Origin: Bradyrhizobium diazoefficiens
Lineage (GTDB): Bacteria; Pseudomonadota; Alphaproteobacteria; Rhizobiales; Xanthobacteraceae
Assembly: GCF_016612535.1 (NCBI RefSeq)
Contig: NZ_JAENXS010000002.1
Location: 1,488,001-1,552,000 of the forward strand
Direction: 5' to 3'
DNA: 64,000 nt
The notes beneath the pieces are model-generated. The model was given only the letters and a program-made list of their open reading frames with translations, ran no database searches and was not told the origin of the DNA. Shown piece after piece: positions 1-64,000 of the stretch (within the stretch, counting starts at the first letter, position 1; each line of letters starts with the position of its first letter). Position numbers and translations under genes: made by a program.

Positions 1-1344
<1,344 letters not shown>

Positions 1345-1348
<4 letters not shown>

Positions 1349-2325
1349 GAGACGGCTCCCGCGCGCTTCGCCACCGGCCGGCGCGCCAGCGCGACCAGCC
1401 CTTGCTGCAAGGCAATGAAGACGAACAGCAAGACGCCGGTCGCGATCTTGGTCCACCAGCTCGACAGCGTGCCGTCGAAATTGATGTAGGTCTGGATCAT
1501 GCCCTGGATCAGCACGCCGAGGAAGGTGCCGATCACCGAGCCCTGCCCGCCCGTCAGCAACGTGCCGCCGATGACCACGGCCGCGATGCTGTCGAGTTCG
1601 ACGCCGACCGCCGAGAGCGAGTAGCCCGCGCTGGTGTAGAAGGAGAAGACGATGCCGGCGATGCCGGCGAGCAGGCTCGAAAGCATGTAGATTTTGATCG
1701 TCATCTTGCCGACCGCGACGCCCATCAGGCTCGCGGTCGACCGGCCGCCGCCAAGTGCGTAGACGTTGGCGCCGAACCGGGTGAGACGCAACAACAAAGC
1801 GCCGCCGATCACGATCGCGAGCATGATGATGGCGATCGCGGTCAGCCGCCCGCCGCCGGGCATGCGCAACGCGAAGTCGGACACGGTCGAGTAGACCGGC
1901 GCAGTGATCGGCACCGATTCCGTCGACAGCAGGAAGCTGGCGCCGCGCGCCAAAAACATGCCGGCGAGCGTCACGATGAAGGGCGGCAGGTCGAAAACAT
2001 GGATCACGGCGCCCATCGCGGCGCCGAAGGCCGCCGAGAGCGCGAGGATCGCGACGAAAGCGACCAGCGGCGGCACGCCCCAGTGCTCGATCGCGAGCGC
2101 CACGAACACGGTGGTGAAGCCGATCACGGAGCCGACGGAGAGGTCGATACCGCCGGAGATGATGACGAAGGTCATGCCGGTCGCGACGATGCCGAGGAAG
2201 GCGTTGTCGGTGAGGAGATTGCCGACCACGCGGGTCGAGGCAATGTTGGGGAATTGCACGGCGCAGGCTGCGAAGCCAAGGACAAGCACGATGGCCGTGA
2301 TGAGAACGGGCGGCAGGCCTTTCAT
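1345..2325 (-). CDS. yjfF: Sugar ABC transporter permease, YjfF-like
   Basis: 326-residue inner-membrane permease of the BPD_transp_2 (ribose/galactose) class with about eight to ten hydrophobic helices. The motif GISGGIDLSVGSVIG type (ISGGIDLSVGSV, about residues 56-67) is the hallmark of RbsC/YtfT/YjfF permeases. It is the second of two permeases; with the next gene it should form the heterodimeric channel, as YtfT-YjfF does in E. coli. The chosen ATG (MKGLPPVL) overlaps the upstream permease stop as ATGA, and its own TGA overlaps the GntR start. Order of genes matches ytfQ-ytfR-ytfT-yjfF. Confidence 0.87.
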
Positions 2326-3314
2326 GGCTTCGTCCTCCGCAGCCGCGCCATCATGCCGGCAAAACCCGACAGTTTCGGCGATTGCAGCAGCAGCACCGCG
2401 AGCACCACCACGGCCTTGACCAGCAGGTTGAACTCCGGCGGATAGCCGGACAGCAGGATGCCGGTGTTCATGGTCTGGATGATCAGCGCGCCCAACACCG
2501 CCAGGACGAGGCTGAAGCGCCCGCCGAACAGTGAGGTGCCACCTATCACGACCGCGAGAATCGCGTCGAGCTCGAGCCAGAGCCCGGCATTGTTGGCGTC
2601 CGCCCCCATGATGTCGGCTGCCGCGATTACGCCGGCGAGCGCGGCGCAGACGCCGCACCAGACATAGACCGAAAGGATCATCGCGCGGGTGCCGACGCCG
2701 GCCAGCTCGCTCGCCCGCGCATTGCCGCCGGTCGCCTCGATCAGGAGTCCGAGCGCGGTACCGCGCACCACCGCGCCGGTGAGGATCAGCATGCCAAGCG
2801 CAATCGCAATCGGAACCGGCAGGCCGAGAATGGCGCCATTGCCGAGCCACACCAGGTCCGGTGAGGAGAACGTCACGATGCGCCCTTCGGTGATCAGTTG
2901 GGCGATGCCGCGTCCCGCCACCATCAGGATCAGCGTGGCCACGATCGGCTGCATGCCGAGCACCGCGACGAGAAAACCGTTCCAAAGGCCGCAGACAAGG
3001 CCTGTGCCGAGCGCCGCAGCCAGCACCACCGGCAGGCTGTGGCCGTCGGCAAGGCTTGCCGCGATCGCGCCGGAGATCGCCATCACCGCACCAACCGAGA
3101 GATCGATGCCGCGCGTCGCGATCACCAGTACCATGCCGAGCGAGAGCAGCGCCACCGGCGTGCCGCGGTTGAGCACGTCGATGACGCTGCCGAACAGACG
3201 GCCATCCTGAAGGCGCAGATCGAAGAATTGCGGCGACACCACGCGGTCGACCGCGAGGATGACGATCAGCGCGAGAATCTGGGCAAGGCCGCGGCGCGGC
3301 AACAGCGCGGTCAT
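2322..3314 (-). CDS. ytfT: Sugar ABC transporter permease, YtfT-like
   Basis: 330-residue inner-membrane permease of the ribose/galactose importer class. It contains the class signature ATRGIDLSVGAVMA (about residues 64-77) and a second conserved segment, LAVVIGGTSLFGG (about 252-264). The ATG overlaps the ATPase stop (ATGA) and the TGA overlaps the next permease start, so the four downstream cistrons are translationally chained. Predicted to pair with the YjfF-like subunit and to be driven by the YtfR-like ATPase. Confidence 0.87.
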   Translation of the reverse strand: MTALLPRRGLAQILALIVILAVDRVVSPQFFDLRLQDGRLFGSVIDVLNRGTPVALLSLGMVLVIATRGIDLSVGAVMAISGAIAASLADGHSLPVVLAAALGTGLVCGLWNGFLVAVLGMQPIVATLILMVAGRGIAQLITEGRIVTFSSPDLVWLGNGAILGLPVPIAIALGMLILTGAVVRGTALGLLIEATGGNARASELAGVGTRAMILSVYVWCGVCAALAGVIAAADIMGADANNAGLWLELDAILAVVIGGTSLFGGRFSLVLAVLGALIIQTMNTGILLSGYPPEFNLLVKAVVVLAVLLLQSPKLSGFAGMMARLRRTKP

Positions 3315-4852
3315 GCCCGCGCCTCCTGGATCGCGGCACCGTCGGCGGCGATGGCCGCGAGAATATTGGTGACGTCGACCGCCTCGCCTGTGAGCTCCTC
3401 GACATGGGCACGATCGCGCAGCACGACCACGCGATCGGAATAGGTCACGATCTCGTCCAACTCGGAGGAGATCACGAGCAGCGCCAGCCCGTCGTCGCAG
3501 AGCTCGCGGATCAGGCGGATGATCTCGGCATGTGCGCCGACATCGATGCCGCGCGTGGGCTCGTCCAGCACAAGGAGCCGCGGCGAAGTCGCGAGCCAGC
3601 GCGCCAGCAACACCTTTTGCTGGTTGCCGCCGGACAGCAGACCCACGGGGCGCTCGGCCTCGGGCGGGCGGATGTCGAGCATCTTGACGTAACGGCGTGC
3701 GATCTCGTCCTGCTCGCGCCGCGACAGCGGCCGATGCAGGCCGCGCTTGGCCTGGAGCGCCAGCACGATGTTCTCGCGCACAGTCAGCTCGGCAACGATG
3801 CCATCAGTCTTGCGCTCCTCCGGGCAATAGCCAAAGCCATGGCGTACGCCGTCGCGCGGCGACTGGAGTCGCACGGGCGTCCCCTCCACTTTTGCCTGCC
3901 CGCCATCCGCGCGCTCGGCGCCGAACACCAGCCGCGCCGTCTCGGTGCGGCCCGAGCCAAGCAGCCCGGCGAGGCCGACGACCTCGCCATGGCGCAGCTC
4001 GAGATTGAACGGAGCGACATAGCCGGCCTTGCCGTAGTTCTCGAAACTGGCGCAGACCTCACGCGCCTTGTGCTCACCGGCCACCGCCCGCGCACTGGTG
4101 GTCTCCGCCAGCTCGCGACCGAGCATCATCCGGATCAACTCGAGCCGCGACAACGAGGCGGTCTCGCGCTCGCCGACCAGGCGGCCATTGCGCAAGACGG
4201 TGATGCGGTCGGAGATCTCGTAGACCTGATCGAGGAAATGGCTGACGAAGACGATGCCGATGCCGTGCCTGGCAAGCTGGCGCATGATGCCGAAGAGGAT
4301 GTCCACCTCGTGACGGTCGAGACTCGCGGTCGGCTCGTCCAGGATCAGCACGCGTGCGGAGAGATCTACCGCGCGGGCGATCGCGGTGACGTGCTGGATG
4401 GCGATTGAATAATTGCCGAGCGGCGCGGCAACGTCGATGTCGAGACCGAACTCCATGAGCAGCGTCTTGGCGCGGCGGCGCATCTCGCCTTCGCGCACGA
4501 TGCCGAAACGCATCGGCTGGCGATCGAGAAACAGGTTCTGCGCCACCGACAGGTTCGGCAGCAGGTTGACCTCCTGGTAGACCGTGGCAATGCCGGCCTC
4601 AAGCGCCGCCTTGGCCGAACGCGGCGCGACCTCTTCGCCGCCGAGGCCGACGACACCGGCATCGCGCGGGAATACGCCGGTGATGACCTTGATCAGCGTG
4701 GACTTGCCGGCACCGTTCTCGCCGAGCAACGCATGGATCTCGCCGGCGCGAAGCGTGAAGTCGACCTCCTGCAACGCGCGCACCGCTCCGAAGCTCTTGC
4801 TGATCCCGCGCGCCTCCAACAGGGAAGGAGCAGGATCAAGGCTGTTCTCCAT
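3311..4852 (-). CDS. ytfR: Sugar ABC transporter ATP-binding protein, YtfR-like
   Basis: 513-residue duplicated ABC ATPase of the carbohydrate-uptake type 2 class. The first nucleotide-binding domain has Walker A GENGAGKST (about residues 43-51) and Walker B VLILDEPTASLD; its signature is degenerate (YSIAIQHV). The second domain has a degenerate Walker A (GLLGSGRTET), a canonical signature LSGGNQQK and Walker B LLVLDEPTRGID. This asymmetric pattern is standard for RbsA/MglA/YtfR proteins. It lies 114 bp downstream of the binding-protein gene, with a strong stem-loop in between, and overlaps the YtfT-like gene by 4 bp. Confidence 0.92.
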   Translation of the reverse strand: MENSLDPAPSLLEARGISKSFGAVRALQEVDFTLRAGEIHALLGENGAGKSTLIKVITGVFPRDAGVVGLGGEEVAPRSAKAALEAGIATVYQEVNLLPNLSVAQNLFLDRQPMRFGIVREGEMRRRAKTLLMEFGLDIDVAAPLGNYSIAIQHVTAIARAVDLSARVLILDEPTASLDRHEVDILFGIMRQLARHGIGIVFVSHFLDQVYEISDRITVLRNGRLVGERETASLSRLELIRMMLGRELAETTSARAVAGEHKAREVCASFENYGKAGYVAPFNLELRHGEVVGLAGLLGSGRTETARLVFGAERADGGQAKVEGTPVRLQSPRDGVRHGFGYCPEERKTDGIVAELTVRENIVLALQAKRGLHRPLSRREQDEIARRYVKMLDIRPPEAERPVGLLSGGNQQKVLLARWLATSPRLLVLDEPTRGIDVGAHAEIIRLIRELCDDGLALLVISSELDEIVTYSDRVVVLRDRAHVEELTGEAVDVTNILAAIAADGAAIQEARA

Positions 4853-4930
4853 AACGACGTCACTCCCACCGGCGCCCGCTTATGCTGCGGACACCCAGCC
4901 TATTCGTTCGTGCGGCGGATTCGAAGGGGG

Positions 4931-4953
4931 CCGGACCACAAAGCGTGGTCCGG
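4931..4953 (-). promoter_or_regulatory. Stem-loop between binding-protein and ATPase genes
   Basis: Perfect 9-bp inverted repeat CCGGACCAC / GTGGTCCGG with a 5-nt loop, lying between the ytfQ-like stop and the ytfR-like start. On the transcribed strand it is not followed by a T run, so it is more likely an mRNA-stabilising or attenuating hairpin that raises the ratio of binding protein to membrane subunits, as is common in binding-protein-dependent operons. Function is inference. Confidence 0.6.
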
Positions 4954-4966
4954 CGAAGCGCCCGCC

Positions 4967-5932
4967 TCAGTAACCGAGGCCCTTCTTGCTGTCGTATTCC
5001 TTCTGCGGATCGTCGGCAGCCGTGAGAAGCCTGGATTCGGTCTGAATCCACTTCGGCGGAACGGTGCCCTTCTCCTTGAACGCCGCGACGGCGTCGAAGG
5101 CCGGCCCCGCCATGTTCGGTGTCAGCTCGACCGTCGCATTGGCTTCGCCGGCGACCATCGCCTTGAAGATATCGGGGACCGCGTCGATGGACACCGTGAG
5201 GATGTCCTTGCCCGGCTTGAGGCCGGCTTCCTTCATGGCCTGGATCGCTCCGACCATCATGTCATCATTGTGGGCGTAGACCGCGCAGATCGTCTTGCCG
5301 CCGCCTTCGGCCTTGATGAAGCTCTCCATGACTTCCTTGCCCTTGGCACGGGTGAAGTCACCGGTCTGGCTGCGCACCACCTTCAAATTGGCGTGCTTGG
5401 CGATGGCGGTGTCAAAGCCCTTCTTGCGATTGGCGGCGACGCTGGCACCCACCGTGCCCTGCAACTCGACGATGTTGCAGGCCTTGTCGCCGACGGTCTT
5501 GGCCAGCCAGTCGCCAGCGACCGCGCCTTCGTGCACGCTGTCCGAGGTGACGGCGGTGAGATAGAGTTCCTTGCCGGAAGGGTCGATGTCGCGATCGAGC
5601 AGCACGACCGGGATCTTGGCCTCCTTGGCTTCCTTCAGCACGGAATCCCAGCCGGTCGAGACCACGGGCGCGAGGAAGATCGCATCGACATTCTGCGCGA
5701 TGAAGGAGCGGATCGCCTTGATCTGGTTCTCCTGCTTCTGCTGCGCGTCGGCGATCTTGAGATTGACCTTGCGCTTGGCGGCCTCCTGCTTGGAGACCGA
5801 GGTCTCGGCCGCGCGCCAGCCGGATTCCGATCCGATCTGCGAGAAGCCGATGGTGAGCTCTGCGGCATGGGCCGGCAGTGCGAGCAGCAACGCGGCTGTG
5901 GCGCTGGCCGCAAAGAGGGCTTTGAGGGTCAT
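4967..5932 (-). CDS. ytfQ: Galactofuranose-type sugar-binding protein, YtfQ-like
   Basis: 321-residue periplasmic binding protein (Peripla_BP_4 type). A signal peptide is clear (MTLKALFAASATAALLLALP, cleaved after AHA at about residue 24). The mature start LTIGFSQIGSESGWRAAET and the segments KIADAQQKQENQIKAIRSF, VYAHNDDMMVGAIQAMKEAG and ANATVELTPNMAGPAFD are close to those of E. coli YtfQ, which binds galactofuranose; in other proteobacteria relatives bind galactose or arabinose. First gene of the operon. An upstream in-frame ATG exists but would place extra residues before the signal peptide, so the MTLKAL start is preferred. Confidence 0.92.
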   Translation of the reverse strand: MTLKALFAASATAALLLALPAHAAELTIGFSQIGSESGWRAAETSVSKQEAAKRKVNLKIADAQQKQENQIKAIRSFIAQNVDAIFLAPVVSTGWDSVLKEAKEAKIPVVLLDRDIDPSGKELYLTAVTSDSVHEGAVAGDWLAKTVGDKACNIVELQGTVGASVAANRKKGFDTAIAKHANLKVVRSQTGDFTRAKGKEVMESFIKAEGGGKTICAVYAHNDDMMVGAIQAMKEAGLKPGKDILTVSIDAVPDIFKAMVAGEANATVELTPNMAGPAFDAVAAFKEKGTVPPKWIQTESRLLTAADDPQKEYDSKKGLGY

Positions 5933-6029
5933 CAGGCGTGTCTCCCAAGATGTTATCCGGGGCACCGCTTGGTAGCATGGCACCCTCAGGCCGACCTTCG
6001 AGGCGGCGGAGGCACTATTTCACGGAAAA

Positions 6030-6068
6030 TTGGCCTCGTATAGTCATATTATCTGACTATTTGGCCAA
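6030..6068. promoter_or_regulatory. Operator-like inverted repeat upstream of the sugar operon
   Basis: About 110 bp upstream of the ytfQ-like start lies ATAGTCA (6040-6046), a 7-nt spacer and TGACTAT (6054-6060). This is flanked by TTGGCC at 6030-6035 and the palindrome TTGGCCAA at 6061-6068. The symmetry and position fit an operator for the GntR/FadR regulator encoded in the same operon. The surrounding AT-rich stretch could also hold the promoter. No direct evidence beyond the pattern. Confidence 0.5.
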
Positions 6069-6184
6069 ATGACATCGGGGTGCTGGCGAGCTGCGCAGAC
6101 GACACGCCTGGCGCGATTTTGTTCCACGGATGCAACGCAAAGATGAAGGAAAATTTGTGGGTCGACTGCGCGCTCAGCAACGCG

Positions 6185-6214
6185 TCGTGCCCGGGCTTGT
6201 CCCGGCCATGACGA
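6185..6214. repeat. Dispersed GC-rich palindromic repeat (single copy)
   Basis: The core cccgggcttgtcccgg with flanking tcgtg and ccatgacga matches the arms of the larger inverted repeat at 11938-12023. It lies in the 308-bp intergenic region (5933-6240) between the sugar operon and the FAH-family gene; apart from the operator-like site and this repeat, nothing else is seen there. Such elements are abundant between genes in Bradyrhizobium and Rhodopseudomonas. Confidence 0.6.
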
Positions 6215-6240
6215 GGCACAAGCGGGAAGAGGCGAAGAAA

Positions 6241-7413
6241 CTAAATCACCTTGCGCTGCGCCAGGTTCTTCATCAGCGCACCGATGCCGAAGGTCCAGGG
6301 CTCGCATTCGTCGCTGGTGCGCATGCGGTTGACGAGCTTGCCGAGCTGAGGTGCAGCGATCGTAACGATGTCGTCGCGCTTGTGAGTGAACCCCTGCCCC
6401 GGCGCATCGCGATCCCTGACCGGCGCGAACATCGTGCCGAGGAACAACACGAATCCATCCGGATATTGATGCACCTTGCCGATCGTCTGCGCGACCAGAT
6501 CGGTCGGATCACGGCTGATCATGCTGATCGAGGAATGGCCGTCGAGGACAAAACCGTCCGCCCCCTTCACGTTCAGGCTGATGTCGAGCTTGCGCGCATC
6601 GTCGAGCGAAAAACTGTCGTCGAACAGCCGCAGCAGAGGGCCGATCGAACAGGACGCGTTGTTGTCCTTGGCCTTCGACAACAGCAGCGCCGAACGTCCC
6701 TCGAAGTCGCGCAAATTCACGTCGTTGCCGAGCGCGCCGCCGACGATCTTGCCGCGGCTCGACACGAACAGCACGAGTTCCGGCTCGGGATTGTTCCAGG
6801 TCGACTTCGGATGCAGCCCGGCATCCATGCCGGTACCGACCGACGACAAGGTCGGCGCTTTGGTGAAGACCTCGGCATCTGGGCCGATGCCGACTTCGAG
6901 ATATTGGCTCCAGGCGTTCTGGTCGATCAGCACCTGCTTCAGGTGCATCGCCTGATCCGAGCCCGGCTTGAGCTTTGAGAGATCGTCACCGATCAGCCGC
7001 GTCACCTCTTTCCGGATCGCTTCGGCCGAGGCCGGGTTGCCCTTCGCCCGCTCCTCGATCACGCGCTCCAGCATCGAAATCGCGAAGGTGACGCCGGCCG
7101 CTTTCAGGGTCTGCAGGTCGACCGGCGCGAGCAGCCAGGGCTTATTCGGATCGCGCCCATCGGGCGCCGTATTGGCGACGGTGGCATCGAGATCGCCGAT
7201 GCGTTCGCCCTTCGTCGCGGCCAGCGCCTTGGCCGGATTGTCCTCCTCGCATAGCGCGCTGACGGTCGGGAATTTGGCGGTGACGTCGAAGACGCCGTCG
7301 CTGCGCACGGCAACAACGGCCGGGCCGTTCGCCTGCGGCAGCCAGACGCGGCCGACCAGCGTCCCCTTCGTTCCATCCTCGGGGAGAAGGTCTTTGACAG
7401 TCAAAGTCGTCAT
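6241..7413 (-). CDS. Fumarylacetoacetate hydrolase (FAH) family protein
   Basis: 390-residue cytoplasmic enzyme with an FAH fold in the C-terminal two thirds. Metal-binding acidic residues of the family are seen in PEPELVLFVS (about residues 204-213), and GGALGNDVNLRDFEGRSALL (about 220-239) is the conserved catalytic block. The family uses divalent metal to hydrolyse or dehydrate 2-oxo acids. Its proximity to a sugar importer and a sugar dehydrogenase makes a 2-keto-3-deoxy-sugar-acid dehydratase (AraD1-like role) attractive, but a true FAH or other hydrolase cannot be excluded. The ATG (MTTLTVKDLL) is preferred over the longer frame because upstream residues do not match the family. Confidence 0.72.
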   Translation of the reverse strand: MTTLTVKDLLPEDGTKGTLVGRVWLPQANGPAVVAVRSDGVFDVTAKFPTVSALCEEDNPAKALAATKGERIGDLDATVANTAPDGRDPNKPWLLAPVDLQTLKAAGVTFAISMLERVIEERAKGNPASAEAIRKEVTRLIGDDLSKLKPGSDQAMHLKQVLIDQNAWSQYLEVGIGPDAEVFTKAPTLSSVGTGMDAGLHPKSTWNNPEPELVLFVSSRGKIVGGALGNDVNLRDFEGRSALLLSKAKDNNASCSIGPLLRLFDDSFSLDDARKLDISLNVKGADGFVLDGHSSISMISRDPTDLVAQTIGKVHQYPDGFVLFLGTMFAPVRDRDAPGQGFTHKRDDIVTIAAPQLGKLVNRMRTSDECEPWTFGIGALMKNLAQRKVI

Positions 7414-7527
7414 GGCCGCGTCCTCGCAATTTCTTGGATTGACCGCGTTTATGCGGCAGCCAATCCCATTGGCGAAGACCAATAAACGTCTGGCGGGGGA
7501 AGTCCAGAGCAGCAGCGCGCCCCGCTT

Positions 7528-8505
7528 CTATGCCCCTGCCCGCGCCTTTCGGGCCGCAATTTGCTGGAGCGCCCAGCGCGCGTTCTTGCGAACATCGGGA
7601 TCGGGATCGTCGGCTATGACGGCCAGGAACGCCTCGCCGTCAGGATGGGCGATCTCGCCGAGCGCGGCGGCGGCTTCCTTCCGCAGATTCGCCTGGTCGT
7701 GGTTGACGCAATTGCCGATCGGGCGCACCGCGCGCTCGATCTTCATCTTGCCGAGGCTGCGGATCGCCTTCAGCCGCACCTGCCAGAACTCGTCGGCGAG
7801 CGCGCCGACGAGCTGATCGGCGGCGATCAATCCGTTGACGTTGAGACCGAGCGTCTCCGCCGCCATCTCGCGGACCATCCAGTCGGTGTCCTTCAGTGCG
7901 CGCGTCACCGTCTCCGCCGCGGGCTTCATCTGCGAGAAGGCCAGCGCGCTTACTGCCGCACGCCGTACATGCGCATCGGGGTCGTTGATCAGTGCGGTCA
8001 ACGCTGGAATGGATTCCTCCAGCTTGAGAAAACCGATCACGCCGATCGCCTGCACGCGCACGGCGGCCTCGGTATCCTGCAGCGCTTCCAGCGCCGGCTT
8101 GAGCATATCCTTGCGGCGCAGCTCCTTCAGCGCGCGCAGCGCGCCCATGCGCACGAAAGCGTGGGCGTGCCTGACCAGCGGCAGGATGACATCGGCGCAA
8201 GCCGGATCCTTGAACTCGGCCATGCTATCGGCCGCGGCCGCTGCGACGATTCTCTCGGGATCAACCAGCAGCTTCACCAGCGCACCTGCTGCTTCCGGCC
8301 CGTCGAACTCGCCGAGCGCCATCGCGACCTGCTGGCGCACACCGGCATCGGGATCGGCGGCCATGTTGGCGAGATGGCCGACGGCCGCGGGATCGCCGGA
8401 ATGGCCGAGCGCGATGATGGCGACGCGGCGCTCGCCGGGATCGGCGGCCTGGAGCCGCTCGTCGGCGTCTTCGAGATCGTCGTAAGATTCGAACGGGCTC
8501 GACAT
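7528..8505 (-). CDS. HEAT-repeat protein of the flavoprotein/ferredoxin operon
   Basis: 325-residue soluble protein built almost entirely of HEAT (PBS-lyase-like) repeats of about 31 residues, for example DPDAGVRQQVAMALGEF, DPDAHVRRAAVSALAF, DTDWMVREMAAETLGL and DPDPDVRKNARWALQQI. It has no signal peptide, membrane segment or catalytic motif and is likely a scaffold or partner protein. The ATG lies two bases from the ferredoxin stop, so it is cotranscribed with the 2x[4Fe-4S] ferredoxin and AprA-like flavoprotein. A role in assembling or docking that redox complex is inference from the operon. Confidence 0.82.
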   Translation of the reverse strand: MSSPFESYDDLEDADERLQAADPGERRVAIIALGHSGDPAAVGHLANMAADPDAGVRQQVAMALGEFDGPEAAGALVKLLVDPERIVAAAAADSMAEFKDPACADVILPLVRHAHAFVRMGALRALKELRRKDMLKPALEALQDTEAAVRVQAIGVIGFLKLEESIPALTALINDPDAHVRRAAVSALAFSQMKPAAETVTRALKDTDWMVREMAAETLGLNVNGLIAADQLVGALADEFWQVRLKAIRSLGKMKIERAVRPIGNCVNHDQANLRKEAAAALGEIAHPDGEAFLAVIADDPDPDVRKNARWALQQIAARKARAGA

Positions 8506-8507
8506 GA

Positions 8508-8741
8508 TCACCTCAACAGATAGGGAATGTTGACGGTGACGGCGCCGGTCGGGCAATCGGCCTCGCAGGGCATGCAGTACCAGCACTCGTCATAGGCCAT
8601 GTAGGCTTTGCCGGTCATGTCGCTGATGCGGAGCACGTCGAGCGGGCAGACGTCGACGCAGACGGTGCAACCCTTGTCGGCGATGCATTTGGCGTCGTCG
8701 ACGACCACCGGAACCGAGGTCTGATGGGAAGCGAGAGGCAT
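8508..8741 (-). CDS. 2x[4Fe-4S] ferredoxin, partner of the AprA-like flavoprotein
   Basis: 77-residue ferredoxin with two cluster motifs: C19-x5-C25-x2-C28-x3-C32-P and C53-x2-C56-x2-C59-x3-C63-P. All eight ligands are present, and the longer first motif resembles the iron-sulfur subunit of adenylylsulfate reductase (AprB) more than a classic clostridial ferredoxin. Lies 34 bp downstream of the flavoprotein and 2 bp upstream of the HEAT-repeat gene. It probably passes electrons between the flavoprotein and a reductase. The longer open frame upstream would overlap the flavoprotein, so the short ATG start is used. Confidence 0.88.
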   Translation of the reverse strand: MPLASHQTSVPVVVDDAKCIADKGCTVCVDVCPLDVLRISDMTGKAYMAYDECWYCMPCEADCPTGAVTVNIPYLLR

Positions 8742-8775
8742 TTTATGTCTCCTGTTGCTTGCAATTGGCGGTGGA

Positions 8776-10518
8776 TCAGGCGGTGGCGCGGATGCGCTGC
8801 TTGTCGTAGAGGTCCTTCTCGTCGTCCGCGATCGGCACGACATAGGGCTCCACGGCACGCTTCTCGCTGGTCATCTTGCCATGCTGCTTGCTGAGCAGCG
8901 TATGGCAGAACCAGTTCTCGTTGTCCTTCTCCGGAAAATCCGTGCGCCAGTGATAGAGGCCCCAGCGGCTCTCCTCGCGATAGAGCGAGGCATGCACCGC
9001 CATGTCGGCGCAATCCATGATCGACTGCACTTCGAGGGCGCGCAGCAATTCATGCGCATTGCGCGCGATCATGCGCTCCTGCATGTCTTCCCTTGCCTCG
9101 GCGAGGCGACGCATGCCGAGCTCGTATTTGCGCGTCACCTTCGGCGGCTGCAGATAGTCGTTGACGAGGCGGCGGGTCTTGTACTCGACCTGGTTCGGCG
9201 GGATGCCGTCCTCGCGCTTGGTCGGCGCCATCACGCGGTCGCGCTCCTTTGCGACTTCGGCAGCATCGAACTCCGCGAAGTCATGGTTCTCGGCAAATTC
9301 CATCGCGTCGGTGCCCGCGACCGAACCGTTGGTGAAGGCACCAAGCATGTAGTTGTGGGGCACACTCGCCATGTCGCCGGCGGCGTAGAGGCCGGGCACG
9401 GTGGTGCGGGCATTGTCGTCCACGAACACACCGGAGGCGCTGTGGCCCGAGCAGAAGCCGATTTCCGAGATGTGCATCTCGATCGACTCCTTGCGGTAGT
9501 CGATGCCGCGTCCTTGCTGGAACAGGCCGCGCGTCGGACGCTCGACCTTGTGCAGCGTGGATTCGATTTCCTCGATGGTGTTCGGATGGAGGTGCTTGAG
9601 CTGGAGGAACACCGGCCCCTTGCCGGACAACAGCTCGTTGTAGAACTCCAGCATCATCTGGCCGGACCAGTAGTCGCATTCGATGAAGCGGGAGCCTTCG
9701 TTGTTGGCGGTGAAAGCGCCGAAGGGACCGGCGACGTAGGCGCAGGCCGGGCCGTTGTAGTCCTTGATCAGCGGGTTGATCTGATAGCATTCGAGATTCG
9801 CGAGCGCAGCGCCGGCGTGATAGGCCATGGAATAGCCGTCACCGGAATTGGCGGCGTTCTCGTAGGTGCCGAACATGTAGCCCGAGGTCGGCAGACCGAG
9901 CCGACCGGCGGCGCCCATGCAGAGAATCACGGCCTTGGCCTTGATGACGAGGATCTCGGCGGTGCGGGTGTTGACGGAGATTGCGCCGGCGATACGGCCG
10001 TCGGTGGATTTGAGCAGCCGCGTCGCCATGTAGCGGTTGGAGATCAGGATGCGGGCACGGCGGAGCTGGCGATACAGCGCCTTCTTCACGGTCTCGCCGT
10101 TTGGCATCGGCAGAACGTAGCTGCCGATGTGATGCACCTTCTTGACGGCGTAATCGCCGTTCTCGTTCTTCAGGAAGCGGATGCCGAAACTGTCGAGCTC
10201 CTCGACAATCTTGTAGCAATTTTGCGCGTATTTATAGACCGCCTTCTGGTCGACGATGCCGTCGTTGGCGATGGTGATTTCCTTGGTGTATTGCTCCGGC
10301 GTCGCGTAGCCGGGGATGACGGCGTTGTTCAGACCGTCCATGCCCATCGAGATCGCGCCGGAGCGCTTGACGTTGGCCTTTTCGAGCAGGACGACATTGG
10401 CCTTCGGATTCTTCAGCTTCGCCTTCAGGGCGGCCATCGGGCCGGCCGTGCCGCCACCGATGACGAGCACGTCGCAGGAAACCTCCGAAAGTCCGTCGAC
10501 GATCTGATCTAGTGCCAT
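8776..10518 (-). CDS. FAD-dependent AprA/fumarate reductase-like flavoprotein
   Basis: 580-residue cytoplasmic flavoprotein of the succinate dehydrogenase/fumarate reductase/AprA superfamily. The FAD-binding GGGTAG sits at residues 21-26 with the ADP-ribose acid in VVLLEKANVKRSG; a second FAD contact is GLYAAGDMASVPHNYMLGA (about residues 385-403). The C-terminal helical domain (LYREESRWGLYHWRTDFPEK) is like that of AprA and SdhA. It lacks a Tat signal. With the ferredoxin downstream it resembles an AprAB pair, but no ATP sulfurylase or sulfur-oxidation gene is in the window, so APS reductase activity is doubtful; an assimilatory or detoxifying redox reaction on the compound imported by the linked ABC system is possible. 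Confidence 0.83.
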   Translation of the reverse strand: MALDQIVDGLSEVSCDVLVIGGGTAGPMAALKAKLKNPKANVVLLEKANVKRSGAISMGMDGLNNAVIPGYATPEQYTKEITIANDGIVDQKAVYKYAQNCYKIVEELDSFGIRFLKNENGDYAVKKVHHIGSYVLPMPNGETVKKALYRQLRRARILISNRYMATRLLKSTDGRIAGAISVNTRTAEILVIKAKAVILCMGAAGRLGLPTSGYMFGTYENAANSGDGYSMAYHAGAALANLECYQINPLIKDYNGPACAYVAGPFGAFTANNEGSRFIECDYWSGQMMLEFYNELLSGKGPVFLQLKHLHPNTIEEIESTLHKVERPTRGLFQQGRGIDYRKESIEMHISEIGFCSGHSASGVFVDDNARTTVPGLYAAGDMASVPHNYMLGAFTNGSVAGTDAMEFAENHDFAEFDAAEVAKERDRVMAPTKREDGIPPNQVEYKTRRLVNDYLQPPKVTRKYELGMRRLAEAREDMQERMIARNAHELLRALEVQSIMDCADMAVHASLYREESRWGLYHWRTDFPEKDNENWFCHTLLSKQHGKMTSEKRAVEPYVVPIADDEKDLYDKQRIRATA

Positions 10519-10576
10519 CGCTTGCTCCTGGTTCGCCGGCAGGTCCGGCGCTTTGCATCAGATTTGTTCAGGTGAC

Positions 10577-10609
10577 GTCCCGGCGATAGCAATTAGTTGT
10601 CGCCGGGAC
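10577..10609 (-). promoter_or_regulatory. Stem-loop between ferredoxin reductase and flavoprotein genes
   Basis: Perfect 10-bp inverted repeat GTCCCGGCGA / TCGCCGGGAC with a 13-nt loop in the 103-bp gap between the reductase stop and the flavoprotein start. No T run follows on the minus strand. It may be an mRNA-processing or partial-termination element separating the reductase message from the downstream three genes. Confidence 0.5.
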
Positions 10610-10621
10610 GCGATTTGCGCC

Positions 10622-11395
10622 TCAGCGCTCGACGAAGGCCTTTTCGATCACGAAATGGCCGGGCTGGCTGTGGTTGCCCTCGACGAAGCCGCGCGCGGAG
10701 AACATCGCGGGCAGTTCGTCGAGCATCGCCGGGCTGCCGCACAGCATGATGCGATCGGCCTCGATATCGAGGCCGGATTGGCCGAGATCGTCAAACATCT
10801 GGTTCGACGCGATCAGATCGGTGATGCGACCGCGATTCCTGAACGGCTCGCGGGTCACGGTCGGGTAATAGACAAGCTTGTCGCGGATCAGCGGCCCGAA
10901 GAATTCGTGATTGCGCAAGCCTTCGACGAGGTGCTCGCCATAGGCGAGCTCGGAGACCTGGCGGCAGCCATGGGCGAGCACGATGGTCTCGTAATTCTCG
11001 TAGACATCGGGGTCCTTGATCAGGCTGGCAAAGGGTGCGAGCCCGGTCCCGGTCGACAGCAGCAGCAGACGCTTGCCCGGGATGAGATTGCCGGTGATCA
11101 GTGTGCCCGTCGCCTTGCGGCCGACCAGGATGATGTCGCCTTCCCTGATCGTCTGCAGGCGCGAGGTCAGCGGACCATCCTGCACCTTGATCGAGAAGAA
11201 TTCGAGCTCTTCCTCATGGTTGGCGCTGGCCATGCTATAGGCCCGCATCAACGGCTTGCCCTCGACCTCCAGGCCGATCATCGCGAACTGGCCATTCTGG
11301 AAGCGAAAGCCGGGATCGCGCGTCGCGGTGAAGCTGAATAGGGACTCGGTCCAGTGCCGGACCGACAAAACCGTTTCCTTCTGAAATGCGCTCAT
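10622..11395 (-). CDS. fpr: Ferredoxin--NADP reductase
   Basis: 257-residue FAD-dependent ferredoxin/flavodoxin-NADP reductase of the bacterial Fpr class. The FAD-binding RAYSMAS motif (RxYS type, about residues 51-57), the NADP-binding STGTGLAPFASLIKDP (about 114-129) and the C-terminal CGSPAMLDE and VEKAFVER-like tail (VIEKAFVER) are all present. Bacterial Fpr proteins of this length transfer electrons from NADPH to ferredoxin. It is the first gene of the minus-strand cluster leading into the AprA-like flavoprotein and ferredoxin, which makes it the natural electron donor for that pair. Confidence 0.88.
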   Translation of the reverse strand: MSAFQKETVLSVRHWTESLFSFTATRDPGFRFQNGQFAMIGLEVEGKPLMRAYSMASANHEEELEFFSIKVQDGPLTSRLQTIREGDIILVGRKATGTLITGNLIPGKRLLLLSTGTGLAPFASLIKDPDVYENYETIVLAHGCRQVSELAYGEHLVEGLRNHEFFGPLIRDKLVYYPTVTREPFRNRGRITDLIASNQMFDDLGQSGLDIEADRIMLCGSPAMLDELPAMFSARGFVEGNHSQPGHFVIEKAFVER

Positions 11396-11594
11396 CGTCT
11401 CTCCTCAGTCCTCGTTGGCGCGCAAGATTTCGGAGAGAGCGGATTCCGGCAACGCGGAAGTCGAATTCCCGGTCGATTAGTTTCACATTTGGCGGGCGGT
11501 GGTTGAAGAGCAGGCACGCGGCCAGGCCTGCGCCGGCAATTAGTTGCTATTCGCGCGCATCCGCACCGACGTAGGAGGAAGACGGAGGTTCGTC

Positions 11595-11924
11595 ATGACC
11601 ATGACCGCATTGGTGGCACCGACCGTGGCCGACTATGAAGCCAGCGCCGATCTCGCGACACTGATCGTCCGCACCACCGAGGGCGACGCGTTCAGCGTTC
11701 CCGCCGAGCAGCTGCGTCTCTCCTGCAAATGCGCCCACTGCACCCGCGCTCGGTTCGACGGCCGCTTCCCGGAAGCGTTTCCAGGGATTGCGATCACCGA
11801 GATCGGGGATCTCGGCTATGGAGTGAACATCGCGTTCTCGGATGGGCATAACCGCGGGATTTATCCGAAGCCATTTTTGCTGAGTTTGGCTGCCGGCAGA
11901 CAACTCTGCATCCTGAACGTCTGA
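11595..11924 (+). CDS. DUF971 domain protein
   Basis: 109-residue protein matching DUF971, the small domain also found at the N-terminus of gamma-butyrobetaine hydroxylase. The family cysteine motif is visible (LSCKCAHCTRAR, about residues 38-49), and the C-terminal GYGVNIAFSDGHNRGIYP block is typical. DUF971 proteins often sit beside iron-sulfur genes; metal binding through the cysteines is plausible. The ATG at 11595 is preceded by GGAGG-like sequence (acggaggttcgtc). It is divergent from fpr with a 199-bp shared promoter region and is followed by the Crp/Fnr gene. Confidence 0.82.
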   Translation: MTMTALVAPTVADYEASADLATLIVRTTEGDAFSVPAEQLRLSCKCAHCTRARFDGRFPEAFPGIAITEIGDLGYGVNIAFSDGHNRGIYPKPFLLSLAAGRQLCILNV

Positions 11925-11937
11925 TCTTCGTCACCAG

Positions 11938-12023
11938 CGTCATGGCCGGGCTTGTCGCGGCCATCCACGAACTGCCAAAATTGAGAAAACACGTGGATGC
12001 CCGGGACAAGCCCGGGCATGACG
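11938..12023. repeat. Dispersed inverted repeat, Bradyrhizobium type
   Basis: Two 31-bp arms (11938-11968 and 11993-12023) match in inverted orientation at 28 of 31 positions and can fold into a long hairpin with a 24-nt loop. The arms share the core cccgggcttgtcccgg with the repeat at 6185-6214. It occupies most of the gap between the DUF971 and Crp/Fnr genes. Confidence 0.75.
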
Positions 12024-12074
12024 GCCGAGGAGGCTTCGCCCTTCCCCCATCTGGCACGGACATTGCTCCTCTTT

Positions 12075-12093
12075 GGAACGATTTCAACGTTCC
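12075..12093. promoter_or_regulatory. Inverted repeat in the leader of the Crp/Fnr gene
   Basis: Perfect repeat GGAACG / CGTTCC with a 7-nt spacer, immediately followed by the ribosome-binding site GGAGG (12094-12098) and the ATG at 12105. It could be an operator for autoregulation or an RNA hairpin controlling translation start. It does not match the canonical FNR or CRP consensus. Confidence 0.45.
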
Positions 12094-12104
12094 GGAGGCA
12101 AACG

Positions 12105-12878
12105 ATGTTGCAGGCGGCGAGTGCGGTTCGCGGGGCGGTTTCCCCGGCAGTCCGGCCTGCGGGCAGCTCCTCGCTGCTGCTCACCGAAAACCAGCAATGG
12201 ATCGGCGGGCCGCCGCCGCTGATGGACAAGCTCGGCCAGCGCGAGCGCGAGTTGGTGCTGAAGCAGGGCCGCCGCAAAGTGCTCAACCGCGGCCAGACGC
12301 TGTTCAGCCAGGGCGGCAAGCATGACGGCATCTGGCTGATCGAAAGCGGCCGCATCCGCGTGTTCTACACTTCGCCACTCGGGCGCGAGATCACGCTGGC
12401 CTACTGGCATGTCGGCAATTTCGTCGGCGGACCAGAAGTGTTCGAGGGCACCGTGCATCAATGGTCGGGGGTTGCATCCAGCAATTGCAGCGTCGTGCAC
12501 CTGCCCGGAAAGGAGCTGCGGTCGCTTGCCGTAGAGATCCCCAACCTGGCCATCGGCCTGATCGAAGGCCTCACCTTCAAAGGCAAGTGCTATTCGGCGC
12601 TGGCCCAGATGCTGGGAACGCGCTCGATCACGCAGCGTCTTGCGCACCTGCTGCTACACCTCGTCGATCTCTACGGGGTCGAGGATGGCGACGGTCGGGT
12701 GATCGCGGCTGCCTTCACCCATGCCGACATTGCCCACATGGTCGGCGCCACCCGCCAATGGGTCACGATCAGCCTCAAGCGCATGCAGGAGAAGGGAATC
12801 GTCGTTACCAAGCGGTCGCAGATCGTGGTCTGCCGGGCCGATGTGCTGGAAGAGATGCGCGGACAAGGCGCCGACTAA
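12105..12878 (+). CDS. Crp/Fnr-family transcriptional regulator
   Basis: 257-residue regulator with a cyclic-nucleotide-binding-like beta-roll (about residues 60-160, IWLIESGRIRVFYTSPLGREITLAYW) and a C-terminal winged helix (about 185-250, HADIAHMVGATRQWVTISLKRMQEKG). The N-terminal cysteine set that binds the FNR iron-sulfur cluster is absent, so it is not an oxygen-sensing FNR of the classic type. The ATG with GGAGG six bases upstream is preferred over upstream frames that run into the repeat. Located between DUF971 and the ABC transporter, it is the likely regulator of this whole block. Confidence 0.85.
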   Translation: MLQAASAVRGAVSPAVRPAGSSSLLLTENQQWIGGPPPLMDKLGQRERELVLKQGRRKVLNRGQTLFSQGGKHDGIWLIESGRIRVFYTSPLGREITLAYWHVGNFVGGPEVFEGTVHQWSGVASSNCSVVHLPGKELRSLAVEIPNLAIGLIEGLTFKGKCYSALAQMLGTRSITQRLAHLLLHLVDLYGVEDGDGRVIAAAFTHADIAHMVGATRQWVTISLKRMQEKGIVVTKRSQIVVCRADVLEEMRGQGAD

Positions 12879-12879
12879 G

Positions 12880-12900
12880 GCCGCTGCACAGGTAAGCGGC
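12880..12900 (+). terminator. Weak hairpin after the Crp/Fnr gene
   Basis: GCCGCT / AGCGGC with a 9-nt loop just after the stop codon, extendable by three more pairs and followed by ttta. A weak intrinsic terminator or processing site is possible; it separates the regulator from the transporter genes. Confidence 0.4.
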
Positions 12901-13031
12901 TTTATAGTGCAGGACTGCCCAAGGAGTATGCAATCAGCTTTTCCCGGCAACTAATCGACTGCGGCGGTCATTCCGGATTTGCCCTGTCCACGCCCTCACC
13001 CAATCATGGCAACCACAGCACATCCAACCGA

Positions 13032-14465
13032 ATGAGGATGAGAATGGTCCGCCATCTTTCCACGCTCTCGATCGCGATATCGGTGACGTCGCTAGCGTTA
13101 ATCCTTGCGCAACCGGCTTTGGCGGAAACCGTGACGCTCGGCATCGGTACGCAGGACACCACGACCAACACGGTGACCGCCGGTATCGTCATCCGCCAGC
13201 TCCATCTCCTCGAAAAGTATCTGCCAAAGGATGGCAAATACGCCAACATCAAGTTCGAGCTGGAGTGGCAGAACTTCACGTCCGGCCCGCCCGTCACCAA
13301 TGCGATGATGGCGAACAAGTTGCAGATCGGCATGATGGGCGACTACCCGCTGATCGTGAACGGCTTCACCTTCGACAGCAATCCCGAGAGCAAGAGCCGT
13401 CTGATCGGCGTCGCCGCCTACAGCCTCTCCGGCTCCGGCAACGGCATCGTCGTCCACAAGGACTCGCCCTATTACGAGCTCGCCGATCTCAAGGGCAAGC
13501 TCGTCAGCGTGCCCTTCGGCTCCGCCGCGCACGGCATGGTGTTGAAGGCGATGCAGGACCGCGGCTACTCTGCAGACTTCTTCCAGCTCGTCAGCCAGAG
13601 CCCGGAGGTCGGCTCGACCAATCTCCAGGAAAAGAAGATCGACGCGCATGCCGACTTCGTCCCCTTCGCCGAGCTCTTGCCGTTCCGCGGTTTTGCGCGA
13701 AAGATCTTTGACGGTGTCGAGACCAATTTGCCGACCTGGCATGGCATCGTGGTCCGCACCGATTTCGCCGAAAAATATCCAGAGGTGGTCGTCGCCTATA
13801 TGAAGGCGCTGCTTGCCGCCAACCAGTGGCTGCGCGACGATCCGAAGCTTGCCGCCGAGAAAATCCAGGAATGGACCGGCATCAACAAGGAAGTCGTCTA
13901 CATCTTCCTCGGCCCCGGCGGCAACATGACGACCGACCCCACGATCAAGCCGGCGCTGATCGATGCCGCCGCGACCGACGTCAAGGTGCTGCAGAATCTC
14001 GGCCGCATGAAGGAATTCGATCCGAAGAAATGGGCCGATGACAGCTACATCCGCAAGGCCTATGCCGAGATGAAGCTCGACTATGACGCGCAGCTTGCGA
14101 GCACCAAGAACTACGAAATCTCCGGCGAAGACACTTTCTGCAAGAAGCCCATCACCGATCCGCGCAAGGCCGGCGAGGTCTGGGTCGACGAGGTCGGCAT
14201 CATGCCGTTCTCGTCCGCCGCCTGCACGCTGGGCGCCTATGCCGACTTCAAGGCCAAGGGCAAGAAGATCAACGTCGCCTACATCTTCGACACCACGCGC
14301 GGCATCAAGCTGTTCGCCGACCAGGCCTTCTTCGCGGTCGGCACTGGCGAGGTCGCACCGTTCCTGCTGAAGAAGGACGCGGACGCCTATGCCGCCAAGA
14401 TCAGCGGCAAGGTGCTCGGCTTCGACGACGCAGTGAAGGCGGCAGTCAGCGGAGGCAAGACGTGA
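13032..14465 (+). CDS. NitT/TauT-type ABC substrate-binding protein with C-terminal NosL-like domain
   Basis: 477-residue periplasmic protein. Signal peptide at residues 1-31 (cleavage after ALA). Residues about 32-345 are an SsuA/TauA/NrtA-like binding domain (GTQDTTTNTVTAGIVIRQL; DLKGKLVSVPFGSAAHGMVL; the peptide DAHADFVPFAELLP). Beyond about residue 385 the sequence leaves that fold: AYIFDTTRGIKLFADQAFFA followed by APFLLKKDADAYAA and GKVLGFDDA resembles the NosL copper-binding domain, with a cysteine at about 398. A binding protein with such a tail is unusual. Starts at 13038 and 13044 are also possible (MRMRMVR). The stop overlaps the permease start as GTGA. Confidence 0.82.
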   Translation: MRMRMVRHLSTLSIAISVTSLALILAQPALAETVTLGIGTQDTTTNTVTAGIVIRQLHLLEKYLPKDGKYANIKFELEWQNFTSGPPVTNAMMANKLQIGMMGDYPLIVNGFTFDSNPESKSRLIGVAAYSLSGSGNGIVVHKDSPYYELADLKGKLVSVPFGSAAHGMVLKAMQDRGYSADFFQLVSQSPEVGSTNLQEKKIDAHADFVPFAELLPFRGFARKIFDGVETNLPTWHGIVVRTDFAEKYPEVVVAYMKALLAANQWLRDDPKLAAEKIQEWTGINKEVVYIFLGPGGNMTTDPTIKPALIDAAATDVKVLQNLGRMKEFDPKKWADDSYIRKAYAEMKLDYDAQLASTKNYEISGEDTFCKKPITDPRKAGEVWVDEVGIMPFSSAACTLGAYADFKAKGKKINVAYIFDTTRGIKLFADQAFFAVGTGEVAPFLLKKDADAYAAKISGKVLGFDDAVKAAVSGGKT

Positions 14466-15373
14466 GCAGTCCGGCCATCCTCAGACATTCCGAGGACAGC
14501 ATGTCAGCAGCAACCGCAATTTCAGAGGCGGGCCCCGTGCCCGCCACCACGCCGCCCGCGACACCGCCCTCCTTCGGCACGCTGGCACTGCGCTGGTATC
14601 GGCTCAACCAGGGCCGGCTGCGCGCGACCGCGATCGGGATCATCTCGCTGCTCGCCTTCCTGCTGGTCTGGCACCTGCTCACGACCTACCGCGTCGTGTT
14701 CTTCGTGCGCTTCACCAACGTGCCCTCGCCAGTTGAAGTCTATGCGAGCTTTACCAGGGCGATCCACGACCCCAAATTCCTGCTGCACGTCGTGCTGAGC
14801 TGCCGGCGCATCTTCTTCGGCTTCTCGCTCGCCGCGATCGTCGGCGTGCCGACCGGCCTGATCATGGGTCGCTTCAAGCTGGTACACGAGATCGTCTTCC
14901 CGGTGGCGGAGGTGCTGCGGCCGATCCCGGCGATCGCCTGGGTACCGATGGCGATCATGCTGTGGCCGACCAACGAGCAGAGCATCGTCTTCATCACCTT
15001 CCTCGGCTCGTTCTTCCCGATCCTGGTCAACACGCTGCACGGCATGTCTCTGGTCGATCCCGTGCTGGTGCGCGCGGCGCAATGCCTCGGCGCGCGCGAA
15101 CGCTCGATCTTCCGCGAAGTGTATTTTCCGGCATCGCTGCCGCACATCTTTACCGGGCTCACCGTCGGCATGGGCGTGGCCTGGGTGTCGCTGATCGCGG
15201 CCGAGATGATCTCCGGCCAGTACGGCATCGGCTACTTCACCTGGGAGGCCTATTCGCTGGTCCAGTATCCCGACATCGCGCTCGGCATGATCGCGATCGG
15301 CGTGCTTGGCCTGGGATCGAGCCTGATCATCCGGGGCGCGGGGCAATTGGTGATGCCGTGGAGGCCAAGATGA
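14462..15373 (+). CDS. NitT/TauT-type ABC transporter permease
   Basis: 303-residue inner-membrane permease of the SsuC/TauC/NrtB class with about six hydrophobic helices. The cytoplasmic EAA-like loop that docks the ATPase is VRAAQCLGARERSIFREVYFP (about residues 200-220). The first 45 residues are a proline/alanine-rich cytosolic tail. The GTG start overlaps the binding-protein stop (GTGA); an in-frame ATG lies 13 codons further in. Its own stop overlaps the ATPase start (ATGA), giving a tightly coupled three-gene transporter operon. Confidence 0.88.
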   Translation: MSSPAILRHSEDSMSAATAISEAGPVPATTPPATPPSFGTLALRWYRLNQGRLRATAIGIISLLAFLLVWHLLTTYRVVFFVRFTNVPSPVEVYASFTRAIHDPKFLLHVVLSCRRIFFGFSLAAIVGVPTGLIMGRFKLVHEIVFPVAEVLRPIPAIAWVPMAIMLWPTNEQSIVFITFLGSFFPILVNTLHGMSLVDPVLVRAAQCLGARERSIFREVYFPASLPHIFTGLTVGMGVAWVSLIAAEMISGQYGIGYFTWEAYSLVQYPDIALGMIAIGVLGLGSSLIIRGAGQLVMPWRPR

Positions 15374-16242
15374 ACGAGATCGTGACCAAGGCACCGCAGG
15401 GCCATATCGACGTCAGGAATTTCTCCCTGAGCTACGACAGTATCGAGGGACCGGTTCAGGCCGTCACCGATACGCAGATCCATGTGAATCCCGGCGAGTT
15501 CGTCTCGATCGTCGGCCCCTCCGGCTGCGGAAAGTCGACGCTGCTCAATGCGGTTGCCGGCTTCCTCAAGCCGACCACCGGCGTGGTCACCGTCGACGGC
15601 GAGCGGGTCAGCGGCCCCAGCGCCGAGCGCGGCATGGTGTTCCAGCAATATTCGCTGTTTCCCTGGAAGACGGTGCGGGAGAATGTCGAGTTCGGCCTGA
15701 AGATGCGCGGCATGGCGCGCTCGCAGCGCGAGCGTGCGGCACGGACGCTGCTTGGGCTCGCCGGACTCGAGGCCTTCGAGAAGCACTATCCGGAAAAGCT
15801 CTCGGGCGGCATGAAGCAGCGCGTCGGCATCGTCCGCGCGCTCGCGACCGGGCCGAAAGTTCTGCTGCTGGACGAGCCCTTCGGCGCGCTGGACGCGCAG
15901 ACCCGGGTCATCATGCAGCAGATCCTCACCAACATGTGGCAGCGGCTGAAGATCTCGGTGCTGTTCGTCACCCACGACATCGACGAGGCCATCTTCCTCT
16001 CCGACCGGGTCTACTGCATGACCGCCCGCCCCGGCTCGATCAAGGCGGAGATCCCGATTCCGCTGGAGCGGCCACGGCAGCAATCGATGATGATGTCGTC
16101 GGAATTTCTGGCGCTGCGCCGCGGCCTGATGTCGCTGATCCGCGAGGAGAGCCTGAAAGCGATGGGCGGCGAGATCAATGACATGGGCCTACAGGGGCTC
16201 AACATCGAGCTGCACGGCCATTCGCTGGCGGATGTGATTTAG
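15370..16242 (+). CDS. NitT/TauT-type ABC transporter ATP-binding protein
   Basis: 290-residue ATPase of the nitrate/sulfonate/taurine importer class. Walker A GPSGCGKST (about residues 47-55), signature LSGGMKQR (about 143-150), Walker B VLLLDEPFGALD (about 163-174) and the switch histidine in LFVTHDIDEA are intact. A C-terminal tail of about 60 residues follows the ATPase core. Last gene of the transporter operon; the next downstream sequence is the insertion element. Confidence 0.9.
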   Translation: MNEIVTKAPQGHIDVRNFSLSYDSIEGPVQAVTDTQIHVNPGEFVSIVGPSGCGKSTLLNAVAGFLKPTTGVVTVDGERVSGPSAERGMVFQQYSLFPWKTVRENVEFGLKMRGMARSQRERAARTLLGLAGLEAFEKHYPEKLSGGMKQRVGIVRALATGPKVLLLDEPFGALDAQTRVIMQQILTNMWQRLKISVLFVTHDIDEAIFLSDRVYCMTARPGSIKAEIPIPLERPRQQSMMMSSEFLALRRGLMSLIREESLKAMGGEINDMGLQGLNIELHGHSLADVI

Positions 16243-16259
16243 CCGAGACACGCAAACTT

Positions 16260-16457
16260 GTAGCAACCATTAAGTATGGCGTCCCGATAGCCTTGAGGCT
16301 GACGCCGCGCGCCGCGGCCGTCAAGGCGTGGCCTGGCGGCAGTTGATGTGAGGTGAGACGCGCGCGACGGCCATCCTTGACGGCCGCGGTGCGCGGCGTC
16401 GTCTTGACGGCAGGTCGGGACGAAGAAACGGTCGCCTGGTCGAACCAAGAAACGCGA
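16260..16457 (-). ncRNA. Candidate IS110 bridge (seek) RNA region
   Basis: About 200 bp of non-coding sequence between the ATPase stop and the transposase stop. It contains a long imperfect inverted repeat, left arm 16301-16333 and right arm 16369-16400, with about 29 of 32 positions pairing and a 35-nt loop. IS110-family elements encode a structured guide RNA in one non-coding end, and in the IS1111 group this end is downstream of the transposase. The call rests on position and structure, not on sequence similarity to a known bridge RNA. Confidence 0.35.
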
Positions 16458-17429
16458 TCAGGTGACGGACACACTCACGGTTTTGGGCGGTTCAGCGACC
16501 CACGGTGTTCCGCGGGCGACGACGGCGTTGATGATGACGATCAGCTTTCTGGCACAGGCGACGAGCGCGCGCTTGTGGCCCTTGCCGGCGGCGATCAGCC
16601 GGCTGTACAGGGCCATGAGCTGCGGGTTCCAGCGGAAGGAGGCCGGAAGAGCTGCGGTGTAGAGTGCCTGACGCAAGCGCTGGCGTCCGCCGTCAATTCG
16701 ACGGGCGCCGATATGCTTGCCGCTGTCGTCATCGTAAGGCGCAAGTCCGGTGAGGGCTGCGGCTTGCTCGCGGGTGATCCGACCGATCTCGGGCATCCTG
16801 ATCAAGATGGCAACCGCGGTCGGCAAGCCGCTGCCGCCAACGCTGTAGATCAGATCGAGACGTGCGGCGAGATCGCGATGCTTGCGGATCGCTGCCACCA
16901 AGGCCTTGAACTCGGCTCGTCTGTGCTTGGCCAACAGAGCAATCTGCTCCTTCCAGAACTTCTGGATACGCTCGTCACGGCAGCTCTCCAGCCGATTTTT
17001 GAGCTTTGCGATGTCCTCCTTGATCTGGTCGATCATCGTCAGATGCACGGCAAAGGGCTGCAGCCGGGGGTCTGGAGCGGGATGGATGTTCTTGACCGCG
17101 GCGGTGCAGGCCGCAATCAACGCAGCATCGATCTTGTCGTTCTTGGCCCGTTGCAAATGGAACGTGGCATAGGCACGGACCTGGATCGGCTGAAATACGA
17201 TGACGACAAACCGCTTGCGTCGCAGTTCGGCAACCGCCGCCTGCTCATAACCACCGCTCGCCTCGATCCCAACCCTCTTGACCTTGTGGCGCTTCAGCCA
17301 CTCCACCAACTCCTGGTGACCTTCCGCCGTGTTCTTGACCTGCAGCTCCTCCGAACTGCCATCGAGCGCCACGTCGAGCTTGTCTTTGCTAGTATCGATT
17401 CCGGCACAGATCGTGTTACGTTTGGCCAT
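16458..17429 (-). CDS. IS110-family transposase (DEDD recombinase)
   Basis: 323-residue transposase. The N-terminal RuvC-like domain has the DEDD residues in CAGIDTSKDKLDVAL (residues about 7-21), VGIEASGGYE (about 57-66) and AKNDKIDAALIAA (about 95-107). The C-terminal Transposase_20 domain contains IYSVGGSGLPTAVAIL and GLAPYDDDSGKHIGARRI. The frame is intact, so the element may still be active. A further in-frame start 16 codons upstream (MVERTSG) is possible, but the MAKRNTI start fits the family. Confidence 0.92.
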   Translation of the reverse strand: MAKRNTICAGIDTSKDKLDVALDGSSEELQVKNTAEGHQELVEWLKRHKVKRVGIEASGGYEQAAVAELRRKRFVVIVFQPIQVRAYATFHLQRAKNDKIDAALIAACTAAVKNIHPAPDPRLQPFAVHLTMIDQIKEDIAKLKNRLESCRDERIQKFWKEQIALLAKHRRAEFKALVAAIRKHRDLAARLDLIYSVGGSGLPTAVAILIRMPEIGRITREQAAALTGLAPYDDDSGKHIGARRIDGGRQRLRQALYTAALPASFRWNPQLMALYSRLIAAGKGHKRALVACARKLIVIINAVVARGTPWVAEPPKTVSVSVT

Positions 17430-17563
17430 CTTCCTCGACCCTCCCTTGTGATGCGAACCTGAAGTTCGTTCAACCATGCGGGTCCCGATGAAGTGCCGAC
17501 CGCGATCTTGCTACGAAACGCAGCTCTCAGGGGCTTCGGTGGGCATCGATCCGATCGATCGGC

Positions 17564-17595
17564 GGCCCAGCCCGGGTGGCCACCCGGGCTGGGCC
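17564..17595. repeat. Perfect 32-bp palindrome
   Basis: Sixteen bases (17564-17579, starting GGCCCAGCCCGGGTGG) are followed directly by their exact reverse complement with no spacer. It lies about 50 bp outside the proposed right end of the insertion sequence, upstream of a second inverted repeat. It could form a cruciform or a bidirectional terminator, although no T run flanks it. Confidence 0.8.
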
Positions 17596-17640
17596 ATTCC
17601 TCACGGAACCAGCCCATCATAGCCCGGCCCGCCAATACAA

Positions 17641-17726
17641 GGGTGGGCAAAGCGAAGCGTGTCCACCATTCTCACCACGAATGCGGCCCCATGGTGGGCA
17701 CGGCGCTTTCGCGCCTTTGCCCATCC
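17641..17726. repeat. Dispersed intergenic inverted repeat
   Basis: The left arm gggtgggcaaagcgaagcg and the right arm cgcgcctttgcccatcc, with inner arms ccaccat and atggtgg, form an imperfect hairpin with a loop of roughly 25-30 nt. The pattern 'gtgggcaaaGCG...cgccgtgcccaccat' is a type commonly seen between genes in Bradyrhizobium. It fills the gap downstream of the YeiH-type gene. Confidence 0.6.
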
Positions 17727-17745
17727 TACAACAGCTTCGCGCTCC

Positions 17746-18804
17746 TCACTTGAACCAGTGCACCAGCGCGATGCTGATGCCGAGCAGGAGCAGCAGCGAC
17801 AGCGTCACGGCCGCCGTTACCCGGCCGCCGACATTGGCGAGCACCTTCACATCGACGCCGAGACCGAGTGCCGCCATCGACACCACCGTGAGGAAGCTCG
17901 TGATCCGCGTGATCGGGGCAACCACCGTGCCCGGCACGATCTCCAGCGAGCGCAACGTCGCCAGCACGAGGAAGCCGAGGATGAACCACGGCACCAGGCG
18001 GAAGAAGCCGATATTGGTCTTCTTGGCACCGGTCTGCCAGCGTGAGGCGACCAGCGACAGGCCGACGACCACGGGGCCGAGCATCAAGACGCGCATCAGC
18101 TTGACCAGCGTACCGATCTGCGTGGAGACGAGACCAGCCGGCACCGTCGCGGCCAGCACTTGAGGCACGGCATAGACGGTGAGACCCGCCAGGATGCCGT
18201 ATTGCGTGGCGGTGAGCTGCAATAGCGGGATCAACAGCGGCAGGCCCAGCACCATCATCACGCCGAGGATCGCAGTGAAGGAGATCGAGGATGCAATCTC
18301 GTCGCTATTGGCGCCGATGATCGGCGCCACCGCCGCGATTGCCGAATTGCCGCAGATGGAGTTGCCGCAGGCGATCAGGATCGACAGCCGCGTCGATAGT
18401 CCAAGCAGGCGGCTGAGCCCGAACGAGACGGTGAGCGCGATCACAACCACGGCTGCAATCGACGCCAGGAGCGCGATGCCTGAGGCCGCGATTGCCGCAA
18501 AGCTGATGGAGGCGCCGAGCAGCATGACCGCGACTTCGAGCAGCTGCTTGGCGCTGAAGGCGATGCCGGCCTGCCAGCGCGGCGCGGGTTTCCAGAAGCT
18601 GCGAACGGCCATCCCAAGCAGGATCGCCATCACCAGCGCCTCGACATAGGGATGCTCGAAGATGCCGAGTTCGAAACGTTCGAGCAGGGCCGAGACGCCG
18701 GCCACGGCGATGCACAGGAGGATGCCGGGAATCAGCGCGACGATGCGGCTAACGGCAGTGGCTGGTTTGGCGTCGGCCGGGCTGGATGCTTGATTTTGCG
18801 ACAC
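17746..18804 (-). CDS. YeiH-family putative sulfate exporter
   Basis: 352-residue integral membrane protein of the YeiH/PSE family with about ten to eleven hydrophobic helices. The family signature CGNSICGNSAIAAVAPIIGA (about residues 145-164) is intact. These proteins are annotated as putative sulfate exporters; the substrate is not established for most members. The N-terminus is a polar 20-residue tail and there is no partner gene next to it. Presence near a transporter/redox block of possible organosulfur function is suggestive only. Confidence 0.82.
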   Translation of the reverse strand: MSQNQASSPADAKPATAVSRIVALIPGILLCIAVAGVSALLERFELGIFEHPYVEALVMAILLGMAVRSFWKPAPRWQAGIAFSAKQLLEVAVMLLGASISFAAIAASGIALLASIAAVVVIALTVSFGLSRLLGLSTRLSILIACGNSICGNSAIAAVAPIIGANSDEIASSISFTAILGVMMVLGLPLLIPLLQLTATQYGILAGLTVYAVPQVLAATVPAGLVSTQIGTLVKLMRVLMLGPVVVGLSLVASRWQTGAKKTNIGFFRLVPWFILGFLVLATLRSLEIVPGTVVAPITRITSFLTVVSMAALGLGVDVKVLANVGGRVTAAVTLSLLLLLGISIALVHWFK

Positions 18805-18915
18805 AAATCTCTCCCTGGGGAGAAAGATTTATACGCAGGGTCGCTCCGCTGGGGAATAAGTTTTCGACATATCAGGGTCGAGCGAAGTCCTGTCCTCGCT
18901 CCGGAATAATCGGGC

Positions 18916-19134
18916 TCAGAAGAGCAGGTTTTTGGCGAGTGAGGCCACGTGGCTGAAGCTGTCGTAGACGCCCGGCTCGAAGAAAGCCGCGCGGGCCAGC
19001 ACGATGGCGGCGACCAGCGACCAGAACAGGCCTGTGCCGGCCCGCAGCAGGAGCTTTGACGCGCGCGACCGCGGCTGCGTGTCCGTCGCGGACACCAGTT
19101 GCTCGCCGAAAGGCTCAAATCCAGTGCGTTCCAT
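18916..19134 (-). CDS. Small hypothetical membrane protein
   Basis: 72-residue protein with one strong hydrophobic segment (LFWSLVAAIVLARAAFF, about residues 37-53) after a basic stretch (RSRASKLLLR), predicting a single-pass inner-membrane protein with its N-terminus inside. It is not a family I recognise. It is divergent from the Baeyer-Villiger monooxygenase gene with a 179-bp shared promoter region. Coding support is moderate: codon use is normal for the window and nothing competes on the other strand. Confidence 0.55.
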   Translation of the reverse strand: MERTGFEPFGEQLVSATDTQPRSRASKLLLRAGTGLFWSLVAAIVLARAAFFEPGVYDSFSHVASLAKNLLF

Positions 19135-19313
19135 GGCCGTGCCAATCCATCAATTTCTGAAGGAAATGTCGTCGTTTCGACCCCAAACAGCAATGGAAGC
19201 GATTGGCGTATTTGCCCTCCGGAGGGGAAACTCCTTCCGCCCGACGAACCCGGGGCAATAGTTTTCTTCTTTTGGCCCGGTTTGGGCGCCCGAACGCGAC
19301 CTGATGCTGCCAG

Positions 19314-21293
19314 ATGGACGATTCCGTCCTTGTCGACTACCGTGCCGTTGCGCGCCGGATCGCCGGAGATCAGAACAAGACGATGAACATCGCATCTCCA
19401 CACAAGCCGCTCGACCTCGCCTCGACAATCGCTGAAGGCGACATCCGCTGCCTGCTGATGGTGCTGGTGCACATGACCGGCGAGGCCCGCTGGCTCAAGC
19501 CGCCCTATCTGCCCAAACGCGACATCCGCCTCATTCCCGATCCCGAGGCTGGCGTACCCCGGGAGGTCCAGGACGAGATCCGCGCTGCGGTCGTCAAGCT
19601 CTTTGCCGACGGCACGCCGAAGCCGGTCATCAGCGATCCCGGCGAAGAGCTGCTGTTGAAGATGATGCGGACCTGCCTCGGCGAAAACGTCGCGCCGGAA
19701 TATGGGCCCTTGATGCGCGAGGAGATGGCCTTTGTGGCGCGCGAGCCGCGCTGGGCCAATCGTCCTTCCGACGACAGGCTCGCAGAGCAACACGTTCTGA
19801 TCGTCGGCGCCGGCGTCTGCGCCATCGCGCTCGGCGTAGCGCTCGGCCGTCTCGGCATCCCCTACACCATCGTCGAGAAGAACGCCGAGCTCGGCGGCAC
19901 CTGGTGGATCAACCGCTATCCCGGCTGCGGCGTCGATACGCCGAATCACTCTTATTCGTACTCGTTCAGCACCCAGAATGCATGGACGCGCTATTTCTGC
20001 CAGCGCGAGGAGTTGCTCGGATATCTGCTGAAGGTCGCGGACGAATATGGCATCCGTGAGCATCTGCGCGTCAACACCGAGCTGACCTCATCGCACTGGG
20101 ACGACAGCAGGCGGCGCTGGATTTCCACATTCAAGACGAAAGACGGCGAAGAGATATTCGAATCCACGGCGCTGGTCTCCGCCATCGGCCAGCTCAACGA
20201 CCCCTCCCGCGCGCACTTCAAGGGCGAAGAGGATTTCAAAGGCACGATCCTGCACTCGGCGCTGTGGTCGGACGACATCAAGCTTGACGGCAAGCATGTA
20301 GCCGTGATCGGCACCGGCGCGACATCGATGCAGCTGGTGCCGACGATTGCCGGCCGCGTTGCTTCCGTCACCGTCTACCAGCGCAGCGCGCAATGGGCGC
20401 GGCCGGTGAAGGGCTATGCCGATCCGATCAGCGAGGGCGCGCGCTGGCTGCTCGCGCATCTGCCGTTCTATGTGCAGTGGTATCGCTTCAACATGTTCTG
20501 GCGCTATGGCGACGGCTTGCTGCCGTTCCTGCGCAAGGACCCGGCCTGGCCGCATCCCGAGCGCGCCGTCAACAAGGGCAACGACCGGCATCGCCAGGAA
20601 TTGACCGACTTCATTCTCACCGAACTGAAGGACCGGCCCGACCTGATTTCGAAATGCGTGCCGACCTACCCGCCGTATGGCAAGCGCATCCTGCTCGACA
20701 ACAACTGGTTCAAGACGCTGACGCGCGACAATGTCGAGCTCGTCACCGACACAATCGACCATTTCGACGCACGCGGCATCGTCACCGCCGACGGCGAGCA
20801 CCGTCCCGCCGATATCATCGTCGTCGCCACCGGCTTCAAGGTGACGGAAATGGCCGCCCGCCTCAACATCAGCGGCCGCGACGGCAAGACTCTGCGCGCG
20901 GCATGGGCTAACGACAATCCGACCGCGTTCCTCGGCCTCACCGTTCCCGATTTTCCCAACTTCTTCTGCATGCTCGGACCGAACTCGGGCCCGGCCCATG
21001 GCGGCAGCGTCATCTTCCAGTCGGAATGCCAGAGCCGCTACATCTCCGCCTGCCTCGTCGACATGATCGAGCAAGGCGTCGCCGCCATCGACGTCCGCAA
21101 GGAGGTGCTCGACGATTACGTTCGCAAGGTCGATGCCGAGCACGAGGCGATGATCTGGACCCATCCGGGCATGAGCACCTACTACCGCAATAGCAGTGGC
21201 CGCGTGTTTTCGGCGATGCCCTGGCGGTTTGTCGACTACTGGCGCATGACGCATGATCCGGATCTGGGGCAGTACAGGCTGACGAAGGCGTAG
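19314..21293 (+). CDS. Flavin-containing (Baeyer-Villiger type) monooxygenase, HAPMO-like
   Basis: 659-residue FAD/NADPH monooxygenase. A helical N-terminal extension of about 155 residues precedes the FAD Rossmann motif (LIVGAGVCAIALG, about 162-174) and second GG (ELGGTWWINRYPGCGVD, about 192-208). The Baeyer-Villiger fingerprint FxGxxxHxxxW is seen as FKGTILHSALW (about 308-318), and the NADPH motif as VIGTGATSMQL. The N-terminal extension and length match 4-hydroxyacetophenone monooxygenase (HapE, about 640 residues) rather than cyclohexanone monooxygenase. It probably converts a ketone to an ester; substrate unknown. A shorter start at 19383 is possible. Confidence 0.85.
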   Translation: MDDSVLVDYRAVARRIAGDQNKTMNIASPHKPLDLASTIAEGDIRCLLMVLVHMTGEARWLKPPYLPKRDIRLIPDPEAGVPREVQDEIRAAVVKLFADGTPKPVISDPGEELLLKMMRTCLGENVAPEYGPLMREEMAFVAREPRWANRPSDDRLAEQHVLIVGAGVCAIALGVALGRLGIPYTIVEKNAELGGTWWINRYPGCGVDTPNHSYSYSFSTQNAWTRYFCQREELLGYLLKVADEYGIREHLRVNTELTSSHWDDSRRRWISTFKTKDGEEIFESTALVSAIGQLNDPSRAHFKGEEDFKGTILHSALWSDDIKLDGKHVAVIGTGATSMQLVPTIAGRVASVTVYQRSAQWARPVKGYADPISEGARWLLAHLPFYVQWYRFNMFWRYGDGLLPFLRKDPAWPHPERAVNKGNDRHRQELTDFILTELKDRPDLISKCVPTYPPYGKRILLDNNWFKTLTRDNVELVTDTIDHFDARGIVTADGEHRPADIIVVATGFKVTEMAARLNISGRDGKTLRAAWANDNPTAFLGLTVPDFPNFFCMLGPNSGPAHGGSVIFQSECQSRYISACLVDMIEQGVAAIDVRKEVLDDYVRKVDAEHEAMIWTHPGMSTYYRNSSGRVFSAMPWRFVDYWRMTHDPDLGQYRLTKA

Positions 21294-21304
21294 GTCCGGC
21301 GACT

Positions 21305-22420
21305 CTACGCCGCAAGCCCGCTGCCGACAGGCGCGAAGTCCAGCCCAAGGCTTTCCGCCACCGCCTTGTTGGTGACGCGACCGCGATGGACGTTCAGTCC
21401 GTTGCGCAAATGAGGATTTTCCAGCACCGCGGCGAACCCCTTGTTCGCGAGCATCAGGCCGAACGGCAGCGTCGCATTGTTCAGTGCCTGGCTCGACGTC
21501 ACCGGCACTGCGCCCGGCATGTTGGCCACGCAATAGTGCACGACACCATCGACTTCATAGGTCGGGTCGCTGTGCGTCGTTGGATGCGAGGTCTCGAAGC
21601 AGCCGCCCTGGTCGATCGCGACGTCGACCAGCACGGCGCCCGGCCGCATCGATCGCAACATCGCGCGCGTGACGAGTTTTGGTGCGCTGGCGCCGGGCAC
21701 CAGCACGGCGCCGATGACGACGTCGGCATTGAACACCTCCTGCTCGACCGACTCGATGGTCGAGAAGCGCGTGCGAATGCGTCCGGCGAAGAGATCGTCG
21801 AGCTCGCGCAAGCGCGGAATCGAGCGGTCGATCACGCTGACTTCAGCACCAAGGCCGGCGGCCATGCGCGCGGCCTGCGTTCCGACCACGCCGCCGCCAA
21901 GCACGACCACGCGTGCCGGCTGCACCCCGGGCACGCCGCCAAGCAGCAGGCCGCGGCCGCCGGCCGATCGCTTGAGCGCGGCACCGGCGGCCTCGATGGC
22001 GAGGCGGCCGGCAACTTCGCTCATTGGCGCAAGCAGGGGGAGGTGACCGGCCGCGTCGGTGACGGTCTCATAGGCGATCGCAGTACAGCCTGACGCGAGC
22101 AGACCCTTGGCCTGTTCAGGATCCGGCGCGAGATGGAGATAGGTAAACAGGATCTGGCCCTCGCGAAGCTGGGTCCATTCATCCTTCTGCGGCTCCTTCA
22201 CCTTCACGATCATGTCGGACTTCGCAAAGATCTCGCGCGTATTCGCGCCGATCGAGGCCCCCGCCCGCTGGTACACCTCGTCGGAGGCACCGATGCCGCT
22301 GCCGGCGCCGGTTTCGACCGTCACCTGATGCCCGGCCGCGACATATTCGCGGACCGCGCCCGGGGTGAGCCCGACGCGATATTCCTGCACCTTGATCTCC
22401 TTGGGCACACCGACACGCAT
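21305..22420 (-). CDS. ald: Alanine dehydrogenase
   Basis: 371-residue NAD-dependent L-alanine dehydrogenase, interconverting alanine and pyruvate plus ammonium. The N-terminus MRVGVPKEIKVQEYRVGLTP is characteristic and the length is exactly usual. Rossmann motif GGGVVGTQAARMAAGLGA is at about residues 171-188; substrate-binding LFTYLHLAPD precedes it. The ATG giving MRVGVPKE is favoured over one eight residues upstream. Convergent with the monooxygenase (11-bp gap) and divergent from an Lrp/AsnC gene that probably controls it. Confidence 0.93.
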   Translation of the reverse strand: MRVGVPKEIKVQEYRVGLTPGAVREYVAAGHQVTVETGAGSGIGASDEVYQRAGASIGANTREIFAKSDMIVKVKEPQKDEWTQLREGQILFTYLHLAPDPEQAKGLLASGCTAIAYETVTDAAGHLPLLAPMSEVAGRLAIEAAGAALKRSAGGRGLLLGGVPGVQPARVVVLGGGVVGTQAARMAAGLGAEVSVIDRSIPRLRELDDLFAGRIRTRFSTIESVEQEVFNADVVIGAVLVPGASAPKLVTRAMLRSMRPGAVLVDVAIDQGGCFETSHPTTHSDPTYEVDGVVHYCVANMPGAVPVTSSQALNNATLPFGLMLANKGFAAVLENPHLRNGLNVHRGRVTNKAVAESLGLDFAPVGSGLAA

Positions 22421-22526
22421 CCTGGGCTCCTTTTGATTCACCCCGTGATCGTAGCGATGTGGCGAGTTTGGTTTCGTGCAAATATCCGCTAGTTTCGCAT
22501 GCCGCGCGCCGGTTTCGGGCGCGGAA

Positions 22527-23033
22527 ATGCCCTCTCACGCTGGAAACGAAACCTTGGCCCTTGACCGGAAAGATCTCGCCATTCTCGTGGAACTCACGAC
22601 CAATGCGCGCGCCAGCCACACCGAGCTTGCGAACAAGGTCGGCCTGTCGAGCACGGCGCTGGCACGGCGGCAGAAGGCGCTGGAGGACGACGGATACATC
22701 CAGGCCTACCAGGCCGCGCTCGACCTCGCGCGGTTCGGCCTCACAACCACGGTGCTGGTGCGCATTGCGCTGGAGAGCCAGAGCGACGAGGCGCTGAAGG
22801 CATTCGAAGCGGAGGTGGTGAAGTGCCCCTCGGTCGTGCGCTGCTTCCTGATGTCGGGCACCGACGACTACATCCTGATCGTGCTCGCGCGCGACATCCA
22901 GGATTTCGAACGCATCCATCGCACCGAGCTGTCGCGCCTGCCGCGCGTCGCGCGCGTGCAATCGAGCTTCGCGCTACGCGAGGTCGTCAACCGCGCGGTG
23001 CCGACCGTGGTGTTCGGCGAGACGAAGCGCTGA
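22527..23033 (+). CDS. Lrp/AsnC-family transcriptional regulator
   Basis: 168-residue regulator: helix-turn-helix at about residues 13-60 (LTTNARASHTELANKVGLSS) and an effector-binding RAM domain at about 75-155 (VLVRIALESQSDEALKAF; FLMSGTDDYILIVLARD). Divergently arranged with ald across a 106-bp gap, the same arrangement as the Lrp-type activators of alanine dehydrogenase (AldR) in other bacteria. It likely senses alanine or another amino acid and controls ald and itself. A start 17 codons upstream is possible. Confidence 0.88.
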   Translation: MPSHAGNETLALDRKDLAILVELTTNARASHTELANKVGLSSTALARRQKALEDDGYIQAYQAALDLARFGLTTTVLVRIALESQSDEALKAFEAEVVKCPSVVRCFLMSGTDDYILIVLARDIQDFERIHRTELSRLPRVARVQSSFALREVVNRAVPTVVFGETKR

Positions 23034-23178
23034 TAGGGCTGCTGCCCGCGCGAACGGAATCTCCTAGGAACAAAGCGCGCTATTGCTCGTTGGGCGCTAT
23101 CGCCAGCGGAACTGCGAGGCCGGCAAATTATCGGCAGGACGGTGCTGCTCGGCTTCTCCGGCAGGAAGCGGATTCGAC

Positions 23179-23670
23179 ATGGCTGAAACTTCACCACAGG
23201 CGCCGGAACGCATTCCCGTGCATCTCATAGTCAACGGTAGCAGTCGCTCGCTCGATCTTGCGCCTTGGACGACGCTGCTCGATGCCCTGCGCGACCGTCT
23301 CGGCTTGACCGGCACCAAAAAGGGTTGCGATCACGGCCAGTGCGGCGCCTGCACCGTTCTCGTCGACGGGCGCCGGGTCAACTCCTGCCTGACGCTTGCA
23401 GTGATGAAGGATGGCGCGCAGGTGACGACGATCGAAGGTCTCGGGGGCGACGGCAAACTCCATCCGTTGCAACAGGCCTTTATCGACCATGATGCTTTTC
23501 AATGCGGCTACTGCACGCCGGGGCAGATCTGCTCCGCAGCAGGGTTGCTGGCTGAGGGCCACGCCAGGAGCATTGACGACATTCGCGAATTGATGAGCGG
23601 CAATCTCTGCCGCTGCGGCGGCTATCCCAACATCGTCGCCGCGATCCAGCAGGCGATGGCTCAATCATGA
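23179..23670 (+). CDS. Molybdenum aldehyde/xanthine oxidoreductase, 2Fe-2S subunit (PaoA-like)
   Basis: 163-residue subunit with two [2Fe-2S] clusters: the plant-type motif C50-x4-C55-x2-C58-x11-C70 and the helical-domain motif CGYC...CRCGGY. Resembles E. coli PaoA (YagT) but has no Tat signal, so the complex is probably cytoplasmic. It transfers electrons from the molybdenum centre to FAD. The next gene starts inside its stop codon (ATGA at 23667-23670). Confidence 0.9.
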   Translation: MAETSPQAPERIPVHLIVNGSSRSLDLAPWTTLLDALRDRLGLTGTKKGCDHGQCGACTVLVDGRRVNSCLTLAVMKDGAQVTTIEGLGGDGKLHPLQQAFIDHDAFQCGYCTPGQICSAAGLLAEGHARSIDDIRELMSGNLCRCGGYPNIVAAIQQAMAQS

Positions 23671-24683
23671 TCAATTTCCAATATGCGCGGGCGGCTGACG
23701 TCGCGGACGCGGTTCGCCTGCTCAATGCCGATCCAGGGGCTAAGCTGATTGCCGGCGGCACCAATCTGGTCGACCTGATGAAGGAGAATGTGGAGCGGCC
23801 GTCACGGTTGATCGACATCTCCCGCCTGCAGCTCGGGCAAGTCGAACAGACACCCGATGGCGGCCTGCTTATCGGTGCACTGGTGCCGAATTCCGACCTC
23901 GCCTATCACCCTCTGGTCGTGCGGAATTATCCCCTCCTTGGCAGCGCCATTCTCGCCGGCGCATCGGCGCAGTTGCGCAACATGGCATCCGTCGGTGGCA
24001 ATCTGATGCAACGGACGCGCTGTGCCTATTTCTACGACACCGCGACGCCGTGCAACAAACGTCACCCCGGCACGGGCTGCTCGGCAATCGAGGGCGCCAA
24101 TCGCGGTCACGCCATTCTTGGCACGAGCGAGGCGTGTATCGCGGTCTATCCGTCCGACATGTGCGTGGCACTTGCAGCACTGGACGCGCGCGTGCGCATC
24201 ACCGGCCCGTCCGGCGACCGGACCATGCCGCTCGTGGATTTCCATCGGTTGCCCGGCGATACCCCGCATCTCGACACGAACCTGGCCGCAGGCGAGATCA
24301 TCACCGCGATCGAGCTGCCGCCGCGCGGATTTTCAGAGCGCTACAGCTACCTGAAGATTCGCGACCGGTTGTCCTATGCGTTCGCGCTGGTCTCTGTCGC
24401 AGCCGCGCTGGAGTTGGATGGCGAGCAGATCGGCGAGGCGCGCCTTGCGCTCGGCGGGGTCGCGCACAAGCCATGGCGCAAGCTGGAGGCCGAAGCCCTG
24501 CTGCGCGGACAGCCGGCGGCGGAAGCCAATTTCGCGCGCGCCGCGGATGCGCTGTTGCAGGGGGCCAAGGCCTACGCCCACAATGGCTTTAAGATCGCGC
24601 TTGCCCGCCGTGCCATCGTTCGTACGCTAGCGCAAGCCGCAAATGCCACGCCGCAATCGCAGTCCCACAAGAAGATCGCGTGA
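23667..24683 (+). CDS. Molybdenum oxidoreductase, FAD-binding subunit (PaoB-like)
   Basis: 338-residue FAD subunit (CO dehydrogenase flavoprotein family). FAD-binding motif AGGTNLVDLMKENVERP (about residues 30-46) and second motif NMASVGGNLMQRTRCAYF (about 107-124) are present. The cysteines in RTRCAYFYDTATPCNKRHPG resemble the [4Fe-4S] insertion found in PaoB, which suggests the same extra cluster. Overlaps both neighbours by 4 bp; together the three genes encode one heterotrimer. Confidence 0.9.
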   Translation: MINFQYARAADVADAVRLLNADPGAKLIAGGTNLVDLMKENVERPSRLIDISRLQLGQVEQTPDGGLLIGALVPNSDLAYHPLVVRNYPLLGSAILAGASAQLRNMASVGGNLMQRTRCAYFYDTATPCNKRHPGTGCSAIEGANRGHAILGTSEACIAVYPSDMCVALAALDARVRITGPSGDRTMPLVDFHRLPGDTPHLDTNLAAGEIITAIELPPRGFSERYSYLKIRDRLSYAFALVSVAAALELDGEQIGEARLALGGVAHKPWRKLEAEALLRGQPAAEANFARAADALLQGAKAYAHNGFKIALARRAIVRTLAQAANATPQSQSHKKIA

Positions 24684-26899
24684 GAACACCGATGAATGCC
24701 TATGTCGGAACACCCACGTCCCGCGTTGACGGTCGCGCCAAGGTCACGGGCGCCGCAAAGTATGCCGGCGAGTTCGCCGCCGACGGCCTCGTGCACGGCT
24801 TTGTCGTCGAAGCCACCATTCCAAGGGGACGCATTTCGCGGCTGGAGGCCACTGACGCCCTGAACGTGAAGGGCGTGCTGGATGTCCTCACGCACGCCCA
24901 TCGCCCGCCGATGGCGGACAAGGACGAAGCCTGGAAGGATGAAGTCGCGCCGGAAAAAGGCTCTCCGTTCCGTCCGCTCTATGACGACGAGGTCAGATTC
25001 AATGGCCAGCCCATCGCGCTGGTCCTTGCCGAGGATTGGGAGACGGCAAAATTCGCCGCGACCTTGCTCCATATCGAATATCAGCAGGACCAATCCTTCG
25101 CGACCGACCTCGAGCGCGAGCGCGACAGGGCCTTCGAGGTCGAAAAGCCGCACAAGCCACGCGGCGATGCTCCGAGCGCGCTCGCTACGGCTGCCGTGAG
25201 GCATCAGGCGGATTACGTCATCCCGACCGAGCACCACAATCCGATGGAGCTGTTTGCCACAACGGTGGTTTTTGAACCCGGCGGCAAGCTCATCGTTTAT
25301 GACAAGACGCAGGGTGTACAGAACGTCCAGAAATATCTATGCAGCGCCTTGATGAAAGAGCCGGACGAAATCCGCGTCATCTCGCCTTATGTTGGCGGCG
25401 CCTTCGGCTCCGGTCTGCGGCCGCAGCACCAAGTGGTGCTTGCGAGCCTCGGCGCACTGGCGCTGAAGCGGCCAGTGCGCGTGGTTCTGACACGGCAACA
25501 GATGTACGGTCTCGGCTTTCGGCCGGCAACCATCGAGCGCGTCGGCCTCGGGGCCAAACTTGACGGAACGCTGGATGCGATCACGCATGAGGCGATCGCG
25601 GTGACCTCGCGCTATGAAGAGTTTTCCCGCAATGACGCCGGCTGGGCGGACCAGCTCTACACGAGCCCGAACACACGCCTCACGCACAAGCTGGTGCCGC
25701 TGGACGTCTCCACCCCCTCCGATATGCGCGCGCCCGGCGCGGCGACGGGTGTCTGCGCTTTGGAATGCGCCATGGATGAGCTGGCGGTGGCCCTCAAGCT
25801 CGATCCGGTCGAGCTGCGGTTGCGCTGCTATTCCGATCGCGACCAGAGCGAGGATCTTCCCTACACCAGCAAGCGACTCCGCGAATGCTACCAGCAGGGT
25901 TCGGACAGTTTCGGCTGGAGCAAACGCAATCCCGAGCCACGCACCATGCGCGACGGCAACGACCTCGTCGGCTGGGGGATGGCGACGGGCGTATGGGAGG
26001 CTCTGCAGATGCCGGTGGCAGCCCGCATCGTGCTGACCGCGAACGGACACGCCGAAGTGTCCTGCGCGGCGTCGGACATCGGCACCGGCACCTATACTAT
26101 CGTGGCGCAGATCGCCGCCGACGCACTCGGCCTGCCGATCGAGAACATCAGCGTCAAGCTCGCCGATTCCACGCTGCCGCAGGCCCCCGTCGAAGGTGGC
26201 TCTTGGATGGCCGCCTCCGCCGCCCATGCGGTGCTCGCCGCAGCCGAGGACGTGCGCGCTGAGCTCTTGCGCCTCGCAAGGACAATGCCGGGATCGGCGC
26301 TCGGCGATGCCGAGGTCACCGATACTGTCCTCAGCGACGGCGCCATCGCCAGTGCCCGGGACAGGCACCGTGCAGTCTCAATCGCTGATGCGATGCGCCA
26401 CGGCCGGGTCGAACGCATCGAAAGAGAAAAGCTGAACCAGTTTCCGGAAGATAAATCGCACGCGCGCAATACACATTCCGCAGTGTTTGCCGAGGTCAAA
26501 GTGGACGAACAGCTCGCCGTCATCCGCGTCACCAGGATGGTCAGCGCCGTGGCCGCGGGTCGGATATTGAACACCAAGACCGCGCGCAGCCAGATCATGG
26601 GCGGCCTGGTCTGGGGTGTCGGAATGGCGCTGCACGAGGAGACGGTGATGGACCACCGTTTCGGCCGCATCATGAACCCGAACATCGCCGAATACCACAT
26701 CCCGGTGAACGCGGACGTTCACGACATCGAGGTGATCTTTGTCGAGGAACCCGATGCGCGCATCAACACGCTTGGTGTCAAGGGATTGGGCGAAATAGGC
26801 CTGGTCGGCGTTCCCGCCGCCATCGCCAACGCGGTCTATCACGCCACCGGCAAACGCATCCGCCGCTTCCCGATCACCCTGGACAAGCTGCTCGACTGA
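24680..26899 (+). CDS. Molybdenum oxidoreductase, molybdopterin-binding subunit (PaoC-like)
   Basis: 739-residue catalytic subunit of the xanthine oxidase family, PaoC (YagR) subgroup by length and pairing. Moco-binding segments include YVGGAFGSGLRPQHQV (about residues 236-251) and PGAATGVCALECAMDELA (about 352-369); the catalytic glutamate lies in KGLGEIGLVGVPAAIANAV near the C-terminus. Probable activity is oxidation of aldehydes to acids, but a purine or N-heterocycle substrate cannot be excluded. GTG start overlaps the previous stop (GTGA); an ATG follows four codons later. No XdhC/PaoD maturation gene is adjacent. Confidence 0.9.
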   Translation: MRTPMNAYVGTPTSRVDGRAKVTGAAKYAGEFAADGLVHGFVVEATIPRGRISRLEATDALNVKGVLDVLTHAHRPPMADKDEAWKDEVAPEKGSPFRPLYDDEVRFNGQPIALVLAEDWETAKFAATLLHIEYQQDQSFATDLERERDRAFEVEKPHKPRGDAPSALATAAVRHQADYVIPTEHHNPMELFATTVVFEPGGKLIVYDKTQGVQNVQKYLCSALMKEPDEIRVISPYVGGAFGSGLRPQHQVVLASLGALALKRPVRVVLTRQQMYGLGFRPATIERVGLGAKLDGTLDAITHEAIAVTSRYEEFSRNDAGWADQLYTSPNTRLTHKLVPLDVSTPSDMRAPGAATGVCALECAMDELAVALKLDPVELRLRCYSDRDQSEDLPYTSKRLRECYQQGSDSFGWSKRNPEPRTMRDGNDLVGWGMATGVWEALQMPVAARIVLTANGHAEVSCAASDIGTGTYTIVAQIAADALGLPIENISVKLADSTLPQAPVEGGSWMAASAAHAVLAAAEDVRAELLRLARTMPGSALGDAEVTDTVLSDGAIASARDRHRAVSIADAMRHGRVERIEREKLNQFPEDKSHARNTHSAVFAEVKVDEQLAVIRVTRMVSAVAAGRILNTKTARSQIMGGLVWGVGMALHEETVMDHRFGRIMNPNIAEYHIPVNADVHDIEVIFVEEPDARINTLGVKGLGEIGLVGVPAAIANAVYHATGKRIRRFPITLDKLLD

Positions 26900-27105
26900 G
26901 GAATGAGGCCGGCCGCGCGTCGGAACGCGCTGTCAAGCGCGCCACTTCACAGCAGCTTTCATTTCATCATCAAAGATAATTGAGGTGCCATTCAGCCGAA
27001 CGGTTGAGGCGCAAGGGGGCGTTCATCAGACCCAGATGATGGAGGACGCGACGTAGCCGGTTTCGCGATTCCATTCATACAACCATCTGATATTCGGGGT
27101 CTCCA

Positions 27106-28293
27106 ATGCTCAAATCCAGCCGCCGTATCTTCATTCAATCCGTTGCATTCGGTGCCGGCGTCCTCGGCGCCACCAAATCCGCGCTCGCAGCGCCCGACGG
27201 ACATGCCGCCGGCTACGACGTTGCCCCTGCATCCGAATTCCTGAAGACGATCCCGCGCAAATCCGGTGATCCCATGGTCTTCACCGCATCGCTCGACAAG
27301 GGGCCGATCAAGGCCACGTCGGGAGGCTGGGCGCGCGAGGTCACCACCCGCACCCTTCCGCTCGCGACCGGAATTGCCGGCGCGCATCTCTTCGTCAACG
27401 CGGGCGGCGCCCGGGAAATGCATTGGCACAATTCGGCCGAGTGGGCCTACGTCGTCGACGGCCATTGCCAGGTGACGGTGGTCGATCCGGATGGCCAGCT
27501 CGAGATCGTCAACCTCGCACCCGGCGATCTCTGGTATTTTCCGACCGGCCACAGCCACGCCATCCAGACGCTGGGCCCGGCCCCCTGCCACGCCATCCTC
27601 GCGTTCGACGACGGACTCTACTCCGAGCACGGCACGTTCGGCATCAGCGACTGGATGAGCCGTTACGACGCGCCGACCTTGTCGCAGGCGCTGGGTGTCT
27701 CCACGGAGACGTTCAGCCCGGATCCGAAGGCCGAGACCTACATCATGCAGGGCGAGGTGCTGGCGCTCGACGGTCCGCAGGCGAAGACTGCACGCGCGCT
27801 GGATCGCGACCGGACCCACCGCTTCGCGCTGATGTCCCAGAAACCACGTGTCAGCACGGCCGGCGGCCAGCTCTACGTGGCCTCCGCCAAGGAGTTTCCG
27901 GTCTCGAGCGGAATGACCGGGCTGGTCCTCAAGCTCAAGCCCGGCGCGATGCACGAACCGCATTGGCACACCGATGCCAACGAATGGCACTACGTGCTGA
28001 AGGGACGTACGCGGGTGACCCTGTTCGCCTTCGACAAGCGCGTCGCCGTCACCGAGCTGTCGCCCGGGGACTGCGCCTACATCCCGCGCAATTGCGGCCA
28101 CTCGATCGAGAACATCAGCAAGGACGACGCCGAGATCATCGGCGTGCTCGACAACGGCGCATATCGCGAGAGCAGCCTCGGCGACTGGCTGGCAAAGGCG
28201 CCGCGCCATCTGCTGGCCAACAATTTCGGTGTTCCGGAGGCGGCGGTGGCGAATTTCGGGCGAAAGCGGATGATCATCGCCGCGGCAAGCTGA
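27106..28293 (+). CDS. oxdC: Exported bicupin, oxalate decarboxylase-like
   Basis: 395-residue protein with a twin-arginine type signal (SSRRIFIQSV, h-region to ALAAP, about residues 4-29), so folded export is likely. Two cupin domains follow, each with Mn ligands: MHWHNSAEWAYVVDG (about residues 105-119) and EPHWHTDANEWHYVLKG (about 285-301). This is the OxdC pattern; oxalate plus a proton gives formate and CO2. The lid-loop glutamate that separates decarboxylase from oxidase activity was not assigned with certainty. Preceded by a 206-bp gap with no other gene seen; followed by another proton-consuming decarboxylase. Confidence 0.82.
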   Translation: MLKSSRRIFIQSVAFGAGVLGATKSALAAPDGHAAGYDVAPASEFLKTIPRKSGDPMVFTASLDKGPIKATSGGWAREVTTRTLPLATGIAGAHLFVNAGGAREMHWHNSAEWAYVVDGHCQVTVVDPDGQLEIVNLAPGDLWYFPTGHSHAIQTLGPAPCHAILAFDDGLYSEHGTFGISDWMSRYDAPTLSQALGVSTETFSPDPKAETYIMQGEVLALDGPQAKTARALDRDRTHRFALMSQKPRVSTAGGQLYVASAKEFPVSSGMTGLVLKLKPGAMHEPHWHTDANEWHYVLKGRTRVTLFAFDKRVAVTELSPGDCAYIPRNCGHSIENISKDDAEIIGVLDNGAYRESSLGDWLAKAPRHLLANNFGVPEAAVANFGRKRMIIAAAS

Positions 28294-28378
28294 GCGTTCC
28301 ACAGCAGCGCGCGCCACCGTCATAGAACTGTCATCGAATGTGCAGAGACCTGTCGGACTCGCACATTCGGGATCTGAC

Positions 28379-30736
28379 ATGGACTATTTCAAGCGCTTCA
28401 ACTTCCTGTTCGCCGCACCTGTGTTCGACACCGACGACCTCGAGGGCGTCCGCTTCAACCAGATCATCGAGGAGATCCAGCGCTCCGGCTTCGAGGTGGT
28501 CCGGGCGCGCAAACTGGAAGACGCCGAGATGGCGGTGCAAACCGATGCCGCGATCGGCTGCATGGTGGTGGACTGGGGCAAGAAGGGCCTGGAAGGCAAG
28601 ACCTCGGCGCTGATCAATTTGATGCGGCGCCGCGGTCTCGACTTCCCGATCATCCTCCTGATCCGGCGCAAGCGGTTCGAGGATCTGCCGGTCGAGGTGC
28701 TGGATTTCATCGACGGCTATGTTTTCCTGTCCGAGGAGACGCCGACGTTCATCGCCAAGAACCTGATCAGCCGGCTCAAGCAATATGCCGAGACCTTGAA
28801 GACGCCGTTCTTCGGCGCGCTGGTCGATTATGCCGAGGAAGGCAACCAGCTCTGGACCTGCCCGGGACATAACGGCGGCGTGTTCTACAACCGCAGCCCG
28901 ATCGGCAGGGTCTTCGTCGAACATCTCGGCGAATCCGTGTTCCGCGACGACCTCGACAATTCCGTGCTCGATCTCGGCGATCTCCTCACCCATGAGGGCC
29001 CGGCCCTGAAGGCGCAGAAGGAAGCCGCCGCGATCTTTGGCGCCGAGAAAACCTATTTCGTGCTCAACGGCACCTCGACCTCGAACAAGGTCGCGCTCGG
29101 CGCGCTCGTTACCGACGGCGACCTCGTGCTGTTCGACCGCAACAACCACAAGGCCGCCCATCACGGCGCGCTGATGATCAATGGCGGCGTCCCGGTCTAT
29201 GTGCCGACCATCCGCAATGCCTGGGGCCTGATCGGCCCGATGCGCTGGGACGTGCTGGACGAGAAGGCTCTGCGCGAGGCGATCCGCAATCATCCGCTGG
29301 TTACGGACAAGGAGGCCTGGCGCAAGGAACGGCCGTTCCGTGTCGCCGTAGTCGAGCAGTGCACTTATGACGGCACGATCCACAGCGCCGAAATGATCCT
29401 GAAGCGCATCGGCCATCTCTGCGAATACATCCTGTTCGACGAGGCCTGGGCCGGCTTCATGAAATTCCACCCGCTCTATGCCGGCCGCTTTGCCATGGGC
29501 CTAGCCAACCTTCCGCCGGAGGCGCCGGGCATCATCGCGACGCAGTCGACGCACAAGCAGCTCGCGAGCTTCTCGCAGGCCTCGCAGATCCACATCAAGG
29601 ACCGTCACATCCGCGGCCAGAAGCGGCGCGTCGAGCACCGCCGCTTCAACGAAAGTTTCATGCAGCACGCTTCCACATCGCCGTTTTATCCGCTGTTCGC
29701 CTCCCTCGACGTCGGCGCGCAGATGATGAAAGGCCGTTCCGGCGAAGTGCTGTGGGACGACACGATCCGCCTCGGCATCGAGCTGCGCAAGAAGATCCGC
29801 GCGATGCGCAGGGAGTTCGAGGAGAAGGAGCAGAACCCGGACCGGCGCTGGTTCTTCGAGCCCTTCGTTCCGGACCGCGTCGCCATCCCCGACGTCAGCC
29901 GCCCCGGTGCCGCGCACAACGTCGCCTGGGAGACACTCTCTACCGATGAGCTCGCCACCAATCCTGCCCTGTGGCAGCTCTCCCCCGACACCACCTGGCA
30001 TGGCTTCCCCGGCCTCACCGAAGGCTTTGCCATGACCGACCCGAACAAGCTGACGCTGCTGACGCCCGGCTTCGACCGGGCCACCGGCATCTATGCCGAG
30101 CATGGCATCCCCGCGCCGGTGGTCGCGCAATATCTGCGCGAAAACCGCATCGTCCCCGAGAAGAACGACCTCAACTCGCTGCTCTTCCTGCTCACCCCCG
30201 GCGTCGAGGCCAGCAAGGCCGGTACGCTGATCTCCGGCCTCGTCGCCTTCAAGCGCCTACACGACGACAATGCGCTACTGGCCGACGCGATCCCCGAATT
30301 CTACCAGCGGCGGCAGGCGCGCTATGCCGGCGTGCGTCTGCGCGATCTCTGCGGCGACATGCACCGCTTCTTCCGCGCCGCCGACGTCAGCGCGCTGCAG
30401 GCGCGGCAGTTCCTGCCGGAGCATATGCCGGAGATCGCCATGTCCCCCCGCGACGCCGCGCGCCGCCTGATCCGCAACGATGTCGACTATCTGCCGATCG
30501 AGGCGATCGCAGGCCGCATCGCCACCACGCCCTTCGTGGTCTATCCGCCCGGCATCGCAACCATCGTCCCCGGCGAGCGGTTGACGGAACGGGCCAAGCC
30601 CATGATCGATTATCTCAAGATGTTCGAGGCCTGCTTCAACACCTTTCCGGGCTTCGATGTCGAAATCCAGGGCGTCTACAAGGAGGTCGATGCGCAGGGC
30701 CGCATCGGGCTCTATACTTACGTCGCGACCGAGTAG
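28379..30736 (+). CDS. PLP-dependent Orn/Lys/Arg decarboxylase
   Basis: 785-residue fold-type I decarboxylase of the AdiA/CadA/SpeC family. N-terminal wing domain (about 1-130), PLP core with DEAWAGFMKFHPLY (about 362-375) and the Schiff-base lysine in TQSTHKQLASFSQA (about 391-404), C-terminal domain from about 620. The ATG at 28379 (MDYFKRFNF) matches the family N-terminus; a longer frame upstream is less likely. It converts a basic amino acid to a polyamine with uptake of a proton; arginine versus lysine or ornithine cannot be decided here. No antiporter gene lies beside it. The GNAT gene begins 4 bp after its stop. Confidence 0.88.
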   Translation: MDYFKRFNFLFAAPVFDTDDLEGVRFNQIIEEIQRSGFEVVRARKLEDAEMAVQTDAAIGCMVVDWGKKGLEGKTSALINLMRRRGLDFPIILLIRRKRFEDLPVEVLDFIDGYVFLSEETPTFIAKNLISRLKQYAETLKTPFFGALVDYAEEGNQLWTCPGHNGGVFYNRSPIGRVFVEHLGESVFRDDLDNSVLDLGDLLTHEGPALKAQKEAAAIFGAEKTYFVLNGTSTSNKVALGALVTDGDLVLFDRNNHKAAHHGALMINGGVPVYVPTIRNAWGLIGPMRWDVLDEKALREAIRNHPLVTDKEAWRKERPFRVAVVEQCTYDGTIHSAEMILKRIGHLCEYILFDEAWAGFMKFHPLYAGRFAMGLANLPPEAPGIIATQSTHKQLASFSQASQIHIKDRHIRGQKRRVEHRRFNESFMQHASTSPFYPLFASLDVGAQMMKGRSGEVLWDDTIRLGIELRKKIRAMRREFEEKEQNPDRRWFFEPFVPDRVAIPDVSRPGAAHNVAWETLSTDELATNPALWQLSPDTTWHGFPGLTEGFAMTDPNKLTLLTPGFDRATGIYAEHGIPAPVVAQYLRENRIVPEKNDLNSLLFLLTPGVEASKAGTLISGLVAFKRLHDDNALLADAIPEFYQRRQARYAGVRLRDLCGDMHRFFRAADVSALQARQFLPEHMPEIAMSPRDAARRLIRNDVDYLPIEAIAGRIATTPFVVYPPGIATIVPGERLTERAKPMIDYLKMFEACFNTFPGFDVEIQGVYKEVDAQGRIGLYTYVATE

Positions 30737-30739
30737 CCG

Positions 30740-31315
30740 ATGAACGAAACAGCCGTCATGCGCGCAGACGACGAGCCGGTCCTGGTCCGGCCCTCGCGCG
30801 AGAGCGATGTCGAGGCGATGCTGGCGATCTACCGCCATCACGTCCGCAATGGTGTGCCACGCGACGTCGAGGGAACCGGCGCGCCGGAGCCGGACGATCT
30901 GCGCGACCGGCGCAAGAATTTGAAGCAGACCCGCCTGCCGCATCTGGTCGCTACCTATCGCGGCGAGGTCGTCGGCTATGCCTATGCGGTGCTGTTTCGC
31001 AAGCGCCCGGCCTACCGCTACACGGCCAAGCACTCGATCTACGTCCACCATGAGCATCTCGGCCGCGGGGTCGGGCGCTTGCTGCTCCAGGAGCTGATCG
31101 ACGCTTGTGCGGCGGCCGGCTTCCGCCAGATGATCGGCTATATCGATGCCGACAACGCCCCATCGCTGGCGCTGCACGAAAAGTACGGGTTCTCGCGCGC
31201 CGGCCTGCTCTGTGGCGTTGCCTATCGCCACGGCCGCTGGTCCGACACCGCCATGGTGCAGCGTTCGCTCGGCGCCGGCGCAACCGCGCCGCCCGTCGCG
31301 GCGCCCAGCCGCTAG
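30740..31315 (+). CDS. GNAT-family N-acetyltransferase
   Basis: 191-residue acetyltransferase of the phosphinothricin acetyltransferase-like subgroup. Acetyl-CoA binding motif A is seen in EHLGRGVGRLLLQELIDACA (about residues 109-128), and the GYIDADNAPSLALHEKYGF block (about 133-151) is typical of that subgroup. It is placed immediately after the amino acid decarboxylase and is probably cotranscribed; acetylation of a polyamine or amino acid analogue is possible but inferred. Confidence 0.87.
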   Translation: MNETAVMRADDEPVLVRPSRESDVEAMLAIYRHHVRNGVPRDVEGTGAPEPDDLRDRRKNLKQTRLPHLVATYRGEVVGYAYAVLFRKRPAYRYTAKHSIYVHHEHLGRGVGRLLLQELIDACAAAGFRQMIGYIDADNAPSLALHEKYGFSRAGLLCGVAYRHGRWSDTAMVQRSLGAGATAPPVAAPSR

Positions 31316-31318
31316 GCC

Positions 31319-31531
31319 TTACGACGGAAAGTCAGCCGGTCTGACCTGGATGCGGTCGGCATGCAGCGACCAATGATGCAACGCCTGGTCCTTGCAAAAC
31401 CTCGCCTTCGCCCGCTCCCTGGCCTCGTCCTCGTCGGCGGCATCGATCTCGAGCGCGCCTTGGCAGACTTCGATCTGCCGGCCGTACTGACCAAGCACGT
31501 CCTTCATGAACTTGACGACGTAAGTGGACAT
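31319..31531 (-). CDS. Small conserved hypothetical protein
   Basis: 70-residue acidic soluble protein (MSTYVVKFMKDVLGQYGRQI start; DAADEDEARERAKARFC in the middle; ending WSLHADRIQVRPADFPS). Beta-alpha-beta-like amphipathic pattern; no known family recognised. Convergent with the GNAT gene (3-bp gap). A good GGAGGTCCC-type ribosome-binding site precedes the ATG, and the ORF reads like a genuine conserved short protein. Confidence 0.65.
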   Translation of the reverse strand: MSTYVVKFMKDVLGQYGRQIEVCQGALEIDAADEDEARERAKARFCKDQALHHWSLHADRIQVRPADFPS

Positions 31532-31662
31532 GGGACCTCCCTGTGCCCCCCGCGGCACTCTAATCCCATTTAGTCCTGATGCGTGAGGGAGAATTTGACG
31601 GAGATCAAGGCCAGCGGCGGTTCCGCGCCGCTAATTCAGCCGACGGTTCGATCCGTCAGCCA

Positions 31663-32112
31663 TCACGTCTTGATATCGAGCAGCGCGTCCGTCGTTTCGG
31701 AATAGGCTTGAATGACCTTCGCATTGGCAATGTAGCTGTACTTTGCGCTCGCCAGTTGAACGAAATCGCTGGCGAGATCGACATTCGGCACCGCGACCAG
31801 GCCGTCCTGGTTTGCGAAGGGAGCGCTTGGATCGGATTGCGCGGTATAGCTCGGCGATACCGTCGACACGGTCGCAATCGTACCGCTTGGCGTCGAGCCG
31901 CTCGATTGGTCGACCTGATCGACTCGCAGCGGCGCATAAGCCGCGGGAAAGGTCGAACTCATGCTCGAACTGCCGGCACCGACCGATGAGCTCGATCCGC
32001 CTGACGTAGGGAGCGGGCCGGTCGTCCGAACATTCGCGATATTGCTCGCGGCCACGTTCACGCGCAAGCTTGCCGCAGAGAGTCCGGATGTCGCAATCGA
32101 AAGTATGCTCAT
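31663..32112 (-). CDS. Orphan flagellar rod protein, FlgC-like
   Basis: 149-residue protein. The N-terminus MSILSIATSGLSAASLRVNV followed by AASNIANVRTTG is the flagellar rod/hook motif, and the C-terminus (ASDFVQLASAKYSYIANAKV followed by IQAYSETTDALLDI) matches FlgC. The central part is a low-complexity Ser/Gly stretch and is shorter than usual rod linkers. No other flagellar genes are near, so this is an isolated paralogue whose assembly into a rod is uncertain. Confidence 0.78.
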   Translation of the reverse strand: MSILSIATSGLSAASLRVNVAASNIANVRTTGPLPTSGGSSSSVGAGSSSMSSTFPAAYAPLRVDQVDQSSGSTPSGTIATVSTVSPSYTAQSDPSAPFANQDGLVAVPNVDLASDFVQLASAKYSYIANAKVIQAYSETTDALLDIKT

Positions 32113-32227
32113 GAACTCTCATCTACAGGACAAGTAATACACGTTCACTCGCACCATCGATAAGATTCGCCGCTTTGCATTTTCATCATGGTACCCAATG
32201 ATGGGGGCGCAATTGCACTGCGCGCGC

Positions 32228-33277
32228 CTACCCCGGCGTGACGCCAAAGGCCTGCTTGAAGCGCTCGGCATAGACCGGCCAGACCTCGGGGTTGATGATG
32301 CGCGGCGGCCGCTTGCCGTCCAGCGTCTCCAGCACTTGCTCGGCCGCGATGCGGCCCATGTTTTGGCGCGCTTCGATGGTGACGCCGGCCGTATGCGGGC
32401 TCGCCAGCACGTTGTCGAACTGGAGCAGCGGATGCTCCGGCGGCGGCGGCTCCTTGGACCAGACGTCGAGGCCGGCACCGGCAATGCGCTTGTCGCGCAG
32501 CGCCCCAAGCAGCGCGTCCTCGTCGTGGATGAAGCCGCGCGCCGTGGTGATGAAATAGGCGTGCGGCTGCATCAGCGCAAATTCGCGCACGCTGATCATG
32601 TTGCGGCTGCCCTTGTTGAGCGGACAGGAGATCGAGACGAAATCGGCGCGGCGCAGGAGCTCGTCGAGCTCGACCTTCTCGCCGCCGCGCTCGGCCATCA
32701 CCTCGGTCGTGAGGTATGGGTCGTACGCCAGCACCTTCATGCCGAGCAGGCCCTTGCACAGCGCGGCGATACGGCGGCCAACATTGCCGAGGCCAATGAT
32801 ACCAACGGTCTTGTGCTCGACCTCGTTGCCAACGAGTTCGTTGCGGTTGACGTTGGACTCCCTGCGGAGCTTGCGGTCGGATTGGATGATCCGCTTGGAC
32901 AGGGTCAGCATCATCGCCAACGCATGTTCCGCGACCGAATGCGCGTTGCCGCCGGATTGATTCACGACCAGCACGCCCGCGTCCGTGCAAGCCTCGACAT
33001 CGACGGGGTCGAAGCCCGCGCCGTTGCTGGAGACCAGCAGCAGGTTCGGCGTGCGCTTCAGGAAGGCGGCGTCGACATGGAAATGGGGGGCGAGCTCATC
33101 GCGGGCAGCGCCAATCTGGTAGACATGCGCCGCGCTCAGGATGGGCGCGTAGAAGTCCTCGAGGCTCTCGTTCTCGATGCGGTCGAGCCGGACGTCGGGC
33201 CGCGCCTTCAGGATGTCGATATAGATCGGATTGGCCAGGTATTTGACGTAGAAGATGCGCTTGCTGTTGACCGACAT
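32228..33277 (-). CDS. D-isomer-specific 2-hydroxyacid dehydrogenase
   Basis: 349-residue NAD-dependent dehydrogenase. NAD motif GIIGLGNVGRRIAAL (about residues 158-172). Catalytic residues: Arg in TTARGFIHDEDAL, Glu in GLDVWSKEPPPPEHPL and His in ASPHTAGVT. Divergent from a two-gene ThDP decarboxylase; this suggests that it makes or uses the 2-oxo acid on which that enzyme acts (for example a sulfolactate-type or phosphonate-type acid), but the substrate is not evident. Confidence 0.85.
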   Translation of the reverse strand: MSVNSKRIFYVKYLANPIYIDILKARPDVRLDRIENESLEDFYAPILSAAHVYQIGAARDELAPHFHVDAAFLKRTPNLLLVSSNGAGFDPVDVEACTDAGVLVVNQSGGNAHSVAEHALAMMLTLSKRIIQSDRKLRRESNVNRNELVGNEVEHKTVGIIGLGNVGRRIAALCKGLLGMKVLAYDPYLTTEVMAERGGEKVELDELLRRADFVSISCPLNKGSRNMISVREFALMQPHAYFITTARGFIHDEDALLGALRDKRIAGAGLDVWSKEPPPPEHPLLQFDNVLASPHTAGVTIEARQNMGRIAAEQVLETLDGKRPPRIINPEVWPVYAERFKQAFGVTPG

Positions 33278-33518
33278 CAGGACCCTTCCGGCTCTCTCAA
33301 GGAGACCCGCAAGGCCAGCGCGATGCGCGCCCCGTCCATGCGTCCCTCCCGTTTTATCATTATCCCGCTTATGGCATGGCGGTGCCGGCCTCGGCAGGCC
33401 GTCTGGCGCAGATCACGGTGCCGGCCCGGACATGTTGACAATCCTGCCCGCTCCGTCAAGTTCAGCAGACCGCCGCGACGGCCAAAGAAGAAGCATGCGC
33501 GGCTCAAGGGAGAACGCA

Positions 33519-34079
33519 ATGGCGATTGCGGAACAGCAGACGCAGGGAACACAGGCGTCCGGCGAAAGAACCTGGCATGGCATCGTCCTGCAAATCCTGA
33601 AGCGGAACGAGATCAGCCTCGTCCCTTACGTGCCCGACCGCGTGCTGACGCCGCTGATCAAGACTTTGCACGCCGATCCCTTCTTCACGACCTTTGCGAC
33701 CGCCCGCGAGGAAGAGGCCGTCGGCATCGTCTCGGGCGCCTGGATGGGTGGACGGCGCGGCGCGGTGCTGATGCAGACCTCCGGCTTTGCCACGCTGGCC
33801 AATACGCTCGCCTCGCTCGCGGTGCCCTACCAGATCCCGCTGATCATGTTCGTCTCCGAGCGCGGCACGCTCGGCGAGTTCAATTACGGCCAGTCGCTGG
33901 TTTGCCGCACCATGCGCCCGGTGCTGGACTCGCTGGCGCTGGAGCACCACACCGTCACCCGGCTCGACGAGCTCGAATTCATCGCCGATCGCTCGATCAA
34001 GCAGGCCGTCACGACGCAGGCGCCGGTTGCGCTGATCCTCAACCCGCTGCTCACCGGCGGCAAGACTTTCGACAAGTGA
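33519..34079 (+). CDS. ThDP-dependent decarboxylase, PYR-domain subunit (ComD-like)
   Basis: 186-residue protein corresponding only to the pyrimidine-binding half of a thiamine-diphosphate enzyme. The catalytic glutamate region is ATAREEEAVGIVSGAWMGG (about residues 65-83). Splitting of PYR and PP domains into two genes is the arrangement of sulfopyruvate decarboxylase (ComDE) and of phosphonopyruvate decarboxylase-like pairs. The ATG (MAIAEQQ) is preferred; an earlier in-frame start exists. The partner subunit starts 10 bp downstream. The 241-bp gap upstream is a divergent promoter region. Confidence 0.82.
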   Translation: MAIAEQQTQGTQASGERTWHGIVLQILKRNEISLVPYVPDRVLTPLIKTLHADPFFTTFATAREEEAVGIVSGAWMGGRRGAVLMQTSGFATLANTLASLAVPYQIPLIMFVSERGTLGEFNYGQSLVCRTMRPVLDSLALEHHTVTRLDELEFIADRSIKQAVTTQAPVALILNPLLTGGKTFDK

Positions 34080-34089
34080 GGTCAGCCAG

Positions 34090-34698
34090 ATGAATTCAAG
34101 AATGAGCGCACGCAACACCAAGGTGATGAACCGGTTCGATGTGACGAAGCGCCTGATCGCGAAGCTCGAGCATGAGGAAGCCGTGATCGGCGGCATCGGC
34201 AACACCAATTTCGATCTTTGGGCTGCCGGCCATCGCCCGCAGAATTTTTACATGCTGGGCAGTATGGGCCTCGCCTTCCCGATCGCGCTTGGCGTGGCGC
34301 TGGCGCAGCCCGAACGGCGCGTCTTCGCACTCGAAGGCGACGGCTCGCTGCTGATGCAGCTCGGCGCGCTCTCGACGATCGCGGCGCTGAAACCGAAGAA
34401 CCTGATCATGATCGTGATGGACAACGGCATCTACCAGATTACCGGCGCGCAACCGACGCCGGCCGCGGGTGTCGCCGACATCGTCGCCATCGCCCTGGGC
34501 TCCGGGCTTGCCAACAGCGCCTGGGCCGCGGACGAGGAGGATTTCGAGCGGCTGGTGGACGAGGCCATGTCAGCGTCGGAGCCGAGCCTGATCGCGTTGT
34601 GCATCGACGACAAGCCCGGCGTCGGCGCCACCCGCAGAGACCCCGTGCAGATCCGCGAGCGCTTCATGCACGGCCTCGGCGTGCGCGAGCCGCTTTAA
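34090..34698 (+). CDS. ThDP-dependent decarboxylase, PP-domain subunit (ComE-like)
   Basis: 202-residue protein carrying the diphosphate-binding domain. The ThDP/Mg motif GDG...N is seen as EGDGSLLMQLGALS followed about 15 residues later by MDNGIYQITG. Together with the preceding gene it makes a complete active site at the subunit interface, as in ComDE. Likely reaction: non-oxidative decarboxylation of a 2-oxo acid such as sulfopyruvate or phosphonopyruvate; assignment between these is not possible from sequence alone. Confidence 0.82.
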   Translation: MNSRMSARNTKVMNRFDVTKRLIAKLEHEEAVIGGIGNTNFDLWAAGHRPQNFYMLGSMGLAFPIALGVALAQPERRVFALEGDGSLLMQLGALSTIAALKPKNLIMIVMDNGIYQITGAQPTPAAGVADIVAIALGSGLANSAWAADEEDFERLVDEAMSASEPSLIALCIDDKPGVGATRRDPVQIRERFMHGLGVREPL

Positions 34699-34775
34699 CA
34701 TTTCGTCATTAACTACACGGCGATCTGATCCTTGCGCCGTAACAGTCGACTGTCAATCCGTGCTATCCGCACCGG

Positions 34776-35153
34776 ATGTCCATTCTCATTCGCGCCTTTG
34801 CCTGGCTGCTCGCCGCCGCCGTGACCTTTGCAACGCTCGGGCCCCCAGGCCTGCGGCCGCATTCCGACCTCGGCCAGGACGGCGAACACGCGTTCGCCTT
34901 CATTCTGGTCGGGCTGGCCTTCGGCCTCGCCTACCGGCAGCGCCGCCCGGCCGTCGCGGCCATTTCGGTGGTCCTGATCGGTCTGCTCGAATTGATGCAG
35001 TTCTGGTCCCCGGGGCGCCATGCGCGGCTCGAGGATTTCGTCGTCGATGCTGTCACGGCCTGCATCGGCTTTGCGCTCGCAGCCGCCGCCGATTGGGTTT
35101 TGAGACGTCTTCGCCCAAACTCGGTCGTCACAAGCGAAGGCCCCGCGGAATAA
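34776..35153 (+). CDS. VanZ-like membrane protein
   Basis: 125-residue protein with about four hydrophobic helices and the VanZ-like features HSDLGQDGEHAFAFILVGLA (about residues 29-48) and LELMQFWSPGRHARLEDFVV (about 71-90). VanZ relatives are small inner-membrane proteins; most have no defined function. Monocistronic and convergent with the DUF1236 gene; a shared terminator hairpin overlaps its stop codon. Confidence 0.75.
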   Translation: MSILIRAFAWLLAAAVTFATLGPPGLRPHSDLGQDGEHAFAFILVGLAFGLAYRQRRPAVAAISVVLIGLLELMQFWSPGRHARLEDFVVDAVTACIGFALAAAADWVLRRLRPNSVVTSEGPAE

Positions 35154-35168
35154 CGCTCCGCAGGGCCT
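35138..35168. terminator. Bidirectional terminator between convergent genes
   Basis: Arms AGGCCCCGCGGA (35138-35149) and TCCGCAGGGCCT (35157-35168) pair at 11 of 12 positions around a 7-nt loop, between the VanZ-like and DUF1236 genes. Position between convergent genes supports termination; T runs are short. Confidence 0.6.
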
Positions 35169-35195
35169 CACATTTCGAAGCCGGTATCGACGCGA

Positions 35196-35579
35196 TCAAT
35201 CGATGATCTTGACGACGCGACGCGTATGCGGGTCGACGATCACGCGGCGATCGTTCACGACTGCATAGCGATACTGGGTGTAGTTCGGCACCGGCCGCAG
35301 CACCACGGTCGCCGGTAGCGGCTCGCCGACCACGACGCGCTCCTGAACCACGACAGAGTCGTCGCGCGGGATTCCGCCGAGGACCGCATTCGGAATTTCC
35401 AGACCGGCGCCGACAGCCGCGCCGACGGTGCCGCCGACCATGGCGCCGACCGGGCCGCCGATGTCGCCACCTGCGCGCGCGCCGTTCCTGGCGCCCTCTT
35501 CAGTCGTCGACTGGGCAAAGGCTGCGCTCGACGCTAGCAGCGACGCGGCAGCCAACGAAATCGCAAGACGGGTTTTCAT
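35196..35579 (-). CDS. DUF1236 periplasmic protein
   Basis: 127-residue exported protein: signal peptide MKTRLAISLAAASLLASSAA ending in AFAQ, a glycine-rich segment (GGPVGAMVGGTVGAAVGAGL, about residues 41-60) and a C-terminal DUF1236 domain (VVLRPVPNYTQYRYAVVNDR followed by RVIVDPHTRRVVKIID). DUF1236 proteins are common in Rhizobiales and of unknown function; the C-terminal unit may be a small beta domain that interacts with the envelope. Confidence 0.82.
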   Translation of the reverse strand: MKTRLAISLAAASLLASSAAFAQSTTEEGARNGARAGGDIGGPVGAMVGGTVGAAVGAGLEIPNAVLGGIPRDDSVVVQERVVVGEPLPATVVLRPVPNYTQYRYAVVNDRRVIVDPHTRRVVKIID

Positions 35580-35693
35580 GTCCACACTCTCCAGTGTTTG
35601 TTGATGCGCCTTCAACCGCGGGGCCGGATCATTGTTCCGGTTCCCCGACGACGAAAGACACGCCAAACCTAGAGAGTGTTACGGCGTAACAGT

Positions 35694-36581
35694 TCAGGCT
35701 GCGGCGATCTCGTGCCCCGCCATCAGTTCCAGCGCCCGCACCATCGCCGAATGATCCCAGCCCTTGCCGCCATGCGCGGTGCAGGACGAGAACAATTGCT
35801 GCGCCACCGCCGTGCTCGGCAACGACAGACCAAGTGCACGCGCACCTTCGAGCGCGAGGTTGAGATCCTTCTGGTGCAGCTCGATGCGGAAGCCAGGATC
35901 GAAATTGCGCTTCACCATGCGTTCGCCATGCACTTCGAGAATGCGCGAGGAGGCAAAGCCGCCCATCAACGCCTTGCGCACCAGTGCAGGGTCGGCTCCG
36001 GCCTTGGATGCGAACAGCAGCGCCTCGCTCACCGCCTCGATCGTCAGCGCCACGATGATCTGGTTGGCGACCTTCGTCGTCTGGCCGTCGCCATTGGCGC
36101 CAACATGCGTGACGTTCTTGCCCATCTTGTCGAAGATCGGTTTCATGGTGTTGAAGGCCCGCTCCGGCCCGCCGACCATGATGGTGAGGCTCGCTGCCTT
36201 GGCGCCGACCTCGCCACCCGACACCGGCGCATCGAGATAATCCGCACCGAGCGCCTCGATCTTCTTCGCGAACTCTTTCGTCGCCAGCGGCGAGATCGAG
36301 CTCATGTCGACCACAATCTTGCCCTTGGAGATGCCGCCCGCGACGCCGTCCTTGCCGAACAACACGGCTTCGACATGCGGTGTATCCGGCACCATGATGA
36401 TGACGGCATCCACCTCCTCCGCCACCTCCTTGGCCGATTTGCAGGCGGTGCCGCCGGCTGCGATCAGCTCGGGCGCGACCGGCGCGACGTCATGCAGGAG
36501 AACGCGATGGCCCGCGGCCAGAAGATGGCCGGCCATCGGCCTTCCCATGGTGCCAAGTCCGATGAAGCCGATGTCGATCAT
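35694..36581 (-). CDS. glxR: Tartronate semialdehyde reductase
   Basis: 295-residue beta-hydroxyacid dehydrogenase. N-terminal NAD(P) motif GFIGLGTMGRPMAGHL (about residues 5-20), substrate motif DAPVSGGEVGAKAASLTIMV (about 117-136) and catalytic lysine in TTKVANQIIV (about 169-178). With the two upstream genes it completes the glycerate pathway: tartronate semialdehyde to D-glycerate. Begins 12 bp after the hydroxypyruvate isomerase stop, so it is the third gene of the gcl-hyi-glxR operon. Confidence 0.9.
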   Translation of the reverse strand: MIDIGFIGLGTMGRPMAGHLLAAGHRVLLHDVAPVAPELIAAGGTACKSAKEVAEEVDAVIIMVPDTPHVEAVLFGKDGVAGGISKGKIVVDMSSISPLATKEFAKKIEALGADYLDAPVSGGEVGAKAASLTIMVGGPERAFNTMKPIFDKMGKNVTHVGANGDGQTTKVANQIIVALTIEAVSEALLFASKAGADPALVRKALMGGFASSRILEVHGERMVKRNFDPGFRIELHQKDLNLALEGARALGLSLPSTAVAQQLFSSCTAHGGKGWDHSAMVRALELMAGHEIAAA

Positions 36582-36593
36582 GTCAGGATATCC

Positions 36594-37379
36594 TCAGGTC
36601 TCAAACGTCTGCGCGGCGTGCCAGGACAGGCCTTCCAGCGTCGTGGTGCGCGGCTTGTATTCGCAGCCGATCCAGCCGCGATAGCCGATTGCGTCGAGGT
36701 GGCGGAACAGGAAAGGGTAGTTGATCTCGCCGGTTCCGGGCTCATGGCGGCCGGGATTATCGGCGAGCTGGATGTGCGCGATCTGCGGCAGATATTCCTG
36801 CATGGTCCGGGCGAGATCGCCCTCCATGATCTGCATGTGATAGATGTCGTACTGGACGAACAAGTTGTTCGACCGCACCTCGGAGATCAGCTGTATCGCC
36901 TGCTCGGTACCGTTGAGAAAGAAGCCGGGAATGTCCAGCGTGTTGATCGGCTCGACCAGCAGCTTGATTTTCTCGCGCGCCAGCGTCGAAGCCGCGAAAC
37001 GCAAATTTCCGACCAGCGTCTCCTGAAGCTCGCGGGGATCCGCATCCACAGGTGCGATGCCGACGAGACAATTGAGCTGCTCGCAATCGAGCGCCTTGGC
37101 ATAGTCGATCGCGCGGAACACGCCGTCGCGGAATTCGGCAGCGCGATCGGGCATGATCGCGATGCCGCGCTCGCCACCGGCCCAGTTGCCGGCGGGGAGA
37201 TTGTGCAGCACTTGCGTCAGCCCGTGGACTTCGAGCTGCTCGCGCAAGAGCGCCTTGTCGAAATCATAGGGGAAGAGATACTCGACCCCGGCAAAGCCCG
37301 CTGCTTTCGCCGCCGCAAAGCGGTCGGGAAATGGCATCTCGTTGAAGAGCATGGTGAGGTTGGCGGCAAATTTCGGCAT
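36594..37379 (-). CDS. hyi: Hydroxypyruvate isomerase
   Basis: 261-residue TIM-barrel isomerase of the xylose isomerase-like family. The metal/catalytic glutamates lie in KLLVEPINTLDIPGFFL (about residues 140-156) and IGCEYKPRTTTLEGLSW (about 240-256); the N-terminus MPKFAANLTMLFNEMPF is typical of Hyi. It interconverts hydroxypyruvate and tartronate semialdehyde. 11 bp downstream of gcl and 12 bp upstream of glxR. Confidence 0.9.
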   Translation of the reverse strand: MPKFAANLTMLFNEMPFPDRFAAAKAAGFAGVEYLFPYDFDKALLREQLEVHGLTQVLHNLPAGNWAGGERGIAIMPDRAAEFRDGVFRAIDYAKALDCEQLNCLVGIAPVDADPRELQETLVGNLRFAASTLAREKIKLLVEPINTLDIPGFFLNGTEQAIQLISEVRSNNLFVQYDIYHMQIMEGDLARTMQEYLPQIAHIQLADNPGRHEPGTGEINYPFLFRHLDAIGYRGWIGCEYKPRTTTLEGLSWHAAQTFET

Positions 37380-37390
37380 GATGCGGTTCC

Positions 37391-39181
37391 CTATTCTGCC
37401 GGCTGCAACACGCCGGGCCTGACGGTCCCGACCTCGTCGAGCGGCAGATCCAGCACCTCCTCAAACTCGACGATGTTGTCGATCTCCGTGCCCATCGCGA
37501 TGTTGGTGACGCGTTCGAGGATGAACTCGACCACCACGGGCACGCGGTGCTTCTTCATCAATTCGCGCGCGGTCGCGAACGCCGCCTGGGTCTCCTTGGG
37601 GTCGGTGACGCGGATCGCCTTGCAACCGAGGCCTTCGGCGACCGCGACATGGTCGACGCCGTAACCGCCGAGTTCGGGCGCGTTGATGTTCTCGAACGAG
37701 AGCTGGACGTGGTAATCCATATCGAAGCCGCGCTGGGCCTGGCGGATCAGGCCGAGATAGGAATTGTTCACGACGACGTGGATGTAAGGCAGATTGAACT
37801 GCGCCCCGACCGCGAGCTCCTCGATCAGGAACTGGAAGTCGTAATCGCCCGACAGCGCGACGATGTCGCGATCAGGGCATGCCGCGCGCACGCCGAGCGC
37901 CGCCGGCAGCGTCCAGCCGAGCGGTCCCGCCTGGCCGGCATTGATCCAGTTGCGCGGCTTGTAGACGCCCAGGAACTGCGCGCCGGCGATTTGCGACAGG
38001 CCGATCACGCTGACGTAGGTCGTGTCACGGCCGAACGCCTTGTTCATCTCCTCATAGACGCGCTGCGGCTTGATCGGGACATTGTCGAAATGGCTCTTGC
38101 GCAGCATGGTCTTCTTGCGATCGCGGCAGGCGGCGGGCCAAGCCTGGCGCTCGCGCAACCTGCCGGAACGTCGCCACTCCCTGGCGACGGTGACGAAGAG
38201 TTCGAGCGCGGCCTTGGCGTCCGAGACGATGCCGAGATCGGGATTGAACACGCGGCCGATCTGGGTCGGCTCGATATCGACATGCACGAAGGTGCGGCCC
38301 TTGGTGTAGGTCTCGACCGAGCCGGTGTGACGGTTGGCCCAGCGGTTGCCGATGCCGAGCACGAAGTCCGATTCCAGCATCGTGGCATTGCCATAGCGAT
38401 GACTGGTCTGAAGGCCGACCATGCCGGCCATCAACACGTGATCGTCGGGGATCGCGCCCCAGCCCATCAGCGTCGGCACGACAGGAACGTTGGCAATCTC
38501 GGCGAATTCCACCAGCAGGTCGGATGCATCGGCGTTGATGATGCCCCCGCCCGCCACGATCAGCGGCCGCTCGGCCGCATTGAGCATCTCCAGCGCCTTT
38601 TCGACCTGTTTTCGCGTGGCGGTCGGCTTGTAGACAGGCAGCGGCTCATAGGTCTCGTCATCGAACTCGATCTCGGCGAGCTGCACGTCGATCGGCATGT
38701 CGATCAGTACCGGCCCCGGCCGCCCCGAACGCATCACATGAAACGCCTGACTGAACACGCGCGGCACCAGAGCCGGCTCGCGCACCGTCACAGCCCATTT
38801 GGTCACGGGCTTCGCGATCGACTCGATGTCGACGGCCTGAAAGTCCTCCTTGTAGAGCCGCGCCCGCGGCGCTTGCCCCGTGATGCAGAGGATCGGAATG
38901 GAATCGGCGATCGCCGAATAGAGCCCGGTGATCATGTCGGTGCCGGCCGGCCCGGAGGTACCGATGCAGACGCCGATATTGCCGGCCTTCGCCCGCGTAT
39001 AGCCCTCGGCCATGTGCGAAGCGCCCTCGACATGGCGCGCGAGGATGTGGCGGATCGAGCCGCGCTTCTTCAGCGCCGAATACAGCGGATTGATTGCGGC
39101 TCCGGGAACGCCGAAGGCGGTGGAGATGCCTTCCTTTTCCAGGATGCGCACGGCTGCATCGATAGCTCGCATCTTCGCCAT
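37391..39181 (-). CDS. gcl: Glyoxylate carboligase (tartronate-semialdehyde synthase)
   Basis: 596-residue ThDP enzyme joining two glyoxylate molecules into tartronate semialdehyde plus CO2. Position 51 is valine ([14 protein letters not shown]), replacing the glutamate that is otherwise universal in ThDP enzymes; this is diagnostic for Gcl, with the same number as in E. coli. ThDP motif [20 protein letters not shown] and [15 protein letters not shown] (about 450-485) and an FAD-binding central domain are present. First gene of gcl-hyi-glxR. The ATG giving MAKMRAIDA matches the E. coli N-terminus; a longer frame upstream is not used. Confidence 0.95.
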
Positions 39182-39235
39182 ATCGGACCTCGCTTGGTTT
39201 AAGTCAGCGAGCGAGATCATCGGGTGCGCAGGATG

Positions 39236-39252
39236 CGATCTCAACGAGATCG
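39236..39252. promoter_or_regulatory. Inverted repeat upstream of gcl
   Basis: CGATCTC / GAGATCG with a 3-nt spacer, 55 bp upstream of the gcl start; a second hairpin, CCGCGG-AAAAA-CCGCGG, lies at 39277-39293. Both are in the 152-bp gap between the adenine deaminase stop and gcl start. Either could be an operator for a glyoxylate-responsive regulator or the terminator of adenine deaminase (the repeat is followed by aaaataaaat-type A/T-rich sequence on one strand). Confidence 0.4.
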
Positions 39253-39333
39253 ATTTTATTTTCCACGATGCGGCAGCCGCGGAAAAACCGCGGTCGTCTC
39301 AAACGGTTAGATCGAGAAGCACGTGAAAGCAGA

Positions 39334-41136
39334 TCACTCGAACAGCGGTGCCAGCTCCATCTGCGGTACCAGCACGAGGCCCTTGTCGGTGATGCGTATT
39401 TCCGGAATGACCGATAGCGGAATCAGATTGAAGCCCATGTAGGGGATGCTGCAGCCAGCCTCCGCCCACTCGTGCTTCAGGACCTTGACCTCCTCGGCCA
39501 CCTCAGTGACGCGCTTGTCCGAGAGCAGCCCCGCGATCGGCAGCGGCACGAACGCCCTCACCTTACCGTCGGCGACGACACAGACGCCGCCCTGGTGTTC
39601 CCTAATCGCCGCAATCGCCACCTGCATATCGGGCTCGTTGGTCCCGGCGAGAATGATATTGTGGCTGTCGTGCCCGACGCTGGAGGCGACCGCGCCGCGC
39701 TTCAGACCAAAATCCTTCAACAGGCCATAGGCCACGTTGCCGGCCGACTTGCCGTGGCGCTCGACCACGGTGACAAAGCACAGGCCGTAGCGCGCGAACA
39801 GCGACGGCCAGTCCTTGGCGGGCTCGATTGCAACTTTCTCGTGGATCAGCGTGATCCCCGGCAGCGCGGTCTTGATCGCGTTGACGGTGCAGGCTTTCGA
39901 TGGCAGGTCCGGCGTCAGCTTCAGCTTCTCCGGCAGCTTCACGGTGACATAGGCCGCCTTCGGGTATTGATAGCGCTGCGACAGCGCCTGATCGAGCCGT
40001 GGCGTGATCTTGCGGTTCTCCACCACCAGCTCGCCGCCATACCAGGTCGATTGCGGCTTGAGATTGTCATCCATCAGCACGAGATCGGCGCGGCGACCGC
40101 CGCCGAGCCCGCCGATATCGCCGTCCATGCTGAACCGTGTGGCGCCATGGAGCGAGCCCATCGACCAGGCCTGCTCCGGCGACATCCCTGCCTTTACGGC
40201 TTCGCGGACCACCCAATCGAGACCGAACAGCAGGAGATCGTCGGCATCGCGATCATCAGTGCAGACCGCAGTCCGCTTGTGTGAGGCGCCGAGCTCGGTG
40301 ATGGTGCGGATCGCCTGCGGCAGCGAGTGCCACGGCGTGGTCGGCGGCCCGCCACGCAGGAAAACCCAGACGCCGGCATCGAGCAGATCGTCGGCGATGT
40401 CACGGTCGATCGCCTCATGGGTGTCGGTGACGCCGCTTGCCGCATAGGCCGCCACGAATTCGCGGCCATAGACATGCCCGGACACCGGCCGCCCGCGTTT
40501 CAGGGCCGCAGCGAGGATGGCGTGGCTGCGCTCGTCCCCCATGGTCACCGGCACAAAATCCATCTTCTCGCCAAGTGCCACCGCTTCGGGCCAGCGATCG
40601 AACAGGCCAGCGATCTTGTCTGGCGTGAGGTCGCCCCCGGCGGTCTCCAGTGCAGCCGAAGTTGCCGGCACCGTCGACGGCACGGTCAGGAAGATCGAGA
40701 GCGGCGCCTCGCGCGCGTCCTCCAGCATCGCCTCGACGCCGGCGACGTCCATGACGTTGCCGATCTCGTGGCTGTCGCAGAAGATCGTGGTGGTGCCGTT
40801 GAGCAGCGCCGCCTCCGCGTAGGCACAGGCCGTCACCATCGAGGACTCGACGTGGATGTGCGGATCGACCAGCCCCGGCGCGATGATGCCGCCAGCCGCG
40901 TCATAAGCCGCGACGTCGTTCCACACCTTCTTCGCCGCACCGGCCGGTTTCACCGCAGCGATCCGACCGCCGGTGACCCAGACCTCCCGTCCCGGATGGA
41001 TCCGCTCCGAATAGGTCGAGAGCACCCGCGCGCCCGCGATGACGAGATCCGGCGCGATGCGCGCGGAGGCGACATCGGCGAGGCGGCGCGTCATCGCATG
41101 CAACGGCGCGACGGCAAAACGAGTCAGTTTGGTCAT
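39334..41136 (-). CDS. ade: Adenine deaminase
   Basis: 600-residue amidohydrolase converting adenine to hypoxanthine. Metal motif [20 protein letters not shown] (about residues 89-108), with further conserved [15 protein letters not shown] and [18 protein letters not shown]. Length and C-terminal domain ([20 protein letters not shown]) match bacterial Ade (about 590 residues). It could feed purine breakdown to allantoin and glyoxylate, which links it to the downstream gcl operon on the same strand. Confidence 0.92.
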
Positions 41137-41221
41137 CGGGAATCTCGCGTGGCGTTACGGCCCCGCGATGGTTACGCCCCATGCCATACGGGGCAAGCTC
41201 AAATATAACGGCACGTCCTGC

Positions 41222-42022
41222 TTACGCTTTAGGCGTCGAACCACCTGCGGCCCCCGATCGAGCAGGTCTGCGCCGGTTCCGCGTTTGCGACGGCGCCGCG
41301 GCCGTGGGCTTGATCCGAATCCGCATCGACCGGCCCTTTGGCTCATCGATCTCGAAGGAATTTGTCTTTCGCACGAGGTCACTCAGCTTGCGGAAGCCAA
41401 AGGTCCTTGGATCGAAATCAGACGCCAAATTGGCAAGCTGCCGGCCGACTTCTCCGAGCGTCACCCAGCCGTCCTCGCTTTCCATCTGGGTGATGACCTT
41501 CTTGATGATGGGCGTCGCCGCATCGGGAGGCTGAAGCGATGTCGACCTTGAGGCGGCGTCCTGGGTGGTCGCCGTGCCGGCAAGCAGGTTCTCGGTGTAG
41601 ACGAACCTTCGGCAAGCCTGCCTGAAGCTTTCCGGTGTCTTCTGCTCGCCGAACCCAAAGACGTCGACGCCCTGCTCCCGGATTCGGGCGGCGAGACGGG
41701 TAAAATCACTGTCGGACGACACCAGGCAAAAGCCGTCGAACCGGCCGCTGTGAAGCAGGTCCATTGCATCGATGACCAGGGTTATGTCGGAGGCATTCTT
41801 TCCCGTCGTATAGGCGAACTGCTGCTGCGGGATGATCGCATGTTTCGAGAGAATGTCGGCCCAGCCCCTGGATCGCGCATTGGAGAAGTCACCATAGATG
41901 CGGCGAACGCTGGCCTCACCGATCTTGGCAATCTCCTCGAACAGTCCATCCGCGATCTTAGCGGAGGCATTGTCGGCGTCGATCAGGACAGCGAGACGGG
42001 GCGAACGGAGCTCGGACGGCAT
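41222..42022 (-). CDS. NYN-domain ribonuclease-like protein with C-terminal OST-HTH domain
   Basis: 266-residue protein. The NYN (PIN-like) nuclease domain covers about residues 8-160 with acidic residues in VLIDADNASA, DITLVIDAMDLL and LVSSDSDFTRLAARIRE. The C-terminal half (about 175-235, VITQMESEDGWVTLGEVGRQ through FGFRKLSDLVRKTN) matches the OST-HTH/LOTUS RNA-binding domain, followed by a basic tail. Predicted RNA-processing or LabA-like function; no partner gene adjacent. The ATG at 42022 (MPSELRSPRL) is preferred over an upstream start. Confidence 0.85.
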   Translation of the reverse strand: MPSELRSPRLAVLIDADNASAKIADGLFEEIAKIGEASVRRIYGDFSNARSRGWADILSKHAIIPQQQFAYTTGKNASDITLVIDAMDLLHSGRFDGFCLVSSDSDFTRLAARIREQGVDVFGFGEQKTPESFRQACRRFVYTENLLAGTATTQDAASRSTSLQPPDAATPIIKKVITQMESEDGWVTLGEVGRQLANLASDFDPRTFGFRKLSDLVRKTNSFEIDEPKGRSMRIRIKPTAAAPSQTRNRRRPARSGAAGGSTPKA

Positions 42023-42128
42023 GACATTCCCCAAAAAGGACGCGACGACGGTAGATGGATATACCGATGTCGGGGCTCTTGCCGCCAGACCTGATTTCAT
42101 TCAAGGCGCGAAGGAGCGCAAACCTGGC

Positions 42129-42968
42129 TCAGGCCGGGTTCGCCTCCGGCATCACGCCGCCGAGGGCCGCCGTGAGCTCTGCCGCCACCTCGCGCACCAT
42201 GCGGCCGACCTCCGGAAGCCGGGCGTCGGTGACCCGGCTGGTCAGGCCCGAGACGGAGATCGCAGCGAGCGGCTCGGCGAGCGCATTGTAGACGACGGCG
42301 GCGACACAGCGCAGGCCCATTTCGGCTTCCTCGTCGTCGATCGCATAACCCTGCTTGCGGATCGCTGCGAGTTCCCGGAATAGGTCGCTCGGCCGGACGA
42401 TCGACTTCTCCGTCAAACGCGGCATGCCGTGATGGCGGATGACGGCGCCGACGTCCTCGTCCGAATAGGTCGCGAGCACCGCCTTGCCGACGCCCGACGT
42501 CACCATGGGAACGCGGCCGCCAACCTTGGTCAGGGAGCGCATGATCTCGCGGCTCTCCATGCGGGTCAGCACGATGATGAATTCGTCGTCAACCACGGCG
42601 AGGTTGGCGGTCTCGCGGGTGAGATCGCGCAACTTGCGCAGGTACGGAATCGCCTGCGCGGTGAAATTCCGCCGCCGCGCGAAGCTCGCGCCGACCGTGA
42701 AACTGCGCACACCGACGTGCCATTTGGATTCAGCGCGGTCAAACTGCACGAAGCGGCGGCTTTCCAGCGTCGCCAACAGGCGGTGCACGGTCGAAGCCGA
42801 TAGGCCGGTGCGGACAGCGAGATCGCTGAGGCGATAGCCTTCGTCGTCCTCGGCCAGCGTCTCGAGAATGGACAGCGCGCGGTCGACGGACTGCACGCCG
42901 CCGTCACGGTCGGCTTCCGATGCCGATCGCGGCTCGAGCGATTTGCGCCTGATCACGTTCTTGCCCAT
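42129..42968 (-). CDS. IclR-family transcriptional regulator
   Basis: 279-residue regulator with an N-terminal winged helix (about residues 25-85, VQSVDRALSILETLAEDDEG then LSDLAVRTGLSASTVHRLLA) and a C-terminal IclR effector domain (about 95-270, ending AEPLAAISVSGLTSRVTDAR). Such regulators often respond to glyoxylate, aromatic acids or acyl-type ligands. It is downstream of and on the same strand as the ADP-forming acyl-CoA ligase and could regulate C2 genes in this region, though the target is not shown. Confidence 0.87.
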   Translation of the reverse strand: MGKNVIRRKSLEPRSASEADRDGGVQSVDRALSILETLAEDDEGYRLSDLAVRTGLSASTVHRLLATLESRRFVQFDRAESKWHVGVRSFTVGASFARRRNFTAQAIPYLRKLRDLTRETANLAVVDDEFIIVLTRMESREIMRSLTKVGGRVPMVTSGVGKAVLATYSDEDVGAVIRHHGMPRLTEKSIVRPSDLFRELAAIRKQGYAIDDEEAEMGLRCVAAVVYNALAEPLAAISVSGLTSRVTDARLPEVGRMVREVAAELTAALGGVMPEANPA

Positions 42969-43059
42969 CGCGACCTGACTGTTCTCACCTCTCCCCGCGC
43001 TTGTCCGCCGAAGCCTGGGCGAAGGCCGATGCGGGGAGAGGCGAATGGACGCCGTCGTC

Positions 43060-45189
43060 TCAGAGCAGCCCTGCCCCGCGCGCCCATTTGTACTTGGCGC
43101 CGAGCACTTCGACCGGGAGCTCAGTCGAGTAGGCATAGGCCGGGATGCCGTTCTGGTAGAGATATTCGGCGGCTTCCTCGACCTCGACGTCGCCGGCGAG
43201 GGAGGCCACGATCGGCTTGACGAAGCCCTTGGCCTCCATCTCCTTCTTCACCTCGACCATGTTGCGGGCGAACACCATCGGCGGCGTGACGATGGTGTGC
43301 CAGTAGCCGAGGATCAGCGAATGGATGCGCTCATCGGTCAGGCCGAGCTTCACCGTGTTGACGTAGGTGATCGGCGGCTCGCCGCCGGTGATATCCACGG
43401 GATTTCCGGCCGCACCGAACGGCGGGATGAACTTGCGGAAGGCCGCATCGAGATCCGGCGGCATCGACATCAGCGACAGGCCGTTGTCGACGCAGGAGTC
43501 CGACAGCAGCACGCCCGAGCCGCCGGCACCGGTGATGATCAGCACGTTCTCGCCCTTCGGCGTCGGCAGCACCGGCACGCCACGGGCGAATTCGAGCAAT
43601 TGCCGCAAGCTACGGGCCCGGATCACGCCGGACTGCGCCAGGACATCCTCGTAGATCTTGTCGTTGCCGGCGAGCGCGCCGGTGTGCGACGAGGCGGCCT
43701 TGGCGCCGGCCGAGGTGCGGCCGGCCTTGAGCACGATGACGGGCTTCTTCTTGGAGACGCGTTTTGCGGCTTCCGCGAAAGCGCGGCCGTCCTTGAGGTC
43801 TTCGCAGTGCTGCGCGATCAGGTTCGTGTTCGGATCCTGCTCGAAGAAGGCGAGCAGATCGTCCTCGTCGATGTCGGACTTGTTGCCGAGGCCAACGATG
43901 GCGGAGACGCCCATCTTGGCCGAGCGCGAGAATCCGATGATGGCCATGCCAATGCCGCCCGACTGCGACGACAGCGCCGCGTGGCCCTTGACGTCATAGG
44001 CCGTGCAGAAGGTCGCGCAGAGATTGGCAGGCGTATAGTAGAAGCCGTAGATGTTCGGCCCCATCAGGCGGATGTCGTACTTCTTGCCGATTTCGACGAT
44101 CTCGGCCTGCAGCTCGGGCGCGCCGGCTTCAGCGAAGCCCGACGGGATCAGCACTGCACCCGGGATCTTCTTCTCACCGCATTCGACCAGCGCGCCGGCC
44201 ACGAACTTCGCGGGGATCGCAAACACCGCGGTGTCGATCACGCCCGGCACGTCCTTGACGCTCTTATAGGCCTTGTAGCCGAGGATCTCGGCAGCCTTGG
44301 GATGGATCGGATAGATCTCGCCCTTGTAACCGCCGTTGATGAGGTTCTTCATCACGGAGTTGCCGATCTTGCCGTCTTCCGCGGAGGCACCGACTACGGC
44401 GACCGCCTTCGGCTGCATGATGCGGCTCATCGCGGCGACGATCTCTTCGGTCGGGCGCGGCTTCGGCTTGGGCTTGTAGGCGAAGTCGACGACGATGCGC
44501 ACGTCGGCCGCGATCGCATCCTTCGCCGTCGCGAACACCGGGTTGAGGTCGAGCTCGATAATCTCGGGGAAATCGGTGACCAGCTGCGAGACCTTGACGA
44601 TGACTTCGGCCAGCGCCGTGCGGTTCACCGGCTCGCCGCCACGCACGCCCTTCAAAATCTCATGCGCCTGGATGCCGTCGAGCATCGAGAGCGCGTCTTC
44701 CTTGGTCGCGGGCGCGAGGCGGAAGGTGATGTCTTTCAGCACTTCGACCAGCACGCCGCCGAGGCCGAAGGCGACTAGCTTACCGAACGAGCCGTCGGTG
44801 ATGGAACCGACGATCACCTCGGTGCCGCCGGCCAGCATCTGCTGCACCTGGATGCCCTCGATCTTGGCGTCGGCCTTGTACTTCCTGGCGTTCCCGAGAA
44901 TGGTCTCGTAGGCCTTCTCGGCATCCTCAGCCGTTTTGACGCCGACAATGACGCCGCCGGCCTCGGTCTTGTGGAGGATGTCCGGCGAGACGATCTTCAT
45001 CACCACCGGGAAGCCTATCGAGGACGCCATCTTGCCGGCCTCGCCCGCCGACTTCGCCACGCCTTCCTTCGGCACCGGGATGCCGTAGGCGTCGCAGACC
45101 AGCTTGCCTTCCGGGGCCGTCAGGCTGGTGCGGTTGTCCGCCTTGACCTGATCAAGGACCTTGCGGACGGCGTCTTTGGAATTGGACAT
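43060..45189 (-). CDS. ADP-forming acetate/acyl-CoA ligase family protein
   Basis: 709-residue fused acyl-CoA synthetase. N-terminal ATP-grasp domain (about 1-230, IVSPDILHKTEAGGVIVGVK with its phospho-transfer histidine and LAFGLGGVLVEVLKD-type loop) is followed by the CoA-binding and CoA-ligase domains (about 260-709, AVAVVGASAEDGKIGNSVM; catalytic histidine in ASSHTGALAGNDKIYEDV). It makes acyl-CoA from acid, ATP and CoA with ADP release. Divergent from the GntR-oxc-frc operon and found beside oxalate genes, so it may activate oxalate or formate or supply a CoA donor for formyl-CoA transferase. Substrate is inferred. Confidence 0.85.
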   Translation of the reverse strand: MSNSKDAVRKVLDQVKADNRTSLTAPEGKLVCDAYGIPVPKEGVAKSAGEAGKMASSIGFPVVMKIVSPDILHKTEAGGVIVGVKTAEDAEKAYETILGNARKYKADAKIEGIQVQQMLAGGTEVIVGSITDGSFGKLVAFGLGGVLVEVLKDITFRLAPATKEDALSMLDGIQAHEILKGVRGGEPVNRTALAEVIVKVSQLVTDFPEIIELDLNPVFATAKDAIAADVRIVVDFAYKPKPKPRPTEEIVAAMSRIMQPKAVAVVGASAEDGKIGNSVMKNLINGGYKGEIYPIHPKAAEILGYKAYKSVKDVPGVIDTAVFAIPAKFVAGALVECGEKKIPGAVLIPSGFAEAGAPELQAEIVEIGKKYDIRLMGPNIYGFYYTPANLCATFCTAYDVKGHAALSSQSGGIGMAIIGFSRSAKMGVSAIVGLGNKSDIDEDDLLAFFEQDPNTNLIAQHCEDLKDGRAFAEAAKRVSKKKPVIVLKAGRTSAGAKAASSHTGALAGNDKIYEDVLAQSGVIRARSLRQLLEFARGVPVLPTPKGENVLIITGAGGSGVLLSDSCVDNGLSLMSMPPDLDAAFRKFIPPFGAAGNPVDITGGEPPITYVNTVKLGLTDERIHSLILGYWHTIVTPPMVFARNMVEVKKEMEAKGFVKPIVASLAGDVEVEEAAEYLYQNGIPAYAYSTELPVEVLGAKYKWARGAGLL

Positions 45190-45348
45190 GTGGCTTCTCC
45201 CTTGACCTTCAGTTCTTTGCTTTGCAAAGCGCGCGTAGTGCGGCTGCCCGTGATACTTGCCATCGCCGCGCTCTGTTCCGCGTGGCGGAATGCAGCGGCA
45301 CAAGGGCCTGGACTACTCCGCCGGTTTGGATCAAAAATGGCTAGCGAT

Positions 45349-45364
45349 GGCATTTGGTATGCCA
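45349..45364. promoter_or_regulatory. Operator-like motif, copy 1
   Basis: GGCATTTGGTATGCCA, containing the inverted repeat GGCAT-N5-ATGCC. It is repeated identically at 45430-45445, 81 bp away (close to eight helical turns), in the 312-bp region between the acyl-CoA ligase gene and the GntR gene. The symmetry and repetition indicate binding sites for the adjacent GntR/FCD regulator controlling both divergent units. Confidence 0.65.
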
Positions 45365-45429
45365 GAAGCCAACTTGTCAAGCCAGAGCACCATCCAGAAC
45401 GCCGCAAAAAATCGCCAGCTTGACATTCT

Positions 45430-45445
45430 GGCATTTGGTATGCCA
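45430..45445. promoter_or_regulatory. Operator-like motif, copy 2
   Basis: Second exact copy of GGCATTTGGTATGCCA, 56 bp upstream of the GTG start of the GntR gene; a position suited to autoregulation and control of oxc-frc. Confidence 0.65.
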
Positions 45446-45501
45446 AAAACTTTCCGGTAAATATTCCTGTAAAAGACGACTCCCACTGGAGGAGAATCGT
45501 C

Positions 45502-46230
45502 GTGTCACTGCGGAAACCAACCAAGGCATTGCCAAACATGGCCGAGGCAGACATCGCAATCGTTCGTATTGCCCCGGAGAGCAGCTTCAAGAACAAGGCG
45601 TATGACGCCTTGAAGGAAGCCATCCTCAAGATGGACATCTACTCGACGCCCGAGCCGGTGATGCTGGACGAGCGCGCGCTGTCCGAACGCCTGGGTGTGA
45701 GCCGGACCCCGATCCGCGAAGCCATCGCGATGCTCGAGCAGGACGGTTTCGTGAAGACCGTGCCGCGCCGCGGCATCATGGTGGTGCGCCGGACCAAGAG
45801 CGAGATCGTCGACATGATCCGCGCCTGGGCGGCGCTGGAGAGCATGGCGGCCCGCCTCATCACCACCACCGCACGCAAGAAAGACATCACGGCGCTGCGC
45901 GACTATTTCAAGGACTTCAGCAAGGACCGCCTGCCTGAGGATCACGTCGAGGAATATTCGCGCGCCAACATCGCCTTCCACCAGGCGCTGATCTCGCTGT
46001 CGGAATCCCCGGTGCTGGTCGATCTCACCAACGACCTCCTGCTGCACGTGCGCGGCTATCGGCAACTGACGATCGGACGCAAGGACCGCACTGCGACCTC
46101 GCTGCCCGAGCATCTCGGCATGATCGAAGCACTGGAAGCGCGCGACACCGAGCTCGCCGAGAAGCGCGCCCGCGACCACACCCTTGGTCTTGCTGCTTAC
46201 GTCGAGGCGCACGGCCAGGAACTCTTCTAA
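45502..46230 (+). CDS. GntR-family regulator of the oxalate operon
   Basis: 242-residue FCD-type GntR regulator: winged helix at about residues 28-95 (LDERALSERLGVSRTPIREA is the recognition segment) and FCD domain at about 105-230 (SRANIAFHQALISLSESPVL). GTG start with GGAGGA eight bases upstream. It precedes oxc-frc on the same strand (78-bp gap) and is divergent from the acyl-CoA ligase; the GGCAT-N5-ATGCC motifs lie directly upstream. It probably controls oxalate catabolism in response to oxalate, oxalyl-CoA or formate. Confidence 0.88.
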   Translation: MSLRKPTKALPNMAEADIAIVRIAPESSFKNKAYDALKEAILKMDIYSTPEPVMLDERALSERLGVSRTPIREAIAMLEQDGFVKTVPRRGIMVVRRTKSEIVDMIRAWAALESMAARLITTTARKKDITALRDYFKDFSKDRLPEDHVEEYSRANIAFHQALISLSESPVLVDLTNDLLLHVRGYRQLTIGRKDRTATSLPEHLGMIEALEARDTELAEKRARDHTLGLAAYVEAHGQELF

Positions 46231-46308
46231 CTCACAACGTTCACCAGAAGGGCGAACCACTCGCCCGCAAAGCCTCAACGGCATCTTGAGACCAGGGAGA
46301 CAAGGCCC

Positions 46309-48042
46309 ATGCTGAATACCGCGACCAAGTCCGAAGCACCGGGCACCGAGCAGGAATTGACCGATGGTTTCCATCTCGTCATCGACGCGCTCAAGCTGAA
46401 CGGCATCAACACCATCTACAATGTGCCGGGCATCCCGATCACGGATTTGGGCCGCATGGCGCAGGCGGCCGGCATTCGCATGATCTCGTTCCGCCACGAG
46501 CAGAACGCCGGCTATGCGGCCGGTATCGCCGGCTTCCTCACCAAGAAGCCCGGCATCTGCCTCACCGTCTCTGCGCCCGGCTTCCTCAACGGTCTCACCG
46601 CGCTCGCGCACGCCACCACCAATTGCTACCCGATGATCCTGATCTCGGGCTCCTCCGAACGCGAGATCGTCGACCTCCAGCAGGGCGACTACGAAGAGAT
46701 GGACCAGCTCGCGATCGCCAAGCCGCTGTGCAAGGCGGCCTATCGCGTGCTGCATGCCCAGGACATCGGCATTGGCCTCGCGCGCGCCATCCGTGCCGCG
46801 GTCTCGGGCCGTCCGGGTGGCGTCTATCTCGACCTGCCGGCCAAACTGTTCGGCCAGGTCATGAACGCCGACGCCGGCCGGAAGTCGCTGGTCAAGGTGA
46901 TTGACGCAGCTCCCGCGCAGCTCCCCTCGCCCGCTTCGATCAAGCGCGCACTCGACGTGCTCAAGAACGCCAAGCGTCCGCTCATCATCCTCGGCAAGGG
47001 CGCGGCCTACGCGCAGGCCGACGAGGAGATCAAGACCTTCGTCGAGAAGAGCAGCGTGCCGTTCCTGCCGATGAGCATGGCCAAGGGCCTGCTCTCCGAC
47101 ACACATCCGCAGTGCGCCGGTGCTGCCCGCTCGACCGTGCTGAAGGACTCCGACGTCGTGCTGCTGATCGGCGCGCGGCTGAACTGGCTGCTCTCGCACG
47201 GCAAGGGCAAGAACTGGGGCGACGCGCCCAAGAAGTTCATCCAGATCGACATCGAGCCGAGGGAAATGGATTCCAACGTCGAGATCGTCGCACCCGTGGT
47301 CGGCGATATCGGTTCGGTGGTCGCGGCCTTCAACCAGGCAATGGCTTCGGGCTGGACCGCTCCGCCCGCCGAATGGACCAAGGCCATCGTATCCAAGCGC
47401 GAAGAGAACGTCGCCAAGATGGCGCCGAAGCTCATGAACAACAAGTCGCCGATGGACTATCACGGCGCGCTCGGCGTGCTGAAGAACGTCATCAAGGAGT
47501 ATCCCGAGGCGATCCTCGTCAACGAGGGCGCCAACACGCTCGACCTCGCCCGCGGCGTCATCGACATGTATCGCCCTCGCAAGCGTCTCGACGTCGGCAC
47601 TTGGGGCGTAATGGGCATCGGCATGGGCCAGGCGATCGCCGCCACGCTCGAGACCGGCCACCCCGTGCTCGCGGTGGAAGGCGACTCGGCCTTCGGCTTC
47701 TCCGGCATGGAGGTCGAGACCATCTGCCGCTACAACCTTCCGATCTGCATCGTCATCTTCAACAATGACGGCATCTATCGCGGCACCGACGTCAACAGCG
47801 TCAACGCCGATCCCGCGACGACGGTGTTCGTCAAGGGCGCGCGCTACGACAAGATGATGGAAGCCTTCGGCGGCGTCGGCGTGAATGCCACCTCGCCCGA
47901 CGAGCTCAAGCGCGCCGTCAACGAGGCGATGGCTTCAGGCAAGCCGACGCTCATCAACGCGGTGATCGATCCGGCCGCGGGTTCGGAGAGCGGCCGCATC
48001 GGCAACCTCAATCCGCAGAGCGTTCTGCAGAAGAAAAAGTAA
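46309..48042 (+). CDS. oxc: Oxalyl-CoA decarboxylase
   Basis: 577-residue ThDP enzyme converting oxalyl-CoA to formyl-CoA and CO2. The catalytic glutamate is at about residue 64 in [12 protein letters not shown]; the ThDP/Mg motif is [20 protein letters not shown] (about residues 460-480) with [10 protein letters not shown] following. The N-terminal region ([20 protein letters not shown]) closely resembles Oxalobacter Oxc (568 residues). It acts with formyl-CoA transferase encoded 63 bp downstream; the reaction consumes a cytoplasmic proton. Confidence 0.95.
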
Positions 48043-48105
48043 GTCCACCCCTCAACCCTTTATTCCCTGTGGTTAGCAGGGGCAGACAGAGTACGGAGCA
48101 ACACC

Positions 48106-49383
48106 ATGACCAAAGCGCTCGAGGGCGTTCGCATTCTCGACTTCACCCACGTCCAGTCCGGACCGACCTGCACCCAGCTGCTCGCCTGGTTCGGCGCCGA
48201 CGTGATCAAGGTGGAACGTCCGGGCGTGGGTGACATCACCCGCGGCCAGCTGCAGGACATCCCGAACGTGGACAGCCTGTATTTCACCATGCTGAACCAC
48301 AACAAGCGCTCGATCACGCTCGACACCAAGAACCCCAAGGGCAAGGAGGTCCTCACCGAGCTGATCAAGAAGTGCGACGTGCTGGTCGAGAATTTCGGCC
48401 CCGGCGTGCTCGATCGCATGGGCTTCCCCTGGGAGAAGATCCAGGCGATCAACCCGAAGATGATCGTCGCCTCGATCAAGGGCTTTGGCCCCGGGCCGTA
48501 CGAAGACTGCAAGGTCTATGAGAACGTCGCGCAGTGCACCGGCGGCGCTGCCTCCACCACCGGCTTCCGCGACGGTCTGCCACTCGTCACCGGCGCGCAG
48601 ATCGGCGACAGCGGCACCGGGCTGCATCTGGCGCTCGGCATCGTCACCGCGCTCTATCAGCGCACGCATTCGGGCAAGGGCCAGCGCGTCACGGCTGCGA
48701 TGCAGGACGGTGTCCTCAACCTCGCCCGCGTCAAGCTGCGCGACCAGCAGCGCCTCGAGCGCGGCCCGCTGAAGGAATACAGCCAGTTCGGCGAAGGCAT
48801 TCCGTTCGGCGATGCCGTGCCGCGCGCCGGCAACGATTCCGGCGGCGGCCAGCCCGGCCGCATCCTGAAGTGCAAAGGCTGGGAGACCGATCCCAACGCC
48901 TACATCTACTTCATCACCCAGGCTCCGGTCTGGGAGAAGATCTGCGACGTGATCGGCGAGCCGACCTGGAAGACCGATCCGAACTACGCCAAGCCGGCGG
49001 CCCGCCTGCCGCGGCTGAACGAGATCTTCGGCCGCATCGAGCAGTGGACGATGACCAAGACCAAGTTCGAGGCGATGGAAATCCTCAACAAGGACGACAT
49101 CCCCTGCGGTCCGATCCTGTCGATGAAGGAGATCGCGGAAGACCAGTCGCTGCGCGCCACCGGCACCGTGGTCGAGGTCGATCACCCGACCCGCGGCAAG
49201 TACATCTCGGTCGGCAACCCGATCAAGCTGTCGGATTCCCCGAGCGACGTGCAGCGTTCGCCGCTGCTCGGCGAGCACACCGACGAGATCCTGCGCTCGG
49301 TGCTCGGCTTCAGCGACCACCAGGTCGCCGACATCCACAAGTCCGGCGCACTCGATCCGCCGCAGAAGCAGGCCGCCGAGTGA
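48106..49383 (+). CDS. frc: Formyl-CoA:oxalate CoA-transferase
   Basis: 425-residue class III CoA-transferase transferring CoA from formyl-CoA to oxalate. Catalytic aspartate at about residue 168 in [14 protein letters not shown], matching Asp169 of Oxalobacter Frc. Starts with [20 protein letters not shown], typical of the family, and the length (425 versus 428) is standard. With oxc it forms the oxalate-degrading cycle. A strong intrinsic terminator follows. Confidence 0.95.
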
Positions 49384-49409
49384 GCGACACCGCAATGCGT
49401 GAGACGAAA

Positions 49410-49437
49410 GGGCCGCCCATCAGGCGGCCCTTTTTTT
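49410..49437 (+). terminator. Rho-independent terminator after frc
   Basis: GGGCCGCC / GGCGGCCC with loop CATCA followed by seven T residues, 26 bp after the frc stop codon: an archetypal intrinsic terminator closing the GntR-oxc-frc unit. The following 49440-49799 stretch shows no convincing gene. Confidence 0.95.
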
Positions 49438-49799
49438 GCATTTGAAAGGCCGTGCGGTCGCAGGCCCAACTCAAAACTGAAAAACAACCCCATGCACAGT
49501 AGCCAACCTCTTGGCCAACAAACAGTTTCGTATTTTTCGAAAAAATCTTTGACACGTCGGGCAAAACAGGGGCAAAGTGTGATCGTCAGAGATGGCGTTG
49601 CCCCCTCGCCTCACGCGGTGGTGCCGAATTAACGAGACCCCGCAGGAACAGACGCGATAGCGCCCCGTTGTCCAGCACTGGTGAGTCTGCGCGATCGCAG
49701 ACGGCCACCGACAAGGTCGATCGCCACCGCGCCGAGAGCGGGAAACGCTCTGTGCGGCGCCTTTCGAGATCGCACCCGTCCAGCCACATCGAGGTCAAT

Positions 49800-49982
49800 A
49801 TGATGAGAGATCAGCCCGCGTCCAGGGCCATGCGGGACGCCAACAGGGCATTCAAACCGGTCGAAACCAAGAAGGAGATGACGGACTACGCGAAGACGCA
49901 ACAATCTCTTCACGAGAATCGGGAGCGCCTGAAGGCCGAGCGACTGGCCCGAGAGGCCAGCAAGGGAAGTCACCGCGAATGA
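49800..49982 (+). CDS. Small hypothetical protein, charged
   Basis: 60-residue highly charged protein (MMRDQPASRAMRDANRAFKP followed by a long amphipathic Lys/Glu/Arg helix ending EASKGSHRE). No known domain; the pattern of alternating charges suggests a helical, possibly nucleic-acid- or protein-binding peptide. Two adjacent ATGs at 49800 and 49803; the weak GAGG site upstream fits either. An in-frame start at 49668 would add 44 residues with poor coding character. Confidence 0.55.
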   Translation: MMRDQPASRAMRDANRAFKPVETKKEMTDYAKTQQSLHENRERLKAERLAREASKGSHRE

Positions 49983-49986
49983 GGAC

Positions 49987-50160
49987 ATGCTGGTGAGACA
50001 ATATTGCTTCGACATCAGAGACGGCGCGCCAATCTACGCCGGAGCCCGCTGCGGCCCTCTTCCGACACCCGTTACTCTCTCCCGCTCTCCATGGGCGTCC
50101 GTCGCCGTCGTAACGCGACGCACGTTTGAAGCTCCAATTCGATTGCCCGGAGGGAGCGAT
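49987..50160 (+). pseudogene. Possible remnant of a DUF6894-type gene
   Basis: The first 17 residues, MLVRQYCFDIRDGAPIY, resemble the start of rhizobial DUF6894 proteins (consensus like RYFFDIRDG), but after this point the frame loses similarity and runs into the AraC gene on the opposite strand. A truncated or frameshifted remnant is the best explanation; chance similarity over so short a stretch is possible. Confidence 0.25.
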
Positions 50161-51170
50161 CACAGGACCTCCGGTTGTCCGCGCGCGGCCGTTGGCGTCA
50201 AACCAAAACGTCGGCGAAAGCAGCGATTGAAATAAGAGATTTCACTGAAACCGCAGGCTTCGGAGATTTCGCCGATCTTCATTCGGTCGTTGCGAGGATC
50301 AGAAAGCATGCTGCGGGCGCGCTGCAGCCGCAGTTCCAGCACGCGCTCCGTGAAAGTGGATCCGGCCTCCTGCAGCAAGGTTTGAACATAGCGCGGCGTG
50401 ACGCCGAGCCTGGACGCGATCTCGTCCGGGGAGAAGTCGGGGTTGGCGAAACCGGCCCGAATATTCGACAGGACATCCTGAAGGCGAGCGGCGCGCAGGC
50501 CACGCATCTGCGCGATTTCGCTGGCATCCCGGCCGGCTCCCAGCGCGAGCGTCATGAGGTCGAGTAGCGTCGTTTCGATGTGCGCGGCCAGATCGGGATC
50601 ATCGGCCGGTCCATCCGATTCCACCAGAAGCGTCAGATAGCGGCGCAAGTGCCGCATCGCTGGAGTCCGAGAATCAAGGGGCCTGGCGACGAGATCTTCC
50701 AAACCGGCGACATGATCTTCCAGACGTGCCTGAGGAACCGCTACTTGCAAAAATCCGTTGCGATCGCGGGCACGCAAATCGACCGGATCGTTGCAAGTGC
50801 CAAGCACGGCGGTGGCCGGATCGAAGGTTACGTCGCGCCCACGCTGCGAGAACGATACCGGGCCCGGATCGGATCGGAGGCAGAGAAAAAAGTCCGGACG
50901 CATGCCTCGGGCAACTTCTGGCGATGTGGAGAAGCGATCGGTCGTTCCTGCGAGCCGCACCAGCAAGGCGCTGCCGAATTGTGCGGCCTCGAGGTATTGC
51001 GAAAATGCACGGTCGGGCAGGCAGGAAACCTCCATCCCGCCAAACACGGCGTAGAGAAAATGGCGCCATTCCGACAGGCGTGCGCGGTCGTCGAATCGGG
51101 CCGGCAGGTTGTCGGTGGAAAAAGCAATCTTGTTCAAAAGCGACCTCGTCCGTTTGGCGGGACGGCCCAC
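50160..51170 (-). CDS. AraC-family transcriptional regulator
   Basis: 336-residue regulator. The N-terminal 220 residues are an AraC-binding-like/cupin-type sensor (DUF-like, similar to AraC_binding_2: LPDRAFSQYLEAAQFGSALL). The C-terminal HTH_18 domain spans about residues 235-335 (SPDEIASRLGVTPRYVQTLL and ISEACGFSEISYFNRCFRRR). GTG start with GAGG nearby; a TTG start 11 codons in is an alternative. The effector is unknown. Target genes may be nearby (the downstream short gene is on the other strand). Confidence 0.85.
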   Translation of the reverse strand: MGRPAKRTRSLLNKIAFSTDNLPARFDDRARLSEWRHFLYAVFGGMEVSCLPDRAFSQYLEAAQFGSALLVRLAGTTDRFSTSPEVARGMRPDFFLCLRSDPGPVSFSQRGRDVTFDPATAVLGTCNDPVDLRARDRNGFLQVAVPQARLEDHVAGLEDLVARPLDSRTPAMRHLRRYLTLLVESDGPADDPDLAAHIETTLLDLMTLALGAGRDASEIAQMRGLRAARLQDVLSNIRAGFANPDFSPDEIASRLGVTPRYVQTLLQEAGSTFTERVLELRLQRARSMLSDPRNDRMKIGEISEACGFSEISYFNRCFRRRFGLTPTAARGQPEVL

Positions 51171-51248
51171 AAGACCTCAGCCGGACATGCGCTTCCGGCT
51201 CTGCACGTCAACATCGCATTTGGCGTCGCATTTGAAAGCAAATAAATC

Positions 51249-51274
51249 CGGTATTATGGCGCAAACGCCACAAG
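51249..51274. repeat. 26-bp inverted-repeat element, left copy
   Basis: The 26 bases starting cggtattatggcgcaaacg are repeated exactly in inverted orientation at 52846-52871. Inside the element TGGCG-CAAA-CGCCA is itself an inverted repeat. It lies 79 bp upstream of the AraC start, so it could be an operator, or the end of a small mobile or decayed unit. Confidence 0.75.
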
Positions 51275-51310
51275 CGGCCTCCGCTTAGCGTTCGCACCTA
51301 GACTAGTGCC

Positions 51311-51333
51311 GTTCATTCTTGAAAGGAATGAAC
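51311..51333. promoter_or_regulatory. 8-bp inverted repeat
   Basis: GTTCATTC / GAATGAAC around a 7-nt loop, just downstream of the end of the decayed gene. No T run follows. It might be a terminator or an operator. Confidence 0.35.
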
Positions 51334-51368
51334 GATGCGGCGGCTACTGCTGGCACGGGGGAATCGGA

Positions 51369-51950
51369 TCAGCTAAAGATCGGGAACCGCGGATGACCAA
51401 ACATGGCAAATGGCCATATTGTTCCGGGTGGGATTGGTCTGTCAGTGACTGGATCTATACCGTTAAAGCGGACTTCTTCGCAGAATTGCGTCACGCGAAC
51501 AGGCGTATCCAGAAAAACGTCATTATACTCCAATCTGAACACCGCGAATATTCGACACTCTCTTCGACTACATCGAATCAAGTCTGCTATCGGCATTGCG
51601 ACGGAGCCGCCAGCCGGGAGCCAATACCGATCTTTGGGAGCGGCCCCGTTTCGATCTTGCTTGGCTCAAAATCGTCTGGAATATCGTCAGGGCAGACAAT
51701 TGGTTGAATGGCACAGAAGGTGACGTTTGTAGCCGGCGTAGCTCCATTGTTTTCCCAAATGCAAGTAATCTCCATTCGATCTATTGCGCCCGTCGTTCGC
51801 AACATATTGTTGCCACTGGAAGGATTCGACGCTTCTGCGCCCGATATAGGCGCGCTGGGTTGTAATATCAGTATTTATCGTGTGATCGAGAGCAGCCCTT
51901 GTGGTCTTGGATTGGTTCTCTCCACCTTCCCACAATTTCAGGAAAGCCAA
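51369..51950 (-). pseudogene. Frameshifted remnant of a hypothetical accessory-region protein
   Basis: Three overlapping minus-strand pieces in three frames join into one plausible protein: N-terminal part 51950 to about 51840 (RAALDHTINTDITTQRAYIG), middle part to 51587 (ITCIWENNGATPATNVTFCA), and C-terminal part 51596 to 51369 (FAVFRLEYNDVFLDTPVRVT). The 'NNGxTPAxNV' segment and the 'TQRAYI' lead-in are typical of widespread membrane-associated hypothetical proteins found in integrated elements, but two frameshifts break this copy. The expected N-terminal membrane helices are missing. Region is less GC-rich than its neighbours. Confidence 0.55.
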
Positions 51951-52090
51951 AGCAAAGGGCCGCCGTCCTGAGACAGCGGCCCCTCATGCTTCCGGGTTTC
52001 AATAATTCCGAAATGAAATGGTTCTGCCTGCCCGGACTTCCACTTTTTCCCTATCAATCAGCCGCTGCCATAACAAATGTGAGTCTATCA

Positions 52091-52108
52091 CCCGGAAATT
52101 TCCCAGTG
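52091..52108. repeat. 18-bp direct repeat, copy 1
   Basis: CCCGGAAATTTCCCAGTG, repeated exactly at 52297-52314. The inner GGAAATTTCC is a perfect palindrome. Lies in the non-coding stretch 51951-52327, which otherwise holds no gene that I can support. Confidence 0.65.
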
Positions 52109-52296
52109 CCTAGTTTCCCTCTGCGGATGTCAAACAAAAGGCCTCGGCACCGGGCAATGGGGGAAACGAGGCCTCTGCTTCAAAAATGGCCCCAGCTCGC
52201 GAATTGGGGGCGATGGAGCTGGGGCCGACTTGGGGTCGCCCTTGGGGAAGGGCATTGGGAAAACTTGGCAATCCGGCAGTCGTTCCTAAAAGAGCG

Positions 52297-52314
52297 CCCG
52301 GAAATTTCCCAGTG
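52297..52314. repeat. 18-bp direct repeat, copy 2
   Basis: Second exact copy of CCCGGAAATTTCCCAGTG, 206 bp from the first and 14 bp from the end of the hypothetical gene at 52328. Together they may be operator sites or the footprints of a small duplication. Confidence 0.65.
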
Positions 52315-52327
52315 TCCCAATCTGTGT

Positions 52328-52798
52328 TCACGGCGTCCTGAGCATCCACCGCGCGGGGTTTCCCTCGCCAATCCGCTCCACGCCTTTCCCCTCATGGTTC
52401 TTGAGGCTGTGCTGAATGCCAAGCGCAATGCTGAGCACGTCATCCTTGGAGGCGTCCTGTACGCCATGGGCGGCTAGGACGCCGTTGGCCAGCTCCGTCG
52501 TTGTCATGGGTTCCGTGGCCGTCCTGAGCACGTCCAGCGCCCGCCTATCCAGCGCCCGCCTATATAGAGTGCCCCGCTTGAACCACTTGTTCGGCTGGCG
52601 GCGCTTCACCGTGATCCGGGCCAGGTTATAGGCGGGGTCGAGTAGCTTGATGACGTCCTCGACGTGCCGCATCTGATGGCTCAGTTCGTCGTACCGCTGG
52701 CGGTTCTCAAATATCTGTCCGCCCAGCTCCATGTGCAGGCGCCCAAGGGTGTTGATGGCCGGGCGAGTGTGAGGGTCTTTCGTCGGTCTTCCGCGCAT
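52328..52798 (-). CDS. Hypothetical protein with winged-helix-like C-terminus
   Basis: 156-residue soluble protein beginning MRGRPTKDPHTRPAINTLGR. A helical middle (ENRQRYDELSHQMRHVEDVI, coiled-coil-like) is followed by a C-terminal segment (about 85-156, ALDVLRTATEPMTTTELANG ... GVERIGEGNPARWML) resembling a winged-helix DNA-binding domain. A hypothetical type seen in rhizobial accessory regions. The GRPTKD start is AT-hook-like. The gene is flanked by direct repeats on one side and the 26-bp inverted repeat upstream on the other, so a small regulatory role is plausible. Confidence 0.68.
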   Translation of the reverse strand: MRGRPTKDPHTRPAINTLGRLHMELGGQIFENRQRYDELSHQMRHVEDVIKLLDPAYNLARITVKRRQPNKWFKRGTLYRRALDRRALDVLRTATEPMTTTELANGVLAAHGVQDASKDDVLSIALGIQHSLKNHEGKGVERIGEGNPARWMLRTP

Positions 52799-52845
52799 TG
52801 TGTCTCTCCGTTTGCTGGAGAGATGGCGGCAAATCAGCTAATGTG

Positions 52846-52871
52846 CTTGTGGCGTTTGCGCCATAATACCG
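52846..52871. repeat. 26-bp inverted-repeat element, right copy
   Basis: Exact inverse of 51249-51274, 48 bp upstream of the hypothetical gene start. The 500 bp from 52799 to 53298 contain this copy and the promoter region of the outer-membrane gene; no additional gene is supported. Confidence 0.75.
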
Positions 52872-53298
52872 AATAAATCGGCAAGGCGCGCCTGTTCGCT
52901 TCGGGGCAAGACCAGTGCGCATCAGTGCATGGAACGGCTCGCCATCGTCTGATGACCGAGTGGAACTCTATCAAAAATCCCGCAAACCAGGCAGAGCGTT
53001 CAATTCAACCTCGGCGCAGGCGTCGAGCGACATGGCGTGCTGCGGCCATGTGTCGACGTTGCAACAGGCCGACAGAATCGTACCGAAACGCCGATCGTCC
53101 CATTTGAGTTCGTCTCTGTTCAAACGGCATGTGCCGCTCGCGCCTAGATTGCACCCAATGTCATGGGGACGGGAGACGCACAGAGTGACGAAGGTTCCTG
53201 CGACCATGATCAGGTTTAGCGGGCCGCGCGGAGCCTGGACGAGCGCGCGATTCCAATTGCAGGCCGGACTACAACTGCTCCGGCCGAGGGGCTAACAT

Positions 53299-54834
53299 AT
53301 GAAGACGTTCGTACTGGCTTTGACAGCGGTTGCGGTCCTCACTGGATCGGCTCTCGCGGCCGACCTTCCAGCGCACAACTACACCAAGGCGCCCGTGATG
53401 CCCGAGCCGGTCGCCAACTGGACCGGCTTTTATATTTTCGGTGGTGCGGGCGGCGGATTGTGGGCAGCGGATAGCTATGAGGTCCTCAACACAGGCGGGC
53501 CCGCCGTCAGCCACGAACAGCGGTTCGGCGGCAGCGGCTACTTCGGCACGGTCGGCGCCGGTTACGACTGGCAGTTCAACAGGAGTTGGGTGGCCGGCAT
53601 CTTTGCTGACGGACAATTCGGAAGCATCCGCGGCTCGATTACAGAACCCTTCATTGCTGCGGCGGGACCTGAAAAGCTCAGGACCAGCTACGCCGCCGGT
53701 GTCAGGCTAGGTTATCTGGTGGCGCCCAACGTTCTCTCCTACGTCAATGCCGGTTATTCCGGCTCGGATTGGTCGGGCGCCAGCTTCTCGAGCCTGTTTC
53801 CCGCGGGCACTCGGGATTTTCTCGCCACCCCGTCGTTCCATCGTGACGGCTTCTTCGTCGGCGGCGGCGTCGAGAACAACCTCAACATCTTCGGCATCAC
53901 CGCGCCGGGTTGGTTCATGAAGACCGAATACCGCGCGGCTTACTACGACCGCATTGCCCTCCCGGAAACGTTCACCCCTGTTGGGGGGCCGAATGGCCTG
54001 TCGGCGACCTTCAAGCCACTCGTGCAAACCGTCTCGACCTCGCTGGTGTACCGCTTCAACACAGGCGGATCGGTCGTCGCCGCTGATCTTCCGGCGCGCA
54101 TCTACACCAAGGCGCCTGTCATGCGGGAGGCGGCGGCGAACTGGACCGGGTTCTATCTCTTCGGCGGCGGCGGTGGCGGCGTATGGAATGCCGACAGCAA
54201 CGCTGTGAGCACAGGCGGAAGCCTCGGCGCCTTTGGGCCCGCGGGTACCGTTCTGACCCTTGACCAGCGCTTCGGTGGCGAGGGTTGGTTCGGAACGGTC
54301 GGCGCGGGTTACGACTGGCAGTTCAACAGAACCTGGCTGGCCGGCATTTTTGCCGATGGCCAATTCGGCAGCATTCGTGGTTCCCTGAGCGATCCGACGT
54401 TCGCGGGTGACGTCGACGGTCTCGAAAAGCTCCGCACCAGCTACGCAGCAGGCGTGAGATTGGGTTATCTCGTCGCGCCGAACGTATTATCCTACGTCAA
54501 TGGCGGCTACTCCGGTTCGGAATGGTCAGGCATGACGATGTCAAGCCCCGCCTTGCCGGCCTTTGACACGACCTCTTCCTTTCATCGCAACGGCTGGTTC
54601 ATCGGCGGCGGTGCGGAGAACAGCCTCAACGTTGTCGGAATCTCGGCGCCGGGCTGGTTCATGAAGACCGAATATCGCGCGGCGTTCTACAACCGCGCGA
54701 CGTTGGCCACGACGTTTCTTGGTCCCGGCGGCATAACGGGCGAAGCCGTGACCTTCAAACCTTGGGTCCAGACCATCTCGACCTCGCTGGTCTATCGCTT
54801 CAACTGGGGTGGGCCGGTCGTCGCCAAGTACTGA
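53299..54834 (+). CDS. Outer-membrane protein of two fused beta-barrel units
   Basis: 511-residue protein with a signal peptide (MKTFVLALTAVAVLTGSALA, cleaved before ADLPAHN). Residues about 21-257 and 258-511 are two copies of the same OmpW/Omp31-like 8-strand barrel. Each starts ADLPAxxYTKAPVM, shares WTGFYxFGG, GTVGAGYDWQFNRxW and PGWFMKTEYRAA, and ends with the barrel C-terminal strand STSLVYRFN. The second copy starts with the mature N-terminus of the first, right after a complete barrel. Synonymous differences between copies show the duplication is old. Single barrels are the norm in Bradyrhizobium, where such proteins are usual surface antigens; a fusion of two is unusual. Confidence 0.85.
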   Translation: MKTFVLALTAVAVLTGSALAADLPAHNYTKAPVMPEPVANWTGFYIFGGAGGGLWAADSYEVLNTGGPAVSHEQRFGGSGYFGTVGAGYDWQFNRSWVAGIFADGQFGSIRGSITEPFIAAAGPEKLRTSYAAGVRLGYLVAPNVLSYVNAGYSGSDWSGASFSSLFPAGTRDFLATPSFHRDGFFVGGGVENNLNIFGITAPGWFMKTEYRAAYYDRIALPETFTPVGGPNGLSATFKPLVQTVSTSLVYRFNTGGSVVAADLPARIYTKAPVMREAAANWTGFYLFGGGGGGVWNADSNAVSTGGSLGAFGPAGTVLTLDQRFGGEGWFGTVGAGYDWQFNRTWLAGIFADGQFGSIRGSLSDPTFAGDVDGLEKLRTSYAAGVRLGYLVAPNVLSYVNGGYSGSEWSGMTMSSPALPAFDTTSSFHRNGWFIGGGAENSLNVVGISAPGWFMKTEYRAAFYNRATLATTFLGPGGITGEAVTFKPWVQTISTSLVYRFNWGGPVVAKY

Positions 54835-55155
54835 GACAAGTCCTGAGCCAACCGACATCCAAGTTCAAAAAACTCCGGATGAGCCGCTTTTCGTATCTCA
54901 TGCAGAGCTCGCACATGACTTTGGCAGCTGCGGGTTGGCATCGAGATCGTCGCGCCGGCCGCCCCGGACAAAGTGGTCGTTGACCGTATCATATTCGACG
55001 AGATGGTTCGGCACGATCAACGAGACGGTTCCAAGCCGGAGTACACTCGCATCATTGACCGCCGCCGCCTTTGCGTCGGCAGTTCATCGAATTGAGTGCA
55101 CTGTCAGCGCAATGCGTCGCTTGTCGTTCTCCTATGCTAACGACGTGTTGAGCGA
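54835..55155. other. Gene-free gap
   Basis: No open frame here has convincing coding character. No repeat or terminator stands out. It lies between the 3' ends of the outer-membrane gene and the methyltransferase gene, which converge. Confidence 0.5.
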
Positions 55156-56001
55156 TTAGTCGATGCGTCGCGCGCGAATGACATGCGGGCCGGCGTCAAC
55201 CGTCGCGTCGCCCTTCGGAGCACCAAGGTAGCGAGCAGATATGTCGGCGAGACCAATGTCTTCCAGTTCCTGAAAGCCTCGCTCATGCAAATCCTTCGAC
55301 AACTCCAACGGGTCGAAATAGCTCAGCCAGGGCTCTCCAATCGCAGCCGTGCGTGCGGCTACGGCAGCCACGTTCGCGCGGCGCTCGGGGGAGTAGTTTT
55401 CGAGGGGCTCGGAGTAGTCGAAAACGACCTCCGACCGCGGCACGCTTGCGATGAATTGAAGTATCGCTGAGATGGCGTCACGCCGCAGATAAGGCACAAC
55501 CCCAAGCCAGAGGAAGAATGCGGGCCGGGTTGGCTGAAATCCAGCGGCAACCAGCCCTTCGGCGAGGCTCTGACGTTCGAAATCGACTGGCGCAAATGTC
55601 AGTGACGCAGGTACGGCAAGGCCCGCTTCGGCGATGCACTCGCGTTTCCATGCTTGCGTCGCCGGATGATCAACTTCGAACACCCGCACCCCCAGAGTAG
55701 CGTGCGGATTTCGTAGTGAAAATGTGTCAAGCCCCGCTCCCACGATCGCGACCTGACGGACGCCGCGCGAAACAGCGGCATCCAGACCATCTTCGGCAAA
55801 ACGGCTCCGTGCCGCCATGAATATTCTCATCTGCCGTTGTGCAGGATCAGCCGAAACGGCATCGATAAGAGCATCGGCCTCTTGACCAAGAAGAATGCGG
55901 GCAAAAGCATCCTTGAAGATCTTGGCGTCGTCCAGAGTTTGGTGCGCGGCTCGTTGGATTGCCGCACCAAGAGCGGTACGGCTGGGCTGTCCATTCTGCA
56001 T
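55156..56001 (-). CDS. Class I SAM-dependent methyltransferase, TIGR00027 type
   Basis: 281-residue methyltransferase of the leucine carboxyl methyltransferase-like TIGR00027 family. SAM motif I is QVAIVGAGLDTFSLR (about residues 83-97) with the acidic partner VFEVDHPATQAWKR (about 106-119); RAFF-type motif PAFFLWLGVVPYLRRDAI (about 160-177). Mycobacteria and actinomycetes have many paralogues, with unknown substrates. Divergent from the TetR gene, whose operator may overlap both promoters. Confidence 0.85.
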   Translation of the reverse strand: MQNGQPSRTALGAAIQRAAHQTLDDAKIFKDAFARILLGQEADALIDAVSADPAQRQMRIFMAARSRFAEDGLDAAVSRGVRQVAIVGAGLDTFSLRNPHATLGVRVFEVDHPATQAWKRECIAEAGLAVPASLTFAPVDFERQSLAEGLVAAGFQPTRPAFFLWLGVVPYLRRDAISAILQFIASVPRSEVVFDYSEPLENYSPERRANVAAVAARTAAIGEPWLSYFDPLELSKDLHERGFQELEDIGLADISARYLGAPKGDATVDAGPHVIRARRID

Positions 56002-56099
56002 GCAGTTCTTCCCTGAAGTCGCTTACGAGCGATTGCGATGGAGCGCTCTATAGGGTATAATCCTAACACTGTAAAGATTAGTGATCCAGGGACGCAACC

Positions 56100-56690
56100 A
56101 TGCCGGCTCGGCCGAAAAAACCCGTCAAGAGCTACCATCATGGAGACCTACGCAACGCCCTTCTCAAAGCGGCGCGAGAAGTTCTCGAAGAACGAGGGCC
56201 ATCCTTCTTAAGCCTACGGGAAATATCTCGACGGGTCGGTGTCTCCGCGCCTTCCGCCTACCATCATTTTCCTAGTCGCGATGCGATCGCGCTTGGATTG
56301 GCGGAGCAGGGCGCGAGGGAAATGGCCGAATGCTTGACGGTCGGGCGGCCCGACGGGAGGGGCACCTTGGCTCCCTACGGCGAAGCCTACGTTGGGTTCG
56401 TACGCGCCAATCCCGCGCTCTACCGATTGATGTTTGGCGAGGGTTTCCCCGCAGTTTCACAGTATAGCCAGGCCATGCGTGAACTTCGGAAGCGCTCCTA
56501 CGACATCATGAAATCCAACCTGGAGAAGCGGCTGCCTGACGCAGAATTGCCAATTGCGGGACTATTTCTCTGGGCCCTTGTGCATGGTCTCGGGCTGCTA
56601 CTCATTGACGGCCAAGTCGTGCCGGGAGAAGAAGACAGTAAAGACATAGTTCGTCGAGTTCTCCAACTTGCCGGGACCGGTCTAGACTAG
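56100..56690 (+). CDS. TetR-family transcriptional regulator (WHG-type C-terminus)
   Basis: 196-residue regulator. The HTH is at about residues 15-60 (LKAAREVLEERGPSFLSLRE then VGVSAPSAYHHFPSRDAI). The C-terminal WHG domain (about 75-190) includes ANPALYRLMFGEGFP and LFLWALVHGLGLLLIDGQ. Divergent from the methyltransferase gene across 98 bp, where a TATAAT-type box (gtataatcc near 56056-56064) is visible. Probably represses the methyltransferase and itself. Confidence 0.87.
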   Translation: MPARPKKPVKSYHHGDLRNALLKAAREVLEERGPSFLSLREISRRVGVSAPSAYHHFPSRDAIALGLAEQGAREMAECLTVGRPDGRGTLAPYGEAYVGFVRANPALYRLMFGEGFPAVSQYSQAMRELRKRSYDIMKSNLEKRLPDAELPIAGLFLWALVHGLGLLLIDGQVVPGEEDSKDIVRRVLQLAGTGLD

Positions 56691-56714
56691 GCGCCTTTTG
56701 AAAACGCATCGAAT

Positions 56715-57641
56715 TTGCTGCGGCTCTCGCGACGGTCAACGAAGCCCAGTGTCCTCGAGGCTTGCGTCGCCGGGTTCGATTCGATTACGCTTGCGAAACT
56801 AGGGGGCACGAACTTGCGCAGACTGACGCTAAATGAAGGCGCTGGCTCATTCGTGCTCCGCGATGATGATGCCGGCTCTTCGCAACGAACGATGCGCGTC
56901 TTCTCGTTTTATCCCCGATCGGTTCGTCAGGACGCACGCATCATCATCGCGATGCATGGCGTTGATCGCGCCGCTGCAGCGTTTCGCGATCTCCTCGCGC
57001 CGCAGGCTGAACGCAATGGGCAAATCGTATTGGTACCGGAGTTCGATTCGGATCAGTTCCCAGGCGTCCATCAGTATAATTTTGGCGGAGTGCGATTGCC
57101 ACCGCCAGATAACGCGGTGCTGCCTCGCGATCGGTGGAATTTTGGGATCATCGACCGGCTGTTTCACCATGTTAAACGGGCGATCGGCTCCAGCCGGGAC
57201 ACCTTTGGTCTATTTGGCAACTCCGCAGGTGCCCAGTTTGTCCTGCGCTATCTTGCACTCACCGAGACCGCTTCAGTTGATCTGGCCGTTGCCGCCAACT
57301 GCGGAGTTTACATGCTCCCGAGCCTCACTGCAGAGTATCCAACCGGCATGGGAGGAATTGGTCTCGACGCAACTCATCTGCAGCGATACCTAGGACGTCC
57401 CCTTGTCATCCTGTTAGGCGACGCCGACAACCACGCTGACGCATTCGACCTGCCCCGGTGGGACGACGCCATGGCTCAAGGGCCCCATCGCCTTGCGCGT
57501 GGTCTCTGGCACTTCGAACACTGTACGAAGTTAGCTGAAGGCCTTGGCATGAAGCTCGGTTGGAGACTCCAAATCGCGCACGGTGCCGGACACGTCGATC
57601 AGCAGATTTATGACAAGGGCTCCGACATCTTGAACAGCTGA
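56715..57641 (+). CDS. Alpha/beta hydrolase (esterase/depolymerase-like)
   Basis: 308-residue hydrolase with nucleophile elbow LFGNSAGAQFVLRYL (about residues 168-182) and a likely histidine at GAGHVDQQIYD near the C-terminus; the oxyanion region is IIIAMHGVDRAAAAF. It looks like a secreted-type or intracellular PHB depolymerase/feruloyl esterase-like fold without a signal peptide. Start uncertain: the TTG at 56715 follows the TetR stop by 24 bp; a later in-frame start is possible. Probably cotranscribed with the TetR gene. Codon use is less GC-biased than the core region, which suggests acquisition. Confidence 0.7.
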   Translation: MLRLSRRSTKPSVLEACVAGFDSITLAKLGGTNLRRLTLNEGAGSFVLRDDDAGSSQRTMRVFSFYPRSVRQDARIIIAMHGVDRAAAAFRDLLAPQAERNGQIVLVPEFDSDQFPGVHQYNFGGVRLPPPDNAVLPRDRWNFGIIDRLFHHVKRAIGSSRDTFGLFGNSAGAQFVLRYLALTETASVDLAVAANCGVYMLPSLTAEYPTGMGGIGLDATHLQRYLGRPLVILLGDADNHADAFDLPRWDDAMAQGPHRLARGLWHFEHCTKLAEGLGMKLGWRLQIAHGAGHVDQQIYDKGSDILNS

Positions 57642-57950
57642 GCGGATAGCTTTGTGGGCCAGCTTCGGCTTTGGCGCTTCGCAACAGATTTGCAACGAGC
57701 AACTGAGAAGGCGAAGTGCAAAATTCGCCGGCCATCGCAGCTGTAACGATCAGAGGGGGCAAAAGGCTCCAGCATCATAGCGCCACGGCGAACGAATAGC
57801 GCCCATCTTCATCGGCCGTGGCGCGCCACTCACCAGCCAAGAACCTCACGTCGCAACGCGGCCGAGCTTGCGGCCTGTAGATTGCCGAGGTACGGGGTGC
57901 CCGCGCTTTATGAGTACACGGCCTAGTTGAAATCGATCGTCGAATTCGGC

Positions 57951-58175
57951 CTAGAGCATCGAGAGGATGACGACGCCGTCTTCGAGATCTCCTGATGCCA
58001 GCCGCGTCCGCGCGATGCGCTCGAACTCCGTCCGGTACTTCTGGAGATAACTGAACGCCTGCTTCTGCGTCGCGAACGTCGTCGCAAGCCGGCACATCTG
58101 TCGGCCAGCACCAAGCGCGAGAAAAAAGGTGATTGTGCCACCGCCGTCCGGCTTAACTCTGGGCACGATCCGCAC
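57951..58175 (-). CDS. Small hypothetical protein
   Basis: 74-residue protein ending SYLQKYRTEFERIARTRLAS followed by GDLEDGVVILSML. A mid-length helix (ATTFATQKQAFSYLQKYRTE) gives it a real-protein look; no family recognised. Start at 58175 (MRIVPRVKPDG) is the longest available. The 309-bp region 57642-57950 holds no supported gene. Confidence 0.55.
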   Translation of the reverse strand: MRIVPRVKPDGGGTITFFLALGAGRQMCRLATTFATQKQAFSYLQKYRTEFERIARTRLASGDLEDGVVILSML

Positions 58176-58228
58176 TCTTTGGCATGTGACCGGCCTTCTC
58201 CAGATGTCGTCGACAGCGTCGAAGTCGC

Positions 58229-58471
58229 CTATTGCGGCAGCTTCCTCGTGCGCTTCTTCGGCGCAGGCGGCGGCAATGACGCGAGAAGCGTTGCATCAGC
58301 CGCTTCCTTGGCCTCGCGCAGCTCGCGAAGCCTCAGCATGTTCTTGCGAATGTCGACGGACTGCTTTTCGGCATCTGCCATTGCCCGCGCACCCTCTTCA
58401 GCGGCGAGGCGCTGACGGCCCAACCGCGCGATGCCTTCGGGTGTCGGTTCTGCCGTTTTCTTGGCGCTCAT
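58229..58471 (-). CDS. Small hypothetical protein, coiled-coil
   Basis: 80-residue basic/acidic helical protein (MSAKKTAEPTPEGIARLGRQ ... DIRKNMLRLRELREAKEAAD ... KKRTRKLPQ). The central heptad-like pattern predicts a coiled coil and the C-terminus is lysine-rich. Seen in rhizobial genomes as an uncharacterised short protein. Followed after 53 bp by the other small gene on the same strand, with which it may form a unit. Confidence 0.68.
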   Translation of the reverse strand: MSAKKTAEPTPEGIARLGRQRLAAEEGARAMADAEKQSVDIRKNMLRLRELREAKEAADATLLASLPPPAPKKRTRKLPQ

Positions 58472-58498
58472 CCTTCACCCTGTTCTGCAACGGACAAA

Positions 58499-58526
58499 AC
58501 CCGCTCAATCCAGGGATCGAGCGGGT
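58499..58526 (-). terminator. Intrinsic terminator of the cold-shock gene
   Basis: Stem ACCCGCTC / GAGCGGGT with a 12-nt loop; on the minus strand it is followed by TTTT. It is preceded by a second perfect hairpin (GCCGTTTCA / TGAAACGGC at 58533-58559). Together they close the cold-shock transcript. Confidence 0.75.
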
Positions 58527-58569
58527 CGCATGGCCGTTTCAGTACATCCGTGAAACGGCACTAAAGAGG

Positions 58570-58779
58570 TCAAGCCAGCGAGAGATTCTCAGCGCTGACC
58601 TTGCCCCGCATCTTGTCGGTCTTGGCCTCGAAGTTGACCTTCTGGCCCTCGGCGAGACCTGCAAGACCTGCCCGCTCGACCGCGCTGATGTGAACGAACA
58701 CATCGTTGCCGCCGTCGTCGGGCTGAATGAATCCAAAGCCCTTCTGGCCATTAAACCACTTCACTGTACCTGTTGCCAT
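58570..58779 (-). CDS. cspA: Cold-shock protein, CspA family
   Basis: 69-residue single cold-shock domain. RNP1 (KGFGFIQP, about residues 13-20) and RNP2 (VFVHISAV, about 27-34) are intact, as is [10 protein letters not shown] at the start. RNA chaperone. The ATG is chosen by family N-terminus; 269 bp of sequence without supported genes upstream could carry a long 5' leader typical of cold-shock genes. Two strong hairpins end the transcript. Confidence 0.95.
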
Positions 58780-59048
58780 TTCTCTTCTCCAAAGCGCAAA
58801 CGCGCAAAATCCGCGCGATCTCACGCGGAATCGATTCAATTCGTCGATGTCGATGGAAAAGGAGCCCGCGGGCACATTCAACAAGGCACAGCGGCTGAAC
58901 GAACAGCGGCAACCTATACCCCATCAGGGTCAGTTACAAGGCTTGAGGCTAATTTAATTGCGCGGCCCCCGGCGGAACGTGTCCGCGTTAGCCATGCAGA
59001 TCGACGCTTGGCTCAGCTCTCCGGGTCTGGAGGGCCGACATGACGCTG

Positions 59049-60179
59049 CTAGCCAGGTGCCAGCGCCTGGCCGACCGCATAGAGCGAGCATTCCTTCCAG
59101 GCGGCCACGCATTGGCGCATCGCCTCGCTCTTCGCCTCGTCGACCGTTCGCTGCGTGGAGGTCACTGATGAACAATGACCATCGCGATTCCAGGCATAGG
59201 CCTTTGCGTCCGTCCACGCCTTTACATAGGCATCGAAATAGCCCGCGCACGCCGCGTTGAGCGGCACCGGCGGCGGAATGACCGCAGGCGGAGGCAATTC
59301 GACAACCAGCGACGTCGGCAAGCGCAACTGGTTCAGGAAGCTCTCGACCGCAGGCCACCAGATGCCGGCGGGGCCCATCGGCACCAGGGCATGCCCATCG
59401 ACGCCGAAGGGCCGCAAGACCTGCAATTGCGCCGGCGCGCCGGAAGCGACGTAAGCGTCGAACATGCGACGGCCCAACGCGGGCGGGGCACTGTGATCGT
59501 TCTCCGAATATACCCATAGCGCCGGAATTCGCGCCGTACGGCCGAAGATGCCGGCGTCCGCGACGAGATGATCCGGGCTGCATGTATGACCCGGGACAGA
59601 GCCGTGAGCTCCTTCGAAATTCAGGACGCCGACGACGCCGGCAGGATTGTTCGCCGCCGCGGCCGTCACGGCGAAGCCGCCGGTCGAATGCCCCATCAGC
59701 ACGACCTGATCAGGCTCGACCCAGGGCTCGCCGCGGAGCGCGACGACAGCGCCGGCGACGTCTTCAGCCGCAATCCGGCCAACGGCGAGATAGTCCCGAT
59801 CGTCGCATGGTCCGGAAAGCGTCTCGGCAAACCGTCCCTCTGAACGACCAAATCCCCGACGCATGATCGATGCGACGGCGTAACCATGCTGGGCAAACGC
59901 GACGGCAGCATTGAGAAGATCGGCCGGCGACTGCTGCGCCGCCGCGGCGCGAAACGCTTGCCCCGTGGCGGGATTCGTACCGTGAACCAGCAGCACCAGC
60001 GGAAAGCGCCCGGGCCGATCCGGGCGGATGATCATGGTCTCGAGTTTGACCTGACTTCCATCAACCAGCGTGACCGGTATCAGCTGATCCACCCGAGCAA
60101 GGCCCGGCAGCGCGGGATCGGCTGCGGCCGGCGACAGGACAGCCCCAAGCAGGCTGATCACGCAGCCAAGTCGCCTCAT
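59049..60179 (-). CDS. Exported alpha/beta hydrolase with C-terminal extension
   Basis: 376-residue secreted or periplasmic hydrolase (signal peptide ends ALSPAAA, about residue 20). The alpha/beta hydrolase core has the oxyanion LVLLVHGTNP and nucleophile VLMGHSTGGFAVTAA (about residues 163-177), and the catalytic histidine lies in FGVDGHALVPMG. The C-terminal 70 residues (AACAGYFDAYVKAWTDAKAY onward) form an additional cysteine-containing domain. Preceded by GGAGGCGGG. It starts 23 bp after the upstream hydrolase gene, so the two are probably cotranscribed. Confidence 0.78.
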   Translation of the reverse strand: MRRLGCVISLLGAVLSPAAADPALPGLARVDQLIPVTLVDGSQVKLETMIIRPDRPGRFPLVLLVHGTNPATGQAFRAAAAQQSPADLLNAAVAFAQHGYAVASIMRRGFGRSEGRFAETLSGPCDDRDYLAVGRIAAEDVAGAVVALRGEPWVEPDQVVLMGHSTGGFAVTAAAANNPAGVVGVLNFEGAHGSVPGHTCSPDHLVADAGIFGRTARIPALWVYSENDHSAPPALGRRMFDAYVASGAPAQLQVLRPFGVDGHALVPMGPAGIWWPAVESFLNQLRLPTSLVVELPPPAVIPPPVPLNAACAGYFDAYVKAWTDAKAYAWNRDGHCSSVTSTQRTVDEAKSEAMRQCVAAWKECSLYAVGQALAPG

Positions 60180-60202
60180 TCCCGCCTCCCCGGACTCGAC
60201 GC

Positions 60203-61177
60203 TCACCGATCGCCGCCGGCGATCTGCTCACGAAGGAACGTCACCACCGCCGCATTGAACTCACGATGAAATCTTGCCCTGTCGAAGTCCGCCGGCACGT
60301 CAGTGCAGATGCGCGGGACGGTCGCTGCAAGCTCGGCCGAACACGGCGCGAGGAATGCGTAATGGCCGGCCGGCACGACATGAATTTCGGGCTTGCCCGG
60401 CAGGCCGTCCGCGACGCGAGCCGTGCCCGAACCATCACCGATGCCGGGGCCACCGAACTGCGAGCGCCAGAACTGGACAGGAATTTTGACGGCGGCGAGA
60501 TTCTCCCGCGTCAGCACGACGGGCGCGGGATCAACGATCACCGCGGCCCGAATACGCGTGTGTTGCGGCGGATCGGGCGGCATCTCCCCATTGTGAAGCT
60601 GGGCGCAGCTGCCGGTGATTTCCTTGCAGAGGCTCGCGAGTCTGCCGAAATCGGGCTTGGTCCCCATCAGCGCGAGGCCGGTATAGCCACCGAGCGAGAA
60701 ACCAAAGAAGCCGACTTTGGCGGGATCGATCACCGCCTTGTTTCTCCAGTCGTGCAGCATGAAATCGAGCAGACGGATCATGTCCACCGGTCGCGATCCC
60801 CAGACGGACAGCGTATCGCGCCGCGACGAGTCGTTGGCGGTGTCACCAGGATGATTGATGGCTGCGACGACGAAGCCGGCGTCGGCCAGCGCCTCCGCTG
60901 TGTCGTGATGCTGACCGAAAAATCCGCCCCGGCCGTACGAGAAGATCACCAGCGGAAGTTTCGCGCCCGTGACCGGACAATCCACCACGCCCCTCAGGTC
61001 GAAATCGGCACCGACCGCAAGACTGCCAAGCGCCACATGCGTCGGCTCCGCCGCGCAAGGATACCAGATCGCACCTGACAGCGCCGGATCGGATTGGAGC
61101 AGCTGAATGCCGGCGGCCCCGGCAGGTGAGCCAAGACAGCAGAGTGCGATGGCGAAAGCCAAAACTGTCCTGCGCAA
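60203..61177 (-). CDS. Exported alpha/beta hydrolase, dienelactone hydrolase-like
   Basis: 324-residue hydrolase with a signal peptide after a TTG start (MRRTVLAFAIALCCLG ... AGA). Nucleophile motif GFFGFSLGGYTGLALMGTKP (about residues 158-177) and C-terminal histidine (VPAGHYAFLAPC) fit the DLH/platelet-activating-factor-acetylhydrolase type fold. Cysteines at the mature N-terminus may form disulfides. The TTG start with AGGGGG is preferred over a longer upstream frame because a signal peptide then begins the protein. Shared operon with the hydrolase downstream. Confidence 0.72.
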   Translation of the reverse strand: MRRTVLAFAIALCCLGSPAGAAGIQLLQSDPALSGAIWYPCAAEPTHVALGSLAVGADFDLRGVVDCPVTGAKLPLVIFSYGRGGFFGQHHDTAEALADAGFVVAAINHPGDTANDSSRRDTLSVWGSRPVDMIRLLDFMLHDWRNKAVIDPAKVGFFGFSLGGYTGLALMGTKPDFGRLASLCKEITGSCAQLHNGEMPPDPPQHTRIRAAVIVDPAPVVLTRENLAAVKIPVQFWRSQFGGPGIGDGSGTARVADGLPGKPEIHVVPAGHYAFLAPCSAELAATVPRICTDVPADFDRARFHREFNAAVVTFLREQIAGGDR

Positions 61178-61453
61178 CGGACGTCCCCCTGATTTCGCGC
61201 AGGAGTTGAGCGGGCAACGATAGCGGAATTGTGGCTTCGATCCGGCTAGAACCGTGCGCGTGATCGCCGGGCGGCCGCGATGGTACCGGCTCGCAACATC
61301 CGCGAAGATCACCGTCCGGGCCTTGCCGGTGCAGGTCGTCACATCGCCGGGCGAGAAAATCTGACGCCGTCATGTCGGATCGGCGCGGCCACATTCGTCC
61401 TCGGGCCATGATTGGGCAATTGACATCGACGTCGAGCCCATCAATTCACAGGG

Positions 61454-61906
61454 ATGACGACCATGCCCAGCACCGTACGCCTGCACCGCGTTCTCACGAC
61501 CAGCCCGGAAAAACTCTATCGCGCCTTCCTCGAAGCGGACGCGCTGGCGAAATGGCTTCCGCCCAACGGCTTTACCTGCACCGTGCATCATCTGGAGCCG
61601 AAGGTCGGAGGCACATTCAGAATGTCCTTCCGCAATTTCACGACGGGCAATAGCCACGCCTTCGGCGGCGAATATCTCGAGCTCGTCCCTGGCGAACGCC
61701 TTCGCTACACCGACAAATTCGACGACCCCAATCTGCCCGGCGAAATCCAGGTGACGGTGACGCTGAAGAAAGTCCTGGTCGGCACCGAGCTCGACGTCAC
61801 GCAGGCCGGCATTCCCGACGCGATCCCGCCGGAGGCCTGCTATCTCGGCTGGCAGGAATCGCTGCGCAACCTGGCGCGGCTCGTCGAGCCCGAGATCAAG
61901 CAGTAA
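61454..61906 (+). CDS. AHSA1/SRPBCC-family protein
   Basis: 150-residue SRPBCC (START-like) protein; begins with RLHRVLTTSPEKLYRAFLEA (about residues 9-28) and contains the family WLPPNGFTCTVHHLEPKVGG and PGERLRYTDKF segments. The fold forms a hydrophobic cavity; roles range from chaperone cofactor to small-molecule binding. Divergent from the hydrolase operon and convergent with the Hsp70-like gene (20-bp gap). Confidence 0.88.
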   Translation: MTTMPSTVRLHRVLTTSPEKLYRAFLEADALAKWLPPNGFTCTVHHLEPKVGGTFRMSFRNFTTGNSHAFGGEYLELVPGERLRYTDKFDDPNLPGEIQVTVTLKKVLVGTELDVTQAGIPDAIPPEACYLGWQESLRNLARLVEPEIKQ

Positions 61907-61926
61907 ACAGGATCCGCAAGGCGCGG

Positions 61927-63258
61927 CTACGCGCCTGCACTCGACGCGATCCCGCCGCTGGCGGTCCAGCGGTCCGGGTCGGGACTGTGTCCGATCAGCG
62001 CGAGGCCGTAGGCGATCGACTCGAACTGGTCGCCTGACATCAGCCGCTCGTTGCCGAACCGATCGGCGAACAGTTTTCGCACCGCGGGCACGAACGAGGT
62101 GCCCCCGGTCAAGAACACCTTCTCCACCTCGCGCGCGGTGATGCCGGCCTCGCCCAGCACCTTGTCGACGGTGGCCGCCAGCCGGGCGATGTCGTCGGCG
62201 ATCCAGGATTCGAAATTCTTCCGCGTGATGGTCGAGCCGATCTCGACGCCGCCGCCCCTAAAGCGGAAATCCACCTCGTCCTTGGCCGAGAGCGCGACCT
62301 TGGCGTCCGAGACCGCGCGGTACAGCGAAAATCCGAGGTCGAGATCGACGATGCTGATGAAATCCTCGAGCAGCGCCGGCTTCAGCGCAGTGCGCGACAA
62401 TTCCCTGAGCTCGCGCAGATCGCCGTTGCTCTTCATCAGCGCGAGCTGATGCCAGCGCGCGAGGTTGGTGTAATGGCTGTTCGGGATCGGCAGCACCTTG
62501 TCGAACGAGCGGAAGCTCGAGCCTTTGCCGAGCCGCGGCGAGACGACGTGGTCGACGATGCGATAATCGAAGGTGTCGCCCGCAATGCCGATGCCGGCAT
62601 GTCCAAGCGGTTCGGCGCGAAGGTTGCCGCCCGCGCGCGAGAAACGCATCACCGAGAAGTCGCTGGTGCCGCCGCCGAAATCCGCAACCAGCACGGTGGC
62701 ATCGCGCTCCAGGCGGCGGGCGAAGGAGAACGCGGCGCCCACGGGCTCGTAGACATAGCGGGCGTGACCGGCGCCGAGGCGCTCGAACGCGGCGCGGTAG
62801 CGCTGCATCGCCAGCGCGTCGTCGGGATTGCCGCCGGCAAAGCGCACGGGACGGCCGACCGTGATGTTGGCCGCCTCGAAGCCGAATTTGTCGCCGCCAT
62901 GGCGCGCCAGCGTCCGCAGGAACGCGGCCAGAATATCCTCGAACTTGAAGCGCTGCCGGAAAACTTGCGTGGTGTTGAAGCTGGAGCTTGCCGCGAAGGT
63001 CTTGAACGACTGGAGGAAGCGGTAGATGTGGCGCCCTTCGAGAAACTGCTCGATGGCCCACGGGCCGCCCTCGGCCTGGGCACCGGCGCCCGGCCGGTCC
63101 TCCCAGAAGCACAGGGCCGAGACGTAGGTGCTGTGCCGTTGTCCGCCGTGATCGAAGCGGATGGCCTCGACCCGGCGGTCGTCCACCGCCAGGGCGACAA
63201 CGGTGTTGCTGGTTCCAAAATCGATGCCGATCGAGACGGCGGGCGAGGCGCTCGACAT
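61927..63258 (-). CDS. Hsp70-family protein, YegD-like
   Basis: 443-residue protein with the actin-like ATPase fold of Hsp70 but no substrate-binding domain. Phosphate-1 motif GIDFGTSNTVVALAVD (about residues 11-26), phosphate-2 VLVADFGGGTSDFSVM (about 195-210) and adenosine motif KVFLTGGTSFVPAVRKLF (about 388-405). Length and lack of the C-terminal domain match E. coli YegD. The ATG at 63258 (MSSASPAVS) is preferred over an upstream start. Substrate or partner unknown. Confidence 0.88.
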   Translation of the reverse strand: MSSASPAVSIGIDFGTSNTVVALAVDDRRVEAIRFDHGGQRHSTYVSALCFWEDRPGAGAQAEGGPWAIEQFLEGRHIYRFLQSFKTFAASSSFNTTQVFRQRFKFEDILAAFLRTLARHGGDKFGFEAANITVGRPVRFAGGNPDDALAMQRYRAAFERLGAGHARYVYEPVGAAFSFARRLERDATVLVADFGGGTSDFSVMRFSRAGGNLRAEPLGHAGIGIAGDTFDYRIVDHVVSPRLGKGSSFRSFDKVLPIPNSHYTNLARWHQLALMKSNGDLRELRELSRTALKPALLEDFISIVDLDLGFSLYRAVSDAKVALSAKDEVDFRFRGGGVEIGSTITRKNFESWIADDIARLAATVDKVLGEAGITAREVEKVFLTGGTSFVPAVRKLFADRFGNERLMSGDQFESIAYGLALIGHSPDPDRWTASGGIASSAGA

Positions 63259-63468
63259 GAACCACTCTGCGGGTGATTGGAAAGGGGGCGAACCACTAGC
63301 CGTTTTGCAGTGCGGTGCCAAGACCGCGGCCCATGACTATTCCAGGCGACTTACCTGCCCTTTGAGGCCGAAACGGCACGTTTGGACCCCGAACGGGCCC
63401 CTTTAATGAGGCGTTATGCTGCAATGCGGCAATCCGCATGCTGCTATGCAATGACATCCATAGACAGT

Positions 63469-63480
63469 GGCATCTGGTAT
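63469..63480. promoter_or_regulatory. GntR-operator-like motif upstream of small gene
   Basis: GGCATCTGGTAT, differing at one position from the first 12 bases of the motif repeated at 45349 and 45430 (GGCATTTGGTAT). It lies about 60 bp upstream of a 45-residue gene in the 282-bp intergenic region 63259-63540. Confidence 0.35.
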
Positions 63481-63540
63481 ACATAGATTGCCTTTCGAAA
63501 TGAGACAGCAATACTGACCGTCTCGAGAAAGGAAATTCCG

Positions 63541-63678
63541 ATGTCCAAGACCGCTTCCGTCGCGCTCGCGCCCTCCGCCTCGCTGTTCGCCCGCTTCATG
63601 GCCGCGGTTGACCGCTTCCTGATGGCGAGCGCCGAGATCTCCAACCACAACGGCGACCTGCCCCGCTTCGGCCTGTAA
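63541..63678 (+). CDS. 45-residue conserved-type hypothetical protein
   Basis: Short gene (MSKTASVALAPSASLFARFM followed by AAVDRFLMASAEISNHNGDL and a PRFGL end). The middle is a hydrophobic/amphipathic helix, suggesting membrane association. An AGGAAA ribosome-binding site precedes the ATG, and a strong terminator follows. No family name known to me. Its own promoter and terminator support a genuine small protein. Confidence 0.65.
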   Translation: MSKTASVALAPSASLFARFMAAVDRFLMASAEISNHNGDLPRFGL

Positions 63679-63765
63679 GGACGAGCTCAGGGCAAGGACC
63701 AGGTCAGGTTCGCCGCGTCGAATTGTCGCGTCGGTTGTAAAACCAGCGAACTCCTACTTTTGAAC

Positions 63766-63790
63766 AATGGCCCCGCATCGCGGGGCCATT
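63766..63790 (+). terminator. Intrinsic terminator
   Basis: AATGGCCCCG / CGGGGCCATT with loop CATCG, followed by TCTATTT. It ends the transcript of the 45-residue gene. Confidence 0.85.
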
Positions 63791-63942
63791 TCTATTTGGG
63801 AATCGGCTCATTGGCGCAGCCTCGCAAACGAGGTTGCGTCATAAGCGCACAATGGGCCTGCGCGGCTTGAAGCTTGGCATAATGAATACAAAAATGCCGC
63901 CAACGCTCGCTCAAAAAAACAGAAGCGCTCATTGGAGGATTC

Positions 63943-64000
63943 ATGACCGACATGGTGCAGGCAACAACAGCCCCTACAGCCGCACGCGTCAGCGACACGT
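63943..64000 (+). CDS. Start of a gene cut by the window edge
   Basis: ATG preceded by GGAGGATTC; 19 codons remain (MTDMVQATTAPTAARVSDT). Too short to identify. The ribosome-binding site is strong and the frame stays open to the window end. Confidence 0.55.
   Translation, partial: MTDMVQATTAPTAARVSDT

Follow-up and report, generated by a model that had tools for sequence, protein, structure and literature searches.

The stretch of DNA analysed here (the window) comprises 64,000 nucleotides of Bradyrhizobium diazoefficiens. Two divergent operons lie at positions 7528-16242, and their nine genes are all present as open frames. A family was assigned to every protein by Pfam and NCBIfam, except DUF971, which was assigned by Pfam alone. 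The redox operon, on the minus strand, encodes an Fpr-type NADPH:ferredoxin reductase (257 aa, 10622..11395), a flavoprotein of the AprA/fumarate reductase fold that is the probable catalytic subunit (580 aa, 8776..10518), a ferredoxin with 8 cysteines, for which two [4Fe-4S] clusters are expected (77 aa, 8508..8741), and a HEAT-repeat protein (325 aa, 7528..8505; Pfam HEAT_2, 1.6e-55). The second operon, on the plus strand, contains a DUF971 (GBBH-like_N) protein (109 aa, 11595..11924; PF06155, 49.1 bits), a Crp-family regulator (12105..12878; cNMP_binding and HTH_Crp_2) and a TauA/SsuA-like ABC importer. The importer consists of an SsuA/TauA-type periplasmic binding protein with a NosL-like C-terminal tail at about residues 380-477 (13032..14465), a NitT/TauT-type permease with a GTG start that is not certain (14462..15373; BPD_transp_1) and an ATPase of the same type whose start is not fixed (about 15376..16242; ABC_tran). 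A sequence-only reading of this DNA had described a nine-gene redox and uptake block, and the frames and families confirm that it exists.

The two halves are one conserved system. Among 398 sampled genomes, and at the E-value limits used, the flavoprotein and the HEAT protein were found in the identical 21 genomes, and 20 of those 21, but no other genome, also had the binding protein (hypergeometric P of about 8e-33, in a calculation that ignores the relatedness of the genomes). In the genome collection, at least 590 stretches carry relatives of the flavoprotein, which are also found on plasmid records from rhizobia, cyanobacteria and actinobacteria, among others; among the matches listed they are 54-98% identical to the window protein. 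The 80 loci compared are the best 80 of at least 590 and therefore lean to close relatives. Our 119 loci include four duplicate pairs, leaving 115 distinct loci where counts were redone. A set of 74 loci, free of duplicates, was obtained by leaving out 45 by hand (L055-L070, L073, L074, L103-L128 and L138), mostly near-identical Bradyrhizobium loci, with L057 and L124-L127 as exceptions. The ferredoxin accompanies the flavoprotein in 115/115 distinct loci, DUF971 lies within 9.5 kb of it in 105/115, and importer genes lie within 9.5 kb in 99/115 distinct neighbourhoods, an importer gene being counted by family profile, so that the copy counted may be one from outside the module. The full importer is absent within 9.5 kb in 15 of the 74 loci, 5 of them on stretches shorter than 19 kb, and by distance the importer proteins track the flavoprotein less well than the HEAT protein, ferredoxin or DUF971 do. 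Co-location with shuffled gene order occurs in Alpha-, Beta- and Gammaproteobacteria. The linkage goes beyond chance, because no block family except ABC ATPases (6/20) was matched in 20 random 20-kb regions of the same genomes. The earlier suggestion that the two halves belong together is thus upheld by the shared genomes and neighbourhoods; in the loci seen they are mostly not separate.

With 1060.6 bits against a cut-off of 587, the flavoprotein counts as a full member of NF006131 (PRK08275); it is present as a single copy in the genome, where other matches are 24-32% identical. Its nearest solved structures are the alpha subunits of PAPS and APS reductases, which bears out its earlier description as AprA-like. 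Residues 21-314 of the HEAT protein match residues 607-896 of PRK13800, a flavoprotein-HEAT model, and in an actinobacterial relative (L094) the flavoprotein carries the HEAT part as a C-terminal fusion; this fusion passes NF010374 (PRK13800, HEAT fusion) with 1568 bits against a cut-off of 1196. NF006131 and NF010374 are named only generically as fumarate reductase/succinate dehydrogenase, and the libraries used attach no function to the flavoprotein. We rejected the protein as a genuine APS reductase or aspartate oxidase, and as a succinate dehydrogenase or fumarate reductase; it scores below the cut-offs of all these models. For APS reductase, TIGR02061 gave 163 bits (cut-off 641.75), and AprA Arg265 and Trp234, which we take to be substrate-site residues in AprA numbering, are replaced by Leu250 and Tyr219. 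Both replacements are invariant in the flavoprotein family (sets of 14 and 23 members). L131, whose frame contains a stop, was omitted from a later alignment. For fumarate reductase/succinate dehydrogenase, the best model gave 172 bits (cut-off 826); compared with E. coli FrdA, QINPL replaces QYHPT and the GANRLG segment is missing, the histidine and arginine of these motifs presumably being FrdA H232 and R390. For L-aspartate oxidase (NadB), TIGR00551 gave 133.7 bits (cut-off 452.75), and Asn248 stands at the histidine of QFHPT. The invariant residues of the family differ from those of the characterised fold members compared, and therefore a few growth and binding tests may be enough to find the substrate.

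The redox partners are of well-defined types. The reductase has PDB matches to 1a8p, 2qdx, 2bgi and others (E 1e-83 to 5e-104) that place it in the Fpr type. The ferredoxin matches Fer4_7, with weak HgcB/AprB matches, and has exactly 8 cysteines, at positions 19, 25, 28, 32, 53, 56, 59 and 63. An FdxA-like ferredoxin gene is present in 19 of the 74 loci. The DUF971 protein is a possible helper for Fe-S clusters.

The importer is of the NitT/TauT type noted earlier, with taurine- and sulfonate-binding proteins as nearest solved relatives. The three best solved matches of the binding protein are TauA and two SsuA proteins (3e-23 to 2e-16), and the fourth is 3e4r, deposited as a nitrate transport protein (4e-16). 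Against curated models it scored 121 bits for SsuA_fam (cut-off 163.5) and 66.5 for TauA (cut-off 304). The permease (SaoP 149, NtrB 142 and TauC 116 bits) and the ATPase (SaoA 262 and TauB 250 bits) are likewise under every cut-off. NitT/TauT is a mixed transporter family, which also carries nitrate, bicarbonate and other compounds. It is unlikely, to judge from these matches, that the compound imported and reduced is sulfur-free, be it a small carboxylate or an oxyanion of nitrogen or another kind. The mixed family, the 3e4r match and the permease's highest scores, with SaoP and NtrB, would suit such a substrate, as would a flavoprotein fold that also occurs in fumarate and aspartate enzymes; however, nitrate and bicarbonate Nrt/Cmp chains match the binding protein only at about 1e-5, far behind TauA and SsuA, and the substrate histidine and arginine of FrdA are missing from the flavoprotein.

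The tail of the binding protein scored 17.6 bits against Pfam NosL, below the cut-off of 24. It is retained, since 62 of 64 binding proteins are long (at least 390 aa) and aligned over it, the short ones being those of L091 and L092. Because the tail alignment admitted only proteins of at least 390 aa and more than 150 bits, the tail was partly selected for; this rule excluded L091 and L092, and further Bradyrhizobium loci were also omitted. Across the 63 aligned binding proteins, no tail Cys, Met or His is conserved at the 90% level (Cys 398 and Cys 370 of the tail region each occur in 18/63). The copper binding proposed from the NosL likeness is therefore unsupported, and for lack of conserved ligands we rejected the tail as a copper binder.

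Several other genes were found near the block. A YeiH-family putative sulfate exporter (17746..18804, minus strand; PF03601, 235 bits; TIGR00698, 149 bits, cut-off 232.6) is associated with it in the window and is not part of the core. YeiH lies near the block in 37/115 distinct loci, at several positions, and in 9/74 loci against 0/20 controls; it was rejected as a specific partner, being common elsewhere (50/359 genomes). A second TauC-like permease was found in 11/74 loci and TauD in 5/74, neither TauC-like permeases nor TauD being found in the 20 controls. SsuD and SsuE were absent near the block in all 74 loci, and NtaA/DmoA monooxygenases, in 8/74 loci against 1/20 controls, showed no clear excess. 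Beyond the importer type, most loci have no obvious sulfur genes.

SCO1-like genes are present in 11/74 loci and PCuAC-like genes in 9/74, in some Alphaproteobacteria, where cytochrome c also accompanies the block; reading the block as a sulfonate module leaves these copper-type genes unexplained. Together with the weakly NosL-like tail they could mean that the block takes up or handles some form of copper, which we regard as very improbable, as the tail has no conserved metal ligand and most of the 74 loci lack the SCO1 and PCuAC clusters, which lie outside the nine block genes. The same genes and cytochrome c would also fit an oxidative direction, in which the flavoprotein would take electrons from the substrate and hand them on via ferredoxin to NADP, and enzymes of the APS reductase fold run both ways. 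This direction is improbable too, since the operon encodes an Fpr-type reductase, a type that usually reduces ferredoxin in bacteria, and an importer suggests a nutrient need.

An operator, CAACTAAT[T/C]G, is common to both halves of the block (counts of its copies cover all 119 loci, duplicates included) and accompanies the Crp gene. Copies are found upstream of the flavoprotein (ACAACTAATTG, 10590..10600, minus strand), between the divergent operons (GCAACTAATTG, 11537..11547, minus strand) and upstream of the binding protein (GCAACTAATCG, 12947..12957, plus strand). An operator-like copy with one mismatch, GAAACTAATCG, is also present between the divergent operons (11474..11484, minus strand). 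Upstream of the binding protein, GGCAACTAAT is kept in the window and in all 23 aligned relatives. The exact operator 11-mer stood out (8 vs 0). With one mismatch allowed there was no genome-wide excess (15 vs 15 in the reversed control), and a loose search of the window found 10 copies against 14 expected from shuffles. The Crp-family protein probably binds the shared operator, which would give a handle on when the block is switched on. A Crp-family paralogue elsewhere in the genome, 50% identical over 210 aa, stands beside two operator-like sites. A GntR-type gene is present in 32/74 loci, and a LysR gene was seen near the plasmid copy L093.

These features may be explained by a single nutrient-use module that imports an organosulfonate-like oxyanion and converts it reductively with NADPH, probably for sulfur. 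We put this forward tentatively, at somewhat short of an even chance. The SsuA/TauA-type importer would bring the small oxyanion into the cytoplasm. The Fpr reductase would draw electrons from NADPH, and these would reach the FAD of the AprA-like flavoprotein by way of one or two ferredoxins. The flavoprotein may work as a complex with its HEAT and 8-Cys ferredoxin partners. The imported compound would then be reductively converted, with release of sulfite for sulfur assimilation as the most likely outcome. DUF971 would probably help to load the Fe-S clusters, and the Crp-family protein would control the promoters of both halves through the shared operator. A more specific proposal is possible but doubtful: flavoprotein, ferredoxin and HEAT protein together would make up a novel type of enzyme that desulfonates (or cleaves a sulfo group) without oxygen. 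In it an AprA-fold flavin, supplied by NADPH through ferredoxin, would attack the sulfo group of the imported organic compound and set sulfite free.

According to the available portion of PMC4267179, organic sulfur makes up more than 95% of soil sulfur, mainly as sulfate esters and sulfonates. If the block serves organic sulfur, it would be an overlooked route; if the desulfonating proposal is true, soil and marine bacteria would widely possess a reductive means of tapping organic sulfur. The function had been suspected to be undescribed, and the literature searched holds no description of the nine-gene set. The portions seen of PMC8305402, PMC10708946 and PMC10433974 mention sulfonate transport or metabolism, not this gene set.

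Among known systems, the asf cluster resembles the block in combining a reductase and a ferredoxin with a sulfonate-type ABC importer. In the accessible parts of PMC4267179 and PMC2864759 it is given as asfRABC in Pseudomonas putida S-313 and asfRAB in Cupriavidus metallidurans, on CHR2 (Rmet_4334/5; PMC2864759). The same part of PMC4267179 describes asf as a reductase/ferredoxin chain with a transporter that complements ssu, and its regulator as LysR, while the window block has a Crp-family protein. The flavoprotein of the window is of another family, as judged from the C. metallidurans replicon only. NC_007974 of strain CH34, which we take to be CHR2 (the record says megaplasmid), was searched whole, and no close homologue was found (best match 28%, E 2e-16), so we rejected identity of the block with the asf cluster. 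Two candidates for Rmet_4334/5 were seen on NC_007974: a TcuA/TcuB pair preceded by a LysR-type gene about 2 kb upstream, and a flavoprotein-ferredoxin pair adjoining a sulfonate-type ABC set. Neither pair is orthologous to the window flavoprotein; the candidate flavoprotein-ferredoxin pair L100 shares 24% identity over 430 aa, and its 50-kb stretch has no HEAT or DUF971 match.

AprA-fold proteins are usually catalytic subunits. This argues against an asf-like role, in which the flavoprotein and ferredoxin would not cleave the substrate themselves and would supply electrons to an oxygen-dependent desulfonating monooxygenase encoded elsewhere. Such a role is not likely either, as the block is conserved without a monooxygenase and the putative asf replicon of C. 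metallidurans has no close homologue. In its favour are the TauD and NtaA/DmoA genes near some loci, the described reductase/ferredoxin chain, and the loss of aromatic sulfonate use by asfA transposon mutants of P. putida S-313 (PMC4267179, in the part available).

The block is also set apart from Ssu and Tau, whose importers are of the same transporter family; there an oxygenase is found, whereas the window block has a redox flavoprotein chain. The best solved matches, APS reductase AprAB and the PAPS reductase of a methanogen (8a8o), have the flavoprotein fold of the block and, like it, probably a small ferredoxin with two clusters as partner, but the window block differs from them in the addition of a HEAT partner and an importer.

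The block, part of an 8.0-Mb genome (window G000:C2:1488001-1552000), appears from its gene order to consist of two divergent operons, one per strand. Genes were assigned by open frames with Pfam/NCBIfam matches (Pfam for DUF971). The minus strand encodes an Fpr-type ferredoxin-NADP reductase (10622-11395), an AprA-like flavoprotein (8776-10518), a ferredoxin (8508-8741) and a HEAT protein (7528-8505). The plus strand encodes DUF971 (11595-11924), a Crp-family regulator (12105-12878) and an importer with binding protein (13032-14465), permease (14462-15373) and ATPase (ending at 16242). An IS110-family transposase (16458-17477) separates the importer from a YeiH gene; in the relative L058 importer and YeiH genes are only 64 bases apart. 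The stretch 572-5983 holds a GntR/FCD-type regulator and what looks, from translations only, like a sugar-type ABC importer made up of a binding protein, two permeases and a double ATPase.

The neighbourhood was compared in 119 loci: 32 from sampled genomes, 7 from plasmid records and 80 from genome contigs (the best 80 of at least 590). Four are duplicates, leaving 115 distinct loci. Family-profile matches up to 9.5 kb from the flavoprotein were found for the ferredoxin in 115/115, HEAT in 114 (in the remaining locus, L094, it is fused to the flavoprotein), DUF971 in 105, the complete importer trio in 99, Crp in 76 and the reductase in 63; the full nine-gene set was present in 59. In 74 loci picked by hand, omitting mostly near-identical Bradyrhizobium loci, the counts were ferredoxin 74, HEAT 73, DUF971 64, importer 59, Crp 36, reductase 25 and all nine genes 22. 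Twenty random 20-kb regions of the same genomes had no match to the block families except ABC ATPases (6/20). The FAA-hydrolase-domain protein adjoining HEAT (6241-7413) is a neighbour in close relatives, outside the module, because it occurs in 24/115 distinct loci but just 2 of the 74. Gene order varies by lineage among the loci compared, being flavoprotein, ferredoxin, importer, HEAT, DUF971 in Paraburkholderia (L157, L158 and L163) and divergent in Bradyrhizobium; this shuffling suggests that selection maintains the association, beyond recent common ancestry alone. Over 53 loci, protein distances correlated with those of the flavoprotein at 0.73 for HEAT, 0.59 for the ferredoxin and 0.50 for DUF971; the importer evolves faster or is replaced at times, as its correlations are lower (binding protein 0.39, permease 0.35, ATPase 0.30).

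The sequence-only reading had claimed a linked block, and the distribution in 398 genomes spread evenly over the phylum confirmed that its halves form one system. With E limits set by us, the flavoprotein (<= 1e-100) was found in 21/398 genomes of 10 genera, the HEAT protein (<= 1e-30) in exactly the same 21, and the binding protein (<= 1e-40) in 20, every one among those 21 (hypergeometric P ~ 8e-33, an overstated value as the genomes are related). The exception is G363; in G068 the binding protein is encoded elsewhere in the genome. Among the matches listed, 24 Bradyrhizobium contigs carry flavoprotein copies with 92-98% identity to that of the window, and two further contigs of this genus (L135 and L139) have a 74% type. 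Presence is patchy within the genus: 13 of 41 genomes searched, our own included, scored above the family cut-off, all 13 from the same genus. G001 has two partial flavoprotein matches on two contigs, one interrupted by a stop.

The possibility that the flavoprotein is a known APS reductase or aspartate oxidase, weighed in the same reading, was contradicted by scores well below the model cut-offs: 163 against 642 bits for TIGR02061 and 288 against 557 for NF005331 (APS reductase), and 134 against 453 for aspartate oxidase. The SDH/FRD model gave 169 against 567. Among the best 25 families only NF006131, a model with a generic name, was passed. Of the solved structures, the closest is that of the Methanothermococcus PAPS reductase alpha subunit (8a8o, 2e-63), with APS reductase at 1e-38. 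Aligned with solved relatives, the flavoprotein has Leu250 and Tyr219 where APS reductase has the substrate-site residues Arg265 and Trp234. The QYHPT of FrdA and QFHPT of NadB are replaced by QINPL, and the GANRLG segment of FrdA is absent. The aligned family has its own residue set, since Tyr219, Asn248 and Leu250 are invariant in alignments of 14 and 23 members.

The nearest solved proteins to the reductase are NADPH:ferredoxin reductases. A FdxA-like ferredoxin gene is present in 19/74 loci and, among those listed, adjoins the reductase in L134, L150 and L156. The binding protein falls below curated model cut-offs; among solved proteins it matches TauA and two SsuA best, followed in fourth place by one deposited as a nitrate transport protein. 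In its tail, Cys, Met and His are nowhere conserved at 90% among aligned relatives. DUF971 is fused to Mrp-type proteins in HCF101, by analogy with which it may act in Fe-S loading; in the Nostoc plasmid copy, Mrp/NBP35 is the next annotated gene past HEAT. Electrons would pass from NADPH through Fpr and the ferredoxin(s) to the FAD of the flavoprotein, in complex with HEAT, and then to the imported oxyanion. The fusion of flavoprotein and HEAT supports their contact, the Fpr type of the reductase favors the reductive direction, and from the importer type sulfonate is proposed as the substrate class. APS reductase carries sulfite on its flavin N5. The flavin of the block might attack a sulfo group in a similar way, with anchoring that must differ as Arg265 is missing.

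A putative shared operator was found. The sequence GGCAACTAAT, ahead of the binding-protein gene, is conserved in the window and 23/23 aligned relatives (22 Bradyrhizobium-type and one Rhodopseudomonas). The core, CAACTAAT[T/C]G, whose fullest form lies inside the palindrome ATAGCAA-N4-TTGCTAT, has intergenic copies at 10590-10600, 11537-11547 and 12947-12957, and one with a single mismatch at 11474-11484. Within the window, a loose search allowing two mismatches showed no excess (10 observed, 14 expected). Exact RCAACTAATYG occurs 8 times genome-wide (reversed control 0), three of them inside the block. In 68/119 loci 167 cores were found, 156 close to the start of a module gene (binding protein 51, flavoprotein 50, DUF971 44, reductase 11), and 398 kb of control DNA had zero matches. 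Cores are present in 63 of 80 loci with a Crp gene (17 lack one), against 5/39 without. In the 74 loci, cores by a module gene were found in 18/36 with Crp and 3/38 without, the longer form in 18/36 and 0/38, and the reversed motif in 3/36 and 1/38. The Crp subfamily of the block is the predicted reader of the motif. Independent support comes from L224 (G000:C2:2390000-2398000), found through the motif alone: one of the five exact genomic sites outside the block, with the full GCAACTAATTGC palindrome, adjoins the gene of a Crp-family paralogue that shares 50% identity across 210 aa. This locus (397-5150) has palindromic operator-like sites at 1202 and 3910 (one of them with two mismatches to the 11-mer), a second NitT/TauT importer and a calcineurin-like phosphoesterase gene, and is perhaps a sister regulon for a different compound.

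Neighbouring genes speak both for and against a sulfur link. In favor, besides the importer type, are a second TauC-like permease in 11/74 loci (none in 20 controls), TauD-like genes in 5/74 (0/20), the putative sulfate exporter YeiH at several positions in 37/115 distinct loci (9/74, 0/20 controls), TauE close to one plasmid copy and metX close to the Nostoc copy. However, YeiH is widespread in genomes generally (50/359) and sulfur-type neighbours are found in a minority of loci. NtaA/DmoA monooxygenases (8/74, 1/20 controls) show no clear excess, and none of the 74 loci has an SsuD-like or SsuE-like gene. Among the loci listed, the gene run in the Alphaproteobacteria L134 (Labrenzia), L136 (Thalassococcus) and L137 (Actibacterium) includes SCO1, a membrane protein, cytochrome c and/or PCuAC, a possible copper or periplasmic redox link. 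In Acidithiobacillus caldus plasmid pTcM1 (L090), a 1153-aa FAD-dependent oxidoreductase (10574-14032), with Pyr_redox_2 as its sole Pfam match, lies shortly past the flavoprotein, ferredoxin and HEAT genes.

Searches of an open-licence full-text library found no description of this gene set; there the model names PRK08275, PRK13800 and NF006131 were matched in a single paper, on fungal signalling. The nearest published system found is the arylsulfonate cluster asf (PMC4267179, PMC9694294, PMC2864759). A close homologue of the flavoprotein was not found on the searched Cupriavidus metallidurans record (NC_007974), presumably the one carrying asfRAB. At ~928 kb of this record (L100, 37390-43863), a ferredoxin is paired with a flavoprotein that shares 24% identity with the one in the window, beside a sulfonate-type ABC set; unlike the block, this region has no HEAT or DUF971 matches. 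The L100 pair is possibly AsfAB, in a sister architecture to the block. With its strong gene linkage, the block is a real and widely conserved module, apparently an undescribed one that joins known parts in a new combination.
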